Shown: piece by piece, positions 1-40,419 of the stretch
Position numbering within the stretch: the stretch's first letter is position 1
How the letters are laid out: every line of letters begins with the position of its first letter
IMG/VR virus record: IMGVR_UViG_3300013100_000017
Coordinates: 1-40,419 of that record
Source: a virus
DNA length: 40,419 bases
Reading direction: 5' to 3' (one strand)
Translations under genes and position numbers: made by a program
The notes under the pieces: generated by a model
What the model was told of the DNA's origin: nothing
Seen by the model: only the letters and a program-made list of their open reading frames with translations
The model's database searches: none

Positions 1-26
1 GTGCCCGAGGTGGGACTCGAACCCAC
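1..26 (-). other. attL core: 3' end of a tRNA gene
   Basis: These 26 bp recur exactly at 40394-40419. On the minus strand they read as a T-stem, a TTCGAGT T-loop, the second T-stem strand and the 3' acceptor strand CTCGGGC of a tRNA, probably tRNA-Leu from the acceptor sequence. Only this 3' fragment is present here, since phage DNA follows at 27. The copy is therefore the duplicated core left by tyrosine-integrase recombination, and the full tRNA should be at the right end. Confidence 0.93.
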
Positions 27-38
27 CCGCACCGTTTC

Positions 39-52
39 AAAAACCCCTAGAA
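39..52 (+). repeat. Possible integrase arm-type site, left copy
   Basis: The 14 bp AAAAACCCCTAGAA match 40376-40389 at 13 of 14 positions in the same orientation. The left copy lies 12 bp inside the core and the right copy 4 bp inside, so in the circular attP they would flank the core as direct repeats. Integrase arm sites fit this placement. The copy also overlaps a terminator hairpin, so the role is uncertain. Confidence 0.4.
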
Positions 53-85
53 CTAGCGGAATCCGCTAGATGTAGGGATTTTTTT
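45..85. terminator. Bidirectional terminator beside attL
   Basis: CCCTA (45-49) and TAGGG (73-77) enclose a perfect 17-bp palindrome (53-69, CTAGCGGA-A-TCCGCTAG). Seven T residues follow at 79-85. On the minus strand the same stem is followed by GGGGTTTTT. Both strands therefore look like Rho-independent terminators, insulating host and prophage transcription next to the attachment site. Confidence 0.75.
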
Positions 86-123
86 CTACCTCGTTCTAGT
101 GTTTGGTTGCTGGTAGTACACAC

Positions 124-150
124 TTTTCGTTGACGCCGTCATAACGAAAA
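124..150. promoter_or_regulatory. 27-bp dyad operator candidate
   Basis: TTTTCGTT (124-131) and AACGAAAA (143-150) are perfect inverted arms, and GACG/CGTC pairs inside them. The dyad contains TTGACG at 130-135, a good -35 hexamer, so a dimeric regulator bound here would cover a rightward promoter upstream of the first HNH gene. The matching -10 (TAGCCC at 153) is weak. Confidence 0.45.
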
Positions 151-168
151 TCTAGCCCAAAATAGTAT

Positions 169-197
169 CGGGACAGTGGTAGAAGTGTCGGTAGAAT
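169..197 (+). promoter_or_regulatory. Promoter candidate with TAGAAT -10
   Basis: GGTAGAAT at 190-197 has the same -10 element as the promoters at 1589, 5928 and 12927, but lacks a clear CTACTAG box. A related GGTAGAAG lies just upstream at 178-185. Transcription from here would begin near 203 and make an mRNA that opens with the structured leader of the HNH gene. Confidence 0.45.
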
Positions 198-210
198 GGA
201 GACATAAGAA

Positions 211-262
211 ACCCCCGCGATGTGCGACCATCCGGGGGCATGACCGACTAACAGGAGTCGAT
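211..262 (+). promoter_or_regulatory. Structured 5' leader of AP2-HNH gene
   Basis: Hairpin 1 pairs CCCCCG (212-217) with CGGGGG (233-238), has one bulged C, and continues with GATG (219-222) to CATC (229-232) around a 6-nt loop. Hairpin 2 pairs CGACT (245-249) with AGTCG (256-260). The ribosome-binding site AGGAG (253-257) lies partly in its loop and partly in its 3' strand, 5 nt before the start codon. The same two-hairpin layout precedes the HNH gene at the other end of the prophage, with changed bases but kept pairing. Confidence 0.65.
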
Positions 263-841
263 ATGTCCAACGATACATGCACTTTCGGACGATGCCCCAA
301 GCCCCTCGCAGGCGATGAGTTTTGCGAGCGTCATGCCGCGCTCATCCTTCCGGCCCGAGAAATGTTCCGCCCTGGTTCGCCAGCAAGAGCCAACGCCGCT
401 TTCTGGTCGAATGTCGAGAAGGGGCCGGGTTGCTGGGAATGGCTCGGCAGTAAGGTCAAGGGCCACGGCAGGACAGGAGTGGAGGGCGTCACGGTCTACG
501 CCCACCGCTACTCGTGGGAGTTGGTCAACGACCCGATCCCAGAAGGCATGGAGATCGACCACAAATGCCATAACCGAGGCTGCGTGAACCCTGACCACCT
601 ACGCGTTGTGACTCCAAAGCAGAACAATGAAAACCGAGCCGGGGCGAACCCGAACAGCAAGTCGGGTGTCCGGGGCGTTCACTGGCGGCACGATGCCCAG
701 AAGTGGCAGGTCACAATCCACGCGACCCCAAAGACGTATCACGTCGGATATTTCACCGACATCAAGGAAGCCGAGGCAGCGGCCATCGCTAAGCGCAACG
801 AGCTATTCACCCACAACGACGTGGACCGTCGAGCTTCCTAG
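263..841 (+). CDS. HNH endonuclease with AP2 domain (left copy)
   Basis: This 192-aa protein is a homing-type HNH nuclease that would nick or cut DNA. An N-terminal zinc-like motif (Cys6, Cys11, a CERH pair near 21-24) is followed by an HNH_3 core around residues 98-118 with the EIDHKCHNRGCVNPDHL signature. An AP2-type DNA-binding domain follows from about 132 to 190, with the SGVRGVHW start typical of that family. The ATG at 263 is chosen because it has CAGGAG five bases upstream and aligns with the paralogue at 39664-40257. The gene stands alone between attL and a terminator, so it is accessory. The pairing with a second copy at the other end is unusual. Confidence 0.9.
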   Translation: MSNDTCTFGRCPKPLAGDEFCERHAALILPAREMFRPGSPARANAAFWSNVEKGPGCWEWLGSKVKGHGRTGVEGVTVYAHRYSWELVNDPIPEGMEIDHKCHNRGCVNPDHLRVVTPKQNNENRAGANPNSKSGVRGVHWRHDAQKWQVTIHATPKTYHVGYFTDIKEAEAAAIAKRNELFTHNDVDRRAS

Positions 842-846
842 CAAAC

Positions 847-887
847 AAGAAGGCCCCCAACTCTTCACTGAGTGGGGGCCTTCTTTT
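847..887. terminator. Bidirectional Rho-independent terminator
   Basis: AAGAAGGCCCCC (847-858) pairs with GGGGGCCTTCTT (874-885), followed by TT. The A-rich 5' flank gives a U-run on the minus strand as well. It separates the convergent HNH gene and the minus-strand metalloprotease gene. Confidence 0.9.
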
Positions 888-891
888 GTGT

Positions 892-1350
892 TTACGCAGC
901 GACAGCAACAGCCCTGACCATGCGGGGATGCCGTTCGTTGCCTACGAGTGCGCCCAAGAGTTCGCGCATCCTGGCTGCTTGTGACGGGCATTTGAGGCAG
1001 GTGAAGCAACCGGCTTGTGCGGCTTGCTCCTTGGTCAACGTGACGGCCCTGTCCATGAGTACACGGCGGGTTACCTGGAGTTCCGCGGCGATGGATGCGA
1101 GGTCTTTGCCGCCCTTGCACACGCCCGCGATCATCTCCAGGGGTAGTAGCCGGCGGGCAGTCTCATACCGGACTTCCATCTCAATGTACTCAGGCTGGCA
1201 CGTTCCCTCACCCCGCTCAATATGAATCAGCTCGTGCATGATCACGCACCGCTGCTCGACCTCATTCAGCCGGTCGTCAATCCAAATATCAACCCCGTCC
1301 GTCCTGCCCGCTGAACCGTCCTGAATCCGTACCTTGTGAACCTTTACCAC
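892..1350 (-). CDS. ImmA/IrrE-family metallopeptidase
   Basis: The 152-aa protein carries the zinc-protease signature HELIH at residues 39-43, followed by ERGEG, as in ImmA/IrrE enzymes. Family members cleave a phage or ICE repressor to trigger induction, so the likely partner is the HTH repressor at 2559-3050, though it is 1.2 kb away and not adjacent as ImmA usually is. The second half has a helix-turn-helix-like stretch and a CFTCLKC cysteine cluster near 115-121 that could bind metal. The start is GTG at 1350 with GGGGG upstream. The gene is transcribed leftwards on its own, as expected for a lysogeny-expressed gene. The protease fold is well supported; the target is inference. Confidence 0.8.
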   Translation of the reverse strand: MVKVHKVRIQDGSAGRTDGVDIWIDDRLNEVEQRCVIMHELIHIERGEGTCQPEYIEMEVRYETARRLLPLEMIAGVCKGGKDLASIAAELQVTRRVLMDRAVTLTKEQAAQAGCFTCLKCPSQAARMRELLGALVGNERHPRMVRAVAVAA

Positions 1351-1601
1351 TGTTAGTACCCCCGCTTTAGCTACTCTGCCGGCTGCCTACTGCAAGACTG
1401 CTGGAACCAACCATAGGGGTCACGACCGACACTTAACGCCCGTTAATGCTGAAAATGTCACACGGGGCCGTAACGATTCCGTGACCCCAAAAGTAACGGC
1501 CCGTGATGCAAGCAAGACCAGCGCAAGGTTCCCGCAAGGTTTCGCCACGGGTGGAAGAAACTACTAGTTACACGGTAGTAGTTCGGGGTAGAATCGGGAT
1601 T
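1351..1601. promoter_or_regulatory. Divergent intergenic region with nested inverted repeats
   Basis: No gene is seen here. The region has several dyads: GGGGTCAC (1416-1423) with GTGACCCC (1481-1488), TTAACG-cc-CGTTAA (1433-1446), and CACGGGGCCGTAAC (1461-1474) against GTAACGGCCCGTG (1493-1505). A weak leftward promoter (TTGCAG, 16 bp, TAGCTA) could serve the metallopeptidase. The rightward promoter lies at 1561-1594. Confidence 0.5.
1561..1594 (+). promoter_or_regulatory. CTACTAG-box promoter for the 1602 operon
   Basis: CTACTAGTTA (1561-1570) and the inverted box GTAGTAG (1575-1581) precede GGGG and the -10 TAGAAT at 1589-1594. The initiation codon at 1602 lies only 7 nt after the -10, so the predicted transcript starts at or next to the ATG and would be leaderless. 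Unlike the copies at 5901 and 12900, the second box is inverted. Confidence 0.6.
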
Positions 1602-1883
1602 ATGAGTGAAATCACAGACGAAGCGGTAGAAGCGGCGGCGCGGTTCATGCATGACGAAGAGGGCTACTTTGAGCTATTTGAAGATGCTCCGGACTTCCGG
1701 AAAGAGCACTTCAAAGAGAAGGCCAAAGCGATCCTCGAAGCTGCAGCCCCGCAGCTGATGGCCGAACGTCTCCTCGCGCTGGCTGCGGACACGAGGGCGC
1801 GTGGCGACATCGGCAAGGAAGGCGGCGTAGAAGCATGGGACTACCTCACCCGAAGCGCCGAGCTTATGCGAGGCGCCAAGTGA
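1602..1883 (+). CDS. Small actinophage protein, IP(D/E)EAV family
   Basis: The function of this 93-aa protein is unknown. It opens with an ITDEAVEAAARFM stretch and contains AKAILEAAAPQLMAE, a layout shared with the proteins at 2287-2520 and 5453-5731 and common in actinobacterial phages. It is helical, acidic and soluble with no membrane segment. The ATG at 1602 sits 7 nt after the TAGAAT -10, so translation is probably leaderless. It is the first gene of a three-gene unit ending at the terminator at 2531. The TGA overlaps the next possible start at 1880. Confidence 0.7.
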   Translation: MSEITDEAVEAAARFMHDEEGYFELFEDAPDFRKEHFKEKAKAILEAAAPQLMAERLLALAADTRARGDIGKEGGVEAWDYLTRSAELMRGAK

Positions 1884-1915
1884 TCCCGGAAGCTGCGGTA
1901 GAGGAGAATGGGCGC

Positions 1916-2290
1916 GTGACGATTACCGAGTTCCTGGAAGCGCGCATCGCGGAGGATGAGGCGGACGCAAAAGCTGCGGACGGCGGACGGTGGTTGCCAG
2001 AAGACAAGGGCGTTTCGTTCGAGTTCTACGGCGACGAGTTCCCGGGCGGTGAAGCACAAGCCAGGCTTGTTGCCGACACAAGGGCGAACATGAATCACAT
2101 CGCCAACTACAGCCCCGCCCGCGTCCTTGCTGAGTGCGCCGCGAAACGGGCGATCATTGAGCAGTCAGGGAACTACTCGCCCGAGCTTGAACATGGCGAC
2201 AATGGCGAGTGGGCGTTTGACGTAACCCTCCGCGCCCTTGTCTCGGCCTACGCCGACCACCCGGACTACCAGCAGGAGTGGGCGCTGTGA
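1916..2290 (+). CDS. DUF6221-family protein
   Basis: This 124-aa protein matches the DUF6221 pattern: it begins MTITEFLEARIAEDEAD, has RVLAECAAKRAIIE in the middle and ends with YADHPDYQQEW. The function is unknown; the family is frequent in actinobacterial phages and prophages. I place the start at GTG 1916 because GAGGAG (1901-1906) lies 9 nt upstream and the family begins there. An in-frame GTG at 1880 overlaps the previous stop and would add twelve residues (VIPEAAVEENGR) that look like the first residues of the neighbouring IP(D/E)EAV family, perhaps a remnant of a fused or replaced gene. Confidence 0.8.
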   Translation: MTITEFLEARIAEDEADAKAADGGRWLPEDKGVSFEFYGDEFPGGEAQARLVADTRANMNHIANYSPARVLAECAAKRAIIEQSGNYSPELEHGDNGEWAFDVTLRALVSAYADHPDYQQEWAL

Positions 2291-2520
2291 TCCCGGACGA
2301 GGCGGTTGAGGTGGCGGCGAAGCACCTGGCCTTCTACGTTGATCGGCCCGGCACAGACTGGACGGTAGAAGCCAGAGCACTCCTCCAGGCCGCAGCGCCG
2401 CACATGCTTGCCGCCAAAGTATCTGAGGTCCGTGGAAACAATGACCACATCGTAGAGGGAGGCGACGGCTACAGCGCCGGCTTCCACTACGCGCTGCATT
2501 GCATCAGCCCGGACGCCTAG
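2287..2520 (+). CDS. Small actinophage protein, IP(D/E)EAV family
   Basis: This is a 77-aa protein of unknown function that begins MIPDEAVEVAAKHL and contains ARALLQAAAPHMLAAK, like the proteins at 1602 and 5453. The GTG start overlaps the previous stop (GTGA), so translation is coupled. The C-terminal part (GYSAGFHYALHCI) is specific to this copy. A Rho-independent terminator follows at 2531, closing the operon. Confidence 0.75.
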   Translation: MIPDEAVEVAAKHLAFYVDRPGTDWTVEARALLQAAAPHMLAAKVSEVRGNNDHIVEGGDGYSAGFHYALHCISPDA

Positions 2521-2530
2521 CCGCACCCAC

Positions 2531-2560
2531 GCCCCCGCCCATCTCGGCGGGGGCTTTTTT
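2531..2560 (+). terminator. Rho-independent terminator
   Basis: GCCCCCGCC (2531-2539) pairs with GGCGGGGGC (2546-2554) around a 6-nt loop, followed by six T residues. It ends the 1602-2520 operon and abuts the stop of the convergent repressor gene at 2559. Confidence 0.93.
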
Positions 2561-3050
2561 ATTGCCCTTCTTCGGCGAGGCGTTCCAGGTGCGACGGGTC
2601 GTTGTTCGCCGCGAGCCCGTACAAGAACTGCGTCTGCTCCTCCACGGCCTCCTCCGCCGCTTCCAACTCCGGCAGGCGGATCAGCAGCTCCTTCAGCAGC
2701 TCCCGCGTCGCAAACCCCCGCAAAGGCCGTGCAGCAGGCTTACGCGCCGGCGAATCAAGCATGTCCATCGTGACGTTGGACGCCTTCGTGTTGACCATCC
2801 GCAACACGTCATCGATTGCGCCGCGCCGCCACCCCAGAGCCCTCTCCAGCTTCTCCTTCGTTACCTCCTGCGGGATCGTCTCCCCGTACTCGAAATCGCG
2901 GATCGTTTTCGTGGCCCGGATCCCAGCCGCGGCAGCCATCGCCTCACGACTCACGCCAAGATCCTTCTCGCGGCGCTGCCGTGCCAGCTCACCCATGCGG
3001 CGCTTCAAAGCTTCCTTGCCGAACTCCCGTACAGCTTCCATCTGATACAT
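2559..3050 (-). CDS. HTH immunity repressor (probable)
   Basis: This 163-aa protein has an XRE-like helix-turn-helix at about residues 25-70: a REKDLGVSREAMAAAAGI stretch, then a KTIRDFEYGETIP turn and a final helix. A helical C-terminal half rich in Glu and Leu (about 110-150) probably dimerises. There is no visible LexA/CI-type Ser-Lys autoprotease domain, which fits control by the separate ImmA-like protease at 892-1350. It is transcribed leftwards, divergent from a Cro-like gene, across a region with several CTACTAG boxes that I take as its operators. A second ATG nine bases downstream (MEAVREF) is an alternative start. Repressor function is inference from fold and position. Confidence 0.72.
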   Translation of the reverse strand: MYQMEAVREFGKEALKRRMGELARQRREKDLGVSREAMAAAAGIRATKTIRDFEYGETIPQEVTKEKLERALGWRRGAIDDVLRMVNTKASNVTMDMLDSPARKPAARPLRGFATRELLKELLIRLPELEAAEEAVEEQTQFLYGLAANNDPSHLERLAEEGQ

Positions 3051-3347
3051 CCGTTTCCGTCACCCGCTCATTGGTGACTGTCTAGTGTGGGGCCGGCCTG
3101 GTCTTAGATGCCCGCCGTTGCCCCGTGCTCATGGTTGGAGACTTTCAAAAAAAGTTCGGTAACCGCAATGAGCATCTACTAGCAGAATAACGGTGTTTTG
3201 GTGGTAACCATGCGACTTCTACTACCCGAATATGTGTTCGAAGGTACTTGGTTTTACCCCTAGATTACGCGGTTTCTACCTGCTCCTACTACTAGTTACT
3301 ACGATTAGGTGTTGCTTCCTACTAGTAGTTACTGGTACGTTCTTCAC
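3051..3347. promoter_or_regulatory. Repressor/Cro operator region
   Basis: This divergent region separates the repressor from the early operon. It contains CTACTAGCAG (3176-3185), CTACTACCC (3219-3227), CTACC (3276-3280), overlapping CTACTACTAG and CTACTAGTTA boxes (3286-3299), and the perfect palindrome CTACTAGTAG (3319-3328). A rightward promoter is likely, with TTGCTT (3312-3317), 18 bp and TACGTT (3336-3341). The palindrome fills the spacer and the Cro-like ATG is only 6 nt downstream. The same boxes occur at other early promoters, which points to one regulator acting on all of them. Confidence 0.65.
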
Positions 3348-3698
3348 ATGAGCACACAGACAAGGGCAGCGGCCCACACCAACACCGCCTACAACAACGA
3401 AGACGTGCGTGTCGGAAAAACCCTCCAGGCACTCATGCAGCGCGAAGAGATCACCCCCGAAGGATGGGTTGTTCTCCGCAAGATCAGCCACGGCGAACTC
3501 GCCGCTGGCATTGTTCTCCCCGGCAAACCGAACGGCATCAACCGTTCCTACATTTCCCAGATCGTCATCGGCGCTAAGCACCTCAACGATGATCTGCTTT
3601 ACGCAATCGCCCGTTACCTCCGACTCGACCCGATGGTCATCAAAGTCCCCGACTCGGTCAAGCAGGCCGAACGCTTCGACCTCGGCCTGGCTGCATGA
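3348..3698 (+). CDS. Cro-like HTH regulator
   Basis: This 116-aa protein is the first gene of the rightward early operon, opposite the repressor. It has a helix-turn-helix-like region at about residues 45-95 (RKISHGELAAGIVLPG, then INRSYISQIVIGAKHLNDD and a LLYAIARYL helix). By position it should be Cro-like and compete for the CTACTAG boxes in the region upstream. The ATG at 3348 is used because it directly follows the predicted promoter and an upstream in-frame start at 3309 would lie inside the operator. Its stop overlaps the next start. Confidence 0.7.
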   Translation: MSTQTRAAAHTNTAYNNEDVRVGKTLQALMQREEITPEGWVVLRKISHGELAAGIVLPGKPNGINRSYISQIVIGAKHLNDDLLYAIARYLRLDPMVIKVPDSVKQAERFDLGLAA

Positions 3699-3922
3699 GC
3701 TTGTTCGACCAGCAGCTTCTGACGGTCCCGGAGCTTGCCGGCTACCTGCGGGTGAGTACAGGCACCGTGTACCGGAACCTCAAACAGTGGCCGCATATCA
3801 GGATCACGGACACGGACGTCAGGTTCAGCGAATCCAACGTCGAAGCGATCCTGGCACTCAAAACCAAAACACCCACACCACCACGGGCCGGACGGTCCAG
3901 AATCCCAAAGGAACGCAAATGA
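3695..3922 (+). CDS. Excisionase-like MerR/AlpA-type HTH protein
   Basis: This 75-aa basic protein has the compact winged-helix pattern of phage excisionases and AlpA-type regulators. LLTVPELAGYLRVSTGTVYRNL is the recognition helix pair and IRITDTDVRFSESNVEAIL is the wing and last helix, followed by a Lys/Arg/Pro-rich tail. It is the best candidate for the recombination directionality factor that works with the integrase at 38543-39664, since no other excisionase is present. ATGA overlaps couple it to both neighbours. It could alternatively be a second early regulator. Confidence 0.72.
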   Translation: MSLFDQQLLTVPELAGYLRVSTGTVYRNLKQWPHIRITDTDVRFSESNVEAILALKTKTPTPPRAGRSRIPKERK

Positions 3923-4215
3923 GCAAGGTTGAATACTCCTCGAACAACTCCGGCGGAGATTGGTGGCTGTCTGACAAGGACTGGTACGCCCTCGAAGCCG
4001 CCGGTTGGAATGTCGAATGGCGCCGCGACACCAAGGGCATGTTCCACAACGGAAGTGAGCGTTGGCTCGGCGCACTCGCAACGAACGCCAGCCGGGAAGG
4101 TCTGACGCTCTCAGAGGCCATCGCGGAGTTTGAGCGCATCACCGGCGAGAGCGCAGACGCCGAGGGTTGCAACTGCTGCGGTCAGCCTCACTACTTCAGC
4201 GAGACAGCCGCGTGA
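3919..4215 (+). CDS. Early protein, unknown, Cys-rich C-terminus
   Basis: I do not recognise this 98-aa protein. It is rich in Trp (DWWLSDKDWYALEAAGW) and ends with CNCCGQPHYF, whose Cys and His residues could bind zinc. The stretch LTLSEAIAEFERITGE looks like a helix. The start overlaps the previous stop by four bases and its own stop overlaps the next ATG, so it is translated as part of the early operon. Confidence 0.6.
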   Translation: MSKVEYSSNNSGGDWWLSDKDWYALEAAGWNVEWRRDTKGMFHNGSERWLGALATNASREGLTLSEAIAEFERITGESADAEGCNCCGQPHYFSETAA

Positions 4216-4385
4216 TGGGGGTGTCAACGACTATCTGGTCAACGACGCACACGGCCCCGATCGTCTTTGACCGGATCAGCCCGGAGAAGATTCAGATCAC
4301 CACGGAGGACGGCGCTACGCAGGAGTACCTGGTCGCCGACGTTTTGAAAGCATGCCACACCGAAATCGAACAGGAGCACAAATGA
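4215..4385 (+). CDS. Small early protein, unknown
   Basis: This 56-aa protein is unrecognised. It has alternating beta-type sequence (APIVFDRISPEKIQITTEDG) and an acidic C-terminal helix. The ATG at 4215 overlaps the previous TGA by one base, and the stop overlaps the next ATG by four. There is no membrane segment. It is judged real from its position in an unbroken chain of coupled genes and its C-ending codon preference. Confidence 0.55.
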   Translation: MGVSTTIWSTTHTAPIVFDRISPEKIQITTEDGATQEYLVADVLKACHTEIEQEHK

Positions 4386-4564
4386 GCAAGCACGCAGCAC
4401 CGGAGTCAATGGGCACGAAGGCTATGGAGCAGTTGGAGATCACGCTCTGCCGCATCTACGGTCGCCGTTCAGCGATCCAGGGCCACGGTCGTCACCGCGC
4501 AGAACCGACCGAATTCACGGCATTCAAGAACGGCGTCACCAGCAGCTTTGAGGCCGCAGCATGA
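4382..4564 (+). CDS. Small early protein, unknown
   Basis: This 60-aa basic protein of unknown function contains CRIYGRRSAIQGHGRHR, which could contact nucleic acid. It is coupled by ATGA overlaps on both sides. An upstream in-frame ATG at 4352 lies within the previous gene and has no ribosome-binding site, so ATG 4382 is preferred. Confidence 0.55.
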   Translation: MSKHAAPESMGTKAMEQLEITLCRIYGRRSAIQGHGRHRAEPTEFTAFKNGVTSSFEAAA

Positions 4565-4914
4565 CCCCCGAGTCGGCTGTTCGCTGGTTCTGCGGGCAGC
4601 ACGTTCGCGAAACCCCGTTCGATGAGCAGCCGTTGCAGTGGATCGAGCGGGCCATGCGAACCGAGGCCGCACTCAACGCAACACTCCGCGGCCGCATCAA
4701 CCGCCACTACATGAACGAGGTCATCACGACGATGGAAGAGATCGAGTCCGTCGAGTGTGGCACGCACCCGGATCTTGTGCAGAACCAGGCGCTCACGGTC
4801 AACAACAAACCCGACCTCCTCGACTCGTTGAACGCACAGCTCGCACGGGAAGTCGCCGCACTCCTCGCACACGTCGAACCAATGGCCGCAACGAAAGAGA
4901 AGGTGCCTGCATGA
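4561..4914 (+). CDS. Early protein, helical, unknown
   Basis: This 117-aa protein has no recognised domain. It is mostly helical and mildly acidic, with paired Cys residues at about 11 and 66. It is the third largest product of the early operon after the Cro-like protein. ATGA overlaps couple it to both neighbours. Third codon positions are strongly C/G, like the rest of the left arm, which supports the reading frame. Confidence 0.6.
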   Translation: MTPESAVRWFCGQHVRETPFDEQPLQWIERAMRTEAALNATLRGRINRHYMNEVITTMEEIESVECGTHPDLVQNQALTVNNKPDLLDSLNAQLAREVAALLAHVEPMAATKEKVPA

Positions 4915-5081
4915 AGCGCATCAACATCTGGCAGTGCAAAGACTGGTGCTGCGAGAACAGGCCACACAGTCAGCGCTACTGGTTTGCAAGGTCAACCGAC
5001 TTCGACCTCTACGAAGAGGTTTCGACTTGGCAGGCTGCACTCACACTTGCCAACTCGTACGCGAAGAAGGTGCCGGCATGA
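4911..5081 (+). CDS. Small early protein, unknown
   Basis: This 56-aa protein begins MKRINIWQCKDWCCENR, with three Cys residues in the first 14, and is rich in aromatics. It is unrecognised. The ATG at 4911 overlaps the previous stop, and its own stop overlaps the start of a small membrane protein. The Cys cluster could bind metal but has no second half elsewhere in the protein. Confidence 0.55.
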   Translation: MKRINIWQCKDWCCENRPHSQRYWFARSTDFDLYEEVSTWQAALTLANSYAKKVPA

Positions 5082-5191
5082 TCGCCCTCATCCTCGCCGC
5101 GCTGGTGTTTGTCGGCCTCGCTATCCGCCCGGCACTCGCCCACGACCGCGAACTACCCATCAGCGTCAAGGGCCGGTCATGGCGCATCTGA
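5078..5191 (+). CDS. Very small membrane or secreted protein
   Basis: This 37-aa product has a hydrophobic N-terminus (MIALILAALVFVGLAIRPALA) that could be a membrane anchor or a signal peptide, with the ALA-H junction resembling a signal-peptidase I site. The tail is short and basic. The function is unknown. Overlapping starts and stops place it in the early operon. Small early membrane proteins in phages sometimes act in superinfection exclusion, but nothing here shows that. Confidence 0.5.
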   Translation: MIALILAALVFVGLAIRPALAHDRELPISVKGRSWRI

Positions 5192-5307
5192 ACACCTGCC
5201 GCGCGTACAAAGAGCTCACGGGCGGCATCTGGGTCCACCACAGCGACCCCGACCCGCAATGCCAGGACACCAGCCACCACGCAAACTACACCCAGGAGCA
5301 GCAATGA
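5179..5307 (+). CDS. Small His-rich early protein
   Basis: This 42-aa protein is rich in His and contains two Cys (MAHLNTCRAYKELTGGIWVHH, then DPDPQCQDTSHHANY). It may bind metal but matches no family known to me. The start lies 13 nt inside the previous gene, with GGGCCGG upstream. The stop overlaps the next ATG. Confidence 0.5.
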   Translation: MAHLNTCRAYKELTGGIWVHHSDPDPQCQDTSHHANYTQEQQ

Positions 5308-5456
5308 CCGTCAATTTTGAGCCGGGATCAACTTTCGCCCGCAACAACATCCTCAACTACGCCGAACGCGACCCCGAACAGGAACGGTTAGCGCTCGCCT
5401 ACATGGACAAATGGGCGCCCGACCTCATCGGCATGGTCATGGGCGGCGTGCTGTGA
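5304..5456 (+). CDS. Small early protein, unknown
   Basis: This 50-aa protein is unrecognised. A middle helix (NYAERDPEQERLALAYMDKW) is followed by a hydrophobic end (LIGMVMGGVL). It is coupled by overlap on both sides, and the following gene starts at a GTG within its last codons. Confidence 0.5.
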   Translation: MTVNFEPGSTFARNNILNYAERDPEQERLALAYMDKWAPDLIGMVMGGVL

Positions 5457-5731
5457 TCCCGGAAGCCGCGTTCGATGCGGCGGTTTCGGCTTTGACTAAG
5501 GGCCGACCGCTCCTGCCTGAGTATCTGGAGGCCAAACGCGCTGACGCACGCGCCGCCCTCGAAGCCGCAGCCCCGCACATGCAGGAAACGCAGTGGGGCG
5601 TGCGCGATATCGTATCGCTGCACATCGCCGGCCACCCTTCAGAGGAGAGCGCCCGATCAATAGCGGCGGAACACCCCCAATGGTATGAGGTCGTCTGCCG
5701 CCCCATGCCCGGCATCTGGAGGGAGTCATGA
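5453..5731 (+). CDS. Small actinophage protein, IP(D/E)EAV family
   Basis: This 92-aa protein begins with the IPEAAFDAAVSAL motif and contains ARAALEAAAPHMQE, so it is a paralogue of the proteins at 1602 and 2287. Its DNA start, GTGATCCCGGAAGC, is nearly identical to the sequence at 1880 and 2287. The second half (GVRDIVSLHIAGHPSEES) is unique to it. The function is unknown. The GTG start overlaps the previous stop, and its stop overlaps the next ATG. Confidence 0.7.
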   Translation: MIPEAAFDAAVSALTKGRPLLPEYLEAKRADARAALEAAAPHMQETQWGVRDIVSLHIAGHPSEESARSIAAEHPQWYEVVCRPMPGIWRES

Positions 5732-5886
5732 CCCCGGATCCACTCGACCAGGCACACCAGCGGGCAGCCCGCGAACTGGACCAGCAGCGCCGCACCGACC
5801 CCAACCCGTTCGCCTGCCACGACTCATGCGGGTGCAAGGATGACGACGCAATCACCACACCCCTCGGACCCGAAGACCGCGAATAA
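5728..5886 (+). CDS. Last small gene of the early operon
   Basis: This 52-aa hydrophilic protein has an N-terminal helix (LDQAHQRAARELDQQRR), a FACHDSCGCKDDD stretch with three Cys and one His that could hold a metal, and an acidic tail. It is unrecognised. It starts within the previous stop and ends 14 bp before the next CTACTAC-box promoter. Confidence 0.55.
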   Translation: MTPDPLDQAHQRAARELDQQRRTDPNPFACHDSCGCKDDDAITTPLGPEDRE

Positions 5887-5900
5887 CCTTGCCCACCAAT

Positions 5901-5933
5901 CTACTACCGACTACTACTAGAACGGGGTAGAAT
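5901..5933 (+). promoter_or_regulatory. CTACTAC-box promoter for the recombination module
   Basis: Box A CTACTAC (5901-5907) and box B CTACTACTAG (5911-5920) start 10 bp apart, then AACGGGG and the -10 TAGAAT at 5928-5933. The boxes cover the place of the -35 element, and no TTGACA-like hexamer is present. Spacing is identical to 12900-12932 and 14755-14787. Confidence 0.68.
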
Positions 5934-5957
5934 TGAACCCTACGAAAGAAGGCAATT

Positions 5958-6779
5958 TTGAAGCCTGGAATCTACGACGGCATCAGCAACGCCGCCTACC
6001 ACGCAGACCCGGCACTCGGCAGTACGTCGTTGAAGACGCTCGCAACGAAAACGCCGGCGCACTACCAGCACGACCTGACCCACCCGAAGTTCTCCGACGC
6101 CTTCACCCTCGGAACCGCGGCGCACTCGCTCATCCTTGAAGGTGACTCCTCCGGGATCGCAATCGTTGAGGCCGACAACTGGCTCACCAAGGATGCTAAG
6201 GCCGCAAAGGCATCTGCACTCGATGATGGTAAGCAGCCGCTCCTGACCAAGGAGGTTGCGCAGGTCTATGCCATGTATGAATCAGTCATGGCGCACCAGG
6301 TCGCACGGGGACTGTTCACGAACCACAAGGCTGAGCAGTCCGTGTTCTGGGATGAGGAAGGCACGATGCTGAAGTGCCGCCCCGACGCCTGGAAGCCTGG
6401 CCTTCTGATCGACTTGAAAACGACCCGCAGCGCCGACCCCAACGAGTTCGGCAAAACCGCCCACGAATACGGCTACCACCAGTCAGCCGCGCACTACATC
6501 GACGGCGTCAAAGCAGCGACCGGCGAAGAGCTGCCCTTCCACTTCGTACTCGTTGAAAAAACCGAGCCCTACCTTGTGTCCGTGGTCGAGCTCGACATCG
6601 AAGCCATCAACATCGGACGGCAGCTCAACGACCGCGCCAAACGCATCTACCGCGAATGCGTTGCAACCAACACCTGGCCCGGCTACCCCAACGCCGACCT
6701 CATCAGCCTCCCCATGTGGGCCATCTACCAAGCCGAAGAACTCCTCGGCATCAACAACGACATCGAAATGAGCATCTGA
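5958..6779 (+). CDS. PD-(D/E)XK exonuclease, RecE/Cas4-like
   Basis: This 273-aa protein is a phage exonuclease of the RecE C-terminal (DUF3799) type. Such enzymes resect double-stranded DNA ends to prepare 3' tails for annealing. Visible motifs are GTAAHSLILEG (52-62), CRPDAW with Asp143, LLIDLKTT with Asp152 and Lys154, and the YHQSAAHY motif (173-180). The start is TTG at 5958, with GAAAGAAGG just upstream and no better codon nearby. It is the first gene behind the promoter at 5901. No recognisable RecT or Erf annealase follows; the next gene may take that place. The nuclease assignment is firm and the pathway is inference. Confidence 0.85.
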   Translation: MKPGIYDGISNAAYHADPALGSTSLKTLATKTPAHYQHDLTHPKFSDAFTLGTAAHSLILEGDSSGIAIVEADNWLTKDAKAAKASALDDGKQPLLTKEVAQVYAMYESVMAHQVARGLFTNHKAEQSVFWDEEGTMLKCRPDAWKPGLLIDLKTTRSADPNEFGKTAHEYGYHQSAAHYIDGVKAATGEELPFHFVLVEKTEPYLVSVVELDIEAINIGRQLNDRAKRIYRECVATNTWPGYPNADLISLPMWAIYQAEELLGINNDIEMSI

Positions 6780-7333
6780 TGGACCTTACCCAAAGCATCG
6801 CACCGAAATCCGACCAGTTGAACGCTGACGATCTGATGGCTGGCCCGGTGACTGTGACCATTGCTGAGGTCGCTAAGGGTAGCCCCGAGCAGCCCGTCGA
6901 TGTCCGCCTGGTGGAGTTCCCCGGACGCGCCTACCGGCCGTCGAAGAGCATGCGCCGCGTCATGGTGTCCGCGTGGGGTGCTGAAGCAGGCACGTACGGT
7001 GGGCGGCGACTGACCCTCGTGCGCAACCCGGAAATCACGTTCGGGCGCGAAAAGGTTGGCGGCATTGAGATCTCGCACCTGTCCAACATCGACAAGCCGC
7101 ACACCGTCGCACTCACCGCAACCCGCGGCAAACGTCGCAGCTTCACCGTCCAGCCACTCGCCGCCGCTGCACCGGCCCGCGACTGGGTATCCGAAGCGTA
7201 CGCAACGGAAGGCGACGTTGACCTGCTGCGCGCCCTCTACAAGGCCGCGCAGAACGCCGGCGCACCCAAGAAGGTGCTCGAAGCAATCCACGCACTCGCA
7301 ACGGGCCAGGCCGATGCACCGCCCGCCGCTTAG
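6779..7333 (+). CDS. Conserved phage recombination-module protein
   Basis: This 184-aa protein belongs to a phage family often found beside RecE-type nucleases. Signs are a FPGRAYRPSKSMRRVMVSAWG stretch split by a positively charged turn, then YGGRRLTLVRNPEITFG, then VGGIEISHLSNID and a LTATRGKRRSFTV strand. Together these suggest a compact beta-rich (OB-like) domain over residues 20-135, followed by a helical tail with AYATEGDVDLLRALYKAA. A DNA-binding or annealing-helper role is an inference. The ATG overlaps the exonuclease stop by one base, so the two are co-translated. Confidence 0.7.
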   Translation: MDLTQSIAPKSDQLNADDLMAGPVTVTIAEVAKGSPEQPVDVRLVEFPGRAYRPSKSMRRVMVSAWGAEAGTYGGRRLTLVRNPEITFGREKVGGIEISHLSNIDKPHTVALTATRGKRRSFTVQPLAAAAPARDWVSEAYATEGDVDLLRALYKAAQNAGAPKKVLEAIHALATGQADAPPAA

Positions 7334-7487
7334 CCGCTGTCGATGCGGAAAGCTCGCTTGCCCCTCACTTGACGCGGCCCGCGCAATCCGCGCCCAAATC
7401 TGGGCAGAACGCGGCGGCTCGCTCGACGTGCGCTACTACCCCCACGGATCCTGCTGGCACTGGACCCGAATGACCGAACCAATCTAA
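7314..7487 (+). CDS. Small Cys-rich phage protein
   Basis: This 57-aa protein overlaps the previous gene by 20 nt. It contains CRCGKLACPS (Cys-X-Cys...Cys) and ends DVRYYPHGSCWHWTR, a pattern I know from short actinophage proteins without an assigned function. The Cys and His residues could hold zinc. Its frame differs from both neighbours. Confidence 0.55.
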   Translation: MHRPPLSRCRCGKLACPSLDAARAIRAQIWAERGGSLDVRYYPHGSCWHWTRMTEPI

Positions 7488-7494
7488 GGAACCA

Positions 7495-7755
7495 ATGCGA
7501 ACCGTAACCGTCTATTCCAAACCGGCCTGCGTCCAATGTGACGCAACGAAACGGTGGCTGAAGAAACACGACATCCCCTACACCCTGATAGACATCACCA
7601 AATCACCCAAGGACGCCGAAGCAATCAAAGCACTCGGCTTCCAACAGGCCCCCGTCGTGATCGTCTCAACAGGCGACCCAGAAACCGACCTCATGTGGTC
7701 CGGCTTCAACACCGAAAACCTCACCAAATACACCCACTCAACAAAGGCGGCATAA
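7495..7755 (+). CDS. nrdH: NrdH-like glutaredoxin
   Basis: This 86-aa redoxin of the NrdH group donates electrons to class Ib ribonucleotide reductase, supplying deoxynucleotides for phage replication. The active site CVQC is at residues 12-15. The rest follows the thioredoxin fold, with KKHDIPYTLIDI as the second strand, FQQAPVV carrying the cis-Pro, and a SGFNTENL helix at the end. No reductase is encoded, so it would work with the host enzyme. The ATG has AAGGA upstream. A frameshifted small gene follows in the same frame. Confidence 0.88.
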   Translation: MRTVTVYSKPACVQCDATKRWLKKHDIPYTLIDITKSPKDAEAIKALGFQQAPVVIVSTGDPETDLMWSGFNTENLTKYTHSTKAA

Positions 7756-7757
7756 GC

Positions 7758-7947
7758 ATGGCAGGCACGGCCACAGTCATCGTTGAACTTGTTCGACGGG
7801 ACATCCGTAAAGCGTGAGATCGCATGGACTGGCGGCAACCCAGGCCTTGACGCATGGGAGTTTGAAGGCGCGGCAGAAGTCGCAACCAAGCAGGTTCGGG
7901 CAGCAATCGGCGCCATCTTCGGCGACAACAATAAAGGACAGAAATAA
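7758..7947 (+). CDS. Small gene with apparent +1 frameshift
   Basis: From ATG 7758 (AAAGGCGG upstream) the first 11 codons read MAGTATVIVEL, then this frame continues only to a TGA at 7815-7817. The +1 frame continues smoothly as FDGTSVKREIAWTGGNPG, DAWEFEGAAEVATKQV and further to TAA 7945-7947, with no stops and sensible codons. A joined product would be about 62 aa. Alternatives are a TTG start at 7783 (LNLFDGTS), which has no ribosome-binding site, a programmed shift, or a one-base mutation. The second part looks coding because it fills the gap between nrdH and ssb exactly. Confidence 0.5.
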
Positions 7948-7948
7948 C

Positions 7949-8407
7949 ATGGCAGACATTACCCTTACCGGCAACCTCGGTTCCGATTCTGAGCTGACTT
8001 TCACCCCGAACGGCAAGGCAAAGCTGGAGTTCAGCGTCGGCGACACCCCGCGACGCCTCAACCAGCAGACCAACCAGTGGGAAGACGCCGGCGAAACAAC
8101 CTGGTGGCGCGTCACCGAATGGGAGCAGAAAGCCGAAGCGTTGGCCGAGCACCTGCTGAAGGGCACAAAGGTTCTCATCACCGGAACCGCCGCCGTCCGC
8201 ACCTGCGAAAAGAAGGACGGCACCAAGGGCTTCTCCGCGGAAATCAAGCCCAAGACCATCGCCATCGTCCCCCGCGCCAACCGTGGACCGGCAGCATCTG
8301 GCGGAAACGGCGCCGCGCAAGGCAACTGGGGCGGCAACCAGGCCACAACCGGCAACAACTCGCCGGGCCAGTGGAGCAACGGCAACCTCACCGACCCGCC
8401 CTTCTGA
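7949..8407 (+). CDS. ssb: Single-stranded DNA-binding protein
   Basis: This 152-aa SSB protects single-stranded DNA and recruits repair and replication proteins. The OB fold spans residues 1-110: ITLTGNLGSDSELTFTPNG, then KLEFSVGD, a WWRVTEW strand, and AEHLLKGTKVLITGTAAVR. A Gly/Asn/Gln-rich linker follows. The C-terminal tip ends LTDPPF, close to the usual acidic tip (DDDIPF) that binds partner proteins, but with fewer acidic residues. The ATG lies two bases after the stop of the preceding small gene. It belongs to the 5958 transcription unit. Confidence 0.92.
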   Translation: MADITLTGNLGSDSELTFTPNGKAKLEFSVGDTPRRLNQQTNQWEDAGETTWWRVTEWEQKAEALAEHLLKGTKVLITGTAAVRTCEKKDGTKGFSAEIKPKTIAIVPRANRGPAASGGNGAAQGNWGGNQATTGNNSPGQWSNGNLTDPPF

Positions 8408-8421
8408 GAGGAGAAGTAGCT

Positions 8422-8574
8422 ATGAAGGAAGTAACCATCACCGGCGAGTGGCGCAGTACGCATGTCGTTGAAGTACCTGACGACTTCGTTACCCCCGACA
8501 CCCTCAGCGAGTTCCCGGACGACGTGCTCGAAGAACTGAACACAAACAACGCAGAGCTCATCGACTGGTACTAA
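8422..8574 (+). CDS. Small acidic protein after ssb
   Basis: This 50-aa, very acidic protein (MKEVTITGEWRSTHVVEVPDD, then DVLEELNTNNAELIDWY) follows ssb with the strong ribosome-binding site GAGAGGAG. It is unrecognised. Small acidic partners of SSB exist in phages, but no evidence here goes beyond adjacency. A hairpin terminator follows directly. Confidence 0.65.
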   Translation: MKEVTITGEWRSTHVVEVPDDFVTPDTLSEFPDDVLEELNTNNAELIDWY

Positions 8575-8584
8575 CCAACCCCCA

Positions 8585-8614
8585 GCATGGCGGGGCTTCC
8601 GAGCCCCGCCATGC
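8585..8614 (+). terminator. Strong hairpin, probable terminator
   Basis: GCATGGCGGGGCT (8585-8597) and AGCCCCGCCATGC (8602-8614) form a perfect 13-bp stem with a TCCG tetraloop. No T-run follows, so termination may be partial or Rho-assisted. It ends the unit started at 5901 and precedes the next CTACTAG box. Confidence 0.7.
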
Positions 8615-8622
8615 CCACCCAC

Positions 8623-8642
8623 CTACCACCAACTACTAGTAG
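8623..8642. promoter_or_regulatory. Operator pair CTACCAC / CTACTAGTAG
   Basis: Box A CTACCAC (8623-8629) and the perfect palindrome CTACTAGTAG (8633-8642) show the 10-bp period seen at the other promoters. The downstream GGGGTAGAAT element is missing (AAAAGATGC instead), so this may be a bare operator or a diverged promoter. Confidence 0.55.
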
Positions 8643-8656
8643 AAAAGATGCAAACC

Positions 8657-8803
8657 ATGAGCCCGTTTCATCTATCGGTTGCGGAGAACATGGCGGCGTT
8701 CAGACGCTGGCATGAGACGGCGCACACCCTCACCACCTGGGAAGCCTGCCCGCACAGCCCGTGCGACCACATGGACGCCGAATTCAGGCGGTGCTGGCGG
8801 TGA
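8657..8803 (+). CDS. Small Cys/His phage protein
   Basis: This short gene encodes 48 aa, or 51 aa from ATG 8648. It has a Trp- and Cys-containing C-terminus, WEACPHSPCDHMDAEFRRCW, in which Cys, Cys, His and Cys could form a small zinc knuckle. ATG 8657 is preferred because AGAAAAG then lies 9 nt upstream. The stop overlaps the next GTG start, so the two are coupled. The function is unknown. Confidence 0.55.
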   Translation: MSPFHLSVAENMAAFRRWHETAHTLTTWEACPHSPCDHMDAEFRRCWR

Positions 8804-9117
8804 GTCCCTACAACTACGGCGAAACACGCGCCGCAAAAGAAGCCCGAGAAGCCGAAGAACGAGCACGCGAACGCCTCGCCGAACTCCGCCGCATCGAAGC
8901 CGAACTCGAAGCACGCATCGAACACCGCAACAACCTCATCCGCAAAGTACCAAAAATCCGCACCTACGCACCCACGCCCGAACAAATCCGGGCATGGGAA
9001 CAACGAGCCGCCGACCTGCCCGAACCGAGATGGGGCGGACAACACAACCTCTACCTCGCATCCCTCGAAGCAGCCACCTGGGACCAATCGCACCGACGCA
9101 AAGGAAAAGCCGCATGA
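8800..9117 (+). CDS. Coiled-coil phage protein
   Basis: This 105-aa protein has a long charged helix over residues 8-55 (AAKEAREAEERARERLAELR and on to EARIEHRNNLIRKV), a likely coiled coil, and a C-terminal part containing TPEQIRAWEQRAADLPEPRW. The GTG start overlaps the previous stop and its own stop overlaps the methyltransferase ATG. It may be a structural or regulatory partner of its neighbours; the function is unknown. Confidence 0.6.
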   Translation: MSPYNYGETRAAKEAREAEERARERLAELRRIEAELEARIEHRNNLIRKVPKIRTYAPTPEQIRAWEQRAADLPEPRWGGQHNLYLASLEAATWDQSHRRKGKAA

Positions 9118-9941
9118 GCATCAAGTACTTCAGCATGTTCTCCGGAATCGGCGGCTTCGAACTCGGCATCGAACAAGCAGCCAAGGGGCTCGGCATCACG
9201 ACAGAGTGCGTCGGATACTCCGAAATTGATAAGCACGCCATCGCAACCTACGAGGAGCACTTCAACCATGACAACTACGGCGACGCCACCACAATCAAAG
9301 CCGATACCCTTCCAGAGTTCGATCTTCTCGTTGGTGGATTTCCCTGCCAGGCATTCAGCATCGCCGGCAAACGCCTCGGATTTGATGAAACTCGCGGCAC
9401 CCTGTTCTTCGACATTGCCCGCATCATCCGAGCACGAGAGCCACGCTACTTCATCCTCGAAAACGTCAAAGGGCTCGTCAGCCACAACAACGGGCAAACT
9501 CTCCGAACCATCCTCCGGACCCTTGATGAGCTGGGGTATGACGTCCAGTACAAGGTACTCAACTCAAAGGACTACGGCGTCCCCCAGAACCGAGAACGCA
9601 TCTACCTTGTGGGAAATCTTGGAGGAACACCCCGACCCGAAGTATTTTCTCCCACCGGATCGAGCAACCCGCATTCAACAGTCGGCCTCACAACAGAAAC
9701 CGCAGTTGCTCGAACACTCACCGCGGGTGGCAACTCCGGCGGAAACCACAGCGGCATGACGATCCTCCGCACGCCACAAGGCGACCGGCGCCTCACCCCA
9801 GTCGAGTGGGAGCGCCTTCAGGGCTTCCCGGACCGGTGGACCATCGGTAGCGACACCCAGCGATACAAGCAGTGCGGCAACGCTGTCACCGTCAACGTTG
9901 TCCGCGACGTAGCGACCCGACTTCTGGCTGGTGCCGCATGA
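9114..9941 (+). CDS. DNA (cytosine-5) methyltransferase
   Basis: This 275-aa enzyme transfers methyl from S-adenosylmethionine to C5 of cytosine. All key motifs are visible: I FSMFSGIGGFELG (6-18), IV GGFPCQAFS with catalytic Cys78, VI ENV (116-118), VIII QNRERIYLVG (158-167), a short target-recognition region (about 170-222), IX RRLTPVEWERLQGFP (225-239) and X GNAVTVNV (255-262). No restriction enzyme is next to it, so it is an orphan methylase that may shield phage DNA from host restriction. The short recognition domain suggests a short target. Overlaps place it in an operon with replication genes. Confidence 0.95.
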   Translation: MSIKYFSMFSGIGGFELGIEQAAKGLGITTECVGYSEIDKHAIATYEEHFNHDNYGDATTIKADTLPEFDLLVGGFPCQAFSIAGKRLGFDETRGTLFFDIARIIRAREPRYFILENVKGLVSHNNGQTLRTILRTLDELGYDVQYKVLNSKDYGVPQNRERIYLVGNLGGTPRPEVFSPTGSSNPHSTVGLTTETAVARTLTAGGNSGGNHSGMTILRTPQGDRRLTPVEWERLQGFPDRWTIGSDTQRYKQCGNAVTVNVVRDVATRLLAGAA

Positions 9942-10204
9942 CCCGCGAGGCGCTCCTGGTGCGCCAACAAGCCCGGCAAGCCGCTGACGCCGCACGGAAA
10001 GCCGAACTCGCCGAACCCCCAATGAACATCACGGAACTGGTCGCCGAGATTGAGCACATGCTCCGGCTCAACCAGGGCCGCGGAACCATCGTCCACCAAC
10101 TCGGCTACACAGGCCGCGAAACCAGCCTCGAACGACGCCTACAACGCGCACACCGCGGCGACCTCATCCAAGCACTACTCCGAGACGACAAGGCGACAGC
10201 ATAA
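9938..10204 (+). CDS. Small HTH-like actinophage protein
   Basis: This 88-aa protein has a charged N-terminal helix (LLVRQQARQAADAARKAEL) and a second domain, NITELVAEIEHMLRLNQG, then VHQLGYTGRETSLERRLQR and DLIQALL. The second part matches a common actinophage pattern (ELVEDVEWLL...GYS..SLERRL.R) that resembles a helix-turn-helix. Its role may be transcriptional. It starts in the methyltransferase stop and ends directly before the initiator ATG. Confidence 0.65.
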   Translation: MTREALLVRQQARQAADAARKAELAEPPMNITELVAEIEHMLRLNQGRGTIVHQLGYTGRETSLERRLQRAHRGDLIQALLRDDKATA

Positions 10205-10972
10205 ATGGCCTGGTTCAAAATTGACGACGGGTTCACAAACTCAAAGCCTGTACTCCGACTCCAAAGGCGTGTGAGATCTTCCGCAATCGGTTTGTGGACA
10301 CTCGCCGGCGCATGGTCCGCAAAGGAAATGACTGACGGGTTCGTTCCCGACTACGTCATTGAGGAGCTGGCATCGACCCCGGCAATCGCCGCTCACCTGG
10401 TGAAGTGCGGGCTGTGGGATGAGGCCGAAGAAGGCTGGCAATTCAAGGGATGGGACAAGTATCAGCCCACCCGCGAGCAGATCATGGAGGCCCGCGACCG
10501 TGAGACTGAGCGTAAGCGGAAGTACAGGGAGTCCCTGCGGCGTCCCGGTGGGACAAGTGAGGGACGGACGGAGGGACACCAGCGGGAGTCCGGACACCCC
10601 GACCCGACCCGACCCGACCCGACCCGATCCAAGATAAAAGAAGAAGCTAACGCTTCTTCTGAGCCCCGCAAGCGGGCCACACGAATCGCAGAAGATTTCC
10701 AGGTAACTCCAGAGATGAAGCTCTGGGCAGCCACCAAAGCCCCGAACGCCGATCTCCACACCGAGACTGAGAAGTTCATCAACTACTGGGTGGCGAAGTC
10801 GGGCAAGGACGCAACAAAGCTGGACTGGGCGGCGACGTGGCGGAACTGGATCCTCAACGCCAAATCATCGCAGCCGGCACGCATGGACCACAGCGCCCGA
10901 GGACTTGCTAAGGGCATGGCGATGCTCCGGGATTACGACGCACGAACCGCACCTTTCGAATTGGAGGCATGA
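10205..10972 (+). CDS. Phage replication initiator (DnaD-like)
   Basis: This 255-aa protein starts MAWFKIDDGFTNSKPVL, the typical opening of phage replication proteins with an N-terminal winged helix (residues 1-90, with WKGWDKYQ-like FKGWDKYQPTREQIMEAR). A flexible linker contains PDPTRPDPTR, encoded by a GACCC tandem repeat. The C-terminal domain (150-225: FQVTPEMKLWAATKAPNAD, then FINYWVAKSG and WAATWRNWILNA) is DnaD/DnaT-like and probably binds single-stranded DNA or the helicase loader. The ATG follows the previous stop directly. The next gene is a helicase-loader-like protein, and no helicase or primase is encoded, so host DnaB is presumably recruited. Confidence 0.8.
   Translation: MAWFKIDDGFTNSKPVLRLQRRVRSSAIGLWTLAGAWSAKEMTDGFVPDYVIEELASTPAIAAHLVKCGLWDEAEEGWQFKGWDKYQPTREQIMEARDRETERKRKYRESLRRPGGTSEGRTEGHQRESGHPDPTRPDPTRSKIKEEANASSEPRKRATRIAEDFQVTPEMKLWAATKAPNADLHTETEKFINYWVAKSGKDATKLDWAATWRNWILNAKSSQPARMDHSARGLAKGMAMLRDYDARTAPFELEA
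10601..10625 (+). repeat. GACCC tandem repeat, possible replication origin
   Basis: Five exact copies of the 5-bp unit GACCC stand in tandem, flanked by degenerate units (ACCCC at 10596 and GATCC at 10626). They encode the DPTRPDPTR linker of the initiator. Iterons inside initiator genes often form the phage origin; an unstructured protein linker is the alternative reading. Confidence 0.6.
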
Positions 10973-10975
10973 CAG

Positions 10976-11350
10976 ATGGACCACAAGCAGACGATCGCGA
11001 TGCTGACCTGGATCAACCAGGTTGACCCCCGCGTGATGCTCAACGAGGCTGCCGCGGAGACGTGGGCGTATTCGATGCGGAACGTCGCACCGGATGTTGC
11101 TAAGCAGGCGGTGTTGGAGCATTACAAAGCGAACGAGAACATCGCCGCTTCTCCTGCCGCGATCAGCAAGCGTGCGGCGAACATCCGGACGAGTCGTGAC
11201 GCGAAAGTCTCGGCTATCGAGGCAGCCCCGGCCCCGGCGAAGCACCCGATGTCGTGGCGGGCTCGTAACCCGGAGGAGTGGGACAGGTTGTTTGAACTGG
11301 GCAGGCAGGAACGCAGGGACGACCTTCAGCGGCGCGGGATTAGCGCATGA
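10976..11350 (+). CDS. Helicase-loader-like protein
   Basis: This 124-aa, mostly helical protein (TIAMLTWINQVDPRVMLNEA, then WAYSMRNVAPDVAKQAVLEHY) resembles the small replicative helicase loader/inhibitor proteins that follow initiator genes in actinophages. It would deliver host DnaB to the origin. The C-terminal third is charged (RNPEEWDRLFELGRQERRDD). It begins 4 bp after the initiator stop and overlaps the next gene by four bases. The family match is from memory of the pattern, so moderate confidence. Confidence 0.65.
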   Translation: MDHKQTIAMLTWINQVDPRVMLNEAAAETWAYSMRNVAPDVAKQAVLEHYKANENIAASPAAISKRAANIRTSRDAKVSAIEAAPAPAKHPMSWRARNPEEWDRLFELGRQERRDDLQRRGISA

Positions 11351-11922
11351 TCTACCCGGAGACGCAAGACGAGTGCTGGAAGTGGCGTGGAACTCCCGAG
11401 CACTACCAGGAGCAGGCTGCTATCGCGGCCATCGAAGCCGGCGTAACCATCATGCCGTGGTGCTGGATCGAAGCCGGCTGCGGAACAGAGCTTTGCATGG
11501 AGCCAAGGCATCTTCTGGTTCATGCGCCAGAACGACTCGAATACCCGAACCGGATTTGCATCTACTGTGGTCGCGGCGGGTTCACGCGGGATCACCTGAT
11601 GCCGGTGCGCGTGACTGGTGATGCGGCCCGCAAGCACGTTCTGACCGTCCCGGCATGCGGTGAATGCAACAGCATCATCAGCGACAAGCCGGTTAGCTCG
11701 ATCACTGGGCGGCGGGCCATCGCAAAAGCTGGACTTCGCAAGAAGTACAAGCGGATCTTGCGGGCTCATGAATACTCGGATGAAGAGATTGAAGAGTTCG
11801 GGCCAGGATTGAGGCCGACAATCCTGCGGGCGCGAGCCGAGAAGGCCGACGTTCAGGAGCGCTTGGATTTCGCAAAGGATCACGCCTACGACCTGCGCTA
11901 CTTGGGCCCGCTCTGGAATTGA
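11347..11922 (+). CDS. HNH endonuclease, replication-module type
   Basis: This 191-aa protein has a central CIYCGRGGFTRDHLMPV and VPACGECNSIISD, which form a zinc-supported HNH/treble-clef nuclease site at about residues 75-120. The N-terminus (MIYPETQDECWKWRGTPEHYQ) resembles the first part of HNH_3 proteins. A long helical tail follows. Unlike the mobile HNH genes here it has no structured leader and is coupled by ATGA to the loader gene, so it is a resident of the replication operon. A role in processing branched DNA is possible but not shown. Confidence 0.82.
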   Translation: MIYPETQDECWKWRGTPEHYQEQAAIAAIEAGVTIMPWCWIEAGCGTELCMEPRHLLVHAPERLEYPNRICIYCGRGGFTRDHLMPVRVTGDAARKHVLTVPACGECNSIISDKPVSSITGRRAIAKAGLRKKYKRILRAHEYSDEEIEEFGPGLRPTILRARAEKADVQERLDFAKDHAYDLRYLGPLWN

Positions 11923-11967
11923 TGACCCTTACGCGCTCGGACTCATCACACCACTGGAGGATGCCGC

Positions 11968-12330
11968 ATGACCGCATATCACCGCCAGAAGGGTTCGACG
12001 TTCGAGCGCATGATCGCCGACTACCTAAAGTCGCAGGGGTTCCCGTTCGCGGATCGTCGGGTGAAGTCAGGAGCCAAGTACCGCGGCGATATCGGCGGCA
12101 TTGGCATCCACGAGCAGCGGCTTGTGCTTGAAGCCAAAAATACAGCCAGGATCAACCTCGGCGTCTGGGCTTCAGAGGTGGAAGTCGAGCGAGTGAATGA
12201 CTCGGCTCTAGCTGGCGTAATTCTGCACAAACGTCACGGCAAAGGTAAAGCAGAGGACCAATGGGTAACGATGACATTGCGCGACTTTACTGCCATTTTG
12301 ACGGGGAAAAGGCCGGAAGATGTGGGATAA
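11968..12330 (+). CDS. Holliday-junction-resolvase-like PD-(D/E)XK nuclease
   Basis: This 120-aa nuclease has the archaeal-Hjc/phage resolvase pattern: GSTFERMIADYL with Glu13, RRVKSGAKYRGDIGG with Asp41, and LVLEAKN with Glu55 and Lys57 as the catalytic ExK. A W-E-x-E helix (NLGVWASEVEVERVN) and an ILHKRHGKGKAEDQW strand follow. It probably cuts branched recombination or replication intermediates before packaging. GGAGG at 11956 supports the ATG at 11968. It is the last gene before the mobile HNH insertion. Confidence 0.82.
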   Translation: MTAYHRQKGSTFERMIADYLKSQGFPFADRRVKSGAKYRGDIGGIGIHEQRLVLEAKNTARINLGVWASEVEVERVNDSALAGVILHKRHGKGKAEDQWVTMTLRDFTAILTGKRPEDVG

Positions 12331-12338
12331 TAGAAACA

Positions 12339-12410
12339 GCCCCGGAAGTGCTGGAAACACTTACCGAGGCCTAACCCTAGAAATCAATGCGACTGATTAG
12401 GAGGGCTGCT
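12339..12410 (+). promoter_or_regulatory. Structured 5' leader of mobile HNH gene
   Basis: A long hairpin spans 12339-12370: GCC...GGC, CGG/CCG and AAGTG/CACTT around a 7-nt loop. A second hairpin pairs CCCT (12375-12378) with AGGG (12402-12405) and AATCA (12382-12386) with TGATT (12394-12398). The ribosome-binding site AGGAGG (12399-12404) is partly paired in it. CAGCCC (12337-12342) could instead pair with GGGCTG (12403-12408), giving a competing fold. Confidence 0.6.
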
Positions 12411-12884
12411 ATGCAGTCTAATCGAACTACCTCCGCCCGCGAAACTCCCTACAGCGAAACCTATCCCGGCGGAAAGCTGCGGGGTACGAGCGTCAGGGAA
12501 CGACTCGCGCTGCGAACTGCGGTTGATGGTGAATGCTGGATCTGGCAGGGAGCCAAGCGCCCCAGCGGGTACGGAGTAATTGGAGTCCACCAGGACGGCA
12601 AGCACACCGTGAAGTCCACACACCGCGTAGCTTACGAGCTGGCGGTAGGCCCGATCCCCGAAGGCCTGCACATCGATCACATTTGCAGCAACAAGGCATG
12701 CGTGCGACCCGAGCACCTGCGCGCCGTACAGCAGCAGGCGAACAACCAGGCCATGTGGGACCGGGGCGAGCGGAAGCGGCAGACTCATTGCAAATGGGGC
12801 CACGAGTTCACCGCCGAAAATACGGCGTTCACGGCTCGCGGTGGACGCCAGTGCAGGGCTTGCAGGACAGGCAAACGCCCCTAA
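12411..12884 (+). CDS. Mobile HNH endonuclease with C-terminal zinc ribbon
   Basis: This 157-aa homing-type HNH_3 nuclease has CWIWQGAKRPSGYGVIGV (about 46-63), HRVAYELAVGPIPEGLHIDH and ICSNKACVRPEHLRAV as the HNH core (about 75-112). A C-terminal HCKWGHEFTAEN...CRACRTGK zinc ribbon follows, common in this group. ATG 12411 is chosen over 12387 because AGGAGG lies just upstream. Its own structured leader and its place between the resolvase and a promoter mark it as a mobile insertion. It probably cuts alleles lacking the insertion, but no intron is seen. Confidence 0.88.
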   Translation: MQSNRTTSARETPYSETYPGGKLRGTSVRERLALRTAVDGECWIWQGAKRPSGYGVIGVHQDGKHTVKSTHRVAYELAVGPIPEGLHIDHICSNKACVRPEHLRAVQQQANNQAMWDRGERKRQTHCKWGHEFTAENTAFTARGGRQCRACRTGKRP

Positions 12885-12899
12885 CTTTTGTCCACACTT

Positions 12900-12932
12900 C
12901 TACTACCGCCTACTAGTATTTCGGGGTAGAAT
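12900..12932 (+). promoter_or_regulatory. CTACTAC-box promoter for the 12945 operon
   Basis: Box A CTACTAC (12900-12906), box B CTACTAGTAT (12910-12919), then TTCGGGG and the -10 TAGAAT (12927-12932). Spacing equals that at 5901. The ATG at 12945 is 12 nt after the -10, leaving a leader of about 5 nt or none. Confidence 0.68.
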
Positions 12933-12944
12933 TAAACAACGGGC

Positions 12945-13214
12945 ATGAGCGACCGGAACACAGAGAAACGAGTGAACATGAGCATGAATCAGCACGCCGA
13001 GCAGGCCGTAAACCGCCTGCGTAACGGCACCATAAACGAAATCAGCCGGGCCCGAGTAGAAGCAACCCTCGCGCTGGCATACGAGCAGCGCACCGCAAAC
13101 ATGATCGCGGCTTTGCAGGCGGTCCGTTATGAGGGAGGCGAGGAAATTATCCCCAACTCTGATCACGCATGGGCCACGGTCAAGGCAATCAACGAACGAC
13201 TGGACCTCGCATGA
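12945..13214 (+). CDS. Small protein, unknown
   Basis: This 89-aa helical protein (HAEQAVNRLRNGTINEISRA, then VEATLALAYEQRTANMIAAL) is unrecognised. ATG 12945 follows the promoter closely; an internal ATG at 12978 (MSMNQHAEQ) is the alternative, with a weak site upstream. It is the first gene of a six-gene unit to 14726, and its stop overlaps the next ATG. Confidence 0.6.
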   Translation: MSDRNTEKRVNMSMNQHAEQAVNRLRNGTINEISRARVEATLALAYEQRTANMIAALQAVRYEGGEEIIPNSDHAWATVKAINERLDLA

Positions 13215-13363
13215 GCGATTACACGGAGCACCTAATCAGCCTGGCGGGTGGTGATGGTGAGGACGACGCCGCCCTTGCCCGTGCGATCCTGAACCGTCGC
13301 CGGCGGAAATGTGTTGCGGAAGGATGCCACGTTGACGGGGAATGCGCGAGGTGCGGGCTGTGA
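13211..13363 (+). CDS. Small Cys-rich protein, unknown
   Basis: This 50-aa protein has an acidic first half and an Arg-rich turn followed by CVAEGCHVDGECARCGL, with four Cys in 15 residues that suggest a zinc knuckle. It is unrecognised. It is coupled by ATGA to the gene upstream. Confidence 0.55.
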   Translation: MSDYTEHLISLAGGDGEDDAALARAILNRRRRKCVAEGCHVDGECARCGL

Positions 13364-13377
13364 GGGAGGCAGAAAAC

Positions 13378-13590
13378 ATGGCTACTGGAAAGTTGACGCG
13401 CTTCGATGAGGAGCTGGGTAAGGCTATGGCTGATCGGCTCGGGCTCCCACTCAACTCGACGCTTCGGGAGTGGACCGCTGAGAGCTCGGGTAAGACTGTT
13501 TGGGTCACCATGCAGACCATGAAGGCAATTCATCTCGATGAGTACAACGAGCTCGTTCGTGCGGCCTCAAAGCGTGCATCCAATGACTGA
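13378..13590 (+). CDS. Small protein, unknown
   Basis: This 70-aa protein is preceded by GGGAGGCAG, a strong ribosome-binding site, 14 bp after the previous stop. It is helical with alternating charge (LTRFDEELGKAMADRLGL, then LREWTAESSGKTVWVTM). I know no family for it. Codon use here shows more T/G endings than the early operon. Confidence 0.55.
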   Translation: MATGKLTRFDEELGKAMADRLGLPLNSTLREWTAESSGKTVWVTMQTMKAIHLDEYNELVRAASKRASND

Positions 13591-13741
13591 TCGCACGGTG
13601 AATTACGACGCGCTCCTGGCCCGCGAGTCGGAGGCCCGTGCACGGATCGCCAAAGCGTTGTTCGAGCTCGACATGCAACGTTCCCGCGACCAATACTCCC
13701 CCACCGCCATACGACGAATCCTAGAAAGCGAGCAGACATGA
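13583..13741 (+). CDS. Small helical protein, unknown
   Basis: This 52-aa protein (YDALLARESEARARIAKAL, then RSRDQYSPTAIRRIL) is probably one or two helices. It overlaps the previous gene by 8 nt and the next ATG by 4. It is unrecognised. Confidence 0.5.
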   Translation: MTDRTVNYDALLARESEARARIAKALFELDMQRSRDQYSPTAIRRILESEQT

Positions 13742-13947
13742 GCCGCAAAATCAGGACCATATCCAAGGCAGAAGAAGTGCGGCCCGGAACTATTGCAAGG
13801 GGCGTCAACGTAAACGGTCAGTCGTTCTACACTCTCGAACTCACCGAGGATGGATTCTGGGCTCAGATGGCCTGCGACGACGAGTGGGAACATTCTTCAC
13901 TGTTTCCATTCTTCGACCACCTAGAACTCATCTGGGAGCCTAAATGA
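13738..13947 (+). CDS. Small beta-rich protein, unknown
   Basis: This 69-aa protein has predicted strands (TIARGVNVNGQSFYTLELTE, then WAQMACDDEWEH) and an acidic end (FFDHLELIWEPK). It is unrecognised. It is coupled to both neighbours by four-base overlaps. Confidence 0.5.
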   Translation: MSRKIRTISKAEEVRPGTIARGVNVNGQSFYTLELTEDGFWAQMACDDEWEHSSLFPFFDHLELIWEPK

Positions 13948-14726
13948 CCTGCCCCTGCGGCCTCACCCCGCTCGACGGTGACACGATTTGCCCGGCATGC
14001 GTGTCGGATGTGACGAAGTTGTTGGCTGAGACGGATGCGGTTGTTGGGGATTTGGTGCGTGCTGTACCGAGGGCGAGTCTGACCGCGTCCTATGGTGAGC
14101 GGGTGTCGTCTAGCGGATCCTTGCACGCGCCGTTGCCGATCAACGACACCGCCCTCGACGCACACATGGCGTTGGATAAGTGGCTGATGCGGACGGCCCT
14201 GGAACTCGCCAAGGTCACACGGGCGCCACTGACAGGCCGGGACAGCGCCGGGCTATCTTCCTACCTGCTCGCCCACATGAACACATTGCGCCGGCAAGAC
14301 TGGGCAGGGCGGGTCAAGGGTGAACTAGGCGGACTGCTGAAGAAGTGCGTTCAAGCAACCCTCCCACCCGGCGAACGAATCAACGTCGGCGCATGCGGAT
14401 CCGTGTTCAACGGTGAGGCATGCACCAACCCGCTGACCCCGCTGAAGGACCAGGACCAGATCAAGTGCCGGGTATGCGGCACTAGCTGGGGCGTGGCAGA
14501 CAGGCAACGGTCGGCAATCGGAGCAGCATGGGACGCTATTGGAGCCCCCGCCATCGTCGTTCGCGCCCTCAAAGAGTACGGGGTCAGCATCAAGCCAAAG
14601 AACATCGAGAACTGGGTCATGCTCGGACACCTAACCCCCGTAAACACTGAAGGCCGCAAGCAATACCGCGTGTCAGATGTGTACGGCGTTGCTAAGAGAA
14701 TGGCGGCACGTCGCAAGGCCGCTTGA
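13944..14726 (+). CDS. Zinc-finger/HTH actinophage protein
   Basis: This 260-aa protein is built like a DNA-binding regulator. The N-terminus MTCPCGLTPLDGDTICPAC is a zinc ribbon and a helical middle follows. A second metal site has CGSVFNGEACTNPL and CRVCG (about 149-175), and a MerR-like C-terminal helix-turn-helix follows (residues 200-250: IVVRALKEYGVSIKPKNIEN, then GRKQYRVSDVYGVAKRM). This layout is frequent in actinobacterial phages, where it is unnamed. As the last gene of its operon it could regulate the next unit. The regulatory role is inference. Confidence 0.7.
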   Translation: MTCPCGLTPLDGDTICPACVSDVTKLLAETDAVVGDLVRAVPRASLTASYGERVSSSGSLHAPLPINDTALDAHMALDKWLMRTALELAKVTRAPLTGRDSAGLSSYLLAHMNTLRRQDWAGRVKGELGGLLKKCVQATLPPGERINVGACGSVFNGEACTNPLTPLKDQDQIKCRVCGTSWGVADRQRSAIGAAWDAIGAPAIVVRALKEYGVSIKPKNIENWVMLGHLTPVNTEGRKQYRVSDVYGVAKRMAARRKAA

Positions 14727-14754
14727 TAACGAAACGGTAACTATGCCTATCTTT

Positions 14755-14787
14755 CTACTATCTTCTACTACTATTTAGGGGTAGATG
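14755..14787 (+). promoter_or_regulatory. CTACTA-box promoter, fourth copy
   Basis: Box A CTACTAT (14755-14761), box B CTACTACTAT (14765-14774), then TTAGGGG and TAGATG (14782-14787) in the -10 position. Spacing equals that of 5901 and 12900. An alternative -10, TATGAT, lies at 14798-14803. Confidence 0.62.
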
Positions 14788-14789
14788 TG

Positions 14790-14865
14790 CTAATCTTATG
14801 ATTAGGTGGGAAAAGTAACCAAGAGCGAACCACCACGAAGGCTCGGAGCGATCCGGGCCTTTTGT
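14790..14865 (+). promoter_or_regulatory. Leader with attenuator-like hairpin
   Basis: CTAATC-ttat-GATTAG (14790-14805) is a small hairpin. AAGGCTCGGA (14838-14847) pairs with TCCGGGCCTT (14852-14861) around a GCGA (GNRA-type) tetraloop, followed by TT and GTGTG. The second hairpin resembles an intrinsic terminator and could stop most transcripts from the promoter upstream, giving a short RNA, or act as an attenuator for the gene at 14891. Confidence 0.5.
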
Positions 14866-14890
14866 GTGTCACAAATCAAAGGAGCGCGCC

Positions 14891-15079
14891 ATGTACGATC
14901 CCAAGAAGCGCGCCCGCCACCCCGTCGAAGTCGCTGAGCTGAATGACGCTGCGGCCCTTGTCCGTTTCGCCGACTACCTCGACGGCAAACTCCCAGAGTT
15001 GGCGACTAACGGCGCGCTCACCGGCACCGTCCACGCCATCCAACTCCTCCGCGGAACCGCAAAAGCAATCCGCCCATAA
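14891..15079 (+). CDS. Small protein, unknown
   Basis: This 62-aa protein follows a strong AAAGGAG site. It has a basic N-terminus (MYDPKKRARHP) and helices ELNDAAALVRFADYL and TVHAIQLLRGTAKAI. It is unrecognised. Its expression would depend on read-through of the hairpin at 14838-14861. Confidence 0.6.
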   Translation: MYDPKKRARHPVEVAELNDAAALVRFADYLDGKLPELATNGALTGTVHAIQLLRGTAKAIRP

Positions 15080-15107
15080 GTTTCCTGCGCCGGAAAGCGA
15101 TGTTGAC

Positions 15108-15257
15108 GTGACGCGCCCGAAAGGGGATTCCACTCCATCGCAGCCCGCCCTGCCGCTCATCAGTGGCGGGCGCCGGCGCAGGGATTCACTTCTCGCACGC
15201 CTCTCAACGATACCGATGCGCAATATTGCCGAGAGGGTCAAGCCATTGGCCGAATGA
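15108..15257 (+). CDS. Possible small Arg-rich protein
   Basis: The 322 bp between 15080 and 15401 hold no clear gene. The best candidate is this 49-aa frame from GTG 15108 (GGAAAG 10 nt upstream). It contains PALPLISGGRRRRDSLLARL, and two thirds of its third codon positions are G or C. The remainder (15258-15401) shows only short hairpins such as CTGCG...CGCAG and no supported gene. Confidence 0.35.
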   Translation: MTRPKGDSTPSQPALPLISGGRRRRDSLLARLSTIPMRNIAERVKPLAE

Positions 15258-15401
15258 CCTGCGGACGCGCAGGAAATGGCACCTAACACTTCCGGGAAAT
15301 GTCACTCAACCACGCAAGCCCGGTTGCCCCACCAGCCTCGCCGACACGCTGGAATCACAAACCTGCCGGCAACACTTAAACCCCTTGAGCAAGGACAAAA
15401 C

Positions 15402-16682
15402 ATGAGCCGCTGCAAGTATGCGTCGATACTGACCCCCAACACTGAGGCGATGACCTCCAGGCAGGCCGCAAAGTTCCTCGGCATGGGGAAATCGGCCATC
15501 AACGACCACCGCGCCGGTAAATGCGTTTGCAAGCCGGCAGCCGAACAACCAGCGCTTGCTGCCGGGCGCCTCGAACTAACCTCCGAGGGCGGCTCGTTCA
15601 CTGGCATTGAAGTGACCGAGCCGATCCGTGGTGACTGGTCTGCCGTGTTCGCACGCTTCAACCTTGACCCGGCAGAGTTCGTTATCGCCGACGACACGGT
15701 CAAGATGTCTTCGTGGCAGTCCTCGAAGCGCACCGACGACGGCGACCGCGACATTGTCTGGCTCTACTCCTACTCGGCACGGTTCACGCGCAAAAGCGTT
15801 GAATCACGCCTCGACCTGCCGGCGCTCTACGCCGCGGCACGATGCGCAACGCCGAGCGCGCGCGAACACGCGAATGCTAACCGCGCGACGGTGATTGTGT
15901 GGGCGGATCCGCAGATCGGCAAGACCGGATCCCGCGGTGGGACTGCACAACTCATCGAGCGTTCAACGATCATCCGGGAGAAGCTCGATGCACTACTTGG
16001 CGAACGAAGCCCCGCGCACATCCTCGTGGCTGACGCCGGCGACGGGATTGAGGGTTTCGAGTCTGGTGGAAATCCGATGTTCACCAATGACCTTTCGCTC
16101 TCCGGCCAGCTTGACACTTACGGCACTGAACTGTTCGAGTACATCGCACTCGCTGAACGGCACGCCGAAGTAACCGTTGCAGCCGTGCCCTCGAACCACG
16201 CTGCTTGGCGGTGCGGGAAACAGAACCTCGGGCGCCCATCGGATGACCTTGGGCTGTTCATGCACAAGCAAGTGCAGAAGGTCACCGACGCATCCCGCAT
16301 GAACGTCTCATGGGTCAAGCCGGCAGAGTACGACGAGAGTGTCGTCGTGGACTTCTACGGAACAAAGATCGGCATCGTACACGGAAACCAGTTCGGACCA
16401 GGGCAGGCGATCACATGGTGGCAGAAGCAGACCTTCGGAGCGCAGGCAGTTGCCAATGCGGATGTTCTGGTCACTGGGCATTACCACTCGTTCGGGTCTG
16501 GGGTGGCTGGACGCAACCCATCCAGCGGTCGCCAGCGCTGGTGGCTTGGCGCCCCAACGCTGGACAACGGCTCTGACTGGTTCCGGCAGACACAAGGCCG
16601 CGACAGTGATCCCGGGCTCATGGTTTTCGACGTGACCGACAACGGCTTCGACCTCTCGTCACTAACCATCCTCACGGCATAG
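15402..16682 (+). CDS. Phage metallophosphoesterase
   Basis: This 426-aa protein has an N-terminal helix-turn-helix (residues 17-40, MTSRQAAKFLGMGKSAIND) and a calcineurin-like phosphoesterase domain from about 160. Motifs are VIVWADPQIGK (164-174), VADAGDGIEG (209-218), a VPSNHAAW near 265, and TGHYHSFG near 358. Gln replaces the usual His in the first motif (D-x-Q), as in other actinophage members (LADWQLGK), so two metals may still bind. The substrate could be a nucleotide or nucleic acid. ATG 15402 is preferred; an in-frame ATG at 15276 would add 42 Pro/His-rich residues with poor codon pattern. Confidence 0.8.
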   Translation: MSRCKYASILTPNTEAMTSRQAAKFLGMGKSAINDHRAGKCVCKPAAEQPALAAGRLELTSEGGSFTGIEVTEPIRGDWSAVFARFNLDPAEFVIADDTVKMSSWQSSKRTDDGDRDIVWLYSYSARFTRKSVESRLDLPALYAAARCATPSAREHANANRATVIVWADPQIGKTGSRGGTAQLIERSTIIREKLDALLGERSPAHILVADAGDGIEGFESGGNPMFTNDLSLSGQLDTYGTELFEYIALAERHAEVTVAAVPSNHAAWRCGKQNLGRPSDDLGLFMHKQVQKVTDASRMNVSWVKPAEYDESVVVDFYGTKIGIVHGNQFGPGQAITWWQKQTFGAQAVANADVLVTGHYHSFGSGVAGRNPSSGRQRWWLGAPTLDNGSDWFRQTQGRDSDPGLMVFDVTDNGFDLSSLTILTA

Positions 16683-16690
16683 GAGACGGC

Positions 16691-16927
16691 ATGAGCGAGA
16701 CAACACTGCGAGCCGTGCACGCCGCCATCGCCGCGCACATCGCCGACGAATGCGGCGACGAAGTCCTACTCCTCACCGCCTGGCAAGCAACAGTTGCCGC
16801 AGCAATCGCAAGCGACCCAAGCCAAACGATGTACCTCAACGTAGGCATGGACGCGCCATACCACCACCGGCTTGGGCTACTCCACCGCGGACTAGAGATG
16901 CTAACCAACCCAGCCGAAGACGACTGA
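16691..16927 (+). CDS. Small helical protein, unknown
   Basis: This 78-aa protein with GGAGA upstream is predicted helical (LRAVHAAIAAHIADECGDE, then LLLTAWQATVAAAIASD) and ends acidic. It is unrecognised. It is the last gene before the packaging module. Codons are strongly C-ending, unlike the structural genes that follow. Confidence 0.6.
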   Translation: MSETTLRAVHAAIAAHIADECGDEVLLLTAWQATVAAAIASDPSQTMYLNVGMDAPYHHRLGLLHRGLEMLTNPAEDD

Positions 16928-17057
16928 TAACCAACAATCAGCCGTTACAGACTAGACAGTCAAGCACTAGTGAAAGAGGTGGAACTGTCTCCCGTGCAGG
17001 GTCAAGCACATGGCCCTCGTCGTGATGACGCGGCCACACCAACTTGAAGGGGGAGGC
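16928..17057 (+). promoter_or_regulatory. Intergenic region before the packaging module
   Basis: No supported gene lies here. AGACAGT (16954-16960) and ACTGTCT (16984-16990) form an inverted repeat around 23 nt containing CACTAG. This is the natural site for a late promoter, but I see no confident -35/-10 pair. Confidence 0.3.
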
Positions 17058-17288
17058 GTGGAGATTGAAGCGAGCCTACTGGTCACTAAGACTATAGCGG
17101 CAGGACTGAAAGCTAACCCCGCGCACGTACAAGAGTGCTTGCGTGAAGCTGAGGCAACCATGAACACGGAAGCCCTCAAACGCAGACGCATCGTCAACGG
17201 CACGCCAAGACTGTATGAGGTACGCAACAGTGCGATCAGCGCCGACCATGTAGAGCTGATGTTCCGCGCACCAACGCGCGCCGTCTAA
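17058..17288 (+). CDS. Small protein before HNH/terminase, unknown
   Basis: This 76-aa protein (VEIEASLLVTKTIAAGLKA, then ALKRRRIVNGTPRLYEVRN) is unrecognised. GTG 17058 has GGGGGAGG directly upstream, though spaced tightly. ATG 17010 would add 16 residues but lacks a site. Its stop overlaps the ATG of the packaging HNH gene. Confidence 0.55.
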   Translation: MEIEASLLVTKTIAAGLKANPAHVQECLREAEATMNTEALKRRRIVNGTPRLYEVRNSAISADHVELMFRAPTRAV

Positions 17289-17611
17289 TGGCAAGGGCTA
17301 AGCGAATCTGCCCTAAGCCTGGCTGCCCACACGTTGCTGATGGGCGCTATTGCTCAACGCATAACGCGGCCTACGAAAAGGAACGCGGGACATCAACAGC
17401 CCGCGGTTACGGATCCGCGCACCAGAAGACACGGGCCCGCATAAACCTGGAAGTGCAGCAAGGGCGAAAGCGCTGCGCACGGTGCAGCGAACTCATCGCA
17501 CCTAATACACCTTGGGCACTTGACCACGACGATCTAGACCGAGGCAAGTACATAGGTCCAAGCCACGTCTTCTGCAACAACTCTGCCGGCGGGCGTAAAG
17601 CGCACCAATAG
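17288..17611 (+). CDS. HNH endonuclease of the packaging module
   Basis: This 107-aa protein has CPKPGCPHVADGRYCSTH as an N-terminal zinc motif and CARCSELIAPNTPWALDHDD with a closing FCNNSAGGRK as the HNH site. Small HNH proteins placed just before TerS are needed for cos-end cleavage with terminase in HK97-like phages, so this one likely works in packaging and is not a mobile gene. The position supports a cos phage. Between it and TerS a second, larger HNH gene is inserted. Confidence 0.85.
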   Translation: MARAKRICPKPGCPHVADGRYCSTHNAAYEKERGTSTARGYGSAHQKTRARINLEVQQGRKRCARCSELIAPNTPWALDHDDLDRGKYIGPSHVFCNNSAGGRKAHQ

Positions 17612-17627
17612 CTGAATACAAAAGAAC

Positions 17628-17702
17628 CTGCGGACTAATTACCCGCAGCGAGTAAGGCCCGGTACCCCAAGTGCCGGGCCTTACGCATTCCTTGGGGGAA
17701 CA
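17628..17702 (+). promoter_or_regulatory. Pseudoknot leader of mobile HNH gene
   Basis: CTGCGG (17628-17633) pairs with CCGCAG (17643-17648). Then GTAAGGCCCGG (17652-17662) pairs with CCGGGCCTTAC (17674-17684). Loop bases CCCCAAG (17665-17671) are perfectly complementary to CTTGGGG (17691-17697), which contains the ribosome-binding site. This is an H-type pseudoknot with an 11-bp stem, a 7-bp stem and loops of 2, 2 and 6 nt. It should block translation of the HNH gene when folded. Confidence 0.65.
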
Positions 17703-18410
17703 ATGAAGACCTGCACCAAAGACAACTGCGACCGCGCACACCGAGCACGAGGGCTATGCGCATCGCACTACAACCAGGAACACGCACCAAATCGCCACGC
17801 AAAGAAGCTAACTGCATGTGCGTTCTGTGGCACTGAAGTGATGAAGAACGCTGGCACTAGCAAGGCAAGGCGCCCTGTCTGTTCGAATGAATGCAGGGCC
17901 AACCTGGTTCGCAAAGATAGCATGGCGGCCAAGCTGACTAAGTCACAGATCGTGGGCCCCGTAAAGCCTCGGCGCATGAAGCCGTATCCAACATGGGATC
18001 GCCAACTGCCAGCAGCTAATCGCACGTTCGTCAACGGTCAGTGTGCATGGTGCGGTGATGGGTTCACTGCTGAGGTGTGGGGCCGAAGCACTGCTCCCCT
18101 CTGCTGCTCTACTGTATGCGCTAAGCGTAGGCAGTGGGCCAACAAGGGACAGACCAGCAACTGGATCGTACCTCGAAGAAGGTACGCCATCTACGAGCGT
18201 GACAACTGGACGTGCCAGCTATGCAGTGGCCCCGTTGATAAGAGCCTGCATGTCAACGACGACTGGGCCGCATCACTGGACCACATCATTCCTCAGTCAC
18301 ACCACATCATCCCAGACCATAGCAGTGACAACCTGCGCCTCGCTCACCGATGGTGCAACGCGGTGCTTGGTGACGGCAAGTACTACAGCGAACATGACCT
18401 AGCCGCATAG
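17703..18410 (+). CDS. Mobile HNH endonuclease, multi-zinc
   Basis: This 235-aa protein begins with CTKDNCDRAHRARGLCASHY, the same C-x4-C...C-x2-H zinc motif as the att-proximal HNH genes. A CAFCGTEVM...CSNEC pair, a CAWCGDGF...CC pair and a C-terminal HNH core with CQLC, ASLDHIIPQSHH and DNLRLAHRWCNA (about 175-225) follow. It sits between the packaging HNH and TerS, a typical homing position. Codon choice is less C-biased than its left neighbours. The start has GGGGGAA upstream, buried in the pseudoknot leader. Confidence 0.87.
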   Translation: MKTCTKDNCDRAHRARGLCASHYNQEHAPNRHAKKLTACAFCGTEVMKNAGTSKARRPVCSNECRANLVRKDSMAAKLTKSQIVGPVKPRRMKPYPTWDRQLPAANRTFVNGQCAWCGDGFTAEVWGRSTAPLCCSTVCAKRRQWANKGQTSNWIVPRRRYAIYERDNWTCQLCSGPVDKSLHVNDDWAASLDHIIPQSHHIIPDHSSDNLRLAHRWCNAVLGDGKYYSEHDLAA

Positions 18411-18530
18411 GGGTAGGCAGTACCACCGAAGGCCCCTCCCCCGCCAGACCGCCGGTGAGGGCTCTAAGAAGTTTTCCAGAATCAAAACCCTTTTGAGAAC
18501 CGTTTTCAACCCCTGATTGGTGGTGTTCCG
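18411..18530 (+). other. Gap before terminase; cos candidate
   Basis: This 120-bp gap holds no gene. Its first half is a GC-rich patch (CCCCTCCCCCGCC near 18434, CCGCCGGTGAGGG) and the rest is T/A-rich (TTTTCC, CCCTTTTGAG). A cos site near TerS is expected for this gene order, but no cleavage site can be named from sequence. Confidence 0.25.
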
Positions 18531-18983
18531 TTGGCGTCTGGTGGTGCTAGAGGAAATGCCGGTCGGGTTGCGGATCCTGCTGCTTTGCGGCGTGAGAGGG
18601 CCGGCGATTCTGCGACGTGGACGGTCCTTACCGCTCCTGAGTTTGAGCCCCCGGAGTTTCCGCTTGATGAGTTGTCGGGCCGTGAGGCGACTATCTGGGC
18701 TCGGCTCTGGAGCAAGCCGCAGGCTACTGAGTGGCTTCGGCTTGGGCTTGAGGATGAGGTTGCGCTGTATGTCCGTTACTTGGCTGAGGCTGAGAAGGCG
18801 GATGCGTCGGGTTCGGTTCGGACTTTGGTGAAGCAGCACCAGGAGCTTTTGGGGTTGTCTACGGCTGGTTTGAATCGTCTTCGTTGGCAGTTGCCGGCGG
18901 GTGATGCTCCGAAGGTTGCGCCTGTTGTTGCCCGGAAGTCTTCGTCTCGTGCCCGGCTAAAGGTTGTGGGGAATGACGGATGA
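18531..18983 (+). CDS. terS: Terminase small subunit
   Basis: This 150-aa protein recognises phage DNA and starts packaging with TerL. It shows the actinophage TerS pattern: ADPAALRRERAGDSATWTVL, then FPLDELSGREATIWARLWSK, LGLEDEVALYVRYLAEAEK, and LVKQHQELLGLSTAGLNRLRW, with a basic C-terminus (RKSSSRARLK). The start is TTG at 18531, after GGTGGTG. It overlaps the TerL start by 11 nt. From this gene on, codons end in T or G far more often than in the left arm, marking a module of different history. Confidence 0.82.
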   Translation: MASGGARGNAGRVADPAALRRERAGDSATWTVLTAPEFEPPEFPLDELSGREATIWARLWSKPQATEWLRLGLEDEVALYVRYLAEAEKADASGSVRTLVKQHQELLGLSTAGLNRLRWQLPAGDAPKVAPVVARKSSSRARLKVVGNDG

Positions 18984-20034
18984 TTTCAGTATCAATTTTC
19001 CGGCTGGTCAGACTCTAGGTTTTCTTGGGGCTGATTGGATCGAGTCGCATTGTTCGGTGCCTGATGGTTTCGATAAGGGGCGCCCGTTTATCCCGTCTGA
19101 TTGGCAGTTGCAGATCATTGCGAATCATTATCGGGTCAAGGGCGCGGCTAAGTGGGTTCCTGAGCGTCCAGTGTTGGCTCCAGCCTTCACGTATCGGCGT
19201 TCTCAGGTTGTGGCGCCGCAGAAGACTGGTAAGGGCCCGCTCGCTGCGGCTGTGACGTTGCTTGAGGCTGCCGGCCCTGTTGTGTTTGGTGGCTGGGCTG
19301 AGGGCGGCGAGGTTTATTCGTGTCACGCGAACGGTTGCGACTGCGACTTCTTCTATGAGTATGAGCCTGGCGATGCGATGGGTATTCCGCGGAATACGTC
19401 GTTGATTCAGCTTGTGGCTACGTCCGAGGAGCAGGTAGACAACGTGTACCGGCCGCTTCAGGCGATGGTTCGCGGTGGGGCCCGGGATTCGATTATGAAG
19501 ACGGGCGAGCAGTTTGTGCGTCTTCCGAATAACGGCAAGATCGAGGCTGTCACGTCTTCGGCGATGTCGCGGCTTGGTAACCCGATCAACTTTGCGAACT
19601 TTGACGAGTCTGGCATTTACACGGTGCAGAACAAGATGGTTCGTGTTGCTCAGACGATGCGTCGTGGTCTGGCTGGTATGGGTGGCCGCTCGATTGAGTG
19701 GACGAACCCTTGGGATCCTGCCGAGAATTCGACGGCTCAACAGACCTACGAGTCTAAGAGCACCGACATTTACCGCTTCTACCGTAAGCCGCCGGCTGAT
19801 CTGTCGTATAAGAACAAGGCTGAGCGGCGACGGATCCACAAGTTCGTGTATGAGGGTTCGCCGTGGGTTGATCTGGATGCTATCGAGGCTGAGGCTGCGG
19901 AGTTGATGGAGACTGACCCGTCGCAGGCTGAGCGTTTTTATGGGAACCGGATTGTGCATGGCCTGGGTTCGTGGCTTCGTGATGGTCTTTGGGATGGTGC
20001 GTATGCCGGAAATGTTGTGGCTGCCGAATCCTGA
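18973..20034 (+). CDS. terL: Terminase large subunit, ATPase part
   Basis: This 353-aa part is the TerL packaging motor. The Walker A-like PQKTGKGPLA is at about 78-87, an adenine-side LVATSEEQVDNVYRPL follows, and the Walker B region is NFDESGIY near 208. The frame stops at TGA 20032-20034, just before the nuclease domain, which continues in the +1 frame. A shift at TCC-TGA (20029-20034) would give one 546-aa protein, the normal TerL length. ATG 18973 is preferred over TTG 18964. Without a shift or a working separate nuclease polypeptide, packaging would fail. Confidence 0.85.
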   Translation: MTDDFSINFPAGQTLGFLGADWIESHCSVPDGFDKGRPFIPSDWQLQIIANHYRVKGAAKWVPERPVLAPAFTYRRSQVVAPQKTGKGPLAAAVTLLEAAGPVVFGGWAEGGEVYSCHANGCDCDFFYEYEPGDAMGIPRNTSLIQLVATSEEQVDNVYRPLQAMVRGGARDSIMKTGEQFVRLPNNGKIEAVTSSAMSRLGNPINFANFDESGIYTVQNKMVRVAQTMRRGLAGMGGRSIEWTNPWDPAENSTAQQTYESKSTDIYRFYRKPPADLSYKNKAERRRIHKFVYEGSPWVDLDAIEAEAAELMETDPSQAERFYGNRIVHGLGSWLRDGLWDGAYAGNVVAAES

Positions 20035-20614
20035 AGCTGGCACCCAGATTTGTATCGGCATGGATGGTTCGGAGAACAACGACCATACGGCGCTTCAGTG
20101 CGAGACCATCGACGGCTTCAGTTTCACGCCGCGGTATGGGCCGGATCGTCGGCCTACTGTTTGGGATCCGGCGGAGTGGGGCGGCTACATTCCCCGCGGC
20201 GAGGTTCATGCGGCGGTTGATGAGCTGTTCGAGGTGTACGACGTGGCGCGGATGTATTGCGACCCGCACGACTGGATGTCGGAGATTGGTGACTGGTCGT
20301 TGAAGTACGGCGACGAGCACGTTTTCGAGTGGCCGACGAACAGCATTAGTCGCATGTACCCGGAGATTCGCCGGTTTGAGATTGACCTCGCGCAGGGCAG
20401 GATCCGGCATGACGGTTGCCCGATTGCGACGGTTCACGCCGCGAACGCCAAGAAGATCGCCAAGCCTGGACAGAAGTACGTCCTTGGTAAGCCTACCGAC
20501 CACCAGAAGATTGACGCCGTCATGGCGAAGATCCTTTCCCATACCGCCGCCGCTGATGCCCATGAGGCCGGCTGGGGCGAAGTCACCGATAATCGCATGT
20601 TTGTCTTCAGATAG
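20003..20614 (+). CDS. terL: Terminase large subunit, nuclease part
   Basis: This reading frame gives up to 203 aa with the TerL RNase-H-fold nuclease. ICIGMDGSENNDHTAL holds the first catalytic Asp, MYCDPHDW the second, and KPTDHQKIDAVMAKILSH the third region. It starts at ATG 20003 (or 20012), 32 nt inside the ATPase frame, with only a weak GGGATGG upstream. Either it is translated separately by coupling or it is joined to the ATPase by +1 frameshifting. Two-gene terminases are known in some actinophages. No intron or intein sequence lies at the break. Confidence 0.82.
   Translation: MPEMLWLPNPEAGTQICIGMDGSENNDHTALQCETIDGFSFTPRYGPDRRPTVWDPAEWGGYIPRGEVHAAVDELFEVYDVARMYCDPHDWMSEIGDWSLKYGDEHVFEWPTNSISRMYPEIRRFEIDLAQGRIRHDGCPIATVHAANAKKIAKPGQKYVLGKPTDHQKIDAVMAKILSHTAAADAHEAGWGEVTDNRMFVFR
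20029..20035 (+). other. Candidate +1 frameshift site TCC-TGA in terL
   Basis: TCC (20029-20031) precedes the in-frame TGA. Skipping one base reads TCC then GAA and enters the nuclease frame at EAGTQICIG. A sense codon ending in C before a TGA stop is the arrangement of known +1 sites; UCC-UGA is the antizyme site and CUU-UGA the prfB site. A simple one-base deletion in this copy cannot be excluded. Confidence 0.4.
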
Positions 20615-20622
20615 GGGCCGTT

Positions 20623-21990
20623 GTGGCGTTGAGTACCGAACAGTCAGCCCTTGTTACGAAGCTGAATATGCAGTTGGACGCGCTTGGTCGTGATGATGAG
20701 CGTTTGGGGAAGTATTACGAGGGTTCGCAGGTTTTGGAGCACATCGGCCTGGCTGTACCCCCTGAACTCCGCAAGTTTGAGACGGTTATTAACTGGTCGC
20801 GGGTGGCTGTTGATTCGGTTGAGCAGCGTTTGCGGGTGAAGGATTTCATTCTTCCTGGTGAGCAGGTTTCGTCGGGTGTTTTGCGGGAGCATTGGGATGC
20901 GAACAACCTGGATTCTGAGTCGGCGCTGTTGCATAAGGACACGCTGATTTATGGTCGCGGCTTTGTGTGCATCGGGTCGAACGCTGAGGACAAAGATCAC
21001 CCGCTAATCACGGTTGAAAGCCCTCGTGAGATGACTGCTGTTGTGGATCCTCGGACGCGCAGGATTAGTTCTGCGTTGCGTGTTTATGGCGGGACGAAGG
21101 AAGACCCGACACCGAAGTACGCGACGCTGTATGAGGCGGATAGCACGGTTTGGTTGGAGAAGCAGTCGGGTGCGTGGGTTGAGACTTCCCGCGACGATCA
21201 CCGCCTGGGTCGTGTGCCGATTGTGATGTTCCTGAATCGTCGCCGCACTGGCGATTGGTTGGGCGTTTCGGAGATGAAGGACGTTATTCCGCTGGTTGAT
21301 TCGGCGGCGAGGGCGATTACTAATCTTCAGATCGCTCTGGAGACTCATGCTGTTCCGCAGAAGTGGGTTCTTGGCATGTCCAAGGGCGATTTTGTGGACG
21401 CTGATGGTGCACCGATTCCTGCGTGGCAGTCGTACTATTCGGCGATTTGGGCGAACCAGAACGCCGGCGCGAAGGTCGGGCAGTTCAGCGCTTCGGATCT
21501 GAAGAACTTCCACGACACGATCAATCATTACGGGCAGATGGTGTCGTCCGTTACGGGCCTGCCTACCCGCTATCTGGGTCAGACTTCGGTGAACCCGGTT
21601 GCTGAGGGTGCGATCCGTGCTGATGAGTCGCGACTGGTGTTGAACGCTGAGGGTAAGGCGTCGAACTGGGGCGATGGCTGGGCGTGGGTCCAGGGGATTG
21701 CCGAGCGGTTCCGTACTGGTGCGTGGCCGATGGCTAACCAGATCAAAACGGAATGGTATGACGCCGGCACGCCGACGTTCGCGCAGAAGGCTGACGCGCT
21801 CACGAAACTGTACGCGAACGGCACGGGCGTTATCGCGCGCGAGTCGGTGCAGGACGAGCTGGGTTGGTCGCAGGCGAAGAAGGACCGTGACCGGTCCTAC
21901 CGTGATGCCGAGTTCCAGGATCCCTACCTTGCACGACTAGACGCTAAGGAGCCTGTGAATGTTGCAGCAGCTACCGGAGGCGGCGCTTAG
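20623..21990 (+). CDS. Portal protein
   Basis: This 455-aa portal forms the dodecameric ring at the capsid vertex through which DNA enters. It matches SPP1 gp6-like portals of actinophages: LGKYYEGSQVLEHIGLAVPP near the N-terminus, VINWSRVAVDSVEQRL, GRGFVCIG, VPIVMFLNRR, and a crown helix region with MKDVIPLVDSAARAITNLQI and SVTGLPTRYLG. The start is GTG at 20623, with AGGGG upstream. It overlaps the MuF-like gene by 32 nt, typical of a tight head operon. Confidence 0.92.
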   Translation: MALSTEQSALVTKLNMQLDALGRDDERLGKYYEGSQVLEHIGLAVPPELRKFETVINWSRVAVDSVEQRLRVKDFILPGEQVSSGVLREHWDANNLDSESALLHKDTLIYGRGFVCIGSNAEDKDHPLITVESPREMTAVVDPRTRRISSALRVYGGTKEDPTPKYATLYEADSTVWLEKQSGAWVETSRDDHRLGRVPIVMFLNRRRTGDWLGVSEMKDVIPLVDSAARAITNLQIALETHAVPQKWVLGMSKGDFVDADGAPIPAWQSYYSAIWANQNAGAKVGQFSASDLKNFHDTINHYGQMVSSVTGLPTRYLGQTSVNPVAEGAIRADESRLVLNAEGKASNWGDGWAWVQGIAERFRTGAWPMANQIKTEWYDAGTPTFAQKADALTKLYANGTGVIARESVQDELGWSQAKKDRDRSYRDAEFQDPYLARLDAKEPVNVAAATGGGA

Positions 21991-22966
21991 TTACGCGGCG
22001 TTTCAGCGTGCGGAGATTGGCGCGGCTACGGCTGCGGTGTCTCGTTTGTGGCGGCGGATGGGCTCGGATTTCGATGCTTCATATGCGAAGTTCGAGCCCG
22101 CGCTGCTGGCGGTGTTGTTCACGGCTCAGGAGCGGGTTGCTGATGGCGCGTTGGCGTACGTCCCGGCTGTTTTGGGCGAGGCCGGCGGGGCTGTTGAGGC
22201 TCCGTTGTATGAGTCCGCTGGTTCACGGTTTGTTGGTGTCGCTGGTGATGGTTTGCCGGTCGCGTCGATGGCGTATGGGGCGGTAATTCAGGCGAAGTTG
22301 GGTGTTGCTTCCGGGCTGGAGCCGAGTGTTGCGTTGGCTCGGGCTGGTCAGCATTTGGCGCTGGCTTCGGGGACGATGTTGTCGGATACGGGGCGAGCCG
22401 CTGAGAAGGTGTCCGGCGGGGCGCATCGCGTGAAGCATTGGACGCGGATGTTGAATCCGCCGTCGTGCGGTCGCTGCGTGATCCTTGCGGGTCGTGTGAC
22501 GAGCCATCAGACGCCTTTTCTACGCCACCCCGGCTGCGATTGCCGCAACGTGCCATCGACTGAGGATGCTGGCGACGATGTCCGCACGGATCCGCACGCT
22601 TACCTGTCGGAGCTGTCCGCGACTGAGCAGGACCGCGTTCTTGGGTCTAAGGCGAACGGTCAAGCGTTCCGTGACGGCGCTGACATGAACCAGCTCATCA
22701 ACGCTTACCGCAAGGCGGGTGCTGTGCGCGCCGGCCAGGTGAACGGGCGGGCGATCAAGTACACCCGCGAGGGAACGACGCGCCGCGGTCACGCTTACTG
22801 GCAGATGTCGCAGGCGCAGTACGTCAAAGAGCAGGGCGTTTTCAAGGACGGCAGTAAGTACTTCCGGTTGAAGTCGCCGCGCCTGATGCCCGAAACGATT
22901 TATGAGATTGCCAAGGATTCGGCGGACGCTAAGCGGCTGTTGAAGCTTTACGGCTGGGTCCTCTAA
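21959..22966 (+). CDS. MuF-like minor capsid protein
   Basis: This 335-aa protein follows the portal and has the MuF/head-morphogenesis signature CGRCVILAGR, then FLRHPGCDCRNVP (about 180-200). Cys and His there probably bind zinc. The N-terminal 150 residues are helical and Ala-rich, likely contacting the portal. Some relatives are annotated as the capsid maturation protease. No other protease is encoded, and the capsid protein lacks a delta domain to remove. AAGGAG at 21945 supports ATG 21959. A terminator follows at 22983. Confidence 0.85.
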   Translation: MLQQLPEAALSYAAFQRAEIGAATAAVSRLWRRMGSDFDASYAKFEPALLAVLFTAQERVADGALAYVPAVLGEAGGAVEAPLYESAGSRFVGVAGDGLPVASMAYGAVIQAKLGVASGLEPSVALARAGQHLALASGTMLSDTGRAAEKVSGGAHRVKHWTRMLNPPSCGRCVILAGRVTSHQTPFLRHPGCDCRNVPSTEDAGDDVRTDPHAYLSELSATEQDRVLGSKANGQAFRDGADMNQLINAYRKAGAVRAGQVNGRAIKYTREGTTRRGHAYWQMSQAQYVKEQGVFKDGSKYFRLKSPRLMPETIYEIAKDSADAKRLLKLYGWVL

Positions 22967-22982
22967 GACCCCAAACACACTT

Positions 22983-23010
22983 CCCCTAAGCGCGATGCTT
23001 CGGGGGTTTT
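22983..23010 (+). terminator. Hairpin terminator after MuF gene
   Basis: CCCC (22983-22986) with GGGG (23002-23005) and AAGC (22988-22991) with GCTT (22997-23000) form a stem with one mismatch, followed by four T residues. It may reduce read-through between the portal/MuF genes and the scaffold/capsid genes. Confidence 0.6.
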
Positions 23011-23034
23011 CCATCCGCGACGGAGGACGAACAC

Positions 23035-23523
23035 ATGTCGGAAGACACAACCGTAGTACCCGCCGAAGCTCCCGCACCCGCGGACGCTGAGGCAGTCGAA
23101 TCCCAGGAACTCGGGGACGGCGGCAAGAAGGCACTTCAGGCGGAGCGCGATGCCCGCAAGGCTGCCGAGAAAGCCAACGCCGAACTCGCTGCCCGGCTGA
23201 AGGAGTTTGAGGACTCCAAACTGTCGGACCTTGAACGGGCGCAGAAGGAAGCGGCGGATAACGCTGCCGAACTCGCGCGGCTCCGCTCCGAGAACGTCCG
23301 CAACAAGGTCGCCATTGACAAGGGCGTCCCGGCGGAACTTGTCGAGTTCCTGACCGGCGACACGGAGGGCGATATTGCCGCGAAGGCTGACCTTCTGCTT
23401 GCCCGGTTGAACACTCCCGGCACCCCGAAGCCTGACCCCTCGCAGGGCGCGAAGGGTGAGGCTAACGCGCTGAACGGCGACCCGCTGTTGAGCACGATCA
23501 AAAACAAACTTGGGCTGAACTAG
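23035..23523 (+). CDS. Capsid scaffolding protein
   Basis: This 162-aa acidic protein stands directly before the capsid gene and has a long charged helix over residues 25-90 (KALQAERDARKAAEKANAEL, then ARLKEFEDSKLSDLERAQ). A helical segment with VAIDKGVPAELVEFLTGD and a basic end (TIKNKLGLN) follow, the usual layout of phage scaffolds. It would guide procapsid assembly and leave or be degraded before packaging. GGAGGACG upstream supports the ATG. Confidence 0.85.
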   Translation: MSEDTTVVPAEAPAPADAEAVESQELGDGGKKALQAERDARKAAEKANAELAARLKEFEDSKLSDLERAQKEAADNAAELARLRSENVRNKVAIDKGVPAELVEFLTGDTEGDIAAKADLLLARLNTPGTPKPDPSQGAKGEANALNGDPLLSTIKNKLGLN

Positions 23524-23545
23524 CCCCACCTTTTAGGAGACTGTT

Positions 23546-24448
23546 ATGGCGATTACCGCCGCTACTAAGCTCTCCGACTTTTCCGGTTTCCTGAACCGTG
23601 ACCAGTCGGCAGCTATTTTTGAGCAGGCCGCGAAGACCTCTGTGGTTCAGCAGCTTGCGCCGCGTGTTCAGCTTGGCGTGAATGGCCAGTCGATTCCAGT
23701 TGTGACCGGCAAGATCGGTGCGGGCTGGGTCGCTGAAGGTGCTCAGAAGCCTGCGTCTAAGGGCACGATGGCTCTGAAGACGATGGACCCGAAGAAGATT
23801 GCCGCTATCGCGGTCGTGTCTGCTGAGGTTCTGCGTGCGAATCCGGGCGGGTACATTGACCTGATTCGCCCGCAGATCGCTGAGGCTTTCGCTGTTGCGT
23901 TCGATGCCGCGGCCCTGTACGGCACCGCGAGCCCGTTCTCCACGAACCTCGCTACGGGTTCCAGCGTCCAGGAGTTCACCGGCACCACCCCGGCATTCAC
24001 CGACGTGTACGGCGACCTGAACGCGGGCCTGTCCACCCTCGTCAACGCTGGCAAGAAACTGACCGGCTGGGCGTTCGACAACCGCTTCGAGCCCGTCCTG
24101 AACGGCTCGAAGGACACCGCGAACCGTCCGCTGTTCGTTGAGTCGCCGTTCACCGAGACTGCCGGCCCCGTCCGCGAGGGTCGCCTGCTGGGCCGTCAGG
24201 CCTTCATCGGCGATGGCATCTACGACTCTGCCACGAAGACCTACGGGTTCGCCGGCGACTGGTCTCAGGCTGCGTGGGGCGCCGTTGGTGGCATCTCCTA
24301 CAACGTCTCCACCGAGGCGACGGTCACTATCAACGGTGTCCTGACCTCCCTGTGGGAGAACAACCTCGTTGCGATCCTGGCTGAAGCCGAATACGGCTTC
24401 CTCGTCAACGATCCGTCGAGTTTCGTTCGTTTCGCAAATAACGCCTGA
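23546..24448 (+). CDS. Major capsid protein, HK97 fold
   Basis: This 300-aa protein forms the head shell. It shows HK97-type features: an N-arm with FLNRDQSAAIFEQAAKTSVV, an E-loop region GAGWVAEGAQKPASKGTMAL (57-76), a spine helix with IDLIRPQIAEAFAVAFDAAA, and an A-domain ending in ILAEAEYGFLVNDPSSFVR. There is no extra N-terminal delta domain, which fits the separate scaffold upstream. TTAGGAG precedes the ATG. A mobile HNH gene is inserted 72 bp behind its stop. Confidence 0.95.
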   Translation: MAITAATKLSDFSGFLNRDQSAAIFEQAAKTSVVQQLAPRVQLGVNGQSIPVVTGKIGAGWVAEGAQKPASKGTMALKTMDPKKIAAIAVVSAEVLRANPGGYIDLIRPQIAEAFAVAFDAAALYGTASPFSTNLATGSSVQEFTGTTPAFTDVYGDLNAGLSTLVNAGKKLTGWAFDNRFEPVLNGSKDTANRPLFVESPFTETAGPVREGRLLGRQAFIGDGIYDSATKTYGFAGDWSQAAWGAVGGISYNVSTEATVTINGVLTSLWENNLVAILAEAEYGFLVNDPSSFVRFANNA

Positions 24449-24474
24449 CACGTTTGAGATTCGTTACGTTTCCT

Positions 24475-24522
24475 AACTCTGCTAAACTGGTAATAGTCAG
24501 AAATTACCAGGGAGGCAGAGTT
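24475..24522 (+). promoter_or_regulatory. Hairpin leader covering the HNH start
   Basis: AACTCTGC (24475-24482) pairs with GCAGAGTT (24515-24522), and inside it CTGGTAAT (24487-24494) pairs with ATTACCAG (24503-24510). The ribosome-binding GGAG sits in the internal loop at 24511-24514. The first two bases of the TTG start codon are in the outer stem. Translation should be low while this fold holds. Confidence 0.65.
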
Positions 24523-25117
24523 GGGGAACGTAAGAAGTCGAGAACGCATCACAAAGGCTTGCGACCATTGCGGAGAGCCTGTTACACGACTGAAGTCAGC
24601 GGACGCGCCGCGGTTTTATTGCAACCACGAGTGCTACTCGCTGTCTAAGCGGCGGGCCGAAAGGTCGCGGGAGCTGAACGCCGAGCGTTATGCCGATTCT
24701 CGGGTTTCGATTCCATGCCTTCGCTGCGGAGTGGTTGTTGACAAAGCTAAAAGCCAAGTTAGCGACACCACATTCTGCTCACGAGACTGCATGTACGCCT
24801 ACCGCCGCGAACTCGGAAAGCGCTTCGTCAACTCTCAGGGGTATGCCGTGGTTGGGGTCCCCGCCGACTACCCGGGCGCCAAGAAAAACGGCAACTACGG
24901 GCAGATCTTGGAGCACCGAAAGGTGATGCAGGACATGCTTGGACGCCCAATGCTTGACACCGAGAATGTTCATCACAAGAACGGTATTCGCGCCGACAAC
25001 CGCCCCGAGAACCTAGAACTTTGGTCCCGCTCTCAGCCTTCTGGCCAGCGGGTTGATGACAAGGTTCGGTGGGCACGGGAAATGCTCGCACTGTACGGGG
25101 ACTTGTTCCCAGAATAG
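24521..25117 (+). CDS. Mobile HNH endonuclease in the capsid operon
   Basis: This 198-aa homing-type HNH protein has two N-terminal zinc pairs (CDHCGEPVTRL with FYCNHECYS, and CLRCGVVVDKA with FCSRDCMYAY) and a C-terminal HNH core with ILEHRKVMQDMLGRPM, ENVHHKNGIRADNRPENLE and LWSRSQPSGQRVDDK. It interrupts the capsid operon between the major capsid gene and the connectors, a classic free-standing homing position in phages. The TTG start has GGAGG at 24511. The leader fold covers this start, so its expression is probably kept below that of the neighbours. Confidence 0.9.
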   Translation: MGNVRSRERITKACDHCGEPVTRLKSADAPRFYCNHECYSLSKRRAERSRELNAERYADSRVSIPCLRCGVVVDKAKSQVSDTTFCSRDCMYAYRRELGKRFVNSQGYAVVGVPADYPGAKKNGNYGQILEHRKVMQDMLGRPMLDTENVHHKNGIRADNRPENLELWSRSQPSGQRVDDKVRWAREMLALYGDLFPE

Positions 25118-25125
25118 GAGCCCTT

Positions 25126-25296
25126 GTGGCTATCAAAAAGGCAACTACAACCGAAGATTTCACGGAAGCGGTCACTGATGAGGTGGCCGTTTCTGCGTCT
25201 GGTTACACGGAGCTTGTTGGGCCGGGCGGGCAGGTTTCGACCGTGCCTGATTCGATCCTTCAGGCGCTGCTGGATTCCGGTTACACGAAGAAGTAG
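25126..25296 (+). CDS. Small head protein, unknown
   Basis: This 56-aa protein begins MAIKKATTTEDFTEAV and ends VPDSILQALLDSGYTKK. Short proteins of this type lie between capsid and connector genes in many siphophages, with no assigned role. The start is GTG at 25126, with AGGAG upstream. It originally must have followed the capsid gene directly, before the HNH insertion. Confidence 0.6.
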   Translation: MAIKKATTTEDFTEAVTDEVAVSASGYTELVGPGGQVSTVPDSILQALLDSGYTKK

Positions 25297-25311
25297 GGAA
25301 GGGGTGCGGTC

Positions 25312-25695
25312 ATGGCTTATGCGACTGTGAGTGATGTTGAGGTTCGTTATGGCCGCACCCTGACTACGGCTGAGTCGGCGCAGGTTACGGCGTGGATTGA
25401 TGATTTGGAGGCGGAGATTCTCGAACGGATCCCGGCTCTTGATCTGCTGGTTATCGCTGGGCGTCCTACTGCGGGGACTTTGCGGCGTGTGATTTGCGCG
25501 GCGATTATTCGGAAGCTCCAGAACCCGTCTGGTCTTAGGACGCGGACGGTGGCGATTGATGACTATTCAACGACTGAGACTGTGGATGCGGCGAACTCTG
25601 CCGGCTATCTGGGGTTGACGGATGATGAGTGGTCGCTGTTGCTGCCTGGTTCGTCTGGTGATGCGTTCACGATCACGCCGTTTGGTGCTGCGTGA
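25312..25695 (+). CDS. Head-tail adaptor (gp15/gp19-like)
   Basis: This 127-aa protein has the adaptor pattern: MAYATVSDVEVRYGRTLTT, then AWIDDLEAEILERIPALD, then LRRVICAAIIRKLQNPSGLR and LTDDEWSLLLP at the C-terminus. It should form the ring below the portal. GGAAGGGG precedes the ATG. The stop overlaps the next GTG. Confidence 0.82.
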   Translation: MAYATVSDVEVRYGRTLTTAESAQVTAWIDDLEAEILERIPALDLLVIAGRPTAGTLRRVICAAIIRKLQNPSGLRTRTVAIDDYSTTETVDAANSAGYLGLTDDEWSLLLPGSSGDAFTITPFGAA

Positions 25696-26087
25696 GTGCG
25701 GCTGATGCTGTCCTTGCTGGGCGGCGTGAGGCTGAGGCGTTGATGGTGGACGCCTGCACAGTAACCCGTCCTGGCGATCCGGTGACGGATCCTGATACGG
25801 GCGAAGTGACCCCGTCCTCTACGCCGGTCTATAGCGGCCCGTGCAAGGTGCAGCAGACGATCTCCCAGGCGAGCACCCCGAGCGCTGGTGGGCATCAGTT
25901 CACTGTGCAGGATTCGCGGGTTGATTTTCCGGTGTCGGCTGGTCCGTTGATGGTTGATGATGTGGTGACTGTGACGGCGTCGGTGTTGGATCCGCAGTTG
26001 GCGGGTTCGGTGTTCCGGGTTGTGGAGTTGTTTCATAAGTCGTTTGCTACGGCGCAGCGGACACGGGTTTCGGAGTTGGTCGAATGA
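25692..26087 (+). CDS. Head-tail stopper (DUF6093-like)
   Basis: This 131-aa protein is the second connector. MVDACTVTRPGDPVTDPDTG near residues 18-37 and the beta-rich VTVTASVLDPQLAGSVFRV toward the end fit DUF6093-like head-closure proteins. It would plug the portal channel after packaging. The GTG start overlaps the previous stop, and its stop overlaps the next ATG. Confidence 0.78.
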   Translation: MSAADAVLAGRREAEALMVDACTVTRPGDPVTDPDTGEVTPSSTPVYSGPCKVQQTISQASTPSAGGHQFTVQDSRVDFPVSAGPLMVDDVVTVTASVLDPQLAGSVFRVVELFHKSFATAQRTRVSELVE

Positions 26088-26467
26088 GTGACGGTGTTGC
26101 TGAGCTTCGGGCGCTTTCGGAGAACCTTGGGAAGATCGCCGGTTCTGCTGTGAAGGATGTTGATGCGGTTGCCCAGAAGGGTGCGCTGAACATCAAGAAC
26201 GAAATGGCCTCGGACGCCCGCGGCTCTAGGCACTTCAAGGGCATGGCTGGTTCGATCAGTTACGAGTCGCATTATCTGCCGGGCAGGGTGCGTTATGTCG
26301 TTGGGCCGGATAAGTCGCGGCGCGGTGGCTCGTTGGGCAATATCTACTATTTCGGCACTAGTCGGGGTGGCGGGTCTGGCGACATTGACAAGCCGTTGCG
26401 TTCCGAGGCGCCGCGTTTCCAGTCGGCGTTGGCTGATTTGGCGGAGAAATGGGCGGGTCAGATATGA
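26084..26467 (+). CDS. Tail-connector protein, HK97 gp10-like
   Basis: This 127-aa protein has the gp10-like layout: helix ELRALSENLGKIAGSAVKD, then VAQKGALNIKNEMASDAR, a beta section with ISYESHYLPGRVRYVVGPD, and the GSLGNIYYFGTSRGGG loop before the last helix. These proteins join head and tail. It is coupled to both neighbours by overlap. Confidence 0.8.
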   Translation: MSDGVAELRALSENLGKIAGSAVKDVDAVAQKGALNIKNEMASDARGSRHFKGMAGSISYESHYLPGRVRYVVGPDKSRRGGSLGNIYYFGTSRGGGSGDIDKPLRSEAPRFQSALADLAEKWAGQI

Positions 26468-26862
26468 GCGGTGATGCGCTTGCGACGGCTTTTGAGTCGC
26501 TGATTACCGGCGTGACTGTTTATAAGGATCGGGTGCCTTCTACCCCGTCGTTCCCGTACGTCTTCGTGGTTACGAATTTTCCGACTGTTGCTGAGCGTTC
26601 TGCGGCGCGGTCGGTTCACTCGCGCATCTTGCGGTCCAGGACTCAGGTTGTTGGGCTGACGGCTGCGTCTGTGCGGATCATCGCGCAGAAGCTCACCGAT
26701 GCGCTGGAGGGCAAGCGTCCTGCGGTCGCCGGCTGGGTGCTCGGCGCCATTGAGTCTGTCCCGAATGAGCAGCCGCTGTTGCCCGATGAGGACGTGACTA
26801 TCAACGGTCAGAACCCGCTCTATCAGCCGTTCGACTGGATCCTGACAGGCTCCCGCTCCTAA
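26464..26862 (+). CDS. Tail terminator protein
   Basis: This 132-aa protein is in the position and has the pattern of tail terminators, which cap the tail tube: TAFESLITGVTVYKDRVPST, then FPYVFVVTN, VGLTAASVRIIAQKLTDALEG and WVLGAIE. ATG 26464 is used, overlapping the previous stop. An intrinsic terminator follows directly. Confidence 0.78.
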   Translation: MSGDALATAFESLITGVTVYKDRVPSTPSFPYVFVVTNFPTVAERSAARSVHSRILRSRTQVVGLTAASVRIIAQKLTDALEGKRPAVAGWVLGAIESVPNEQPLLPDEDVTINGQNPLYQPFDWILTGSRS

Positions 26863-26866
26863 TCCC

Positions 26867-26891
26867 AAGCCCCGCACTCCGGGGCTTTTTT
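26867..26891 (+). terminator. Rho-independent terminator
   Basis: AAGCCCCG (26867-26874) pairs with CGGGGCTT (26880-26887) around a 5-nt loop, with six consecutive T residues from 26886. It separates the connector genes from the tail-tube genes, so part of the tail transcription may be set here. Confidence 0.88.
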
Positions 26892-26910
26892 CATGCCCCT
26901 AGGAGGCCCC

Positions 26911-27093
26911 TTGTTTATCAGGGTGAAAGACAAATCTTCCGGTCACGAGTTCGATGTGCCGGAGACAGACTGGCGGGTCGCTGAAGGTATCTTCACGCCC
27001 GTCAAGAATGACCGCTACCCCGCTGTGGACCGGCCTCGCCCCCCGAAGCACAACATACAGCCCATTCGGGCGTCCAAGAAAGAGGAAAGCTAA
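26911..27093 (+). CDS. Small protein before tail tube
   Basis: This 60-aa protein (FIRVKDKSSGHEFDVPETDW, then ending IRASKKEES) belongs to a type of short protein found before the tail tube gene in actinophages. Its role is unknown. The start is TTG at 26911, with AGGAGG 5 nt upstream, which beats ATG 26893. It directly abuts the tail tube ATG. Confidence 0.65.
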   Translation: MFIRVKDKSSGHEFDVPETDWRVAEGIFTPVKNDRYPAVDRPRPPKHNIQPIRASKKEES

Positions 27094-27606
27094 ATGGCTG
27101 TTGACATTCCGAGCACCCCGGCGGACGGCAACGTTCTCGTCAAGCTCGTTGCAACTATCGCCGATACGTCCGCTCCGAAGCTCACTGAGCTGAACGGTGC
27201 CGGCGCGGTTGACATCTCCTGCTACCTGACCGGCGGCGGTTACAAGCCGTCGCTGTCTGAGCAGGTCATCACGGATGAGCGTCTGTGCACGACTCAGACG
27301 TACGAGCAGAAGGGCCGTTCGCAGCGCGGGCTGGAAGTCGAGTACATCGACAACACGAACTCGCCGAACGAGTCCACCTACAACAAGGCGAAGGACACGC
27401 TCACCCCTGGCGCGGAGCAGTACCTGGTTGTGCGTACCGGCCTGCCTTACACCGACGCCCTGGCTGTTGGTCAGAAGGTCACGATCTACCCGATCAACCC
27501 GGGCGAGTACAACGACATGCCGCCGGAAGCTAACTCGGTTCTGAAGACCGGGCAGAAGCTGTTCGTGCGTGGCGGCGTGAAGATCAACGTGGCTGTCGTC
27601 GCGTAG
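27094..27606 (+). CDS. Major tail (tube) protein
   Basis: This 170-aa protein is probably the tail tube subunit. It is beta-rich (GNVLVKLVATIADTSAPKL, then ISCYLTGGGYKPSLSEQV, then QRGLEVEYIDNTNS and KVTIYPINPGEYND), which fits the tube fold, and stands just before the tail-assembly chaperones. AGAGGAAAG precedes the ATG. Lack of an Ig-like tail domain makes it short but within range. Confidence 0.82.
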   Translation: MAVDIPSTPADGNVLVKLVATIADTSAPKLTELNGAGAVDISCYLTGGGYKPSLSEQVITDERLCTTQTYEQKGRSQRGLEVEYIDNTNSPNESTYNKAKDTLTPGAEQYLVVRTGLPYTDALAVGQKVTIYPINPGEYNDMPPEANSVLKTGQKLFVRGGVKINVAVVA

Positions 27607-27623
27607 TTCTGCCCTTGAATACC

Positions 27624-27673
27624 CCTGTCCGCCCGTGTGTTGTGGGACCGCGGGCGGACAGGTCAAGTCCCAC
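27624..27673 (+). promoter_or_regulatory. Strong hairpin with competing helix
   Basis: CCTGTCCGCCCG (27624-27635) pairs perfectly with CGGGCGGACAGG (27651-27662). The loop bases GTGGGAC (27642-27648) are complementary to GTCCCAC (27667-27673) downstream. A full pseudoknot looks strained, because only 4 nt cross the 12-bp stem, so the two helices may compete. No T-run follows. It may tune the ratio of tube to chaperone transcripts. Confidence 0.55.
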
Positions 27674-27705
27674 TTGTCCCGCTCATTTACTTTGGAGAAA
27701 TTGAA

Positions 27706-28242
27706 ATGGCTCTTGTTGTGAAGCGTCCTGAGACGCGGGTTTCGTTTTGCCTTGATGGTGATCTGAAGGCTGAGCATGAGGCGGCTGAGGCTGAGTTTAA
27801 CGCGGCCCGCAATCGGTCCCTCGCCGATGGTCGCCTTGTTGATTCGTCGCGTGAGCTGGCTAAGAAGGTGTCTGAGCTTGAGTCTGCGATGAAGGCTTCG
27901 ACGGTCGAGTTCATTATTCGTGGGATGAAGCGTGCCGACTGGAACGATCTTGTCGCCGCGCATGCCCCGCGCGAGGACAACGCCTTGGATAAGTCGTATG
28001 GCTTCAATGTTGAGGCGCTGATGATTGATGCGCTGCCGAAGGCGACTGCCGGCGCCGAGAACCAGTCCGGTGAGCCGCTGGACTTCGATGCCGCCTCGGA
28101 GTGGGATGCGCTGGCTGACGATATGACAACGTCGCAGTATGAGGAGTTTGTTGTGGCGGTGCTGCGTGTGAATAAGGGGCGCAACGAAGTCCCTTTTTCG
28201 CTCAGCGCCTTCAGGATGATCCAGGACTCAGATCAGACGTAG
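27706..28242 (+). CDS. Tail assembly chaperone, G-type
   Basis: This 178-aa product is the short form of the tail assembly chaperone, which loads the tape measure protein. It stands between the tube and tape measure genes. A helical middle (KAEHEAAEAEFNAARNRSL, then SSRELAKKVSELESAMKAS) and the end SQYEEFVVAVLRVNKGRN fit the family. TTTGGAGAAATTG precedes the ATG. At 28191-28197 a slippery heptamer C-CCT-TTT allows part of the ribosomes to enter the -1 frame and make the longer form. Confidence 0.85.
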   Translation: MALVVKRPETRVSFCLDGDLKAEHEAAEAEFNAARNRSLADGRLVDSSRELAKKVSELESAMKASTVEFIIRGMKRADWNDLVAAHAPREDNALDKSYGFNVEALMIDALPKATAGAENQSGEPLDFDAASEWDALADDMTTSQYEEFVVAVLRVNKGRNEVPFSLSAFRMIQDSDQT

Positions 28243-28589
28243 AAGCGGCGCATTCGCTGGGTATTTCGTTGAAGCGTTTTCATGGGTGGGAGCCTGCGAC
28301 GACTTACGAGTATGACGGGGCTGGGAGGCTTGTTGCTTCCCGGCCTGATGTTGAGTGGGACGACGGTGAGCAGACGGTGATGCTTGCTTTGCAGGCGTAT
28401 CGTGGTGCATTGTGCCCGCTGTGTGGCGGCCCGCTGTCCGTGTGTACTGCGGCTGAGAACGAGTTGAAGTTCAGGGGAGGCCTGCCGATCCGGTGCCATG
28501 CTACAACGGCGCGCGCGGTTGCGATGGAGCCCTACAAGGATCAGCCGCACAACTCGGCGCTGATGATCGCCCCCGTGCTTGTTGACTAG
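28191..28589 (+). CDS. Tail assembly chaperone, GT extension by -1 frameshift
   Basis: After slippage at CCCTTTT the -1 frame reads FAQRLQDDPGLRSDVEAAHS, then LGISLKRFHGWEPATTYEYD, on to TAG at 28587-28589, adding 130 residues for a total of 294. The AAHSLGISLKRFHGWEP part is typical of GT extensions and lies upstream of the only start candidate (TTG 28269), so separate initiation would lose conserved residues. C-X2-C (CPLCGG) may bind metal. The frameshift product is expected at a low fixed ratio to the short form. Confidence 0.85.
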   Translation, partial: PFFAQRLQDDPGLRSDVEAAHSLGISLKRFHGWEPATTYEYDGAGRLVASRPDVEWDDGEQTVMLALQAYRGALCPLCGGPLSVCTAAENELKFRGGLPIRCHATTARAVAMEPYKDQPHNSALMIAPVLVD

Positions 28590-28783
28590 CTCGTTCCGTC
28601 GCGTTTTGCGACGCCGACGATAAGCGTTACCAGCCCGCCGAAGAACAGGATCGCGGCTACGGCGCTGAAGGTGCCGGCCATTAGCGCAAATACCACACCC
28701 AGAACCATGAGGAACCCGCCAAGCATCTTGGTTTGGGTTCCTTTTTTGGTGCCCTTCTTTTCTGTTCCCACTTCGTTTGTCAT
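28586..28783 (-). CDS. Small two-TM membrane protein (moron candidate)
   Basis: This 65-aa protein is the only leftward gene inside the structural module. After a Lys-rich start (EKKGTKKGTQTK) it has two hydrophobic segments (MLGGFLMVLGVVFALMAG and AVAAILFFGGLVTLIVGVA). It fills the gap between the chaperone stop and the tape measure. Such reversed small membrane genes are often expressed in the lysogen and can alter phage entry, but nothing in the sequence proves that. A TGATAAT -10-like element lies near 28812 on the minus strand. The ribosome-binding site is weak. Confidence 0.6.
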   Translation of the reverse strand: MTNEVGTEKKGTKKGTQTKMLGGFLMVLGVVFALMAGTFSAVAAILFFGGLVTLIVGVAKRDGTS

Positions 28784-28831
28784 GCCGCGAGTCTAGCGGG
28801 TTGCCCAGGAAATTATCACAGGAGGCCCGTT

Positions 28832-31756
28832 ATGGCTGACAGATCAATCAGCATTTCCCTTGAAGCTAAGGTTCAGGGCTTCGTTGCTGGGATGAAAACG
28901 GCGCAGCAGGCGACTAATGATTTTGCGTCGCGGACGGCGTCTTTTGCTCGTGAGAATGAGCAGCATTTGGACCGTGTTGGTAAGGCGTCGATGGTTATGG
29001 GCGGCGCGTTGCTGGCTGGCGTCGGTTTGGCTGTGAAGTCGTTTATGGATTTCGATTCGGCGATGTCTGAGGTTCGGGCTTCGACGCATGAGACTTCGGG
29101 GAACATGGATTTGCTGCGTGAGGCGGCGATCAATGCGGGCGCTGATACGGCGTTTTCTGCTGCTGAGGCGGCTAAGGGTATTGATGAGCTGGCGAAGGCT
29201 GGCGTTTCGACTAAGGACATTCTTGGCGGCGGTTTGGCTGGTGCGTTGTCCTTGGCTGCTGCTGGTTCGTTGGGTGTTGGGGATGCTGCGGAGATCGCGG
29301 CTACGGCGCTAACCCAGTTCAAGCTTTCTGGTAAGGACATCCCGCACCTGGCCGATCTGCTAGCGGCTGGTGCAGGCAAGGCGCAGGGCTCGGTCGAAGA
29401 CATGGGCTCTGCGCTGAAGCAGTCCGGTCTTGTCGCGTCACAGTTCGGGCTGTCGGTCGAGGATACGACCGGCACGCTCGCGGCGTTCGCTTCTGCCGGC
29501 CTGATCGGCTCTGATGCTGGCACGTCGTTGAAGACGATGCTGTTGAAGCTTGCTTCCCCGTCGAAGGAAGCCGCCGGGATGATGGACGAGCTCGGGATTG
29601 CGGCCTACGATTCTGCGGGCAAGTTCGTTGGTGTCACGAACCTGGCTGGGCAGTTGAAGGATAAGCTTGGTGGTTTGACTCAGGCGCAGCGTGATTCGAC
29701 GCTTGCGACGATCTTCGGTACTGACGCTATCCGCGGCGCGAACGTTTTGTATGAGTCCGGCGCGCAGGGCATCGCGGACTGGACTGAGAAGGTCAACGAC
29801 GCCGGCTACGCCGCGGTGACGGCCTCCATTAAGCAGGACAACCTCGCGGGCGATCTGGAGAAGCTTGGCGGCTCGTTCGATTCCGTTCTTATCAAGGGCG
29901 GCAAGGGTGTTGCCGAGTCGCTGCGGGGGATGGTGCAGGGCGCGGAGGATCTTGTTGACGCGCTCGGGAAGATTCCCGCGCCGATCCTGAATGCCGGGGT
30001 TGGCATCGCTGGTATCGCGGGTGGCGCGCTTCTACTGACCGGAGCCATTGCGTCCGGGCTGCCGAAGTTTTTGGAGTTCAAGTCTTCGCTGGATGAGATT
30101 GCCCCGGCTGGCTCTAAGGCTCGGGGCGGTATTGACAAGGTTGCTAAGGGCGCCGGTCTGGCTGTTGGCGCGCTGGTTGCGTTGCAGGTCGCGGCGGCTG
30201 TGTTCACTGAGAAGCACACGAAGTCTGCCGAGGATTACGGGCAGGCGATTCTGCGGGTTGCTAAGGCGAGCGAGGCGGCCCGTGGCGCAAAGCTTGACGA
30301 GTTGTTCAGCGGGTTCGATGTTGTTGCGGGGCAGGCTGTTAGCAAGGTTGACAGCCTGTCGGGCGCTGTTGAGCGACTGACTCACCAGAACTTCAATGAC
30401 GCGGGCAACAAGTTCTTCGAGGGGTTCACCAGCCTTATCGGTCTGCCGAAGGGTGAGATCGGGCAGTTGGAGGACCGGCTCAAGGGACTTGGCGACGAGA
30501 TGGGCAACCTTGCCCGTAACGGCGCCGGGGAGACTGCGGCTAAGACTTTCCAGGCTCTCACTAAGGAGTTTGAGAAGAACGGTAAGGGCGCGCAGGAAGC
30601 GCTCGACGCGCTCCCTGGTTATAAGGAAGCGTTGCAGGGCTTGGCGAAAACTGCTGGCGTGGCTTTGGAGGGCCAGGATCTTCTTGATTTCGCGCTGGGT
30701 AAGATCCCGGCGTCGATGCAGAAGGCTCAGGGCGCGACGGAGACGTACACGACGAGCGTTGGCAACACCGCGCCGGTCACTGAGGCGATGGCCGAGTCGT
30801 TGGACGAGGTCGGGCTGAGTGCCGAGGGCGCGGTTGTTGATATTGATGCGTTCGGCAAGTCGCTGTTTGCTGCCGGGCTGTTGTCGCTGTCGGCTTCTGA
30901 TGCGTCTATCGCGTACCAGGACGCTATCGACAAAGTCACGGCTTCGGTGACTAAGAACGGTACGACTCTGGACATCAACACGGAGGCTGGCCGGGCTAAC
31001 CAGTCTGCTTTCAATGGTTTGGCCCAGGCCGCGATTACGTCCGCTGAGGCGTCTGCTAAGGAAACCCTCGCTACTCAGGGGTCCGCGGCGGCTCAGAAGC
31101 AGTTGCAGGACGGGTTGGGTCAGAGTTACACCGACCTCATCAAGGCTGCCGGGCAGTTCGGCATCACTGGTGACGCTGCGGACACGATGGCGCGTAAGGC
31201 GCTGGGCATCCCGAAGAACGTCAACATTGAGACGTGGATCGCCGACCATGCTTCCGCGACGCTTGACGGGATCAAGCGCACCACGGACGGGCTCGACGGG
31301 CGCAAGGTAACTATCGGCGTGAACACCGTTTACACCGAGACTGGCCCTAAACCCGACGGTTACGTCGTGCAGAACGGCGTCCCGGCGTATCACGCGACTG
31401 GCGGCAGGGTGAACTACCTTGCGGGCGGCGGTCAGCCGATCCTTTACGACATGCAGCCGCAGGGCACTGACACCGTCCCGACAATGCTCACCCCCGGCGA
31501 GTTTGTCGTCAACCGTGAAGATACCGCCAAGAACCTGTCCCTGTTGCAGGCGATCAATTCGGGCCGGCAGTACCAGCCCGCCGCCGCGCCTGCCAGGCAG
31601 ATGGCTATGGCGGGCGTGGCGCCCGCTGTGAACGTTGCGGCTCCTGCTGTGACGGTGATGATCGGTAATGAACAACTCGACGCACGGATGTTTTCGGTTG
31701 CGGATAGCGCGATTGGTCAGGCTAATCGGCGGATCGGAAGGGGTGCTTCGGTTTGA
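28832..31756 (+). CDS. Tail tape measure protein
   Basis: This 974-aa protein sets tail length and leads DNA into the host. The TP901-type core covers about residues 40-330 (MVMGGALLAGVGLAVKSFMD, DFDSAMSEVRASTHE, then LAKAGVSTKDILGGGLAGAL). A membrane-spanning stretch near 390-415 (ILNAGVGIAGIAGGALLLTG) follows, then coiled-coil regions and a C-terminal Gly/Ala-rich part. CAGGAGG precedes ATG 28832. The gene overlaps the next by 4 nt. At 2925 bp it predicts a tail of roughly 140-150 nm by the usual 0.15 nm per residue rule. Confidence 0.93.
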   Translation: MADRSISISLEAKVQGFVAGMKTAQQATNDFASRTASFARENEQHLDRVGKASMVMGGALLAGVGLAVKSFMDFDSAMSEVRASTHETSGNMDLLREAAINAGADTAFSAAEAAKGIDELAKAGVSTKDILGGGLAGALSLAAAGSLGVGDAAEIAATALTQFKLSGKDIPHLADLLAAGAGKAQGSVEDMGSALKQSGLVASQFGLSVEDTTGTLAAFASAGLIGSDAGTSLKTMLLKLASPSKEAAGMMDELGIAAYDSAGKFVGVTNLAGQLKDKLGGLTQAQRDSTLATIFGTDAIRGANVLYESGAQGIADWTEKVNDAGYAAVTASIKQDNLAGDLEKLGGSFDSVLIKGGKGVAESLRGMVQGAEDLVDALGKIPAPILNAGVGIAGIAGGALLLTGAIASGLPKFLEFKSSLDEIAPAGSKARGGIDKVAKGAGLAVGALVALQVAAAVFTEKHTKSAEDYGQAILRVAKASEAARGAKLDELFSGFDVVAGQAVSKVDSLSGAVERLTHQNFNDAGNKFFEGFTSLIGLPKGEIGQLEDRLKGLGDEMGNLARNGAGETAAKTFQALTKEFEKNGKGAQEALDALPGYKEALQGLAKTAGVALEGQDLLDFALGKIPASMQKAQGATETYTTSVGNTAPVTEAMAESLDEVGLSAEGAVVDIDAFGKSLFAAGLLSLSASDASIAYQDAIDKVTASVTKNGTTLDINTEAGRANQSAFNGLAQAAITSAEASAKETLATQGSAAAQKQLQDGLGQSYTDLIKAAGQFGITGDAADTMARKALGIPKNVNIETWIADHASATLDGIKRTTDGLDGRKVTIGVNTVYTETGPKPDGYVVQNGVPAYHATGGRVNYLAGGGQPILYDMQPQGTDTVPTMLTPGEFVVNREDTAKNLSLLQAINSGRQYQPAAAPARQMAMAGVAPAVNVAAPAVTVMIGNEQLDARMFSVADSAIGQANRRIGRGASV

Positions 31757-33222
31757 GTATCGTTACGCGCACGAATTATGCGACGAACCCGGCTGCGGCG
31801 AGTGCCGGGGCCGGGTTCGGGTCGTACCTTGCCGGCACTGGCGAGACTGGCACGACGACCTGGGTAACGGGAGCTTCGGACGGTCCGCTCGGTCTGACGA
31901 CGTATGGCCGGCGCGCAATCACTGCGGCCAAGACTGGCGGGTCGAACGGTTGGCGCGCGTCGTCCGGGGCCGAGTTGGCGCCCCTGGCGGGGGTGGCTGG
32001 GGATGTTGTGACGGCGTCCGTATATCTTCGGTACAGCGGCGCCGGCGGGACGACGTTGAAGATGCGGGCAACCTTGCACGACGCTGCCGGGGCGCAGGTC
32101 AGCCTTGGCGACTCGCCGACGCTGACACTGCCAGCTAACACATGGACGCGGGTGTCCGCCACGGCGACGGCGACGGCAGCGTTCGCATCCGTGGGGTGGT
32201 GGGCGTACCACGTTGCCGGGAACACGCTGGCTTCCGGGACGAACTACGACGTGACCGGCGCCCTTATTGAAAAGGGTTCGGCGCTTGGCTCGTACTTCAG
32301 TGGCGCATTCGTAAATGCCGCCTCATCAATGTACTCGTGGGCTGGCACGCCTAACGCATCGGCGTCTACCGCGAAAACCTACACGCCGGCTTTGACGCTG
32401 GTCGCTAAGCCGCTGTTTGATCCTTGCCCGCGGGTGGAGATTACGATTTCCGACCTCACCCCGACGACGAACACTGTAACCATTTGGCGCACTGCGGATG
32501 GTAAGCGTCAGGCTGTGCGAGGCGCCCGTAAGCGTGATGTGGTCGGCTCTGACTTTGTAACCGATTATGAGGTTCCGCTGGGCCGGCCCGCCTCGTACGA
32601 GATCGAGGTAACGGCGGGCATTAACGCGCAGGCGTCGGCGACGCCGGCTACCGTCACGGTGAACAGCGAGTCTGGGTGCATTCAGGATCCGCTGGTGCCT
32701 GGTGGCGCGGTCCCGGTTCATGGTGACTTCGGCCCTAATGGTGAGGCATATCTGCGGGACCAGGCGCTAAAAGCGTTGGAGTACGCCGCGGACATGTCCG
32801 TTGTGCAGATCCTCGGCTCCCCGGATCCGGTTGCGATCATGGGGCAGCGCATGGCTGCTGGCGGTGTGGACATGTCCATGTCTACGGGTGCCGCGCAGGC
32901 CGCAGCGGACATGAGGGTGCTGCTGCAAACGGCGCCGCTCGTCCTGGTAAGGCCGCTTCCAAAGTGGGCGGCTGCACTGCCGGGCCTGTGCTACTTGGCC
33001 GTGTCCAAGCCGACCGAGCTGCCGGTAACGGAGGCTTGGGGCGGGGGCCTGATCCGGTGGGAGCTCGTCGGGGACCTTGTGGCAGCACCAACGATGAATG
33101 TTCTTGTGCCGCTCTGGACCCACGGCGATGTGAAAGCCCTGTGGGCCACCTATCAGCAGGCACAAACCGCGCTGTCTGGGAAAACATATTTGGACGTTTT
33201 GAAGTCCCCGTCCGGGGTCTAG
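31753..33222 (+). CDS. Minor tail protein with carbohydrate-binding-like N-terminus
   Basis: This 489-aa tail-tip protein starts TRTNYATNPAAASAGAGFG, the usual opening of carbohydrate-binding-like jelly-roll domains in actinophage tails. That beta-rich domain reaches about residue 190. A fibronectin-like part (ITISDLTPTTNTVTIWRT) and a C-terminal baseplate-like domain follow. In position it corresponds to the distal tail protein. The start is TTG at 31753, overlapping the tape measure stop. It could bind cell-wall sugars. Confidence 0.75.
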   Translation: MSIVTRTNYATNPAAASAGAGFGSYLAGTGETGTTTWVTGASDGPLGLTTYGRRAITAAKTGGSNGWRASSGAELAPLAGVAGDVVTASVYLRYSGAGGTTLKMRATLHDAAGAQVSLGDSPTLTLPANTWTRVSATATATAAFASVGWWAYHVAGNTLASGTNYDVTGALIEKGSALGSYFSGAFVNAASSMYSWAGTPNASASTAKTYTPALTLVAKPLFDPCPRVEITISDLTPTTNTVTIWRTADGKRQAVRGARKRDVVGSDFVTDYEVPLGRPASYEIEVTAGINAQASATPATVTVNSESGCIQDPLVPGGAVPVHGDFGPNGEAYLRDQALKALEYAADMSVVQILGSPDPVAIMGQRMAAGGVDMSMSTGAAQAAADMRVLLQTAPLVLVRPLPKWAAALPGLCYLAVSKPTELPVTEAWGGGLIRWELVGDLVAAPTMNVLVPLWTHGDVKALWATYQQAQTALSGKTYLDVLKSPSGV

Positions 33223-33238
33223 CCCTAATTTCACGAAA

Positions 33239-33267
33239 CCCCGCACCCGCTGGTGGGCGGGCCGGGG
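33239..33267 (+). terminator. GC hairpin after minor tail gene
   Basis: CCCCG (33239-33243) pairs with CGGGG (33263-33267) and CCGC (33247-33250) with GCGG (33257-33260). No T-run follows, so terminator function is uncertain; it may be an mRNA end-stabiliser. Confidence 0.4.
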
Positions 33268-33297
33268 CCGTGGCAACCACTTAAGAGGAGTGGCTAC

Positions 33298-33333
33298 ATG
33301 GCACATCGTACACAAACCCTTGGCGCGTCCTGA
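33298..33333 (+). CDS. Eleven-codon ORF with strong RBS, in-frame TGA
   Basis: ATG 33298 follows AAGAGGAG with good spacing but reads only MAHRTQTLGAS before TGA 33331-33333. The same frame then continues without stop as LGTPWIIPLRGKP into the next gene, so the next gene may once have started here. It may be a leader peptide, a nonsense-shortened start, or a read-through site. TCC-TGA-T here has the same form as the site in terL. Confidence 0.4.
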   Translation: MAHRTQTLGAS

Positions 33334-33372
33334 TTGGGCACGCCGTGGATTATTCCTTTGAGAGGTAAGCCT

Positions 33373-33705
33373 GTGGCTACAGTCATTCCCCTGTTCGCAA
33401 ACCTGAACATCACCGCTACTACTGCTGATTCGGGGCGCCCGGTACTGTCGACGCTCGATTGGATGTCGATCAATATCAGCATCACGTCAGTCACCGGCAC
33501 GAACCCTTCCGCCGAGTTCAGGTTGCAGTGGTCTTACGACAATGTCATCTGGGCGGAAGCGAACCCGCGTGACGTTATCGGCACCGCCACAGCGCCCGTT
33601 TCCGTGATTCAGCGGTTCCCGGTGAAGGCCCCGTATTGGCGGCTCGCCGTTACGGTGTCCGGCACGAACCCGGTCTTCACATGTACTGCTAACGCAATGG
33701 TTTAG
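33373..33705 (+). CDS. Small tail protein
   Basis: This 110-aa beta-rich protein (VIPLFANLNITATTADSGRP, then FRLQWSYDNVIWAEANPRDV and APYWRLAVTVSGTNPVF) resembles a discoidin-like or jelly-roll tail accessory. GTG 33373 has GAGAGG upstream and is the chosen start. An in-frame stretch back to ATG 33298 is interrupted by TGA 33331. It lies between two minor tail genes, so a tail-tip role is likely. Confidence 0.6.
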   Translation: MATVIPLFANLNITATTADSGRPVLSTLDWMSINISITSVTGTNPSAEFRLQWSYDNVIWAEANPRDVIGTATAPVSVIQRFPVKAPYWRLAVTVSGTNPVFTCTANAMV

Positions 33706-33717
33706 AGGGGGTGCAGG

Positions 33718-34926
33718 GTGCGTCAGATTGATGCCAATACCCTCAATGCTTTGGCCGGGTCGAGGTCTGGCGAGGGAATCACGGTCTATGCCTGGTATGG
33801 CGGCAGGCTGGCGCACCCGGATCCCCTTCCTGTCGCATCGTGGGGTTTCAACTGGGACCGCACCCGGCAGGTGCAAACCTTTGACCTGACAGTCGCCGAC
33901 AAGGACGGGAAGCTCGCACCCTGGCTGCTGGAAGACCCGCTCGGCGTTGGCGGATCCCGCTTGCAGGTCAGGTATAACGTCGGCGGTGCAGGGTCGATCA
34001 ACATGGGCTGGTATCGGATTACCGGCTCAACACCCGATGAGCGCTGGCGGTCTTACACGATCAACGAGGCTGGCAGGGTCAACCCCGATTCACCCACCCC
34101 CGCCGGCAAGAAGAATGTCATGGTGTCCGGTGGGGCGATGGTGTCTGTCCAGGCTGACGATCTTGCGTCCGTTGTGAAGGCTGACCGGCTCCTCGCGCCC
34201 GAATCTCCGCAGGGTTCGTCTCCGACTGTTGTCTCGGAGGTTACCCGGCTTATCGGCGGGATCGCACCCGTTGTGGTTACGTCCGGCGTTGTTGACCGGG
34301 CCGTGAACAAAACCCTTGTGTACGAGCTGGACAGGCTCGACGCTGTGCAGGCGTTGTGCAAGTCGATTAGCTGCGATTACCGGATGAACGGTGACGGGCA
34401 GTTCGAGATATACCCGCTCGCCCCGCAAACCCCTGTGGCTGTGCTGCGCGGCGGGCCGGACGGATTGCTGGTGAAGGTTGACCGAAACCAGAGCATCGAC
34501 GGGCTTTACAACGTGTTTGTTGTTGACGGGACGGCCACGGATCACCCGGTGCGATCCGTCGCGCAGATCACGGCTGGCCCGTTGCGCGTCGGCGGGCCGC
34601 ATGGGCGCATCCCCACGTTCTACGAGTCGAACCTGATTAGCACGCAGGCGCAGGCCGACGACTACGCCCAGCAGATGATGACAACCCACCTTGCCGGGCT
34701 AACCGTTGACTTGAAGGTGACGTGCTTGCCGGTCCCCCACGTTCAACAGGGCGATTGGGTCCAGGTCGGCAACCCAATCGTGAACGGCCAATCAGTGACC
34801 CTCGCGGGCATGGTGAAGGCCATCAGTCAGCCGTCTAACGGCACCGTCCCAGGCCCCTGCACCGTGACTGTCGAGTGCGCTTATTCCGCTGTTCAAACCG
34901 TGATTGGGGGTGTGTCTCGTGGCTGA
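33718..34926 (+). CDS. Minor tail protein (DUF5047-like)
   Basis: This 402-aa protein of the tail tip has FDLTVADKDGKLAPWLLEDP early, a LVYELDRLDAVQALCKSISC region with CDYRMNGDGQFEIYPL in the middle, and QADDYAQQMMTTHLAGLTVD later. This layout fits DUF5047/tail-hub proteins of actinophages. The start is GTG at 33718, after GAGGGGGTG. It overlaps the next gene by 8 nt. Confidence 0.72.
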   Translation: MRQIDANTLNALAGSRSGEGITVYAWYGGRLAHPDPLPVASWGFNWDRTRQVQTFDLTVADKDGKLAPWLLEDPLGVGGSRLQVRYNVGGAGSINMGWYRITGSTPDERWRSYTINEAGRVNPDSPTPAGKKNVMVSGGAMVSVQADDLASVVKADRLLAPESPQGSSPTVVSEVTRLIGGIAPVVVTSGVVDRAVNKTLVYELDRLDAVQALCKSISCDYRMNGDGQFEIYPLAPQTPVAVLRGGPDGLLVKVDRNQSIDGLYNVFVVDGTATDHPVRSVAQITAGPLRVGGPHGRIPTFYESNLISTQAQADDYAQQMMTTHLAGLTVDLKVTCLPVPHVQQGDWVQVGNPIVNGQSVTLAGMVKAISQPSNGTVPGPCTVTVECAYSAVQTVIGGVSRG

Positions 34927-35872
34927 TTTGCGCGCGGTTGAGACGCTGGCCCCTGACCGCCGGGTGACAACGTATCAGGGCATGATGGTGAAGTCGGGCG
35001 GGGCGCTGGCGGTGAACGTGAACGGTAACGTGCTCCCGGCGAGGTGGGCGGACCCGCTTGTCGTTGCGGAAGGCGACCCGGTCCTTGTCGAGATCAGCGC
35101 TGGGCGCGCCGGCCAGGGCACGGCATTCGTGCGTTGCCGGTTGACCGACAAGCCGCGGCCCGCACAGGGCACCGTCCAGACGGTCCCAGCATCGTCGCCG
35201 ACGATCACGGTAACAGGGTCGGACGGCGTCGTTTACACAGCAACTTTCGTCGGCTCCTACTCTCCAGTCGTGGGCGACCCGGTGATTCTCTCGTGGAATG
35301 CCGCGGTCCCGTCAGTTGTTGGAAAGATCACGACGACCGCCGCCCCTCCTCCCCCACCATCGGCGATCCAACCACCGCAGGCAGTAACGACCGGGCAAAC
35401 ACCCTACCCTGCGTCGTGGTCGGAAACGTACTGGTCTAGCGGCGGGTGGGGTCGTTGGGCTGGCGGCGGCTCCCGCGTGTTCCAGGGCAACGGCGGATCC
35501 GGGCAGGTCTACGGCGCCTGGTTCTATTCCGGGTCCGTCGCGCAACTCGCCGGGAAAACCATCACCCGCATCCGCTTCACCCTCGGCGCACGGCACCCGG
35601 TCGGCAACAGCGGCGCACCCGCAACCGTCCACTTCTACACCCATGGCAACGCCAGTCGCCCGTCCAGCGGCGACATCAACCGCCTTACCGGCCCCTTCGA
35701 CGCGACCGCGCAGCCGGCGCAGGGCCTAACCGACTACGACCTGCCCCTCAGCTTCGCGACCGACCTGCTCAACGGCGGCGGCATAGCCATCGCCGGCGAC
35801 CCGTACGCGGGCTTCTCCGGCGTAACTGCACAGCCCGAATCGGGCCTACTGACGATTGATTGGAGTGCCTGA
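34919..35872 (+). CDS. Minor tail protein
   Basis: This 317-aa protein has an N-terminal OB-like part (RVTTYQGMMVKSGGALAVNV, then LVVAEGDPVLVEI), a Pro-rich linker (APPPPPSAIQPP) near residue 143, and a C-terminal beta domain (YGAWFYSGSVAQLAGKTITR, then FYTHGNASRPSSGDIN) that could contact the receptor. The GTG start lies within the end of the previous gene and its stop touches the next ATG. Codons shift back toward C endings in the second half. Confidence 0.68.
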   Translation: MADLRAVETLAPDRRVTTYQGMMVKSGGALAVNVNGNVLPARWADPLVVAEGDPVLVEISAGRAGQGTAFVRCRLTDKPRPAQGTVQTVPASSPTITVTGSDGVVYTATFVGSYSPVVGDPVILSWNAAVPSVVGKITTTAAPPPPPSAIQPPQAVTTGQTPYPASWSETYWSSGGWGRWAGGGSRVFQGNGGSGQVYGAWFYSGSVAQLAGKTITRIRFTLGARHPVGNSGAPATVHFYTHGNASRPSSGDINRLTGPFDATAQPAQGLTDYDLPLSFATDLLNGGGIAIAGDPYAGFSGVTAQPESGLLTIDWSA

Positions 35873-36396
35873 TGCCTCAGACTAGGCCCAACAAGGTAGT
35901 AACCATAACCAACGATGAGGTCTACGACCTTGCAACGCACCTAGCCCGCATGGCTGATTCCATCAGCGTCATCGTGGGCGTCTCGGGCACCGCCGAGCGG
36001 GACGGGCTGGCCGCCAGCTACCCTGGCGGCACATTGCCCATCCCCTACTACGTTTCCCGCAAAGACGTAACGGGGTCACCCATTGAGATTTGGGACGGCT
36101 CGACGTGGACCCGGTATTCGCGGTCCTACGCGAAGGCTGCGGGCACGGCTGCTATCGGCGTCGTTGGGGCGTCGGTCACGGTCGGCCCGCTCGCGCAAAC
36201 CTTCCCGGCTGGCAAGTTCAGCGTCGCCCCCATCGTCACCGTGACAACAGACCAGACCCGCGTGATCGCAGCAGCGGCGAACGTCACCACCACAGGGTTC
36301 GACCTTTACATGTCGAACTGGACGCCCAGCCCGTCCTCCAATGGTCAACTTCGTTGGACCGCAGAGCAGATCACCGCCACAAGCGCCGCAGGATAA
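35872..36396 (+). CDS. Tail-tip protein, H-type lectin-like C-terminus
   Basis: This 174-aa protein has an N-terminal helical/spacer part with GTAERDGLAASYPGGTLPIP and a C-terminal beta domain (VGPLAQTFPAGKFSVAPIVT, then GFDLYMSNWTPSP) that resembles H-type lectin folds found in phage receptor-binding proteins. It is the last tail gene and a good candidate for host recognition. A strong hairpin follows. Confidence 0.6.
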   Translation: MPQTRPNKVVTITNDEVYDLATHLARMADSISVIVGVSGTAERDGLAASYPGGTLPIPYYVSRKDVTGSPIEIWDGSTWTRYSRSYAKAAGTAAIGVVGASVTVGPLAQTFPAGKFSVAPIVTVTTDQTRVIAAAANVTTTGFDLYMSNWTPSPSSNGQLRWTAEQITATSAAG

Positions 36397-36398
36397 AC

Positions 36399-36432
36399 GT
36401 GACGCCCCGACTCATCACAGCCGGGGCGTCAC
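36399..36432 (+). terminator. Strong hairpin after tail genes
   Basis: GTGACGCCCCG (36399-36409) and CGGGGCGTCAC (36422-36432) form a perfect 11-bp stem with a 12-nt loop. No T-run follows. It marks the border between tail and lysis genes and may be a partial terminator. Confidence 0.6.
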
Positions 36433-36473
36433 TAACCCACACCGAACACGCCTATCGAGGAGGCACGCCCGCA

Positions 36474-36527
36474 TGGGTAAACCAAACACTACGCCCAAGC
36501 CGGGGAGCCTCCAGTGCAAAACATGAA
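36474..36527 (+). CDS. Possible 17-aa leader peptide
   Basis: ATG 36474 follows GAGGAGG at good spacing and encodes MGKPNTTPKPGSLQCKT, whose stop overlaps the start of the 4-TM gene. It could be a coupling leader that delivers ribosomes to the lysis gene. It is too short for any family call. Confidence 0.4.
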
Positions 36528-36963
36528 ACCAAACCGTCGTGTCGTCGCCAAGTTCCTACCCTACGGCCCCCGCGGATACGCGATGCTGTCACTCGCGCTC
36601 GTGGCTATCTTCCGCGCCATCGACTACCTGAAGCCCGCACAGCCCGGCTACACCCCGTCCGCGTTGCGTGAACTGGCGGCGATCATCCCGACGCCCGTGT
36701 GGGGCGTGCTGTGGGCTGTAACCGGCGTGTGGGTGCTCATCTCAGCGTTCCGTGAGAAGCAGGCCGTCGCGCTCGGGCTCCTCGCCGGCATGTCGTTCCT
36801 GTGGGCGATCATCTACGTGGTGACGGCGTTCTTCCGCGGCGTCGCCCCAGACGCGATGGCGGCATGGCTCGCGGCCCTCGGGTTCGTCACGTTCGCCGTG
36901 ATCGTCGTGGCCCTGTCGAAGATGATAAACCCGGCCAGGATCCGTGAGGTGCCGGATGCCTGA
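36514..36963 (+). CDS. Four-TM membrane protein, lysis region
   Basis: This 149-aa integral membrane protein has four hydrophobic segments (YAMLSLALVAIF, IIPTPVWGVLWAVTGVWVLI, VALGLLAGMSFLWAIIYVV, WLAALGFVTFAVIVVALS). It lies at the head of the lysis cassette. It may be a holin-like or holin-regulating protein; the clear holin is downstream at 38256. The GTG at 36514 has GGGAG upstream; ATG 36523 is an alternative. It overlaps the next gene by 8 nt. Confidence 0.65.
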   Translation: MQNMKPNRRVVAKFLPYGPRGYAMLSLALVAIFRAIDYLKPAQPGYTPSALRELAAIIPTPVWGVLWAVTGVWVLISAFREKQAVALGLLAGMSFLWAIIYVVTAFFRGVAPDAMAAWLAALGFVTFAVIVVALSKMINPARIREVPDA

Positions 36964-37321
36964 ATGGCTGGTTCCCCTGCTGTCGTCCGTCCTTGCGGTG
37001 GCGTCGGCTATCACGGTTGCGATCCTCACATATAAGGCGACGCGCAAGGGCGACACGACAACGGCCGCGCTCACGGAACGCCGCGACACTATCGCCGACC
37101 GCGACTCACTCATCAACCAGCTTCAAGAAGACATTAGTTCCCTGAAGACTGACATGGCCTCGCAGAAGGCCGAAACGTCGGAGCTGCGTTCCGAGGTCCG
37201 CGAGGTCCGCGAACACAACAACGCGCTCATCCGGTACTGCTACCGCCTCATCGACATCATCCGCAGCGTGGGCCACGGCGACAAGATCCCCGACCCGCCA
37301 CCAAACGGCATCCACCTCTAG
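36956..37321 (+). CDS. One-TM coiled-coil protein, lysis region
   Basis: This 121-aa protein has one N-terminal membrane anchor (LVPLLSSVLAVASAITVAIL) and a long coiled coil over about residues 40-95 (LINQLQEDISSLKTDMASQK, then ELRSEVREVREHNNALI), with a short Pro-rich end. The layout resembles spanin-like or holin-partner proteins. It lies directly before the endolysin. The cell envelope is the likely place of action. The family is not recognised. Confidence 0.65.
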   Translation: MPEWLVPLLSSVLAVASAITVAILTYKATRKGDTTTAALTERRDTIADRDSLINQLQEDISSLKTDMASQKAETSELRSEVREVREHNNALIRYCYRLIDIIRSVGHGDKIPDPPPNGIHL

Positions 37322-37328
37322 GAGCATC

Positions 37329-38111
37329 ATGCGGCAGATCGTCACACCGAACCCGAACATCCCGTGCAAACCGGGCTGGTGCCTGGCTTACGTGAATGAG
37401 GCGTTCGGGGTCCGCAAGGTTTACGGGACTGCTACTGCATCGGGGGAGGCGTCCACCGCGAAACACCGCAACTACAACTTCCCCGCGGGCGTGTGGATCC
37501 CGGTCTGGTTCGAGCTCGCAAACGAACCGGCGGGGCATGTGGCGCTCATGGCACCAAACGGCAACGTCTACTCCACGTCCGACCTCGGCAACACGCCGCA
37601 CCTGCACCCCGATCTAGCCGACCTGATCCGCTACTACGCCTACTACGGCATGCCACTTACCTATCTCGGCTGGACCGAAGATGTTGAAGGCACCCCCGTT
37701 GTTTTCGGCGGCGACATCACGGCGATGAGCGAAACCATCACACCCTTGTCCGAGGAGGACGATATGCCAACGGTCAACGATTTGCTGTACGCGCCGATCC
37801 CGAAGTACGACGTGGAAGGCAACGAGATCGGCACCACGTCTCTCGCCGAGGTGACCGCGTGGAACGAGGCGAACTTTTACCGGCAGCGGAAGCTCACCAT
37901 TGATGCGATCCGCGAGACAGTCCTCGGCGTACTAACCACCGAGTTGACGAACGTTGCGACAGGCGGAACAACAAGCCTGGGCACTGAGGCGTCGTGGGCC
38001 GCTTGGAACGCTAAGCGGAACAACGACGGGGGCGTTGATGCTGGGGCGATTGCTGACGCGATCTCCAAAGCTATCGCCGCGAAACTCACCGCCGACACCG
38101 TCACGAAGTGA
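37329..38111 (+). CDS. Endolysin (CHAP/NlpC-like hydrolase)
   Basis: This 260-aa lysin should cut peptidoglycan at the end of infection. The N-terminal domain has KPGWCLAYVNEAFGV with the likely catalytic Cys18, and EPAGHVALM with His70, an order found in CHAP-type phage lysins, then GNVYSTSDLG. The C-terminal part (from about 145) is helical (VTAWNEANFYRQRKLTIDAI, then GVLTTELTNVA) and probably binds the wall or serves for oligomerisation. There is no signal peptide, so release needs the holin. AGGAG precedes ATG 37329, and its stop overlaps a small membrane gene. Confidence 0.8.
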   Translation: MRQIVTPNPNIPCKPGWCLAYVNEAFGVRKVYGTATASGEASTAKHRNYNFPAGVWIPVWFELANEPAGHVALMAPNGNVYSTSDLGNTPHLHPDLADLIRYYAYYGMPLTYLGWTEDVEGTPVVFGGDITAMSETITPLSEEDDMPTVNDLLYAPIPKYDVEGNEIGTTSLAEVTAWNEANFYRQRKLTIDAIRETVLGVLTTELTNVATGGTTSLGTEASWAAWNAKRNNDGGVDAGAIADAISKAIAAKLTADTVTK

Positions 38112-38245
38112 CCTACCGCCGTGCTGCCGGGTTGGGTGCGGTCGCTGGTTGCGGGTTCGCCGTAGCCGTTGCCGCCGTAACCGCAGCCCGCGCCGCAATC
38201 ACCATCACCCGCAATCACCGCTGGTACCAGCTCAAACACCTTTAG
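38108..38245 (+). CDS. Small one-TM protein of the lysis cassette
   Basis: This 45-aa protein starts at GTG 38108, inside the endolysin stop. It has a single hydrophobic stretch (LGAVAGCGFAVAVAAVTAA) and a basic C-terminus (TRNHRWYQLKHL). It may be a second small holin or lysis helper. Its stop codon carries the ribosome-binding site (TAGGAG) of the holin gene, so the two are tightly linked. Confidence 0.55.
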   Translation: MTYRRAAGLGAVAGCGFAVAVAAVTAARAAITITRNHRWYQLKHL

Positions 38246-38255
38246 GAGAACGCAC

Positions 38256-38492
38256 ATGTTCACCCTCGCATTCTGGAAGGCCGCTACCGAGCGTGCCGTG
38301 AAGACCGCCGCGCAAACCCTCCTCGCCGTCTACCTTGTCGGCGATGTTGCGTTCAACGCTTTCGAGGCGGATTGGGGCAACATGGCCGGGATTGCTGCCG
38401 GCGCCGTGTTCCTGTCTTATCTGACCTCGCTCGCGTCGGCTGCTGGCGACGGCAACCCTTCCGCGACGAACGCCGAAACCATCAAGCCCTAA
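38256..38492 (+). CDS. Holin, r1t-like
   Basis: This 78-aa protein matches r1t-type holins: TLAFWKAATERAVKTAAQTL then LLAVYLVGDVAFNAFEADWG and a second membrane part MAGIAAGAVFLSYLTSLAS, with a polar tail. It opens the membrane so that the endolysin reaches the wall. TTTAGGAG precedes the ATG. A bidirectional terminator closes the late operon. Confidence 0.88.
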   Translation: MFTLAFWKAATERAVKTAAQTLLAVYLVGDVAFNAFEADWGNMAGIAAGAVFLSYLTSLASAAGDGNPSATNAETIKP

Positions 38493-38498
38493 CGCAAC

Positions 38499-38536
38499 AA
38501 CGCCCCCGCCATCTTCGGATGAACGGGGGCGTTTCG
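38499..38536. terminator. Bidirectional terminator, late operon / integrase
   Basis: AACGCCCCCG (38499-38508) pairs with CGGGGGCGTT (38524-38533), followed by T residues. On the minus strand the flank is less T-rich. It lies between the convergent holin and integrase genes. Confidence 0.85.
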
Positions 38537-38542
38537 TCGTTT

Positions 38543-39664
38543 CTAGCCTTCGAGCATCCGGCCCATCACTTCGGCGCCCCTAGACATGCCTTCATGCATT
38601 AGGTGCGCGTAAACACGCTCCGTCGTCGCCGTGGATGAGTGCCCGAGCCTGCGCGCAACCTCGTACAAGGTCAGCCCGCCTTGAAGCGCCCACGACGCCG
38701 AGGTGTGGCGTAGATCGTGGATGCGCGGGTTCTTAGTGAACGCGGGTTCCTGCTGTTGCGCGTCGGCTACGGCTTTGGTCCAGGCGTTCCAGAAATACTT
38801 TTGCGCGATCCTGCCATCCGAGCCCGTGCGGAATAGCAGCGTGGTTCCTGCGACGCCTTCCGTGAGGGGCTGGAGGGCTTCAACGACGGCGGGCGGCACA
38901 GCGACAGTCCGCTTCGACGTTGGCGTCTTAGGCTGGCCCACGTAGTAGACGTTGTCCCCGTCGCGCTTCCAACTCTTGTTGATACGAATCGTGGCCGGCA
39001 CGTTGCGCCAGTTGAAGTCCGCGACCGTCACCGCCGTAGCCTCACCGAACCTAGCCCCGGACATAACCAAGAACAAGGCGAGCGGCTGATAGGTGATGTG
39101 CAGGTTCTTGTAGATGAGCTGCCATTCGTCCCAAGTAAGGAACTGCTCTTTGTCTTCGGCGTGTTCGGTGGTGGGCAGGTCAATCCCCCGGCAAGGATTG
39201 TCCGCACGGTAGCCGAGACGCACAGCCGTTTCCATGCTCGCGGAGATGAGCCCGTGAACGTTGCGGATCGTCTTCGGCGACAAACCCTTTTCCTGCATCG
39301 CCCGAACCCATGCGGTGATATGCCGCGGCCCGAGTTCCTGAACACTGATCCCGCCGAGGTGGTGCATGATGTGTTCGGCGAGCATGTACCTGTAGTTGCG
39401 GATCGTCTGACTCGTCGGCTTCACGAGCAGGTCGATATGCTCCCCCACAACATCGGCGAACGTGCGCGCCCCGTCCTCGTGCGCTTTGATGACGGCGTCA
39501 GCAATATCCCATGCGTTGCTGTTCAGTTCCAGCGCGCGCTTGTAGAGCAGGGCTGAGGGTTCGTCATCGAACGACCGCCCACACTGGGTGCCGTCACCGT
39601 CACGCCAACCAACCGTGAAATAGTGGGAACCATCCTTGCGGGACCGCTTACGGATACTAGCCAC
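38543..39664 (-). CDS. int: Tyrosine integrase
   Basis: This 373-aa site-specific recombinase inserts the phage at the tRNA site. An AP2-like arm-binding domain lies at 1-60 (MASIRKRSRKDGSHYFTVGW), a SAM-like core-binding domain at about 65-165, and the catalytic domain from 175. The catalytic set is complete: Arg205 (SGARFGE), His316 and Arg319 (HDLRHT), His342 (LGHSS) and Tyr352 (ERVYAHL). The GTG start overlaps the stop of the upstream HNH gene (TAGTG), so integrase translation depends on ribosomes reading through that gene. This makes the HNH leader a possible control point for integration. Confidence 0.96.
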   Translation of the reverse strand: MASIRKRSRKDGSHYFTVGWRDGDGTQCGRSFDDEPSALLYKRALELNSNAWDIADAVIKAHEDGARTFADVVGEHIDLLVKPTSQTIRNYRYMLAEHIMHHLGGISVQELGPRHITAWVRAMQEKGLSPKTIRNVHGLISASMETAVRLGYRADNPCRGIDLPTTEHAEDKEQFLTWDEWQLIYKNLHITYQPLALFLVMSGARFGEATAVTVADFNWRNVPATIRINKSWKRDGDNVYYVGQPKTPTSKRTVAVPPAVVEALQPLTEGVAGTTLLFRTGSDGRIAQKYFWNAWTKAVADAQQQEPAFTKNPRIHDLRHTSASWALQGGLTLYEVARRLGHSSTATTERVYAHLMHEGMSRGAEVMGRMLEG

Positions 39665-40257
39665 TAAGCGGCCTTCCTATCTTCATCGTTATGCGTGAAC
39701 AGCTCCAGCCGCTTCGCCCGGACAGCGGACGATGCTTCTTCAAGATCATGGAAACTGCCGACGTAGTGGCGCTTGCCGTGATGGTTCACGATGGCGATGT
39801 ACTTGCGGCCCTTACGCTCGAAGTACACGCCCCGCACGCCCGTTTTGCTGTTGATCTGGGCGCCCAATCGATGCTCTGCGTTCTGCTTACGGCTTGCGGC
39901 GCGCAGGTGCTCGGGGTTGACGCACGCCCGATTGTGGCAGATGTGGTCAATGTCCGCGCCATCAGGGATGGGGCCGTAGGCGAGCTCATACGAGAAGCGG
40001 TGGGCCGGCGCGCGTGAGGATTCCCCATCTACCAACAGCGATATGTGCCCGTAGCCTAGGCTCAATGAGTCCTGCCACTCCCAGCAGCCATTAGCGGCTA
40101 CCTTGAACTTGGACCAGAATCGTTCTTCGGGCGGCTTCCGGTAGCCAACGGGGCGCTGTTCCTCCCCGCGATGCCACTGCTTGTAGTGCGGCCAGCACCA
40201 TCCGCGGGCGCGAGACGCGTTGACGCATCCATCAAACGAACAAGTAGACTTGGACAT
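39664..40257 (-). CDS. HNH endonuclease with AP2 domain (right copy)
   Basis: This 197-aa paralogue of the protein at 263-841 has the same order: N-terminal zinc motif (CSFDGCVNASRARGWCWPHY), HNH_3 core (GCWEWQDSLSLGYGHISL, then DIDHICHNRACVNPEHLRAA), and AP2 domain (TGVRGVYFERKGRKYIAIVN, then HYVGSFHDLEEASSAV). It ends ELFTHNDEDRKAA, almost the same as the left copy (ELFTHNDVDRRAS). It starts at 40257 with AAGGAG in a hairpin and is translated just ahead of integrase. It may have entered by homing and captured the integrase promoter. Confidence 0.9.
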   Translation of the reverse strand: MSKSTCSFDGCVNASRARGWCWPHYKQWHRGEEQRPVGYRKPPEERFWSKFKVAANGCWEWQDSLSLGYGHISLLVDGESSRAPAHRFSYELAYGPIPDGADIDHICHNRACVNPEHLRAASRKQNAEHRLGAQINSKTGVRGVYFERKGRKYIAIVNHHGKRHYVGSFHDLEEASSAVRAKRLELFTHNDEDRKAA

Positions 40258-40320
40258 ATCGACTCCTTAACAGTCGGTCAAGCCCCCGGATACCTGGCAG
40301 TATCGCGGGGGTCTTCTATG
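40258..40320 (-). promoter_or_regulatory. Structured leader of right AP2-HNH gene
   Basis: Read on the minus strand, CCCCCG pairs with CGGGGG (plus positions 40306-40311 and 40283-40288). One bulged C follows, then GATAC pairs with GTATC (40300-40304 and 40289-40293) around a 6-nt loop. The next hairpin pairs CGACT with AGTCG (40272-40276 and 40260-40264), and its loop and 3' strand hold the AAGGAG site. Compared with the left copy the upper stem changed from GATG/CATC to GATAC/GTATC, so pairing is kept. Confidence 0.65.
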
Positions 40321-40325
40321 TCCAT

Positions 40326-40352
40326 TGTCTCACGTTCTCGTCAACAACTCCA
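40326..40352 (-). promoter_or_regulatory. Possible promoter for HNH-integrase unit
   Basis: On the minus strand TTGACG (plus 40347-40352) is followed after about 17 bp by ACATAG, a weak -10. This would start transcription near the beginning of the structured leader. A second TTGACG lies further upstream (plus 40361-40366). Confidence 0.35.
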
Positions 40353-40375
40353 CGTCTGCCGTCAACATTGGGGCT

Positions 40376-40389
40376 AAAAACCCCTGGAA
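40376..40389 (+). repeat. Possible integrase arm-type site, right copy
   Basis: AAAAACCCCTGGAA matches the left copy (39-52) with one difference and stands 4 bp inside the right core. Upstream GGGG (40370-40373) allows a small hairpin with CCCC (40381-40384). Confidence 0.4.
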
Positions 40390-40393
40390 TTCA

Positions 40394-40419
40394 GTGCCCG
40401 AGGTGGGACTCGAACCCAC
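40394..40419 (-). other. attR core: start of intact tRNA junction
   Basis: This exact repeat of 1-26 ends the window. The tRNA reads on the minus strand, so its body should continue to the right outside the window and be restored by this core. The trailer after the core is phage DNA (TGAATTCC on the minus strand), so no CCA tail is encoded here. Confidence 0.92.

Follow-up and report, generated by a model that had tools for sequence, protein, structure and literature searches.

A phage-specific set of head-to-tail CTACTA repeats in an Arthrobacter-type prophage, with an excisionase-like protein as candidate binder

The window analyzed here is the whole of the IMG/VR virus record IMGVR_UViG_3300013100_000017 (40,419 bp). 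It carries a 26-bp terminal direct repeat (1–26, plus strand, and 40394–40419) that resembles the 3' end of a tRNA and forms the attachment core. Search matches identified a tyrosine integrase (38543–39664, minus strand), an XRE-family repressor of 163 aa (2559–3050, minus strand) and a Cro-like HTH protein of 116 aa (3348–3698, plus strand). An excisionase-like HTH_17 protein of 75 aa (Xis; 3695–3922, plus strand) was recognized from search matches and a fold model. The M78/IrrE-like peptidase encoded at 892–1350 (minus strand) is of the type found beside repressors in ImmA/ImmR systems. Also present are an exonuclease gene (5958–6779, plus strand) and the gene for a phrog_908 zinc-ribbon/HTH protein (13944–14726). 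Most of the nearest named relatives are Arthrobacter phages, and the window phage is a temperate, Arthrobacter-type prophage.

An earlier note on this DNA had placed a 10-bp palindrome, CTACTAGTAG, or variants of it at 14 positions. All 14 are correct and hold this word or a related one, and the excess over shuffled sequence that the note suggested checking is present: allowing up to two mismatches yields 18 matches, where dinucleotide shuffles average 3.97 and none of 100 reached 18. The palindrome itself is ruled out as the unit, as exact copies are found only at 3319 and 8633; at 3219, 5901 and 14755 the match lies mainly in the left CTACTA, and the word at 8623 is CTACCA. The conserved feature is instead a direct repeat, in which the hexamer CTACTA recurs head to tail with a period of 10 bp. 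CTACTA or TAGTAG occurs 24 times in the window; 200 Markov shuffles averaged 3.6 and peaked at 10. The arrangement CTACTA-N4-CTACTA, with at most one mismatch, has six starts (3286, 3289, 5901, 8623, 12900 and 14755), all on the plus strand and none on the minus strand, where shuffles give a mean of 0.01 and a maximum of 1. When all 6-mers were counted without bias at periods of 8–13, the top word of the window was CTACTA at period 10 (3 exact loci, versus 1–2 in shuffles). Every site checked is intergenic, and the non-coding share of positions 1–15079 is approximately 10% by a gene list made by hand.

The head-to-tail pairs at 5901, 8623, 12900 and 14755 are oriented with transcription. In the promoter of the exonuclease gene (5901–5933, plus strand), CTACTACCGA is followed by CTACTACTAG and the hexamer TAGAAT (5928–5933). 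The promoter before 12945–13214 (12900–12932, plus strand) consists of CTACTACCGC, CTACTAGTAT and TAGAAT (12927–12932), and directly behind the phrog_908 gene CTACTATCTT and CTACTACTAT precede TAGATG (14782–14787; whole site 14755–14787, plus strand), ahead of a block that leads to the late genes, with terminase, portal and protease. At all three places the second copy starts exactly 17 bp ahead of the -10 box, and no -35 element was seen. The fourth pair, CTACCACCAA followed by CTACTAGTAG (8623–8642, plus strand), is located 3' of a hairpin and 5' of the start at 8648/8658, and has no recognizable -10. Before the gene at 1602–1883, CTACTA (1561), an inverted TAGTAG (1576) and TAGAAT (1589–1594) form a further site (1561–1594, plus strand); its inverted half-site precedes the -10 by 13 bp, an arrangement shared with the exonuclease promoters of sister phages. 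The earlier note had noticed no motif inside the late genes, which is true of pairs; single CTACTA words do occur there. The broader claim of a regulon, with sites in the early region and before lytic units of one temperate phage, is borne out.

The 50-nt stretches at 5889–5938 and from 12888 are 80% identical to each other, which would be in line with sites that arose by promoter duplication inside the phage and have no binder of their own. We regard this explanation as very improbable, as the word is uniform within a phage and swapped as a set between phages, and is also found at attP and at sites lacking a -10.

Using the exonuclease downstream of 5901 as a query, we retrieved 36 IMG/VR loci, and further members were obtained through M78 and Xis searches. 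The suggestion that the motif would be found in related prophages holds for the layout, but the words there are different. Eight related IMG/VR phages have 3–7 TCACTG-N4-TCACTG loci each, and one (L021, the same as G008) uses TTCTGG with the same period; in these nine phages a word recurring at three to seven loci is found at period 10 only, and in shuffled sequence a word reaches one or two loci. Both flanks of the exonuclease promoter in L010 and L015 are homologous to those in the window, and the word there is TCACTGCGAA followed by TCACTG, with an inverted CAGTGA. These two phages carry five to seven TCACTG-N4-TCACTG pairs, before the exonuclease gene, behind ssb and around the phrog_908 gene. 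In L021, three TTCTGG copies lie behind the phrog_908 gene, at the place of the 14755 pair of the window. Sister phages also have a pair at the place equivalent to 8623, behind ssb and likewise adjoining a hairpin, and several of them have a pair immediately ahead of a gene start, which in L116 belongs to a gene homologous to the replication-initiation gene of the window. Two pairs, in G001 and G004, have the reversed orientation. Because the word is swapped between conserved flanks at the exonuclease promoter and the layout is kept with other words, the sequence comparison indicates a genuine regulon of changeable specificity, spread as one phage-specific set over one temperate phage.

Outside this group, searches with exact CTACTA-type patterns in viral and genome contig collections gave unrelated low-GC matches only. 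The repressor or Cro as single-protein query found no relatives among viral contigs or phages, and Xis had no match at E 0.01 in phage and plasmid collections. No tandem word is present in the Arthrobacter phages Anekin, ArV2 and Isolde, whose rep-cro gaps, inspected by eye, contain no comparable period-10 word; one Arthrobacter plasmid with a repressor-like match has no recurrent tandem word.

Across 57 distinct sites from CTACTA and TCACTG phages, which are related and hence not independent, -10-like hexamers behind the second word were matched 10 times at 17 bp, 10 times at 27 bp and 8 times elsewhere. The 17- and 27-bp positions fall on the same helix face. Some pairs in the sister phages have no -10, including the equivalents of 8623 and the pair before the replication-initiator gene, and such pairs, 8623 among them, do not fit a plain activator. 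Located beside hairpins or before the initiator gene, they are stoperator-like and provide the best support for a different role, in which the XRE repressor (2559–3050) would bind all pairs and keep the prophage silent through an L5-like block of promoters and, at pairs without a -10, of elongation. We consider this rather unlikely, although the sites do occur at most lytic units and in the orientation of transcription, and the CTACTA words in the rep-cro region of the window also speak for it.

These rep-cro words (3176–3338, plus strand) comprise CTACTAGCAG at 3176, CTACTACCCG at 3219, CTACCTGCTC, CTACTACTAG and TTACTACGAT in succession at 3276–3305, and CTACTAGTAG with TTACTGGTAC at 3319–3338; comparable words lie over the cro promoters of relatives. 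Even in relatives that lack distributed words, a tandem at period 10 covers the cro promoter, and its word differs from phage to phage (TTCGCA in L073, TTGCAC in L074, GTTTCC in L084, TACCTA in L065 and TTCAGT in L066). In the window, in L141 and in the G002 type the cro-promoter word is YTACTG-like and the distributed words differ from it, so the earlier note may have joined two similar sets, the words at 3176–3338 being a second, repressor/Cro set. Since one-turn tandems that vary by phage lie over the cro promoters of relatives, a binder of the repressor or Cro kind, recognizing direct repeats at one-turn spacing, stays a live rival. Against the repressor, the rep-cro gap of G001 and G004 contains no TCACTG tandem despite their TCACTG regulon, and L021 has only a single copy in this region.

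The G001 switch region raises the same objection to Cro (3348–3698), which is located in the switch and, like the phrog_908 protein, carries or resembles a DNA-binding domain. That one of these two other phage proteins is the binder appears improbable. The phrog_908 protein, whose gene directly precedes the 14755 pair, was rejected as its identity does not track the word (65% between the window and G001, 56% between G001 and G003, although both of the latter use TCACTG).

The words are also found near the attachment site. Between the att core and a GTTGACGCCGTCAAC repeat, L071 has two tandem TCACTG pairs that face each other, G004 has a similar, weaker set, and L021 has four TTCTGG half-sites; the Xis sites of phage lambda have a comparable position, between core and repeat. 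An exact pair lies approximately 100–160 bp from the att core in G001, G002 and L078, and L141 has no clear word near attP. The window contains candidate attP-arm sites, CTACCT (86), CTAGTG (96) and an inverted TGGTAG (111) (86–116, plus strand), whose position parallels that in G004, L071 and L021; this match is weak and not significant alone, and a match like it would, by our estimate, be expected in about one of two stretches of that length. Were the XRE repressor the binder, pairs at attP would repress int or excision.

From these sequence comparisons, a fold model and analogy, we give about an even chance to the reading that the pairs are bound by the excisionase-like protein encoded at 3695–3922, which would read a short asymmetric word and act on excision as well as on promoters. 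Its gene lies behind cro in the early lytic operon, and the product resembles a winged-helix RDF. Confidence in the fold model is moderate (pLDDT 74, pTM 0.49); its best match is BldC bound to DNA, followed by Pukovnik Xis and RdfS (E 0.005–0.3); matches to HTH_17/excisionase profiles fall below curated cut-offs and point weakly in the same direction. BldC, Pukovnik Xis and RdfS either occupy direct repeats spaced by about one turn in head-to-tail fashion or assemble into filaments of that kind (PMC5859096; PMC7498355; PMC11963761). Apl likewise binds direct repeats head to tail, and the one-turn spacing appears to be common to RDFs (PMC5859096; PMC7498355).

Within the TCACTG group the Xis proteins are 78–96% identical, and the window's Xis is 51–54% identical to them. 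The repressors that share the TCACTG word are of two types only 50–54% identical, which counts against the repressor as binder. This covariation is weak evidence, because rep, cro and xis are neighbors and thus linked. Three phages (G011–G013) retain a repressor homologue and lack both Xis and the distributed word, a second point against the repressor. L069 encodes a 71% identical Xis-like protein and lacks a repressor homologue; its xis gene is directly preceded by a TCACTG pair with one mismatch, and its recombinase gene reads as a serine recombinase.

An Xis-like binder is indirectly favored by the one-turn repeats, the attP location in sister phages, the sharing of a word by similar Xis proteins and the fold matches, and further by the G001 and G004 switch regions, L069 and G011–G013. 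Counting against it are G014, in which an Xis homologue is present and a distributed word absent; L141, closest to the window in Rep, Cro and Xis, with one triple site only; the weak att match in the window; and a recognition-region motif, QFE-AQRWPR, that both TCACTG repressor types share and the window's repressor lacks, an observation that favors the repressor. The proposal of the earlier note that the HTH protein at 2559–3050 or Cro is the natural binder is unsupported as stated, given the switch regions of G001 and G004, the divergent repressors that share a word, G011–G013 and the attP words in sister phages.

In the mechanism that we propose, one phage-encoded regulator would sit head to tail on copies of the word one DNA turn apart. 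Upon induction, transcription of the cro-xis operon would yield the 3695–3922 protein, which might bind near attP and steer the integrase towards excision. The same protein could bind the pairs before the exonuclease gene, the 12945 block and the late-leading block and switch on their -35-less promoters; at lytic promoters we infer that the binder is probably an activator rather than a repressor. By analogy, the protein is proposed to serve excision and lytic promoters in the manner of Apl, Cox and RdfS. Both RdfS and XisF4 combine the role of excisionase with promoter activation, which for XisF4 concerns the promoter of a replication initiator (PMC11963761; PMC7379572).

More tentatively, and possible rather than probable in our judgment, the phage excisionase would also be the master activator of the lytic cascade, reading one exact word, head to tail at a spacing of one turn, at att as well as in several middle and late-leading promoters. 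The word would be rewritten as a set upon a change of specificity, giving separately wired lytic programs in related phages. Excisionases that also regulate are so far known at a few promoters, and in the literature searched we found neither a genome-wide excisionase regulon nor such repeats in Arthrobacter phages. If true, this would be a natural experiment in which DNA-binding specificity changes together with all its sites, with at least three words (CTACTA, TCACTG and TTCTGG). The idea is directly testable, as natural versions of the exonuclease promoter differ mainly in the word. If the repressor is the binder, the system would be a second kind of distributed-repressor system, with an operator type unlike that of the cluster A mycobacteriophages.

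Several known systems share features with this one. ImmR/ImmA-type modules are known from ICEBs1 and phi105. In its genes, the combination of an XRE repressor with an M78 peptidase resembles these modules; the peptidase gene lies beside the repressor in all full relatives, and in the window the two are separated by other genes. Two phage proteins that are both excisionases and transcription regulators, Apl of phage 186 and Cox of P2, share with the candidate binder the head-to-tail repeats about one helix turn apart and a gene located early in the lytic operon (PMC7498355). Their known sites are at att and the switch region, whereas here the att words are strong in some sisters and weak in the window, many lytic promoters carry the word in fixed phase to the -10, and the switch of G001 and G004 is without it.

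The winged helix of RdfS from ICEMlSymR7A, of the HTH_17 group, resembles the 3695–3922 model (PMC11963761), and the replication-initiator link of XisF4 from Pf4 has a parallel in the L116 pair before the initiator gene (PMC7379572). RdfS has no clear consensus word and both proteins have few known target promoters, in contrast to the strict word at up to seven places described here. BldC of Streptomyces, the best fold match, binds head-to-tail direct repeats at many promoters (PMC5859096); unlike the candidate binder it is a chromosomal developmental regulator, with 9-bp repeats, an AT-rich target and no link to att sites.

The likeness to L5-type stoperators of cluster A mycobacteriophages, drawn by the earlier note, holds for asymmetric sites that are spread through the genome, follow the direction of transcription and occupy promoters and short gaps (PMC9283540), and for the pairs without a -10. 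It does not extend to the sites themselves: L5 stoperators are asymmetric, occur singly, span 13 bp, number more than 20 per genome and are bound by a two-domain monomer (PMC9283540), whereas the window phage has paired hexamers at one-turn spacing at approximately six loci.

In the sister phages, which use TCACTG-N4-TCACTG pairs in place of the CTACTA word of the window, the pair behind ssb is directly followed by a conserved GGCGCCCCC hairpin (for example at 12172 in the related locus L010). This arrangement is present in all TCACTG phages, and no clear -10 box accompanies it. Among the small early genes of the window, those at 1605, 1877, 2284 and 5450 have similar 34-nt gene starts (GTGATCCCGGA-like), which hints that these small genes form a family that arose by duplication.

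The XRE-family repressor gene (2559–3050, minus strand) and the M78 peptidase gene (892–1350, minus strand) are co-oriented in all fuller relatives. An element in L069 (5198–7660, reverse-complement coordinates) encodes an Xis-like protein and an M78 peptidase, but no repressor homologue was identified within it; the L069 recombinase reads as a serine recombinase. The repressors of the related phages G001 (L054:8187–8822) and L021 (L021:6730–7473) carry an additional N-terminal HTH domain, which is absent from the repressor of the window. Most relatives have a similar acidic LAA-xDD tail at the C-terminal end of the repressor, perhaps a cleavage or degradation signal.

Between the repressor and cro genes of the window lies a LexA/SOS-box-like palindrome, CGAATATGTGTTCG (3227–3240). 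It occurs once per genome, at a common position, in the window, G001–G004 and G016, and twice in G017. Its presence suggests that the switch receives direct SOS input.

Follow-up and report, generated by a model that had tools for sequence, protein, structure and literature searches.

Here we describe an RNA leader that stands directly in front of a mobile HNH endonuclease gene (HNH2) in a window of viral DNA, the window being the whole stretch of 40,419 nt that was analysed. This leader is probably a portable, cis-acting pseudoknot, which masks the Shine-Dalgarno (SD) sequence and keeps the expression of the mobile nuclease low or delayed. Most of what has been learned about the restraint of free-standing homing nucleases against harm to the phage comes from a small number of T-even hairpins, and the family to which this RNA belongs is widespread, lies outside Rfam and is found in many sequenced phages that infect the laboratory host Mycobacterium smegmatis.

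Architecture of the leader in the window

A first-pass annotation of the window had described an H-type pseudoknot at 17652-17702. Direct reading of the sequence bears out the positions of its elements. Stem S1 is formed by 11 perfect pairs between GTAAGGCCCGG (17652-17662) and CCGGGCCTTAC (17674-17684), and the bases CCCCAAG in its loop (17665-17671) are perfectly complementary to CTTGGGG (17691-17697) in the ribosome-binding region of HNH2, whose ATG lies at 17703 and whose SD run GGGGG occupies 17694-17698. The loop lengths of 2, 2 and 6 nt given at that time were also correct, with the refinement that S1 may be lengthened to 13 bp by the possible pairs U17663-G17673 and A17664-U17672, in which case loops 1 and 2 shrink to 0-2 nt; a plain hairpin fold of S1 reaches 14 bp, the extra pair being C-G. 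The minimum free energy of the 71-nt region is -34.4 kcal/mol (z = -3.85). The interval was right for the 3' half of the element and too short for the whole of it, since it left out the covarying hairpin P1 (17628-17648) and the lead-in from 17612, a position immediately 3' of the stop codon of HNH1. The features are the following, all on the + strand.

17288..17611, +, HNH1, upstream HNH gene of 107 aa (ORF; PHROG 1808 HNH endonuclease, E=1.8e-12; homologues in L384-L392)
17607..18423, +, inserted unit of RNA and HNH2, 817 nt, missing at the empty sites of relatives
17612-17702, +, whole RNA element with two hairpins; the S1, loop and ribosome-binding part annotated before is its 3' half
17612..17627, +, lead-in CTGAAYACAAAAGMAYC, single-stranded, conserved in Arthrobacter-type members only (alignment A1 and pattern scan)
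17628..17648, +, hairpin P1, 6-bp stem (17628-17633/17643-17648), with changes on both sides in 5/6 pairs
17634-17642, +, P1 loop ACTAATTAC, 9 nt, conserved
17652..17664, +, S1 5' strand, 11 Watson-Crick pairs plus U-G and A-U, with both-sided changes in 11/13 pairs
17665..17671, +, S1 apical loop and S2 5' strand CCCCAAG, the anti-Shine-Dalgarno arm (direct reading and covariation)
17672..17684, +, S1 3' strand (direct reading and covariation)
17685..17690, +, linker GCATTC, 6 nt in 32/53 copies and conserved in sequence; it crosses S1 in the pseudoknot
17691..17697, +, S2 3' strand CTTGGGG, holding 4/5 SD bases
17703..18410, +, HNH2, 235 aa (scoring 25.4 bits with Pfam PF01844, cut-off 21.4)
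18432..18458, +, probable cos (genome end); the right end of Hestia maps to this place, terminating at CGCCGGTGA
18964..20034, +, terminase large subunit (PHROG 19179, E=2e-166), a gene also present in the empty-site relatives

HNH2 is organised with a Cys-rich, zinc-finger-like module at the N-terminus and the HNH domain at the C-terminus. The window holds another HNH_3 gene (12387-12884; PF13392, E=6.8e-17), which lacks a leader RNA of the HNH2 type. The ORF at 18531-18983, in the position of a small terminase, matches PHROG 226 "minor tail protein", a label that seems doubtful beside the large terminase.

The geometry of the pseudoknot was examined with idealised A-form helices. For an S1 of 12-14 bp the linker would need ~6.8-7.0 nt at 6.5 Å per nucleotide and its usual length is 6; it is therefore tight, and the terminal pair or pairs of S1 or S2 probably open. 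This result of modelling is a caution and no refutation of the pseudoknot. With a duplex energy of about -7.5 to -10.9 kcal/mol, S2 alone might give way to a ribosome that starts translation. Plain S1 has as many as 14 bp and does not need S2 to be stable; the pseudoknot therefore has to build on top of S1.

A covarying RNA family

By blastn, a query spanning both HNH genes found the Arthrobacter phages Phrank15, Persistence, Hestia and Anekin, in which the order HNH1, ~90 nt and HNH2 is placed close to the right genome end, and the spacers present the same architecture with altered helix sequences. Members in IMG/VR were collected by using a gapped pattern derived from the conserved P1 loop and linker. 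A covariance search for the helices upstream of HNH genes in other phages, as the first-pass annotation had advised, was carried out with a model (R1) built on P1 and S1 only; together with further patterns it gave 73 matches, representing 56 distinct sequences. The hosts of the family are Arthrobacter phages, Mycobacterium phages of the cluster-F type and IMG/VR records. Mycobacterium phage Mahavrat, with a cluster-F1 leader at 55055-55131, is a member, and its leader used as a query gave 36 near-complete matches in mycobacteriophage records, a number that includes some phages entered in both GenBank and RefSeq. Among the records that were searched whole there is one full-length copy per record, L344 with two being the exception.

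Searches of other kinds gave little. A blastn search of phages with the 91-nt element alone returned chance matches only, the pattern TCGCATTCCTNNGGAG matched mostly by chance, and the sole match in genome contigs (L119) was false. No genuine match to the element was found in the plasmid collection, and the tRNA/tmRNA search found none. At gathering thresholds Rfam had no match in the entire window or in six members, and a permissive search gave DsrA and F6 only, at chance level. Streptomyces phage SF3 carries an S1-like hairpin, GGAAGGCCCCGACC..GGTCGGGGCCTTCCGCAT (L320, 1501-1544), with convergent genes on either side; it is probably a bidirectional terminator.

Throughout the family P1 has ~6 bp and a 9-nt loop, mainly A or C followed by CTAATTAC, or GCTGATCCC, and is joined to S1 by 2-3 nt of which the last is A. 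S1 has ~13 bp with an invariant G-C as first pair, and its apical loop is of 7-8 nt in most copies. The linker is usually GCATTC, and S2 has 6-11 bp, the end of its 3' strand lying mostly 5-8 nt upstream of the start codon. In all members positions 4-7 of the P1 loop form a 4-nt palindrome (AATT, GATC or AGCT), for which a bound factor is possible; that the loops might serve as palindromes for a kissing dimer is an idea taken from their sequence.

Covariation shows that the predicted helices P1, S1 and S2 are real. In alignment A2 (22 sequences, 26 pairs) both-sided changes occur in 21/26 pairs, 95.8% of the cells are paired and the covariation score is 0.656, compared with 0.209 for shuffled alignments and 0.079-0.121 for slid partners. 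RNAalifold recovers P1 and S1 without a supplied structure. For alignment A3, which comprises the 56 distinct sequences with S2 left out of the fit, the score of P1 and S1 is 0.740, compared with 0.194 when shuffled; by corrected mutual information a pair of S2 ranks 12th on A3, behind 11 pairs of P1 and S1, in an alignment where the register of the loop slips. S2 of at least 6 bp is formed in 53/55 non-redundant copies through 36 distinct helices, and partners of at least 7 bp are found for 87% of cognate combinations, 17% of swapped ones and 2.2% of shuffled downstream sequences. The GGAG half of S2, which is conserved, is less informative because that part of the 3' strand is itself the SD; the other half varies freely and also covaries. 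Furthermore, G-U pairs are present in P1, S1 and S2, and the selected molecule would therefore be the transcript of the HNH-sense strand.

The complementarity between loop and SD, on whose loss in homologues the first-pass annotation had let its claim depend, is kept with compensatory changes (CCCCAAG/CTTGGGG, TCCATAG/CTATGGA, TCCAGAG/CTCTGGA). The pseudoknot proposed at that time thus has the covariation of three helices behind it, and its overlap with the ribosome-binding site also holds, S2 and SD sharing at least 3 nt in 46/51 copies. The overlap is of 2 nt only in L322, L326 and L358, and in L349 S2 lies outside the SD; the copies devoid of S2, L099 and L303, are also without an intact HNH gene.

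A mobile unit with exchangeable nucleases

The alignment with relatives revealed empty sites. In L384, which encodes an HNH1 protein of 83% identity, a block corresponding to 17255-17606 is followed by a gap of 43 nt and by the block 18424-19500; in L386 the aligned blocks stop at 17605 and restart at 18444. The block 18424-19500 is conserved in both. Its beginning, at the right flank of the insert, is the right-genome-end sequence of Hestia (cos) followed by the terminase genes, and contigs L385 and L387 terminate a few bases upstream of the probable cos. The empty sites in L384 and L386 therefore show that RNA and HNH2 act as a single insertion, which arrived as one piece between HNH1 and cos; the mobility of the HNH gene, as annotated before, is upheld by these relatives. 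Cases of decay in L099, L303, L047 and Aubs agree with RNA and HNH2 forming one insertion, as judged by their sequences: the HNH gene of L047 is frameshifted, and in Aubs a single deletion removed S1 and part of HNH2. In Bubbles123 the RNA is retained despite an internal deletion in HNH2.

An HNH or endonuclease VII domain was detected in 44/50 downstream ORFs (E <= 0.01). The six exceptions include L052 and L269, which are cut at the locus end, and L038 and L324, Cys-rich and with no nuclease domain detected; in L362 and in the first copy of L344 S2 is kept and the downstream ORFs are unrelated and non-HNH. That additional copy in L344 (9719-9792), with S2 fully intact before a short non-HNH ORF, may be a case of reuse or a remnant. 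The nuclease families behind the RNA are HNH, HNH_3, HNH_5 and endonuclease VII, the HNH_3 proteins of L034, L092 and L111 carrying an AP2 domain, a feature of homing endonucleases. The RNAs of the window and of L111 are 84% identical and their proteins have no BLASTP match to each other, being PF01844 in one case and HNH_3 with AP2 in the other. Near-identical RNAs before non-homologous nucleases therefore show that the RNA serves whichever nuclease comes next, and that it has been reused with unrelated ones. Upstream neighbours also vary (HNH1, metallophosphoesterase, major head protein, glycosyltransferases, primase), with their stop codon usually 8-20 nt 5' of P1. Many HNH homologues are without such an RNA.

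Several further observations concern the genes themselves. Intact HNH ORFs of 242 or 260 aa stand behind the RNA in Persistence (L002, 3088-3816) and Hestia (L003, 3093-3875), records in which only a short 3' HNH portion is annotated (3601-3816 and 3702-3875, respectively), and several mycobacteriophage records, among them Blexus, Spartacus and Yorick, have no annotated gene across the leader and the start of the gene. In L001, L002 and L004 (3088-3090) and in L111 the 3' strand of S2 is CTATGGA, with an in-frame ATG within the helix. It offers an extra start (MENR.. or MEER..), and the fold could decide the choice of start. HNH2-like genes in L388 (2818-2930), L389 (2007-2100) and L321 (Aminay; 1050-1130) have different leaders without the HNH2-type RNA, in which the SD could sit in the loop of a small hairpin. 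The hairpin of L389, CGACT-GTTGAGG-AGTCG, is present in its minimum-energy fold, and perhaps there are more leaders that structure the SD.

Proposed function and relation to known systems

We propose that the transcript running past the stop codon of the upstream gene would fold P1 and then the long S1 of ~13 bp, whose apical loop would pair with the SD stretch ~6 nt beyond the base of S1 to give an H-type pseudoknot. The SD would thus be locked in S2, usually 5-8 nt upstream of the start codon, and low or delayed translation of the nuclease would be expected from read-through transcripts. As the SD lies in S2 of nearly all copies, it is simplest to suppose that the pseudoknot, as long as it is formed, restrains the translation of HNH2, and we infer translational repression on this ground; the leader suggests that selfish HNH nucleases carry their own translational off-switch. 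S1, which is similar to actinophage terminator hairpins, may in addition lower transcription into the nuclease gene, and the conserved P1 loop would be a candidate sensor or binding site for opening the lock. The literature on the cost of HNH expression is mixed: two HNH genes of the cluster-F1 phage Girr are mildly to moderately toxic when overexpressed and the 3'-terminal one is not (PMC11075535).

A simple damper would not need a conserved P1 loop, and if the RNA senses or binds anything, P1 is the likeliest part to do so. It is possible, if rather doubtful, that the leader is a regulated switch in which the P1 loop senses a signal of the host or of the infection stage and opens the SD pseudoknot, acting as a common portable timer of unrelated nucleases; it would then represent a novel riboswitch class in phages, or an RNA that responds to a factor. 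SD-hiding pseudoknots are the expression platform in several known riboswitches, and a switch sensing a ligand or factor through P1, the AG joint and the GCATTC linker would account for a P1 loop that is near-invariant within two groups (CTAATTAC and GCTGATCCC) on a freely variable stem, and for a linker conserved in sequence and length. However, few bases are invariant beyond the P1 loop, there is no alternative fold, the downstream genes have no common metabolic function and Rfam gives no match, and we consider such a switch unlikely. Control by the HNH protein itself, which had been raised at the outset, can hardly be the general case, since the nucleases encoded behind the RNA come from unrelated families. 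Two further ideas on P1 were set aside: TGAACA..TAATTA as a promoter is not favoured because the surrounding P1 stem covaries with G-U pairs, and pairing of the P1 loop with the 16S 3' end (UGAUCC/GGAUCA, matched by eye) was dropped, as the CTAATTAC loops do not fit.

The remaining explanations assign the main role to something other than the masking of the SD. A role of the RNA chiefly in ending or insulating the transcription of the upstream gene, with S2 being secondary, would agree with the resemblance of S1 to terminator hairpins, with the pair GGAAGGCCCC..GGGGCCTTCCGCAT found without P1 or S2 between convergent genes in Streptomyces phage SF3, and with the short distance from the upstream stop codon; but S1 is followed by GCATTC and not by a U-run, it is absent from the list of the terminator scan, and the covariation of S2 and its fixed spacing to the start codon would be left unexplained, making this reading quite improbable. 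A structured RNA adjoining an HNH gene brings to mind an RNA that acts in trans or as a guide and is bound by the HNH protein, in the style of the IscB omega-RNA (HEARO), as do some downstream proteins with matches to the HNH portion of the models for IscB and Cas9d. These matches reach 18-27 bits against cut-offs of 175-375 (at most 25.5 bits against the IscB-type cut-off of 175) and cover the HNH stretch only, with no RuvC part, whereas the same RNA accompanies unrelated protein families, stops at the SD and has no HEARO match; we rejected an IscB-like guide RNA on the model scores and hold a guide role in general to be very unlikely. Least credible of all, and hardly to be entertained, is a feature of the DNA, either an endonuclease target or a palindromic binding site. 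Inverted repeats beside homing-type nucleases and the 4-nt palindromes of the P1 loops speak for it, yet the arms vary freely with compensation, G-U pairs occur in every helix and no DNA palindrome needs the pseudoknot partner S2.

Returning to the SD-masking leader, several known RNAs may be compared with it. The riboswitches SAM-II and preQ1-II are SD-masking H-type pseudoknots, with the SD in the second helix as in the actinophage RNA, which differs from them by an S1 of ~13 bp, a hairpin in front, highly variable helices and nuclease genes downstream, and which has no known ligand and no Rfam match. HEARO, the omega-RNA of IscB, is likewise a structured RNA directly upstream of an HNH-containing mobile-element gene; in contrast, the actinophage RNA is short, ends at the SD, shows no guide segment, is not accompanied by a RuvC nuclease and does not match the HEARO model of Rfam. 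In T4 gene 32 and E. coli rpsO (S15) an mRNA pseudoknot close to the start codon controls translation (PMC3014915). Those pseudoknots bind their own protein product whereas the actinophage RNA precedes unrelated nucleases, and the one of gene 32 is located ~67 nt upstream and is devoid of the SD, which the actinophage S2 includes (PMC3014915).

The closest functional parallel is provided by T-even phages, where the leaders of I-TevI, segB and Aeh1 mobE bury the ribosome-binding site in hairpins from which late transcripts escape (PMC2988022, PMC3014915). The leaders of I-TevI/II/III, segB and Aeh1 mobE likewise belong to phage mobile nuclease genes with the SD buried in mRNA structure, mobE being also an HNH gene like HNH2. 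They are plain hairpins of the SD region itself, of which the late promoter removes the 5' half, whereas the actinophage RNA is a two-hairpin pseudoknot with an extra conserved hairpin, serves unrelated nuclease families and is far more conserved. None of the Rfam 15 families matches it and we found no description in the mostly open-access literature searched.

The actinophage RNA is a new family of the leader type that masks the ribosome-binding site; its architecture is new, and the portable way in which it accompanies many nuclease families is unusual. That unrelated nucleases have exchanged it suggests that the tolerability of the mobile unit depends in part on the regulatory RNA, no less than on the nuclease. 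The covariation defines the family well enough for the design of single and compensatory mutants, and the leader helps annotation, several such HNH genes having been missed or given a wrong start codon in deposited genomes.
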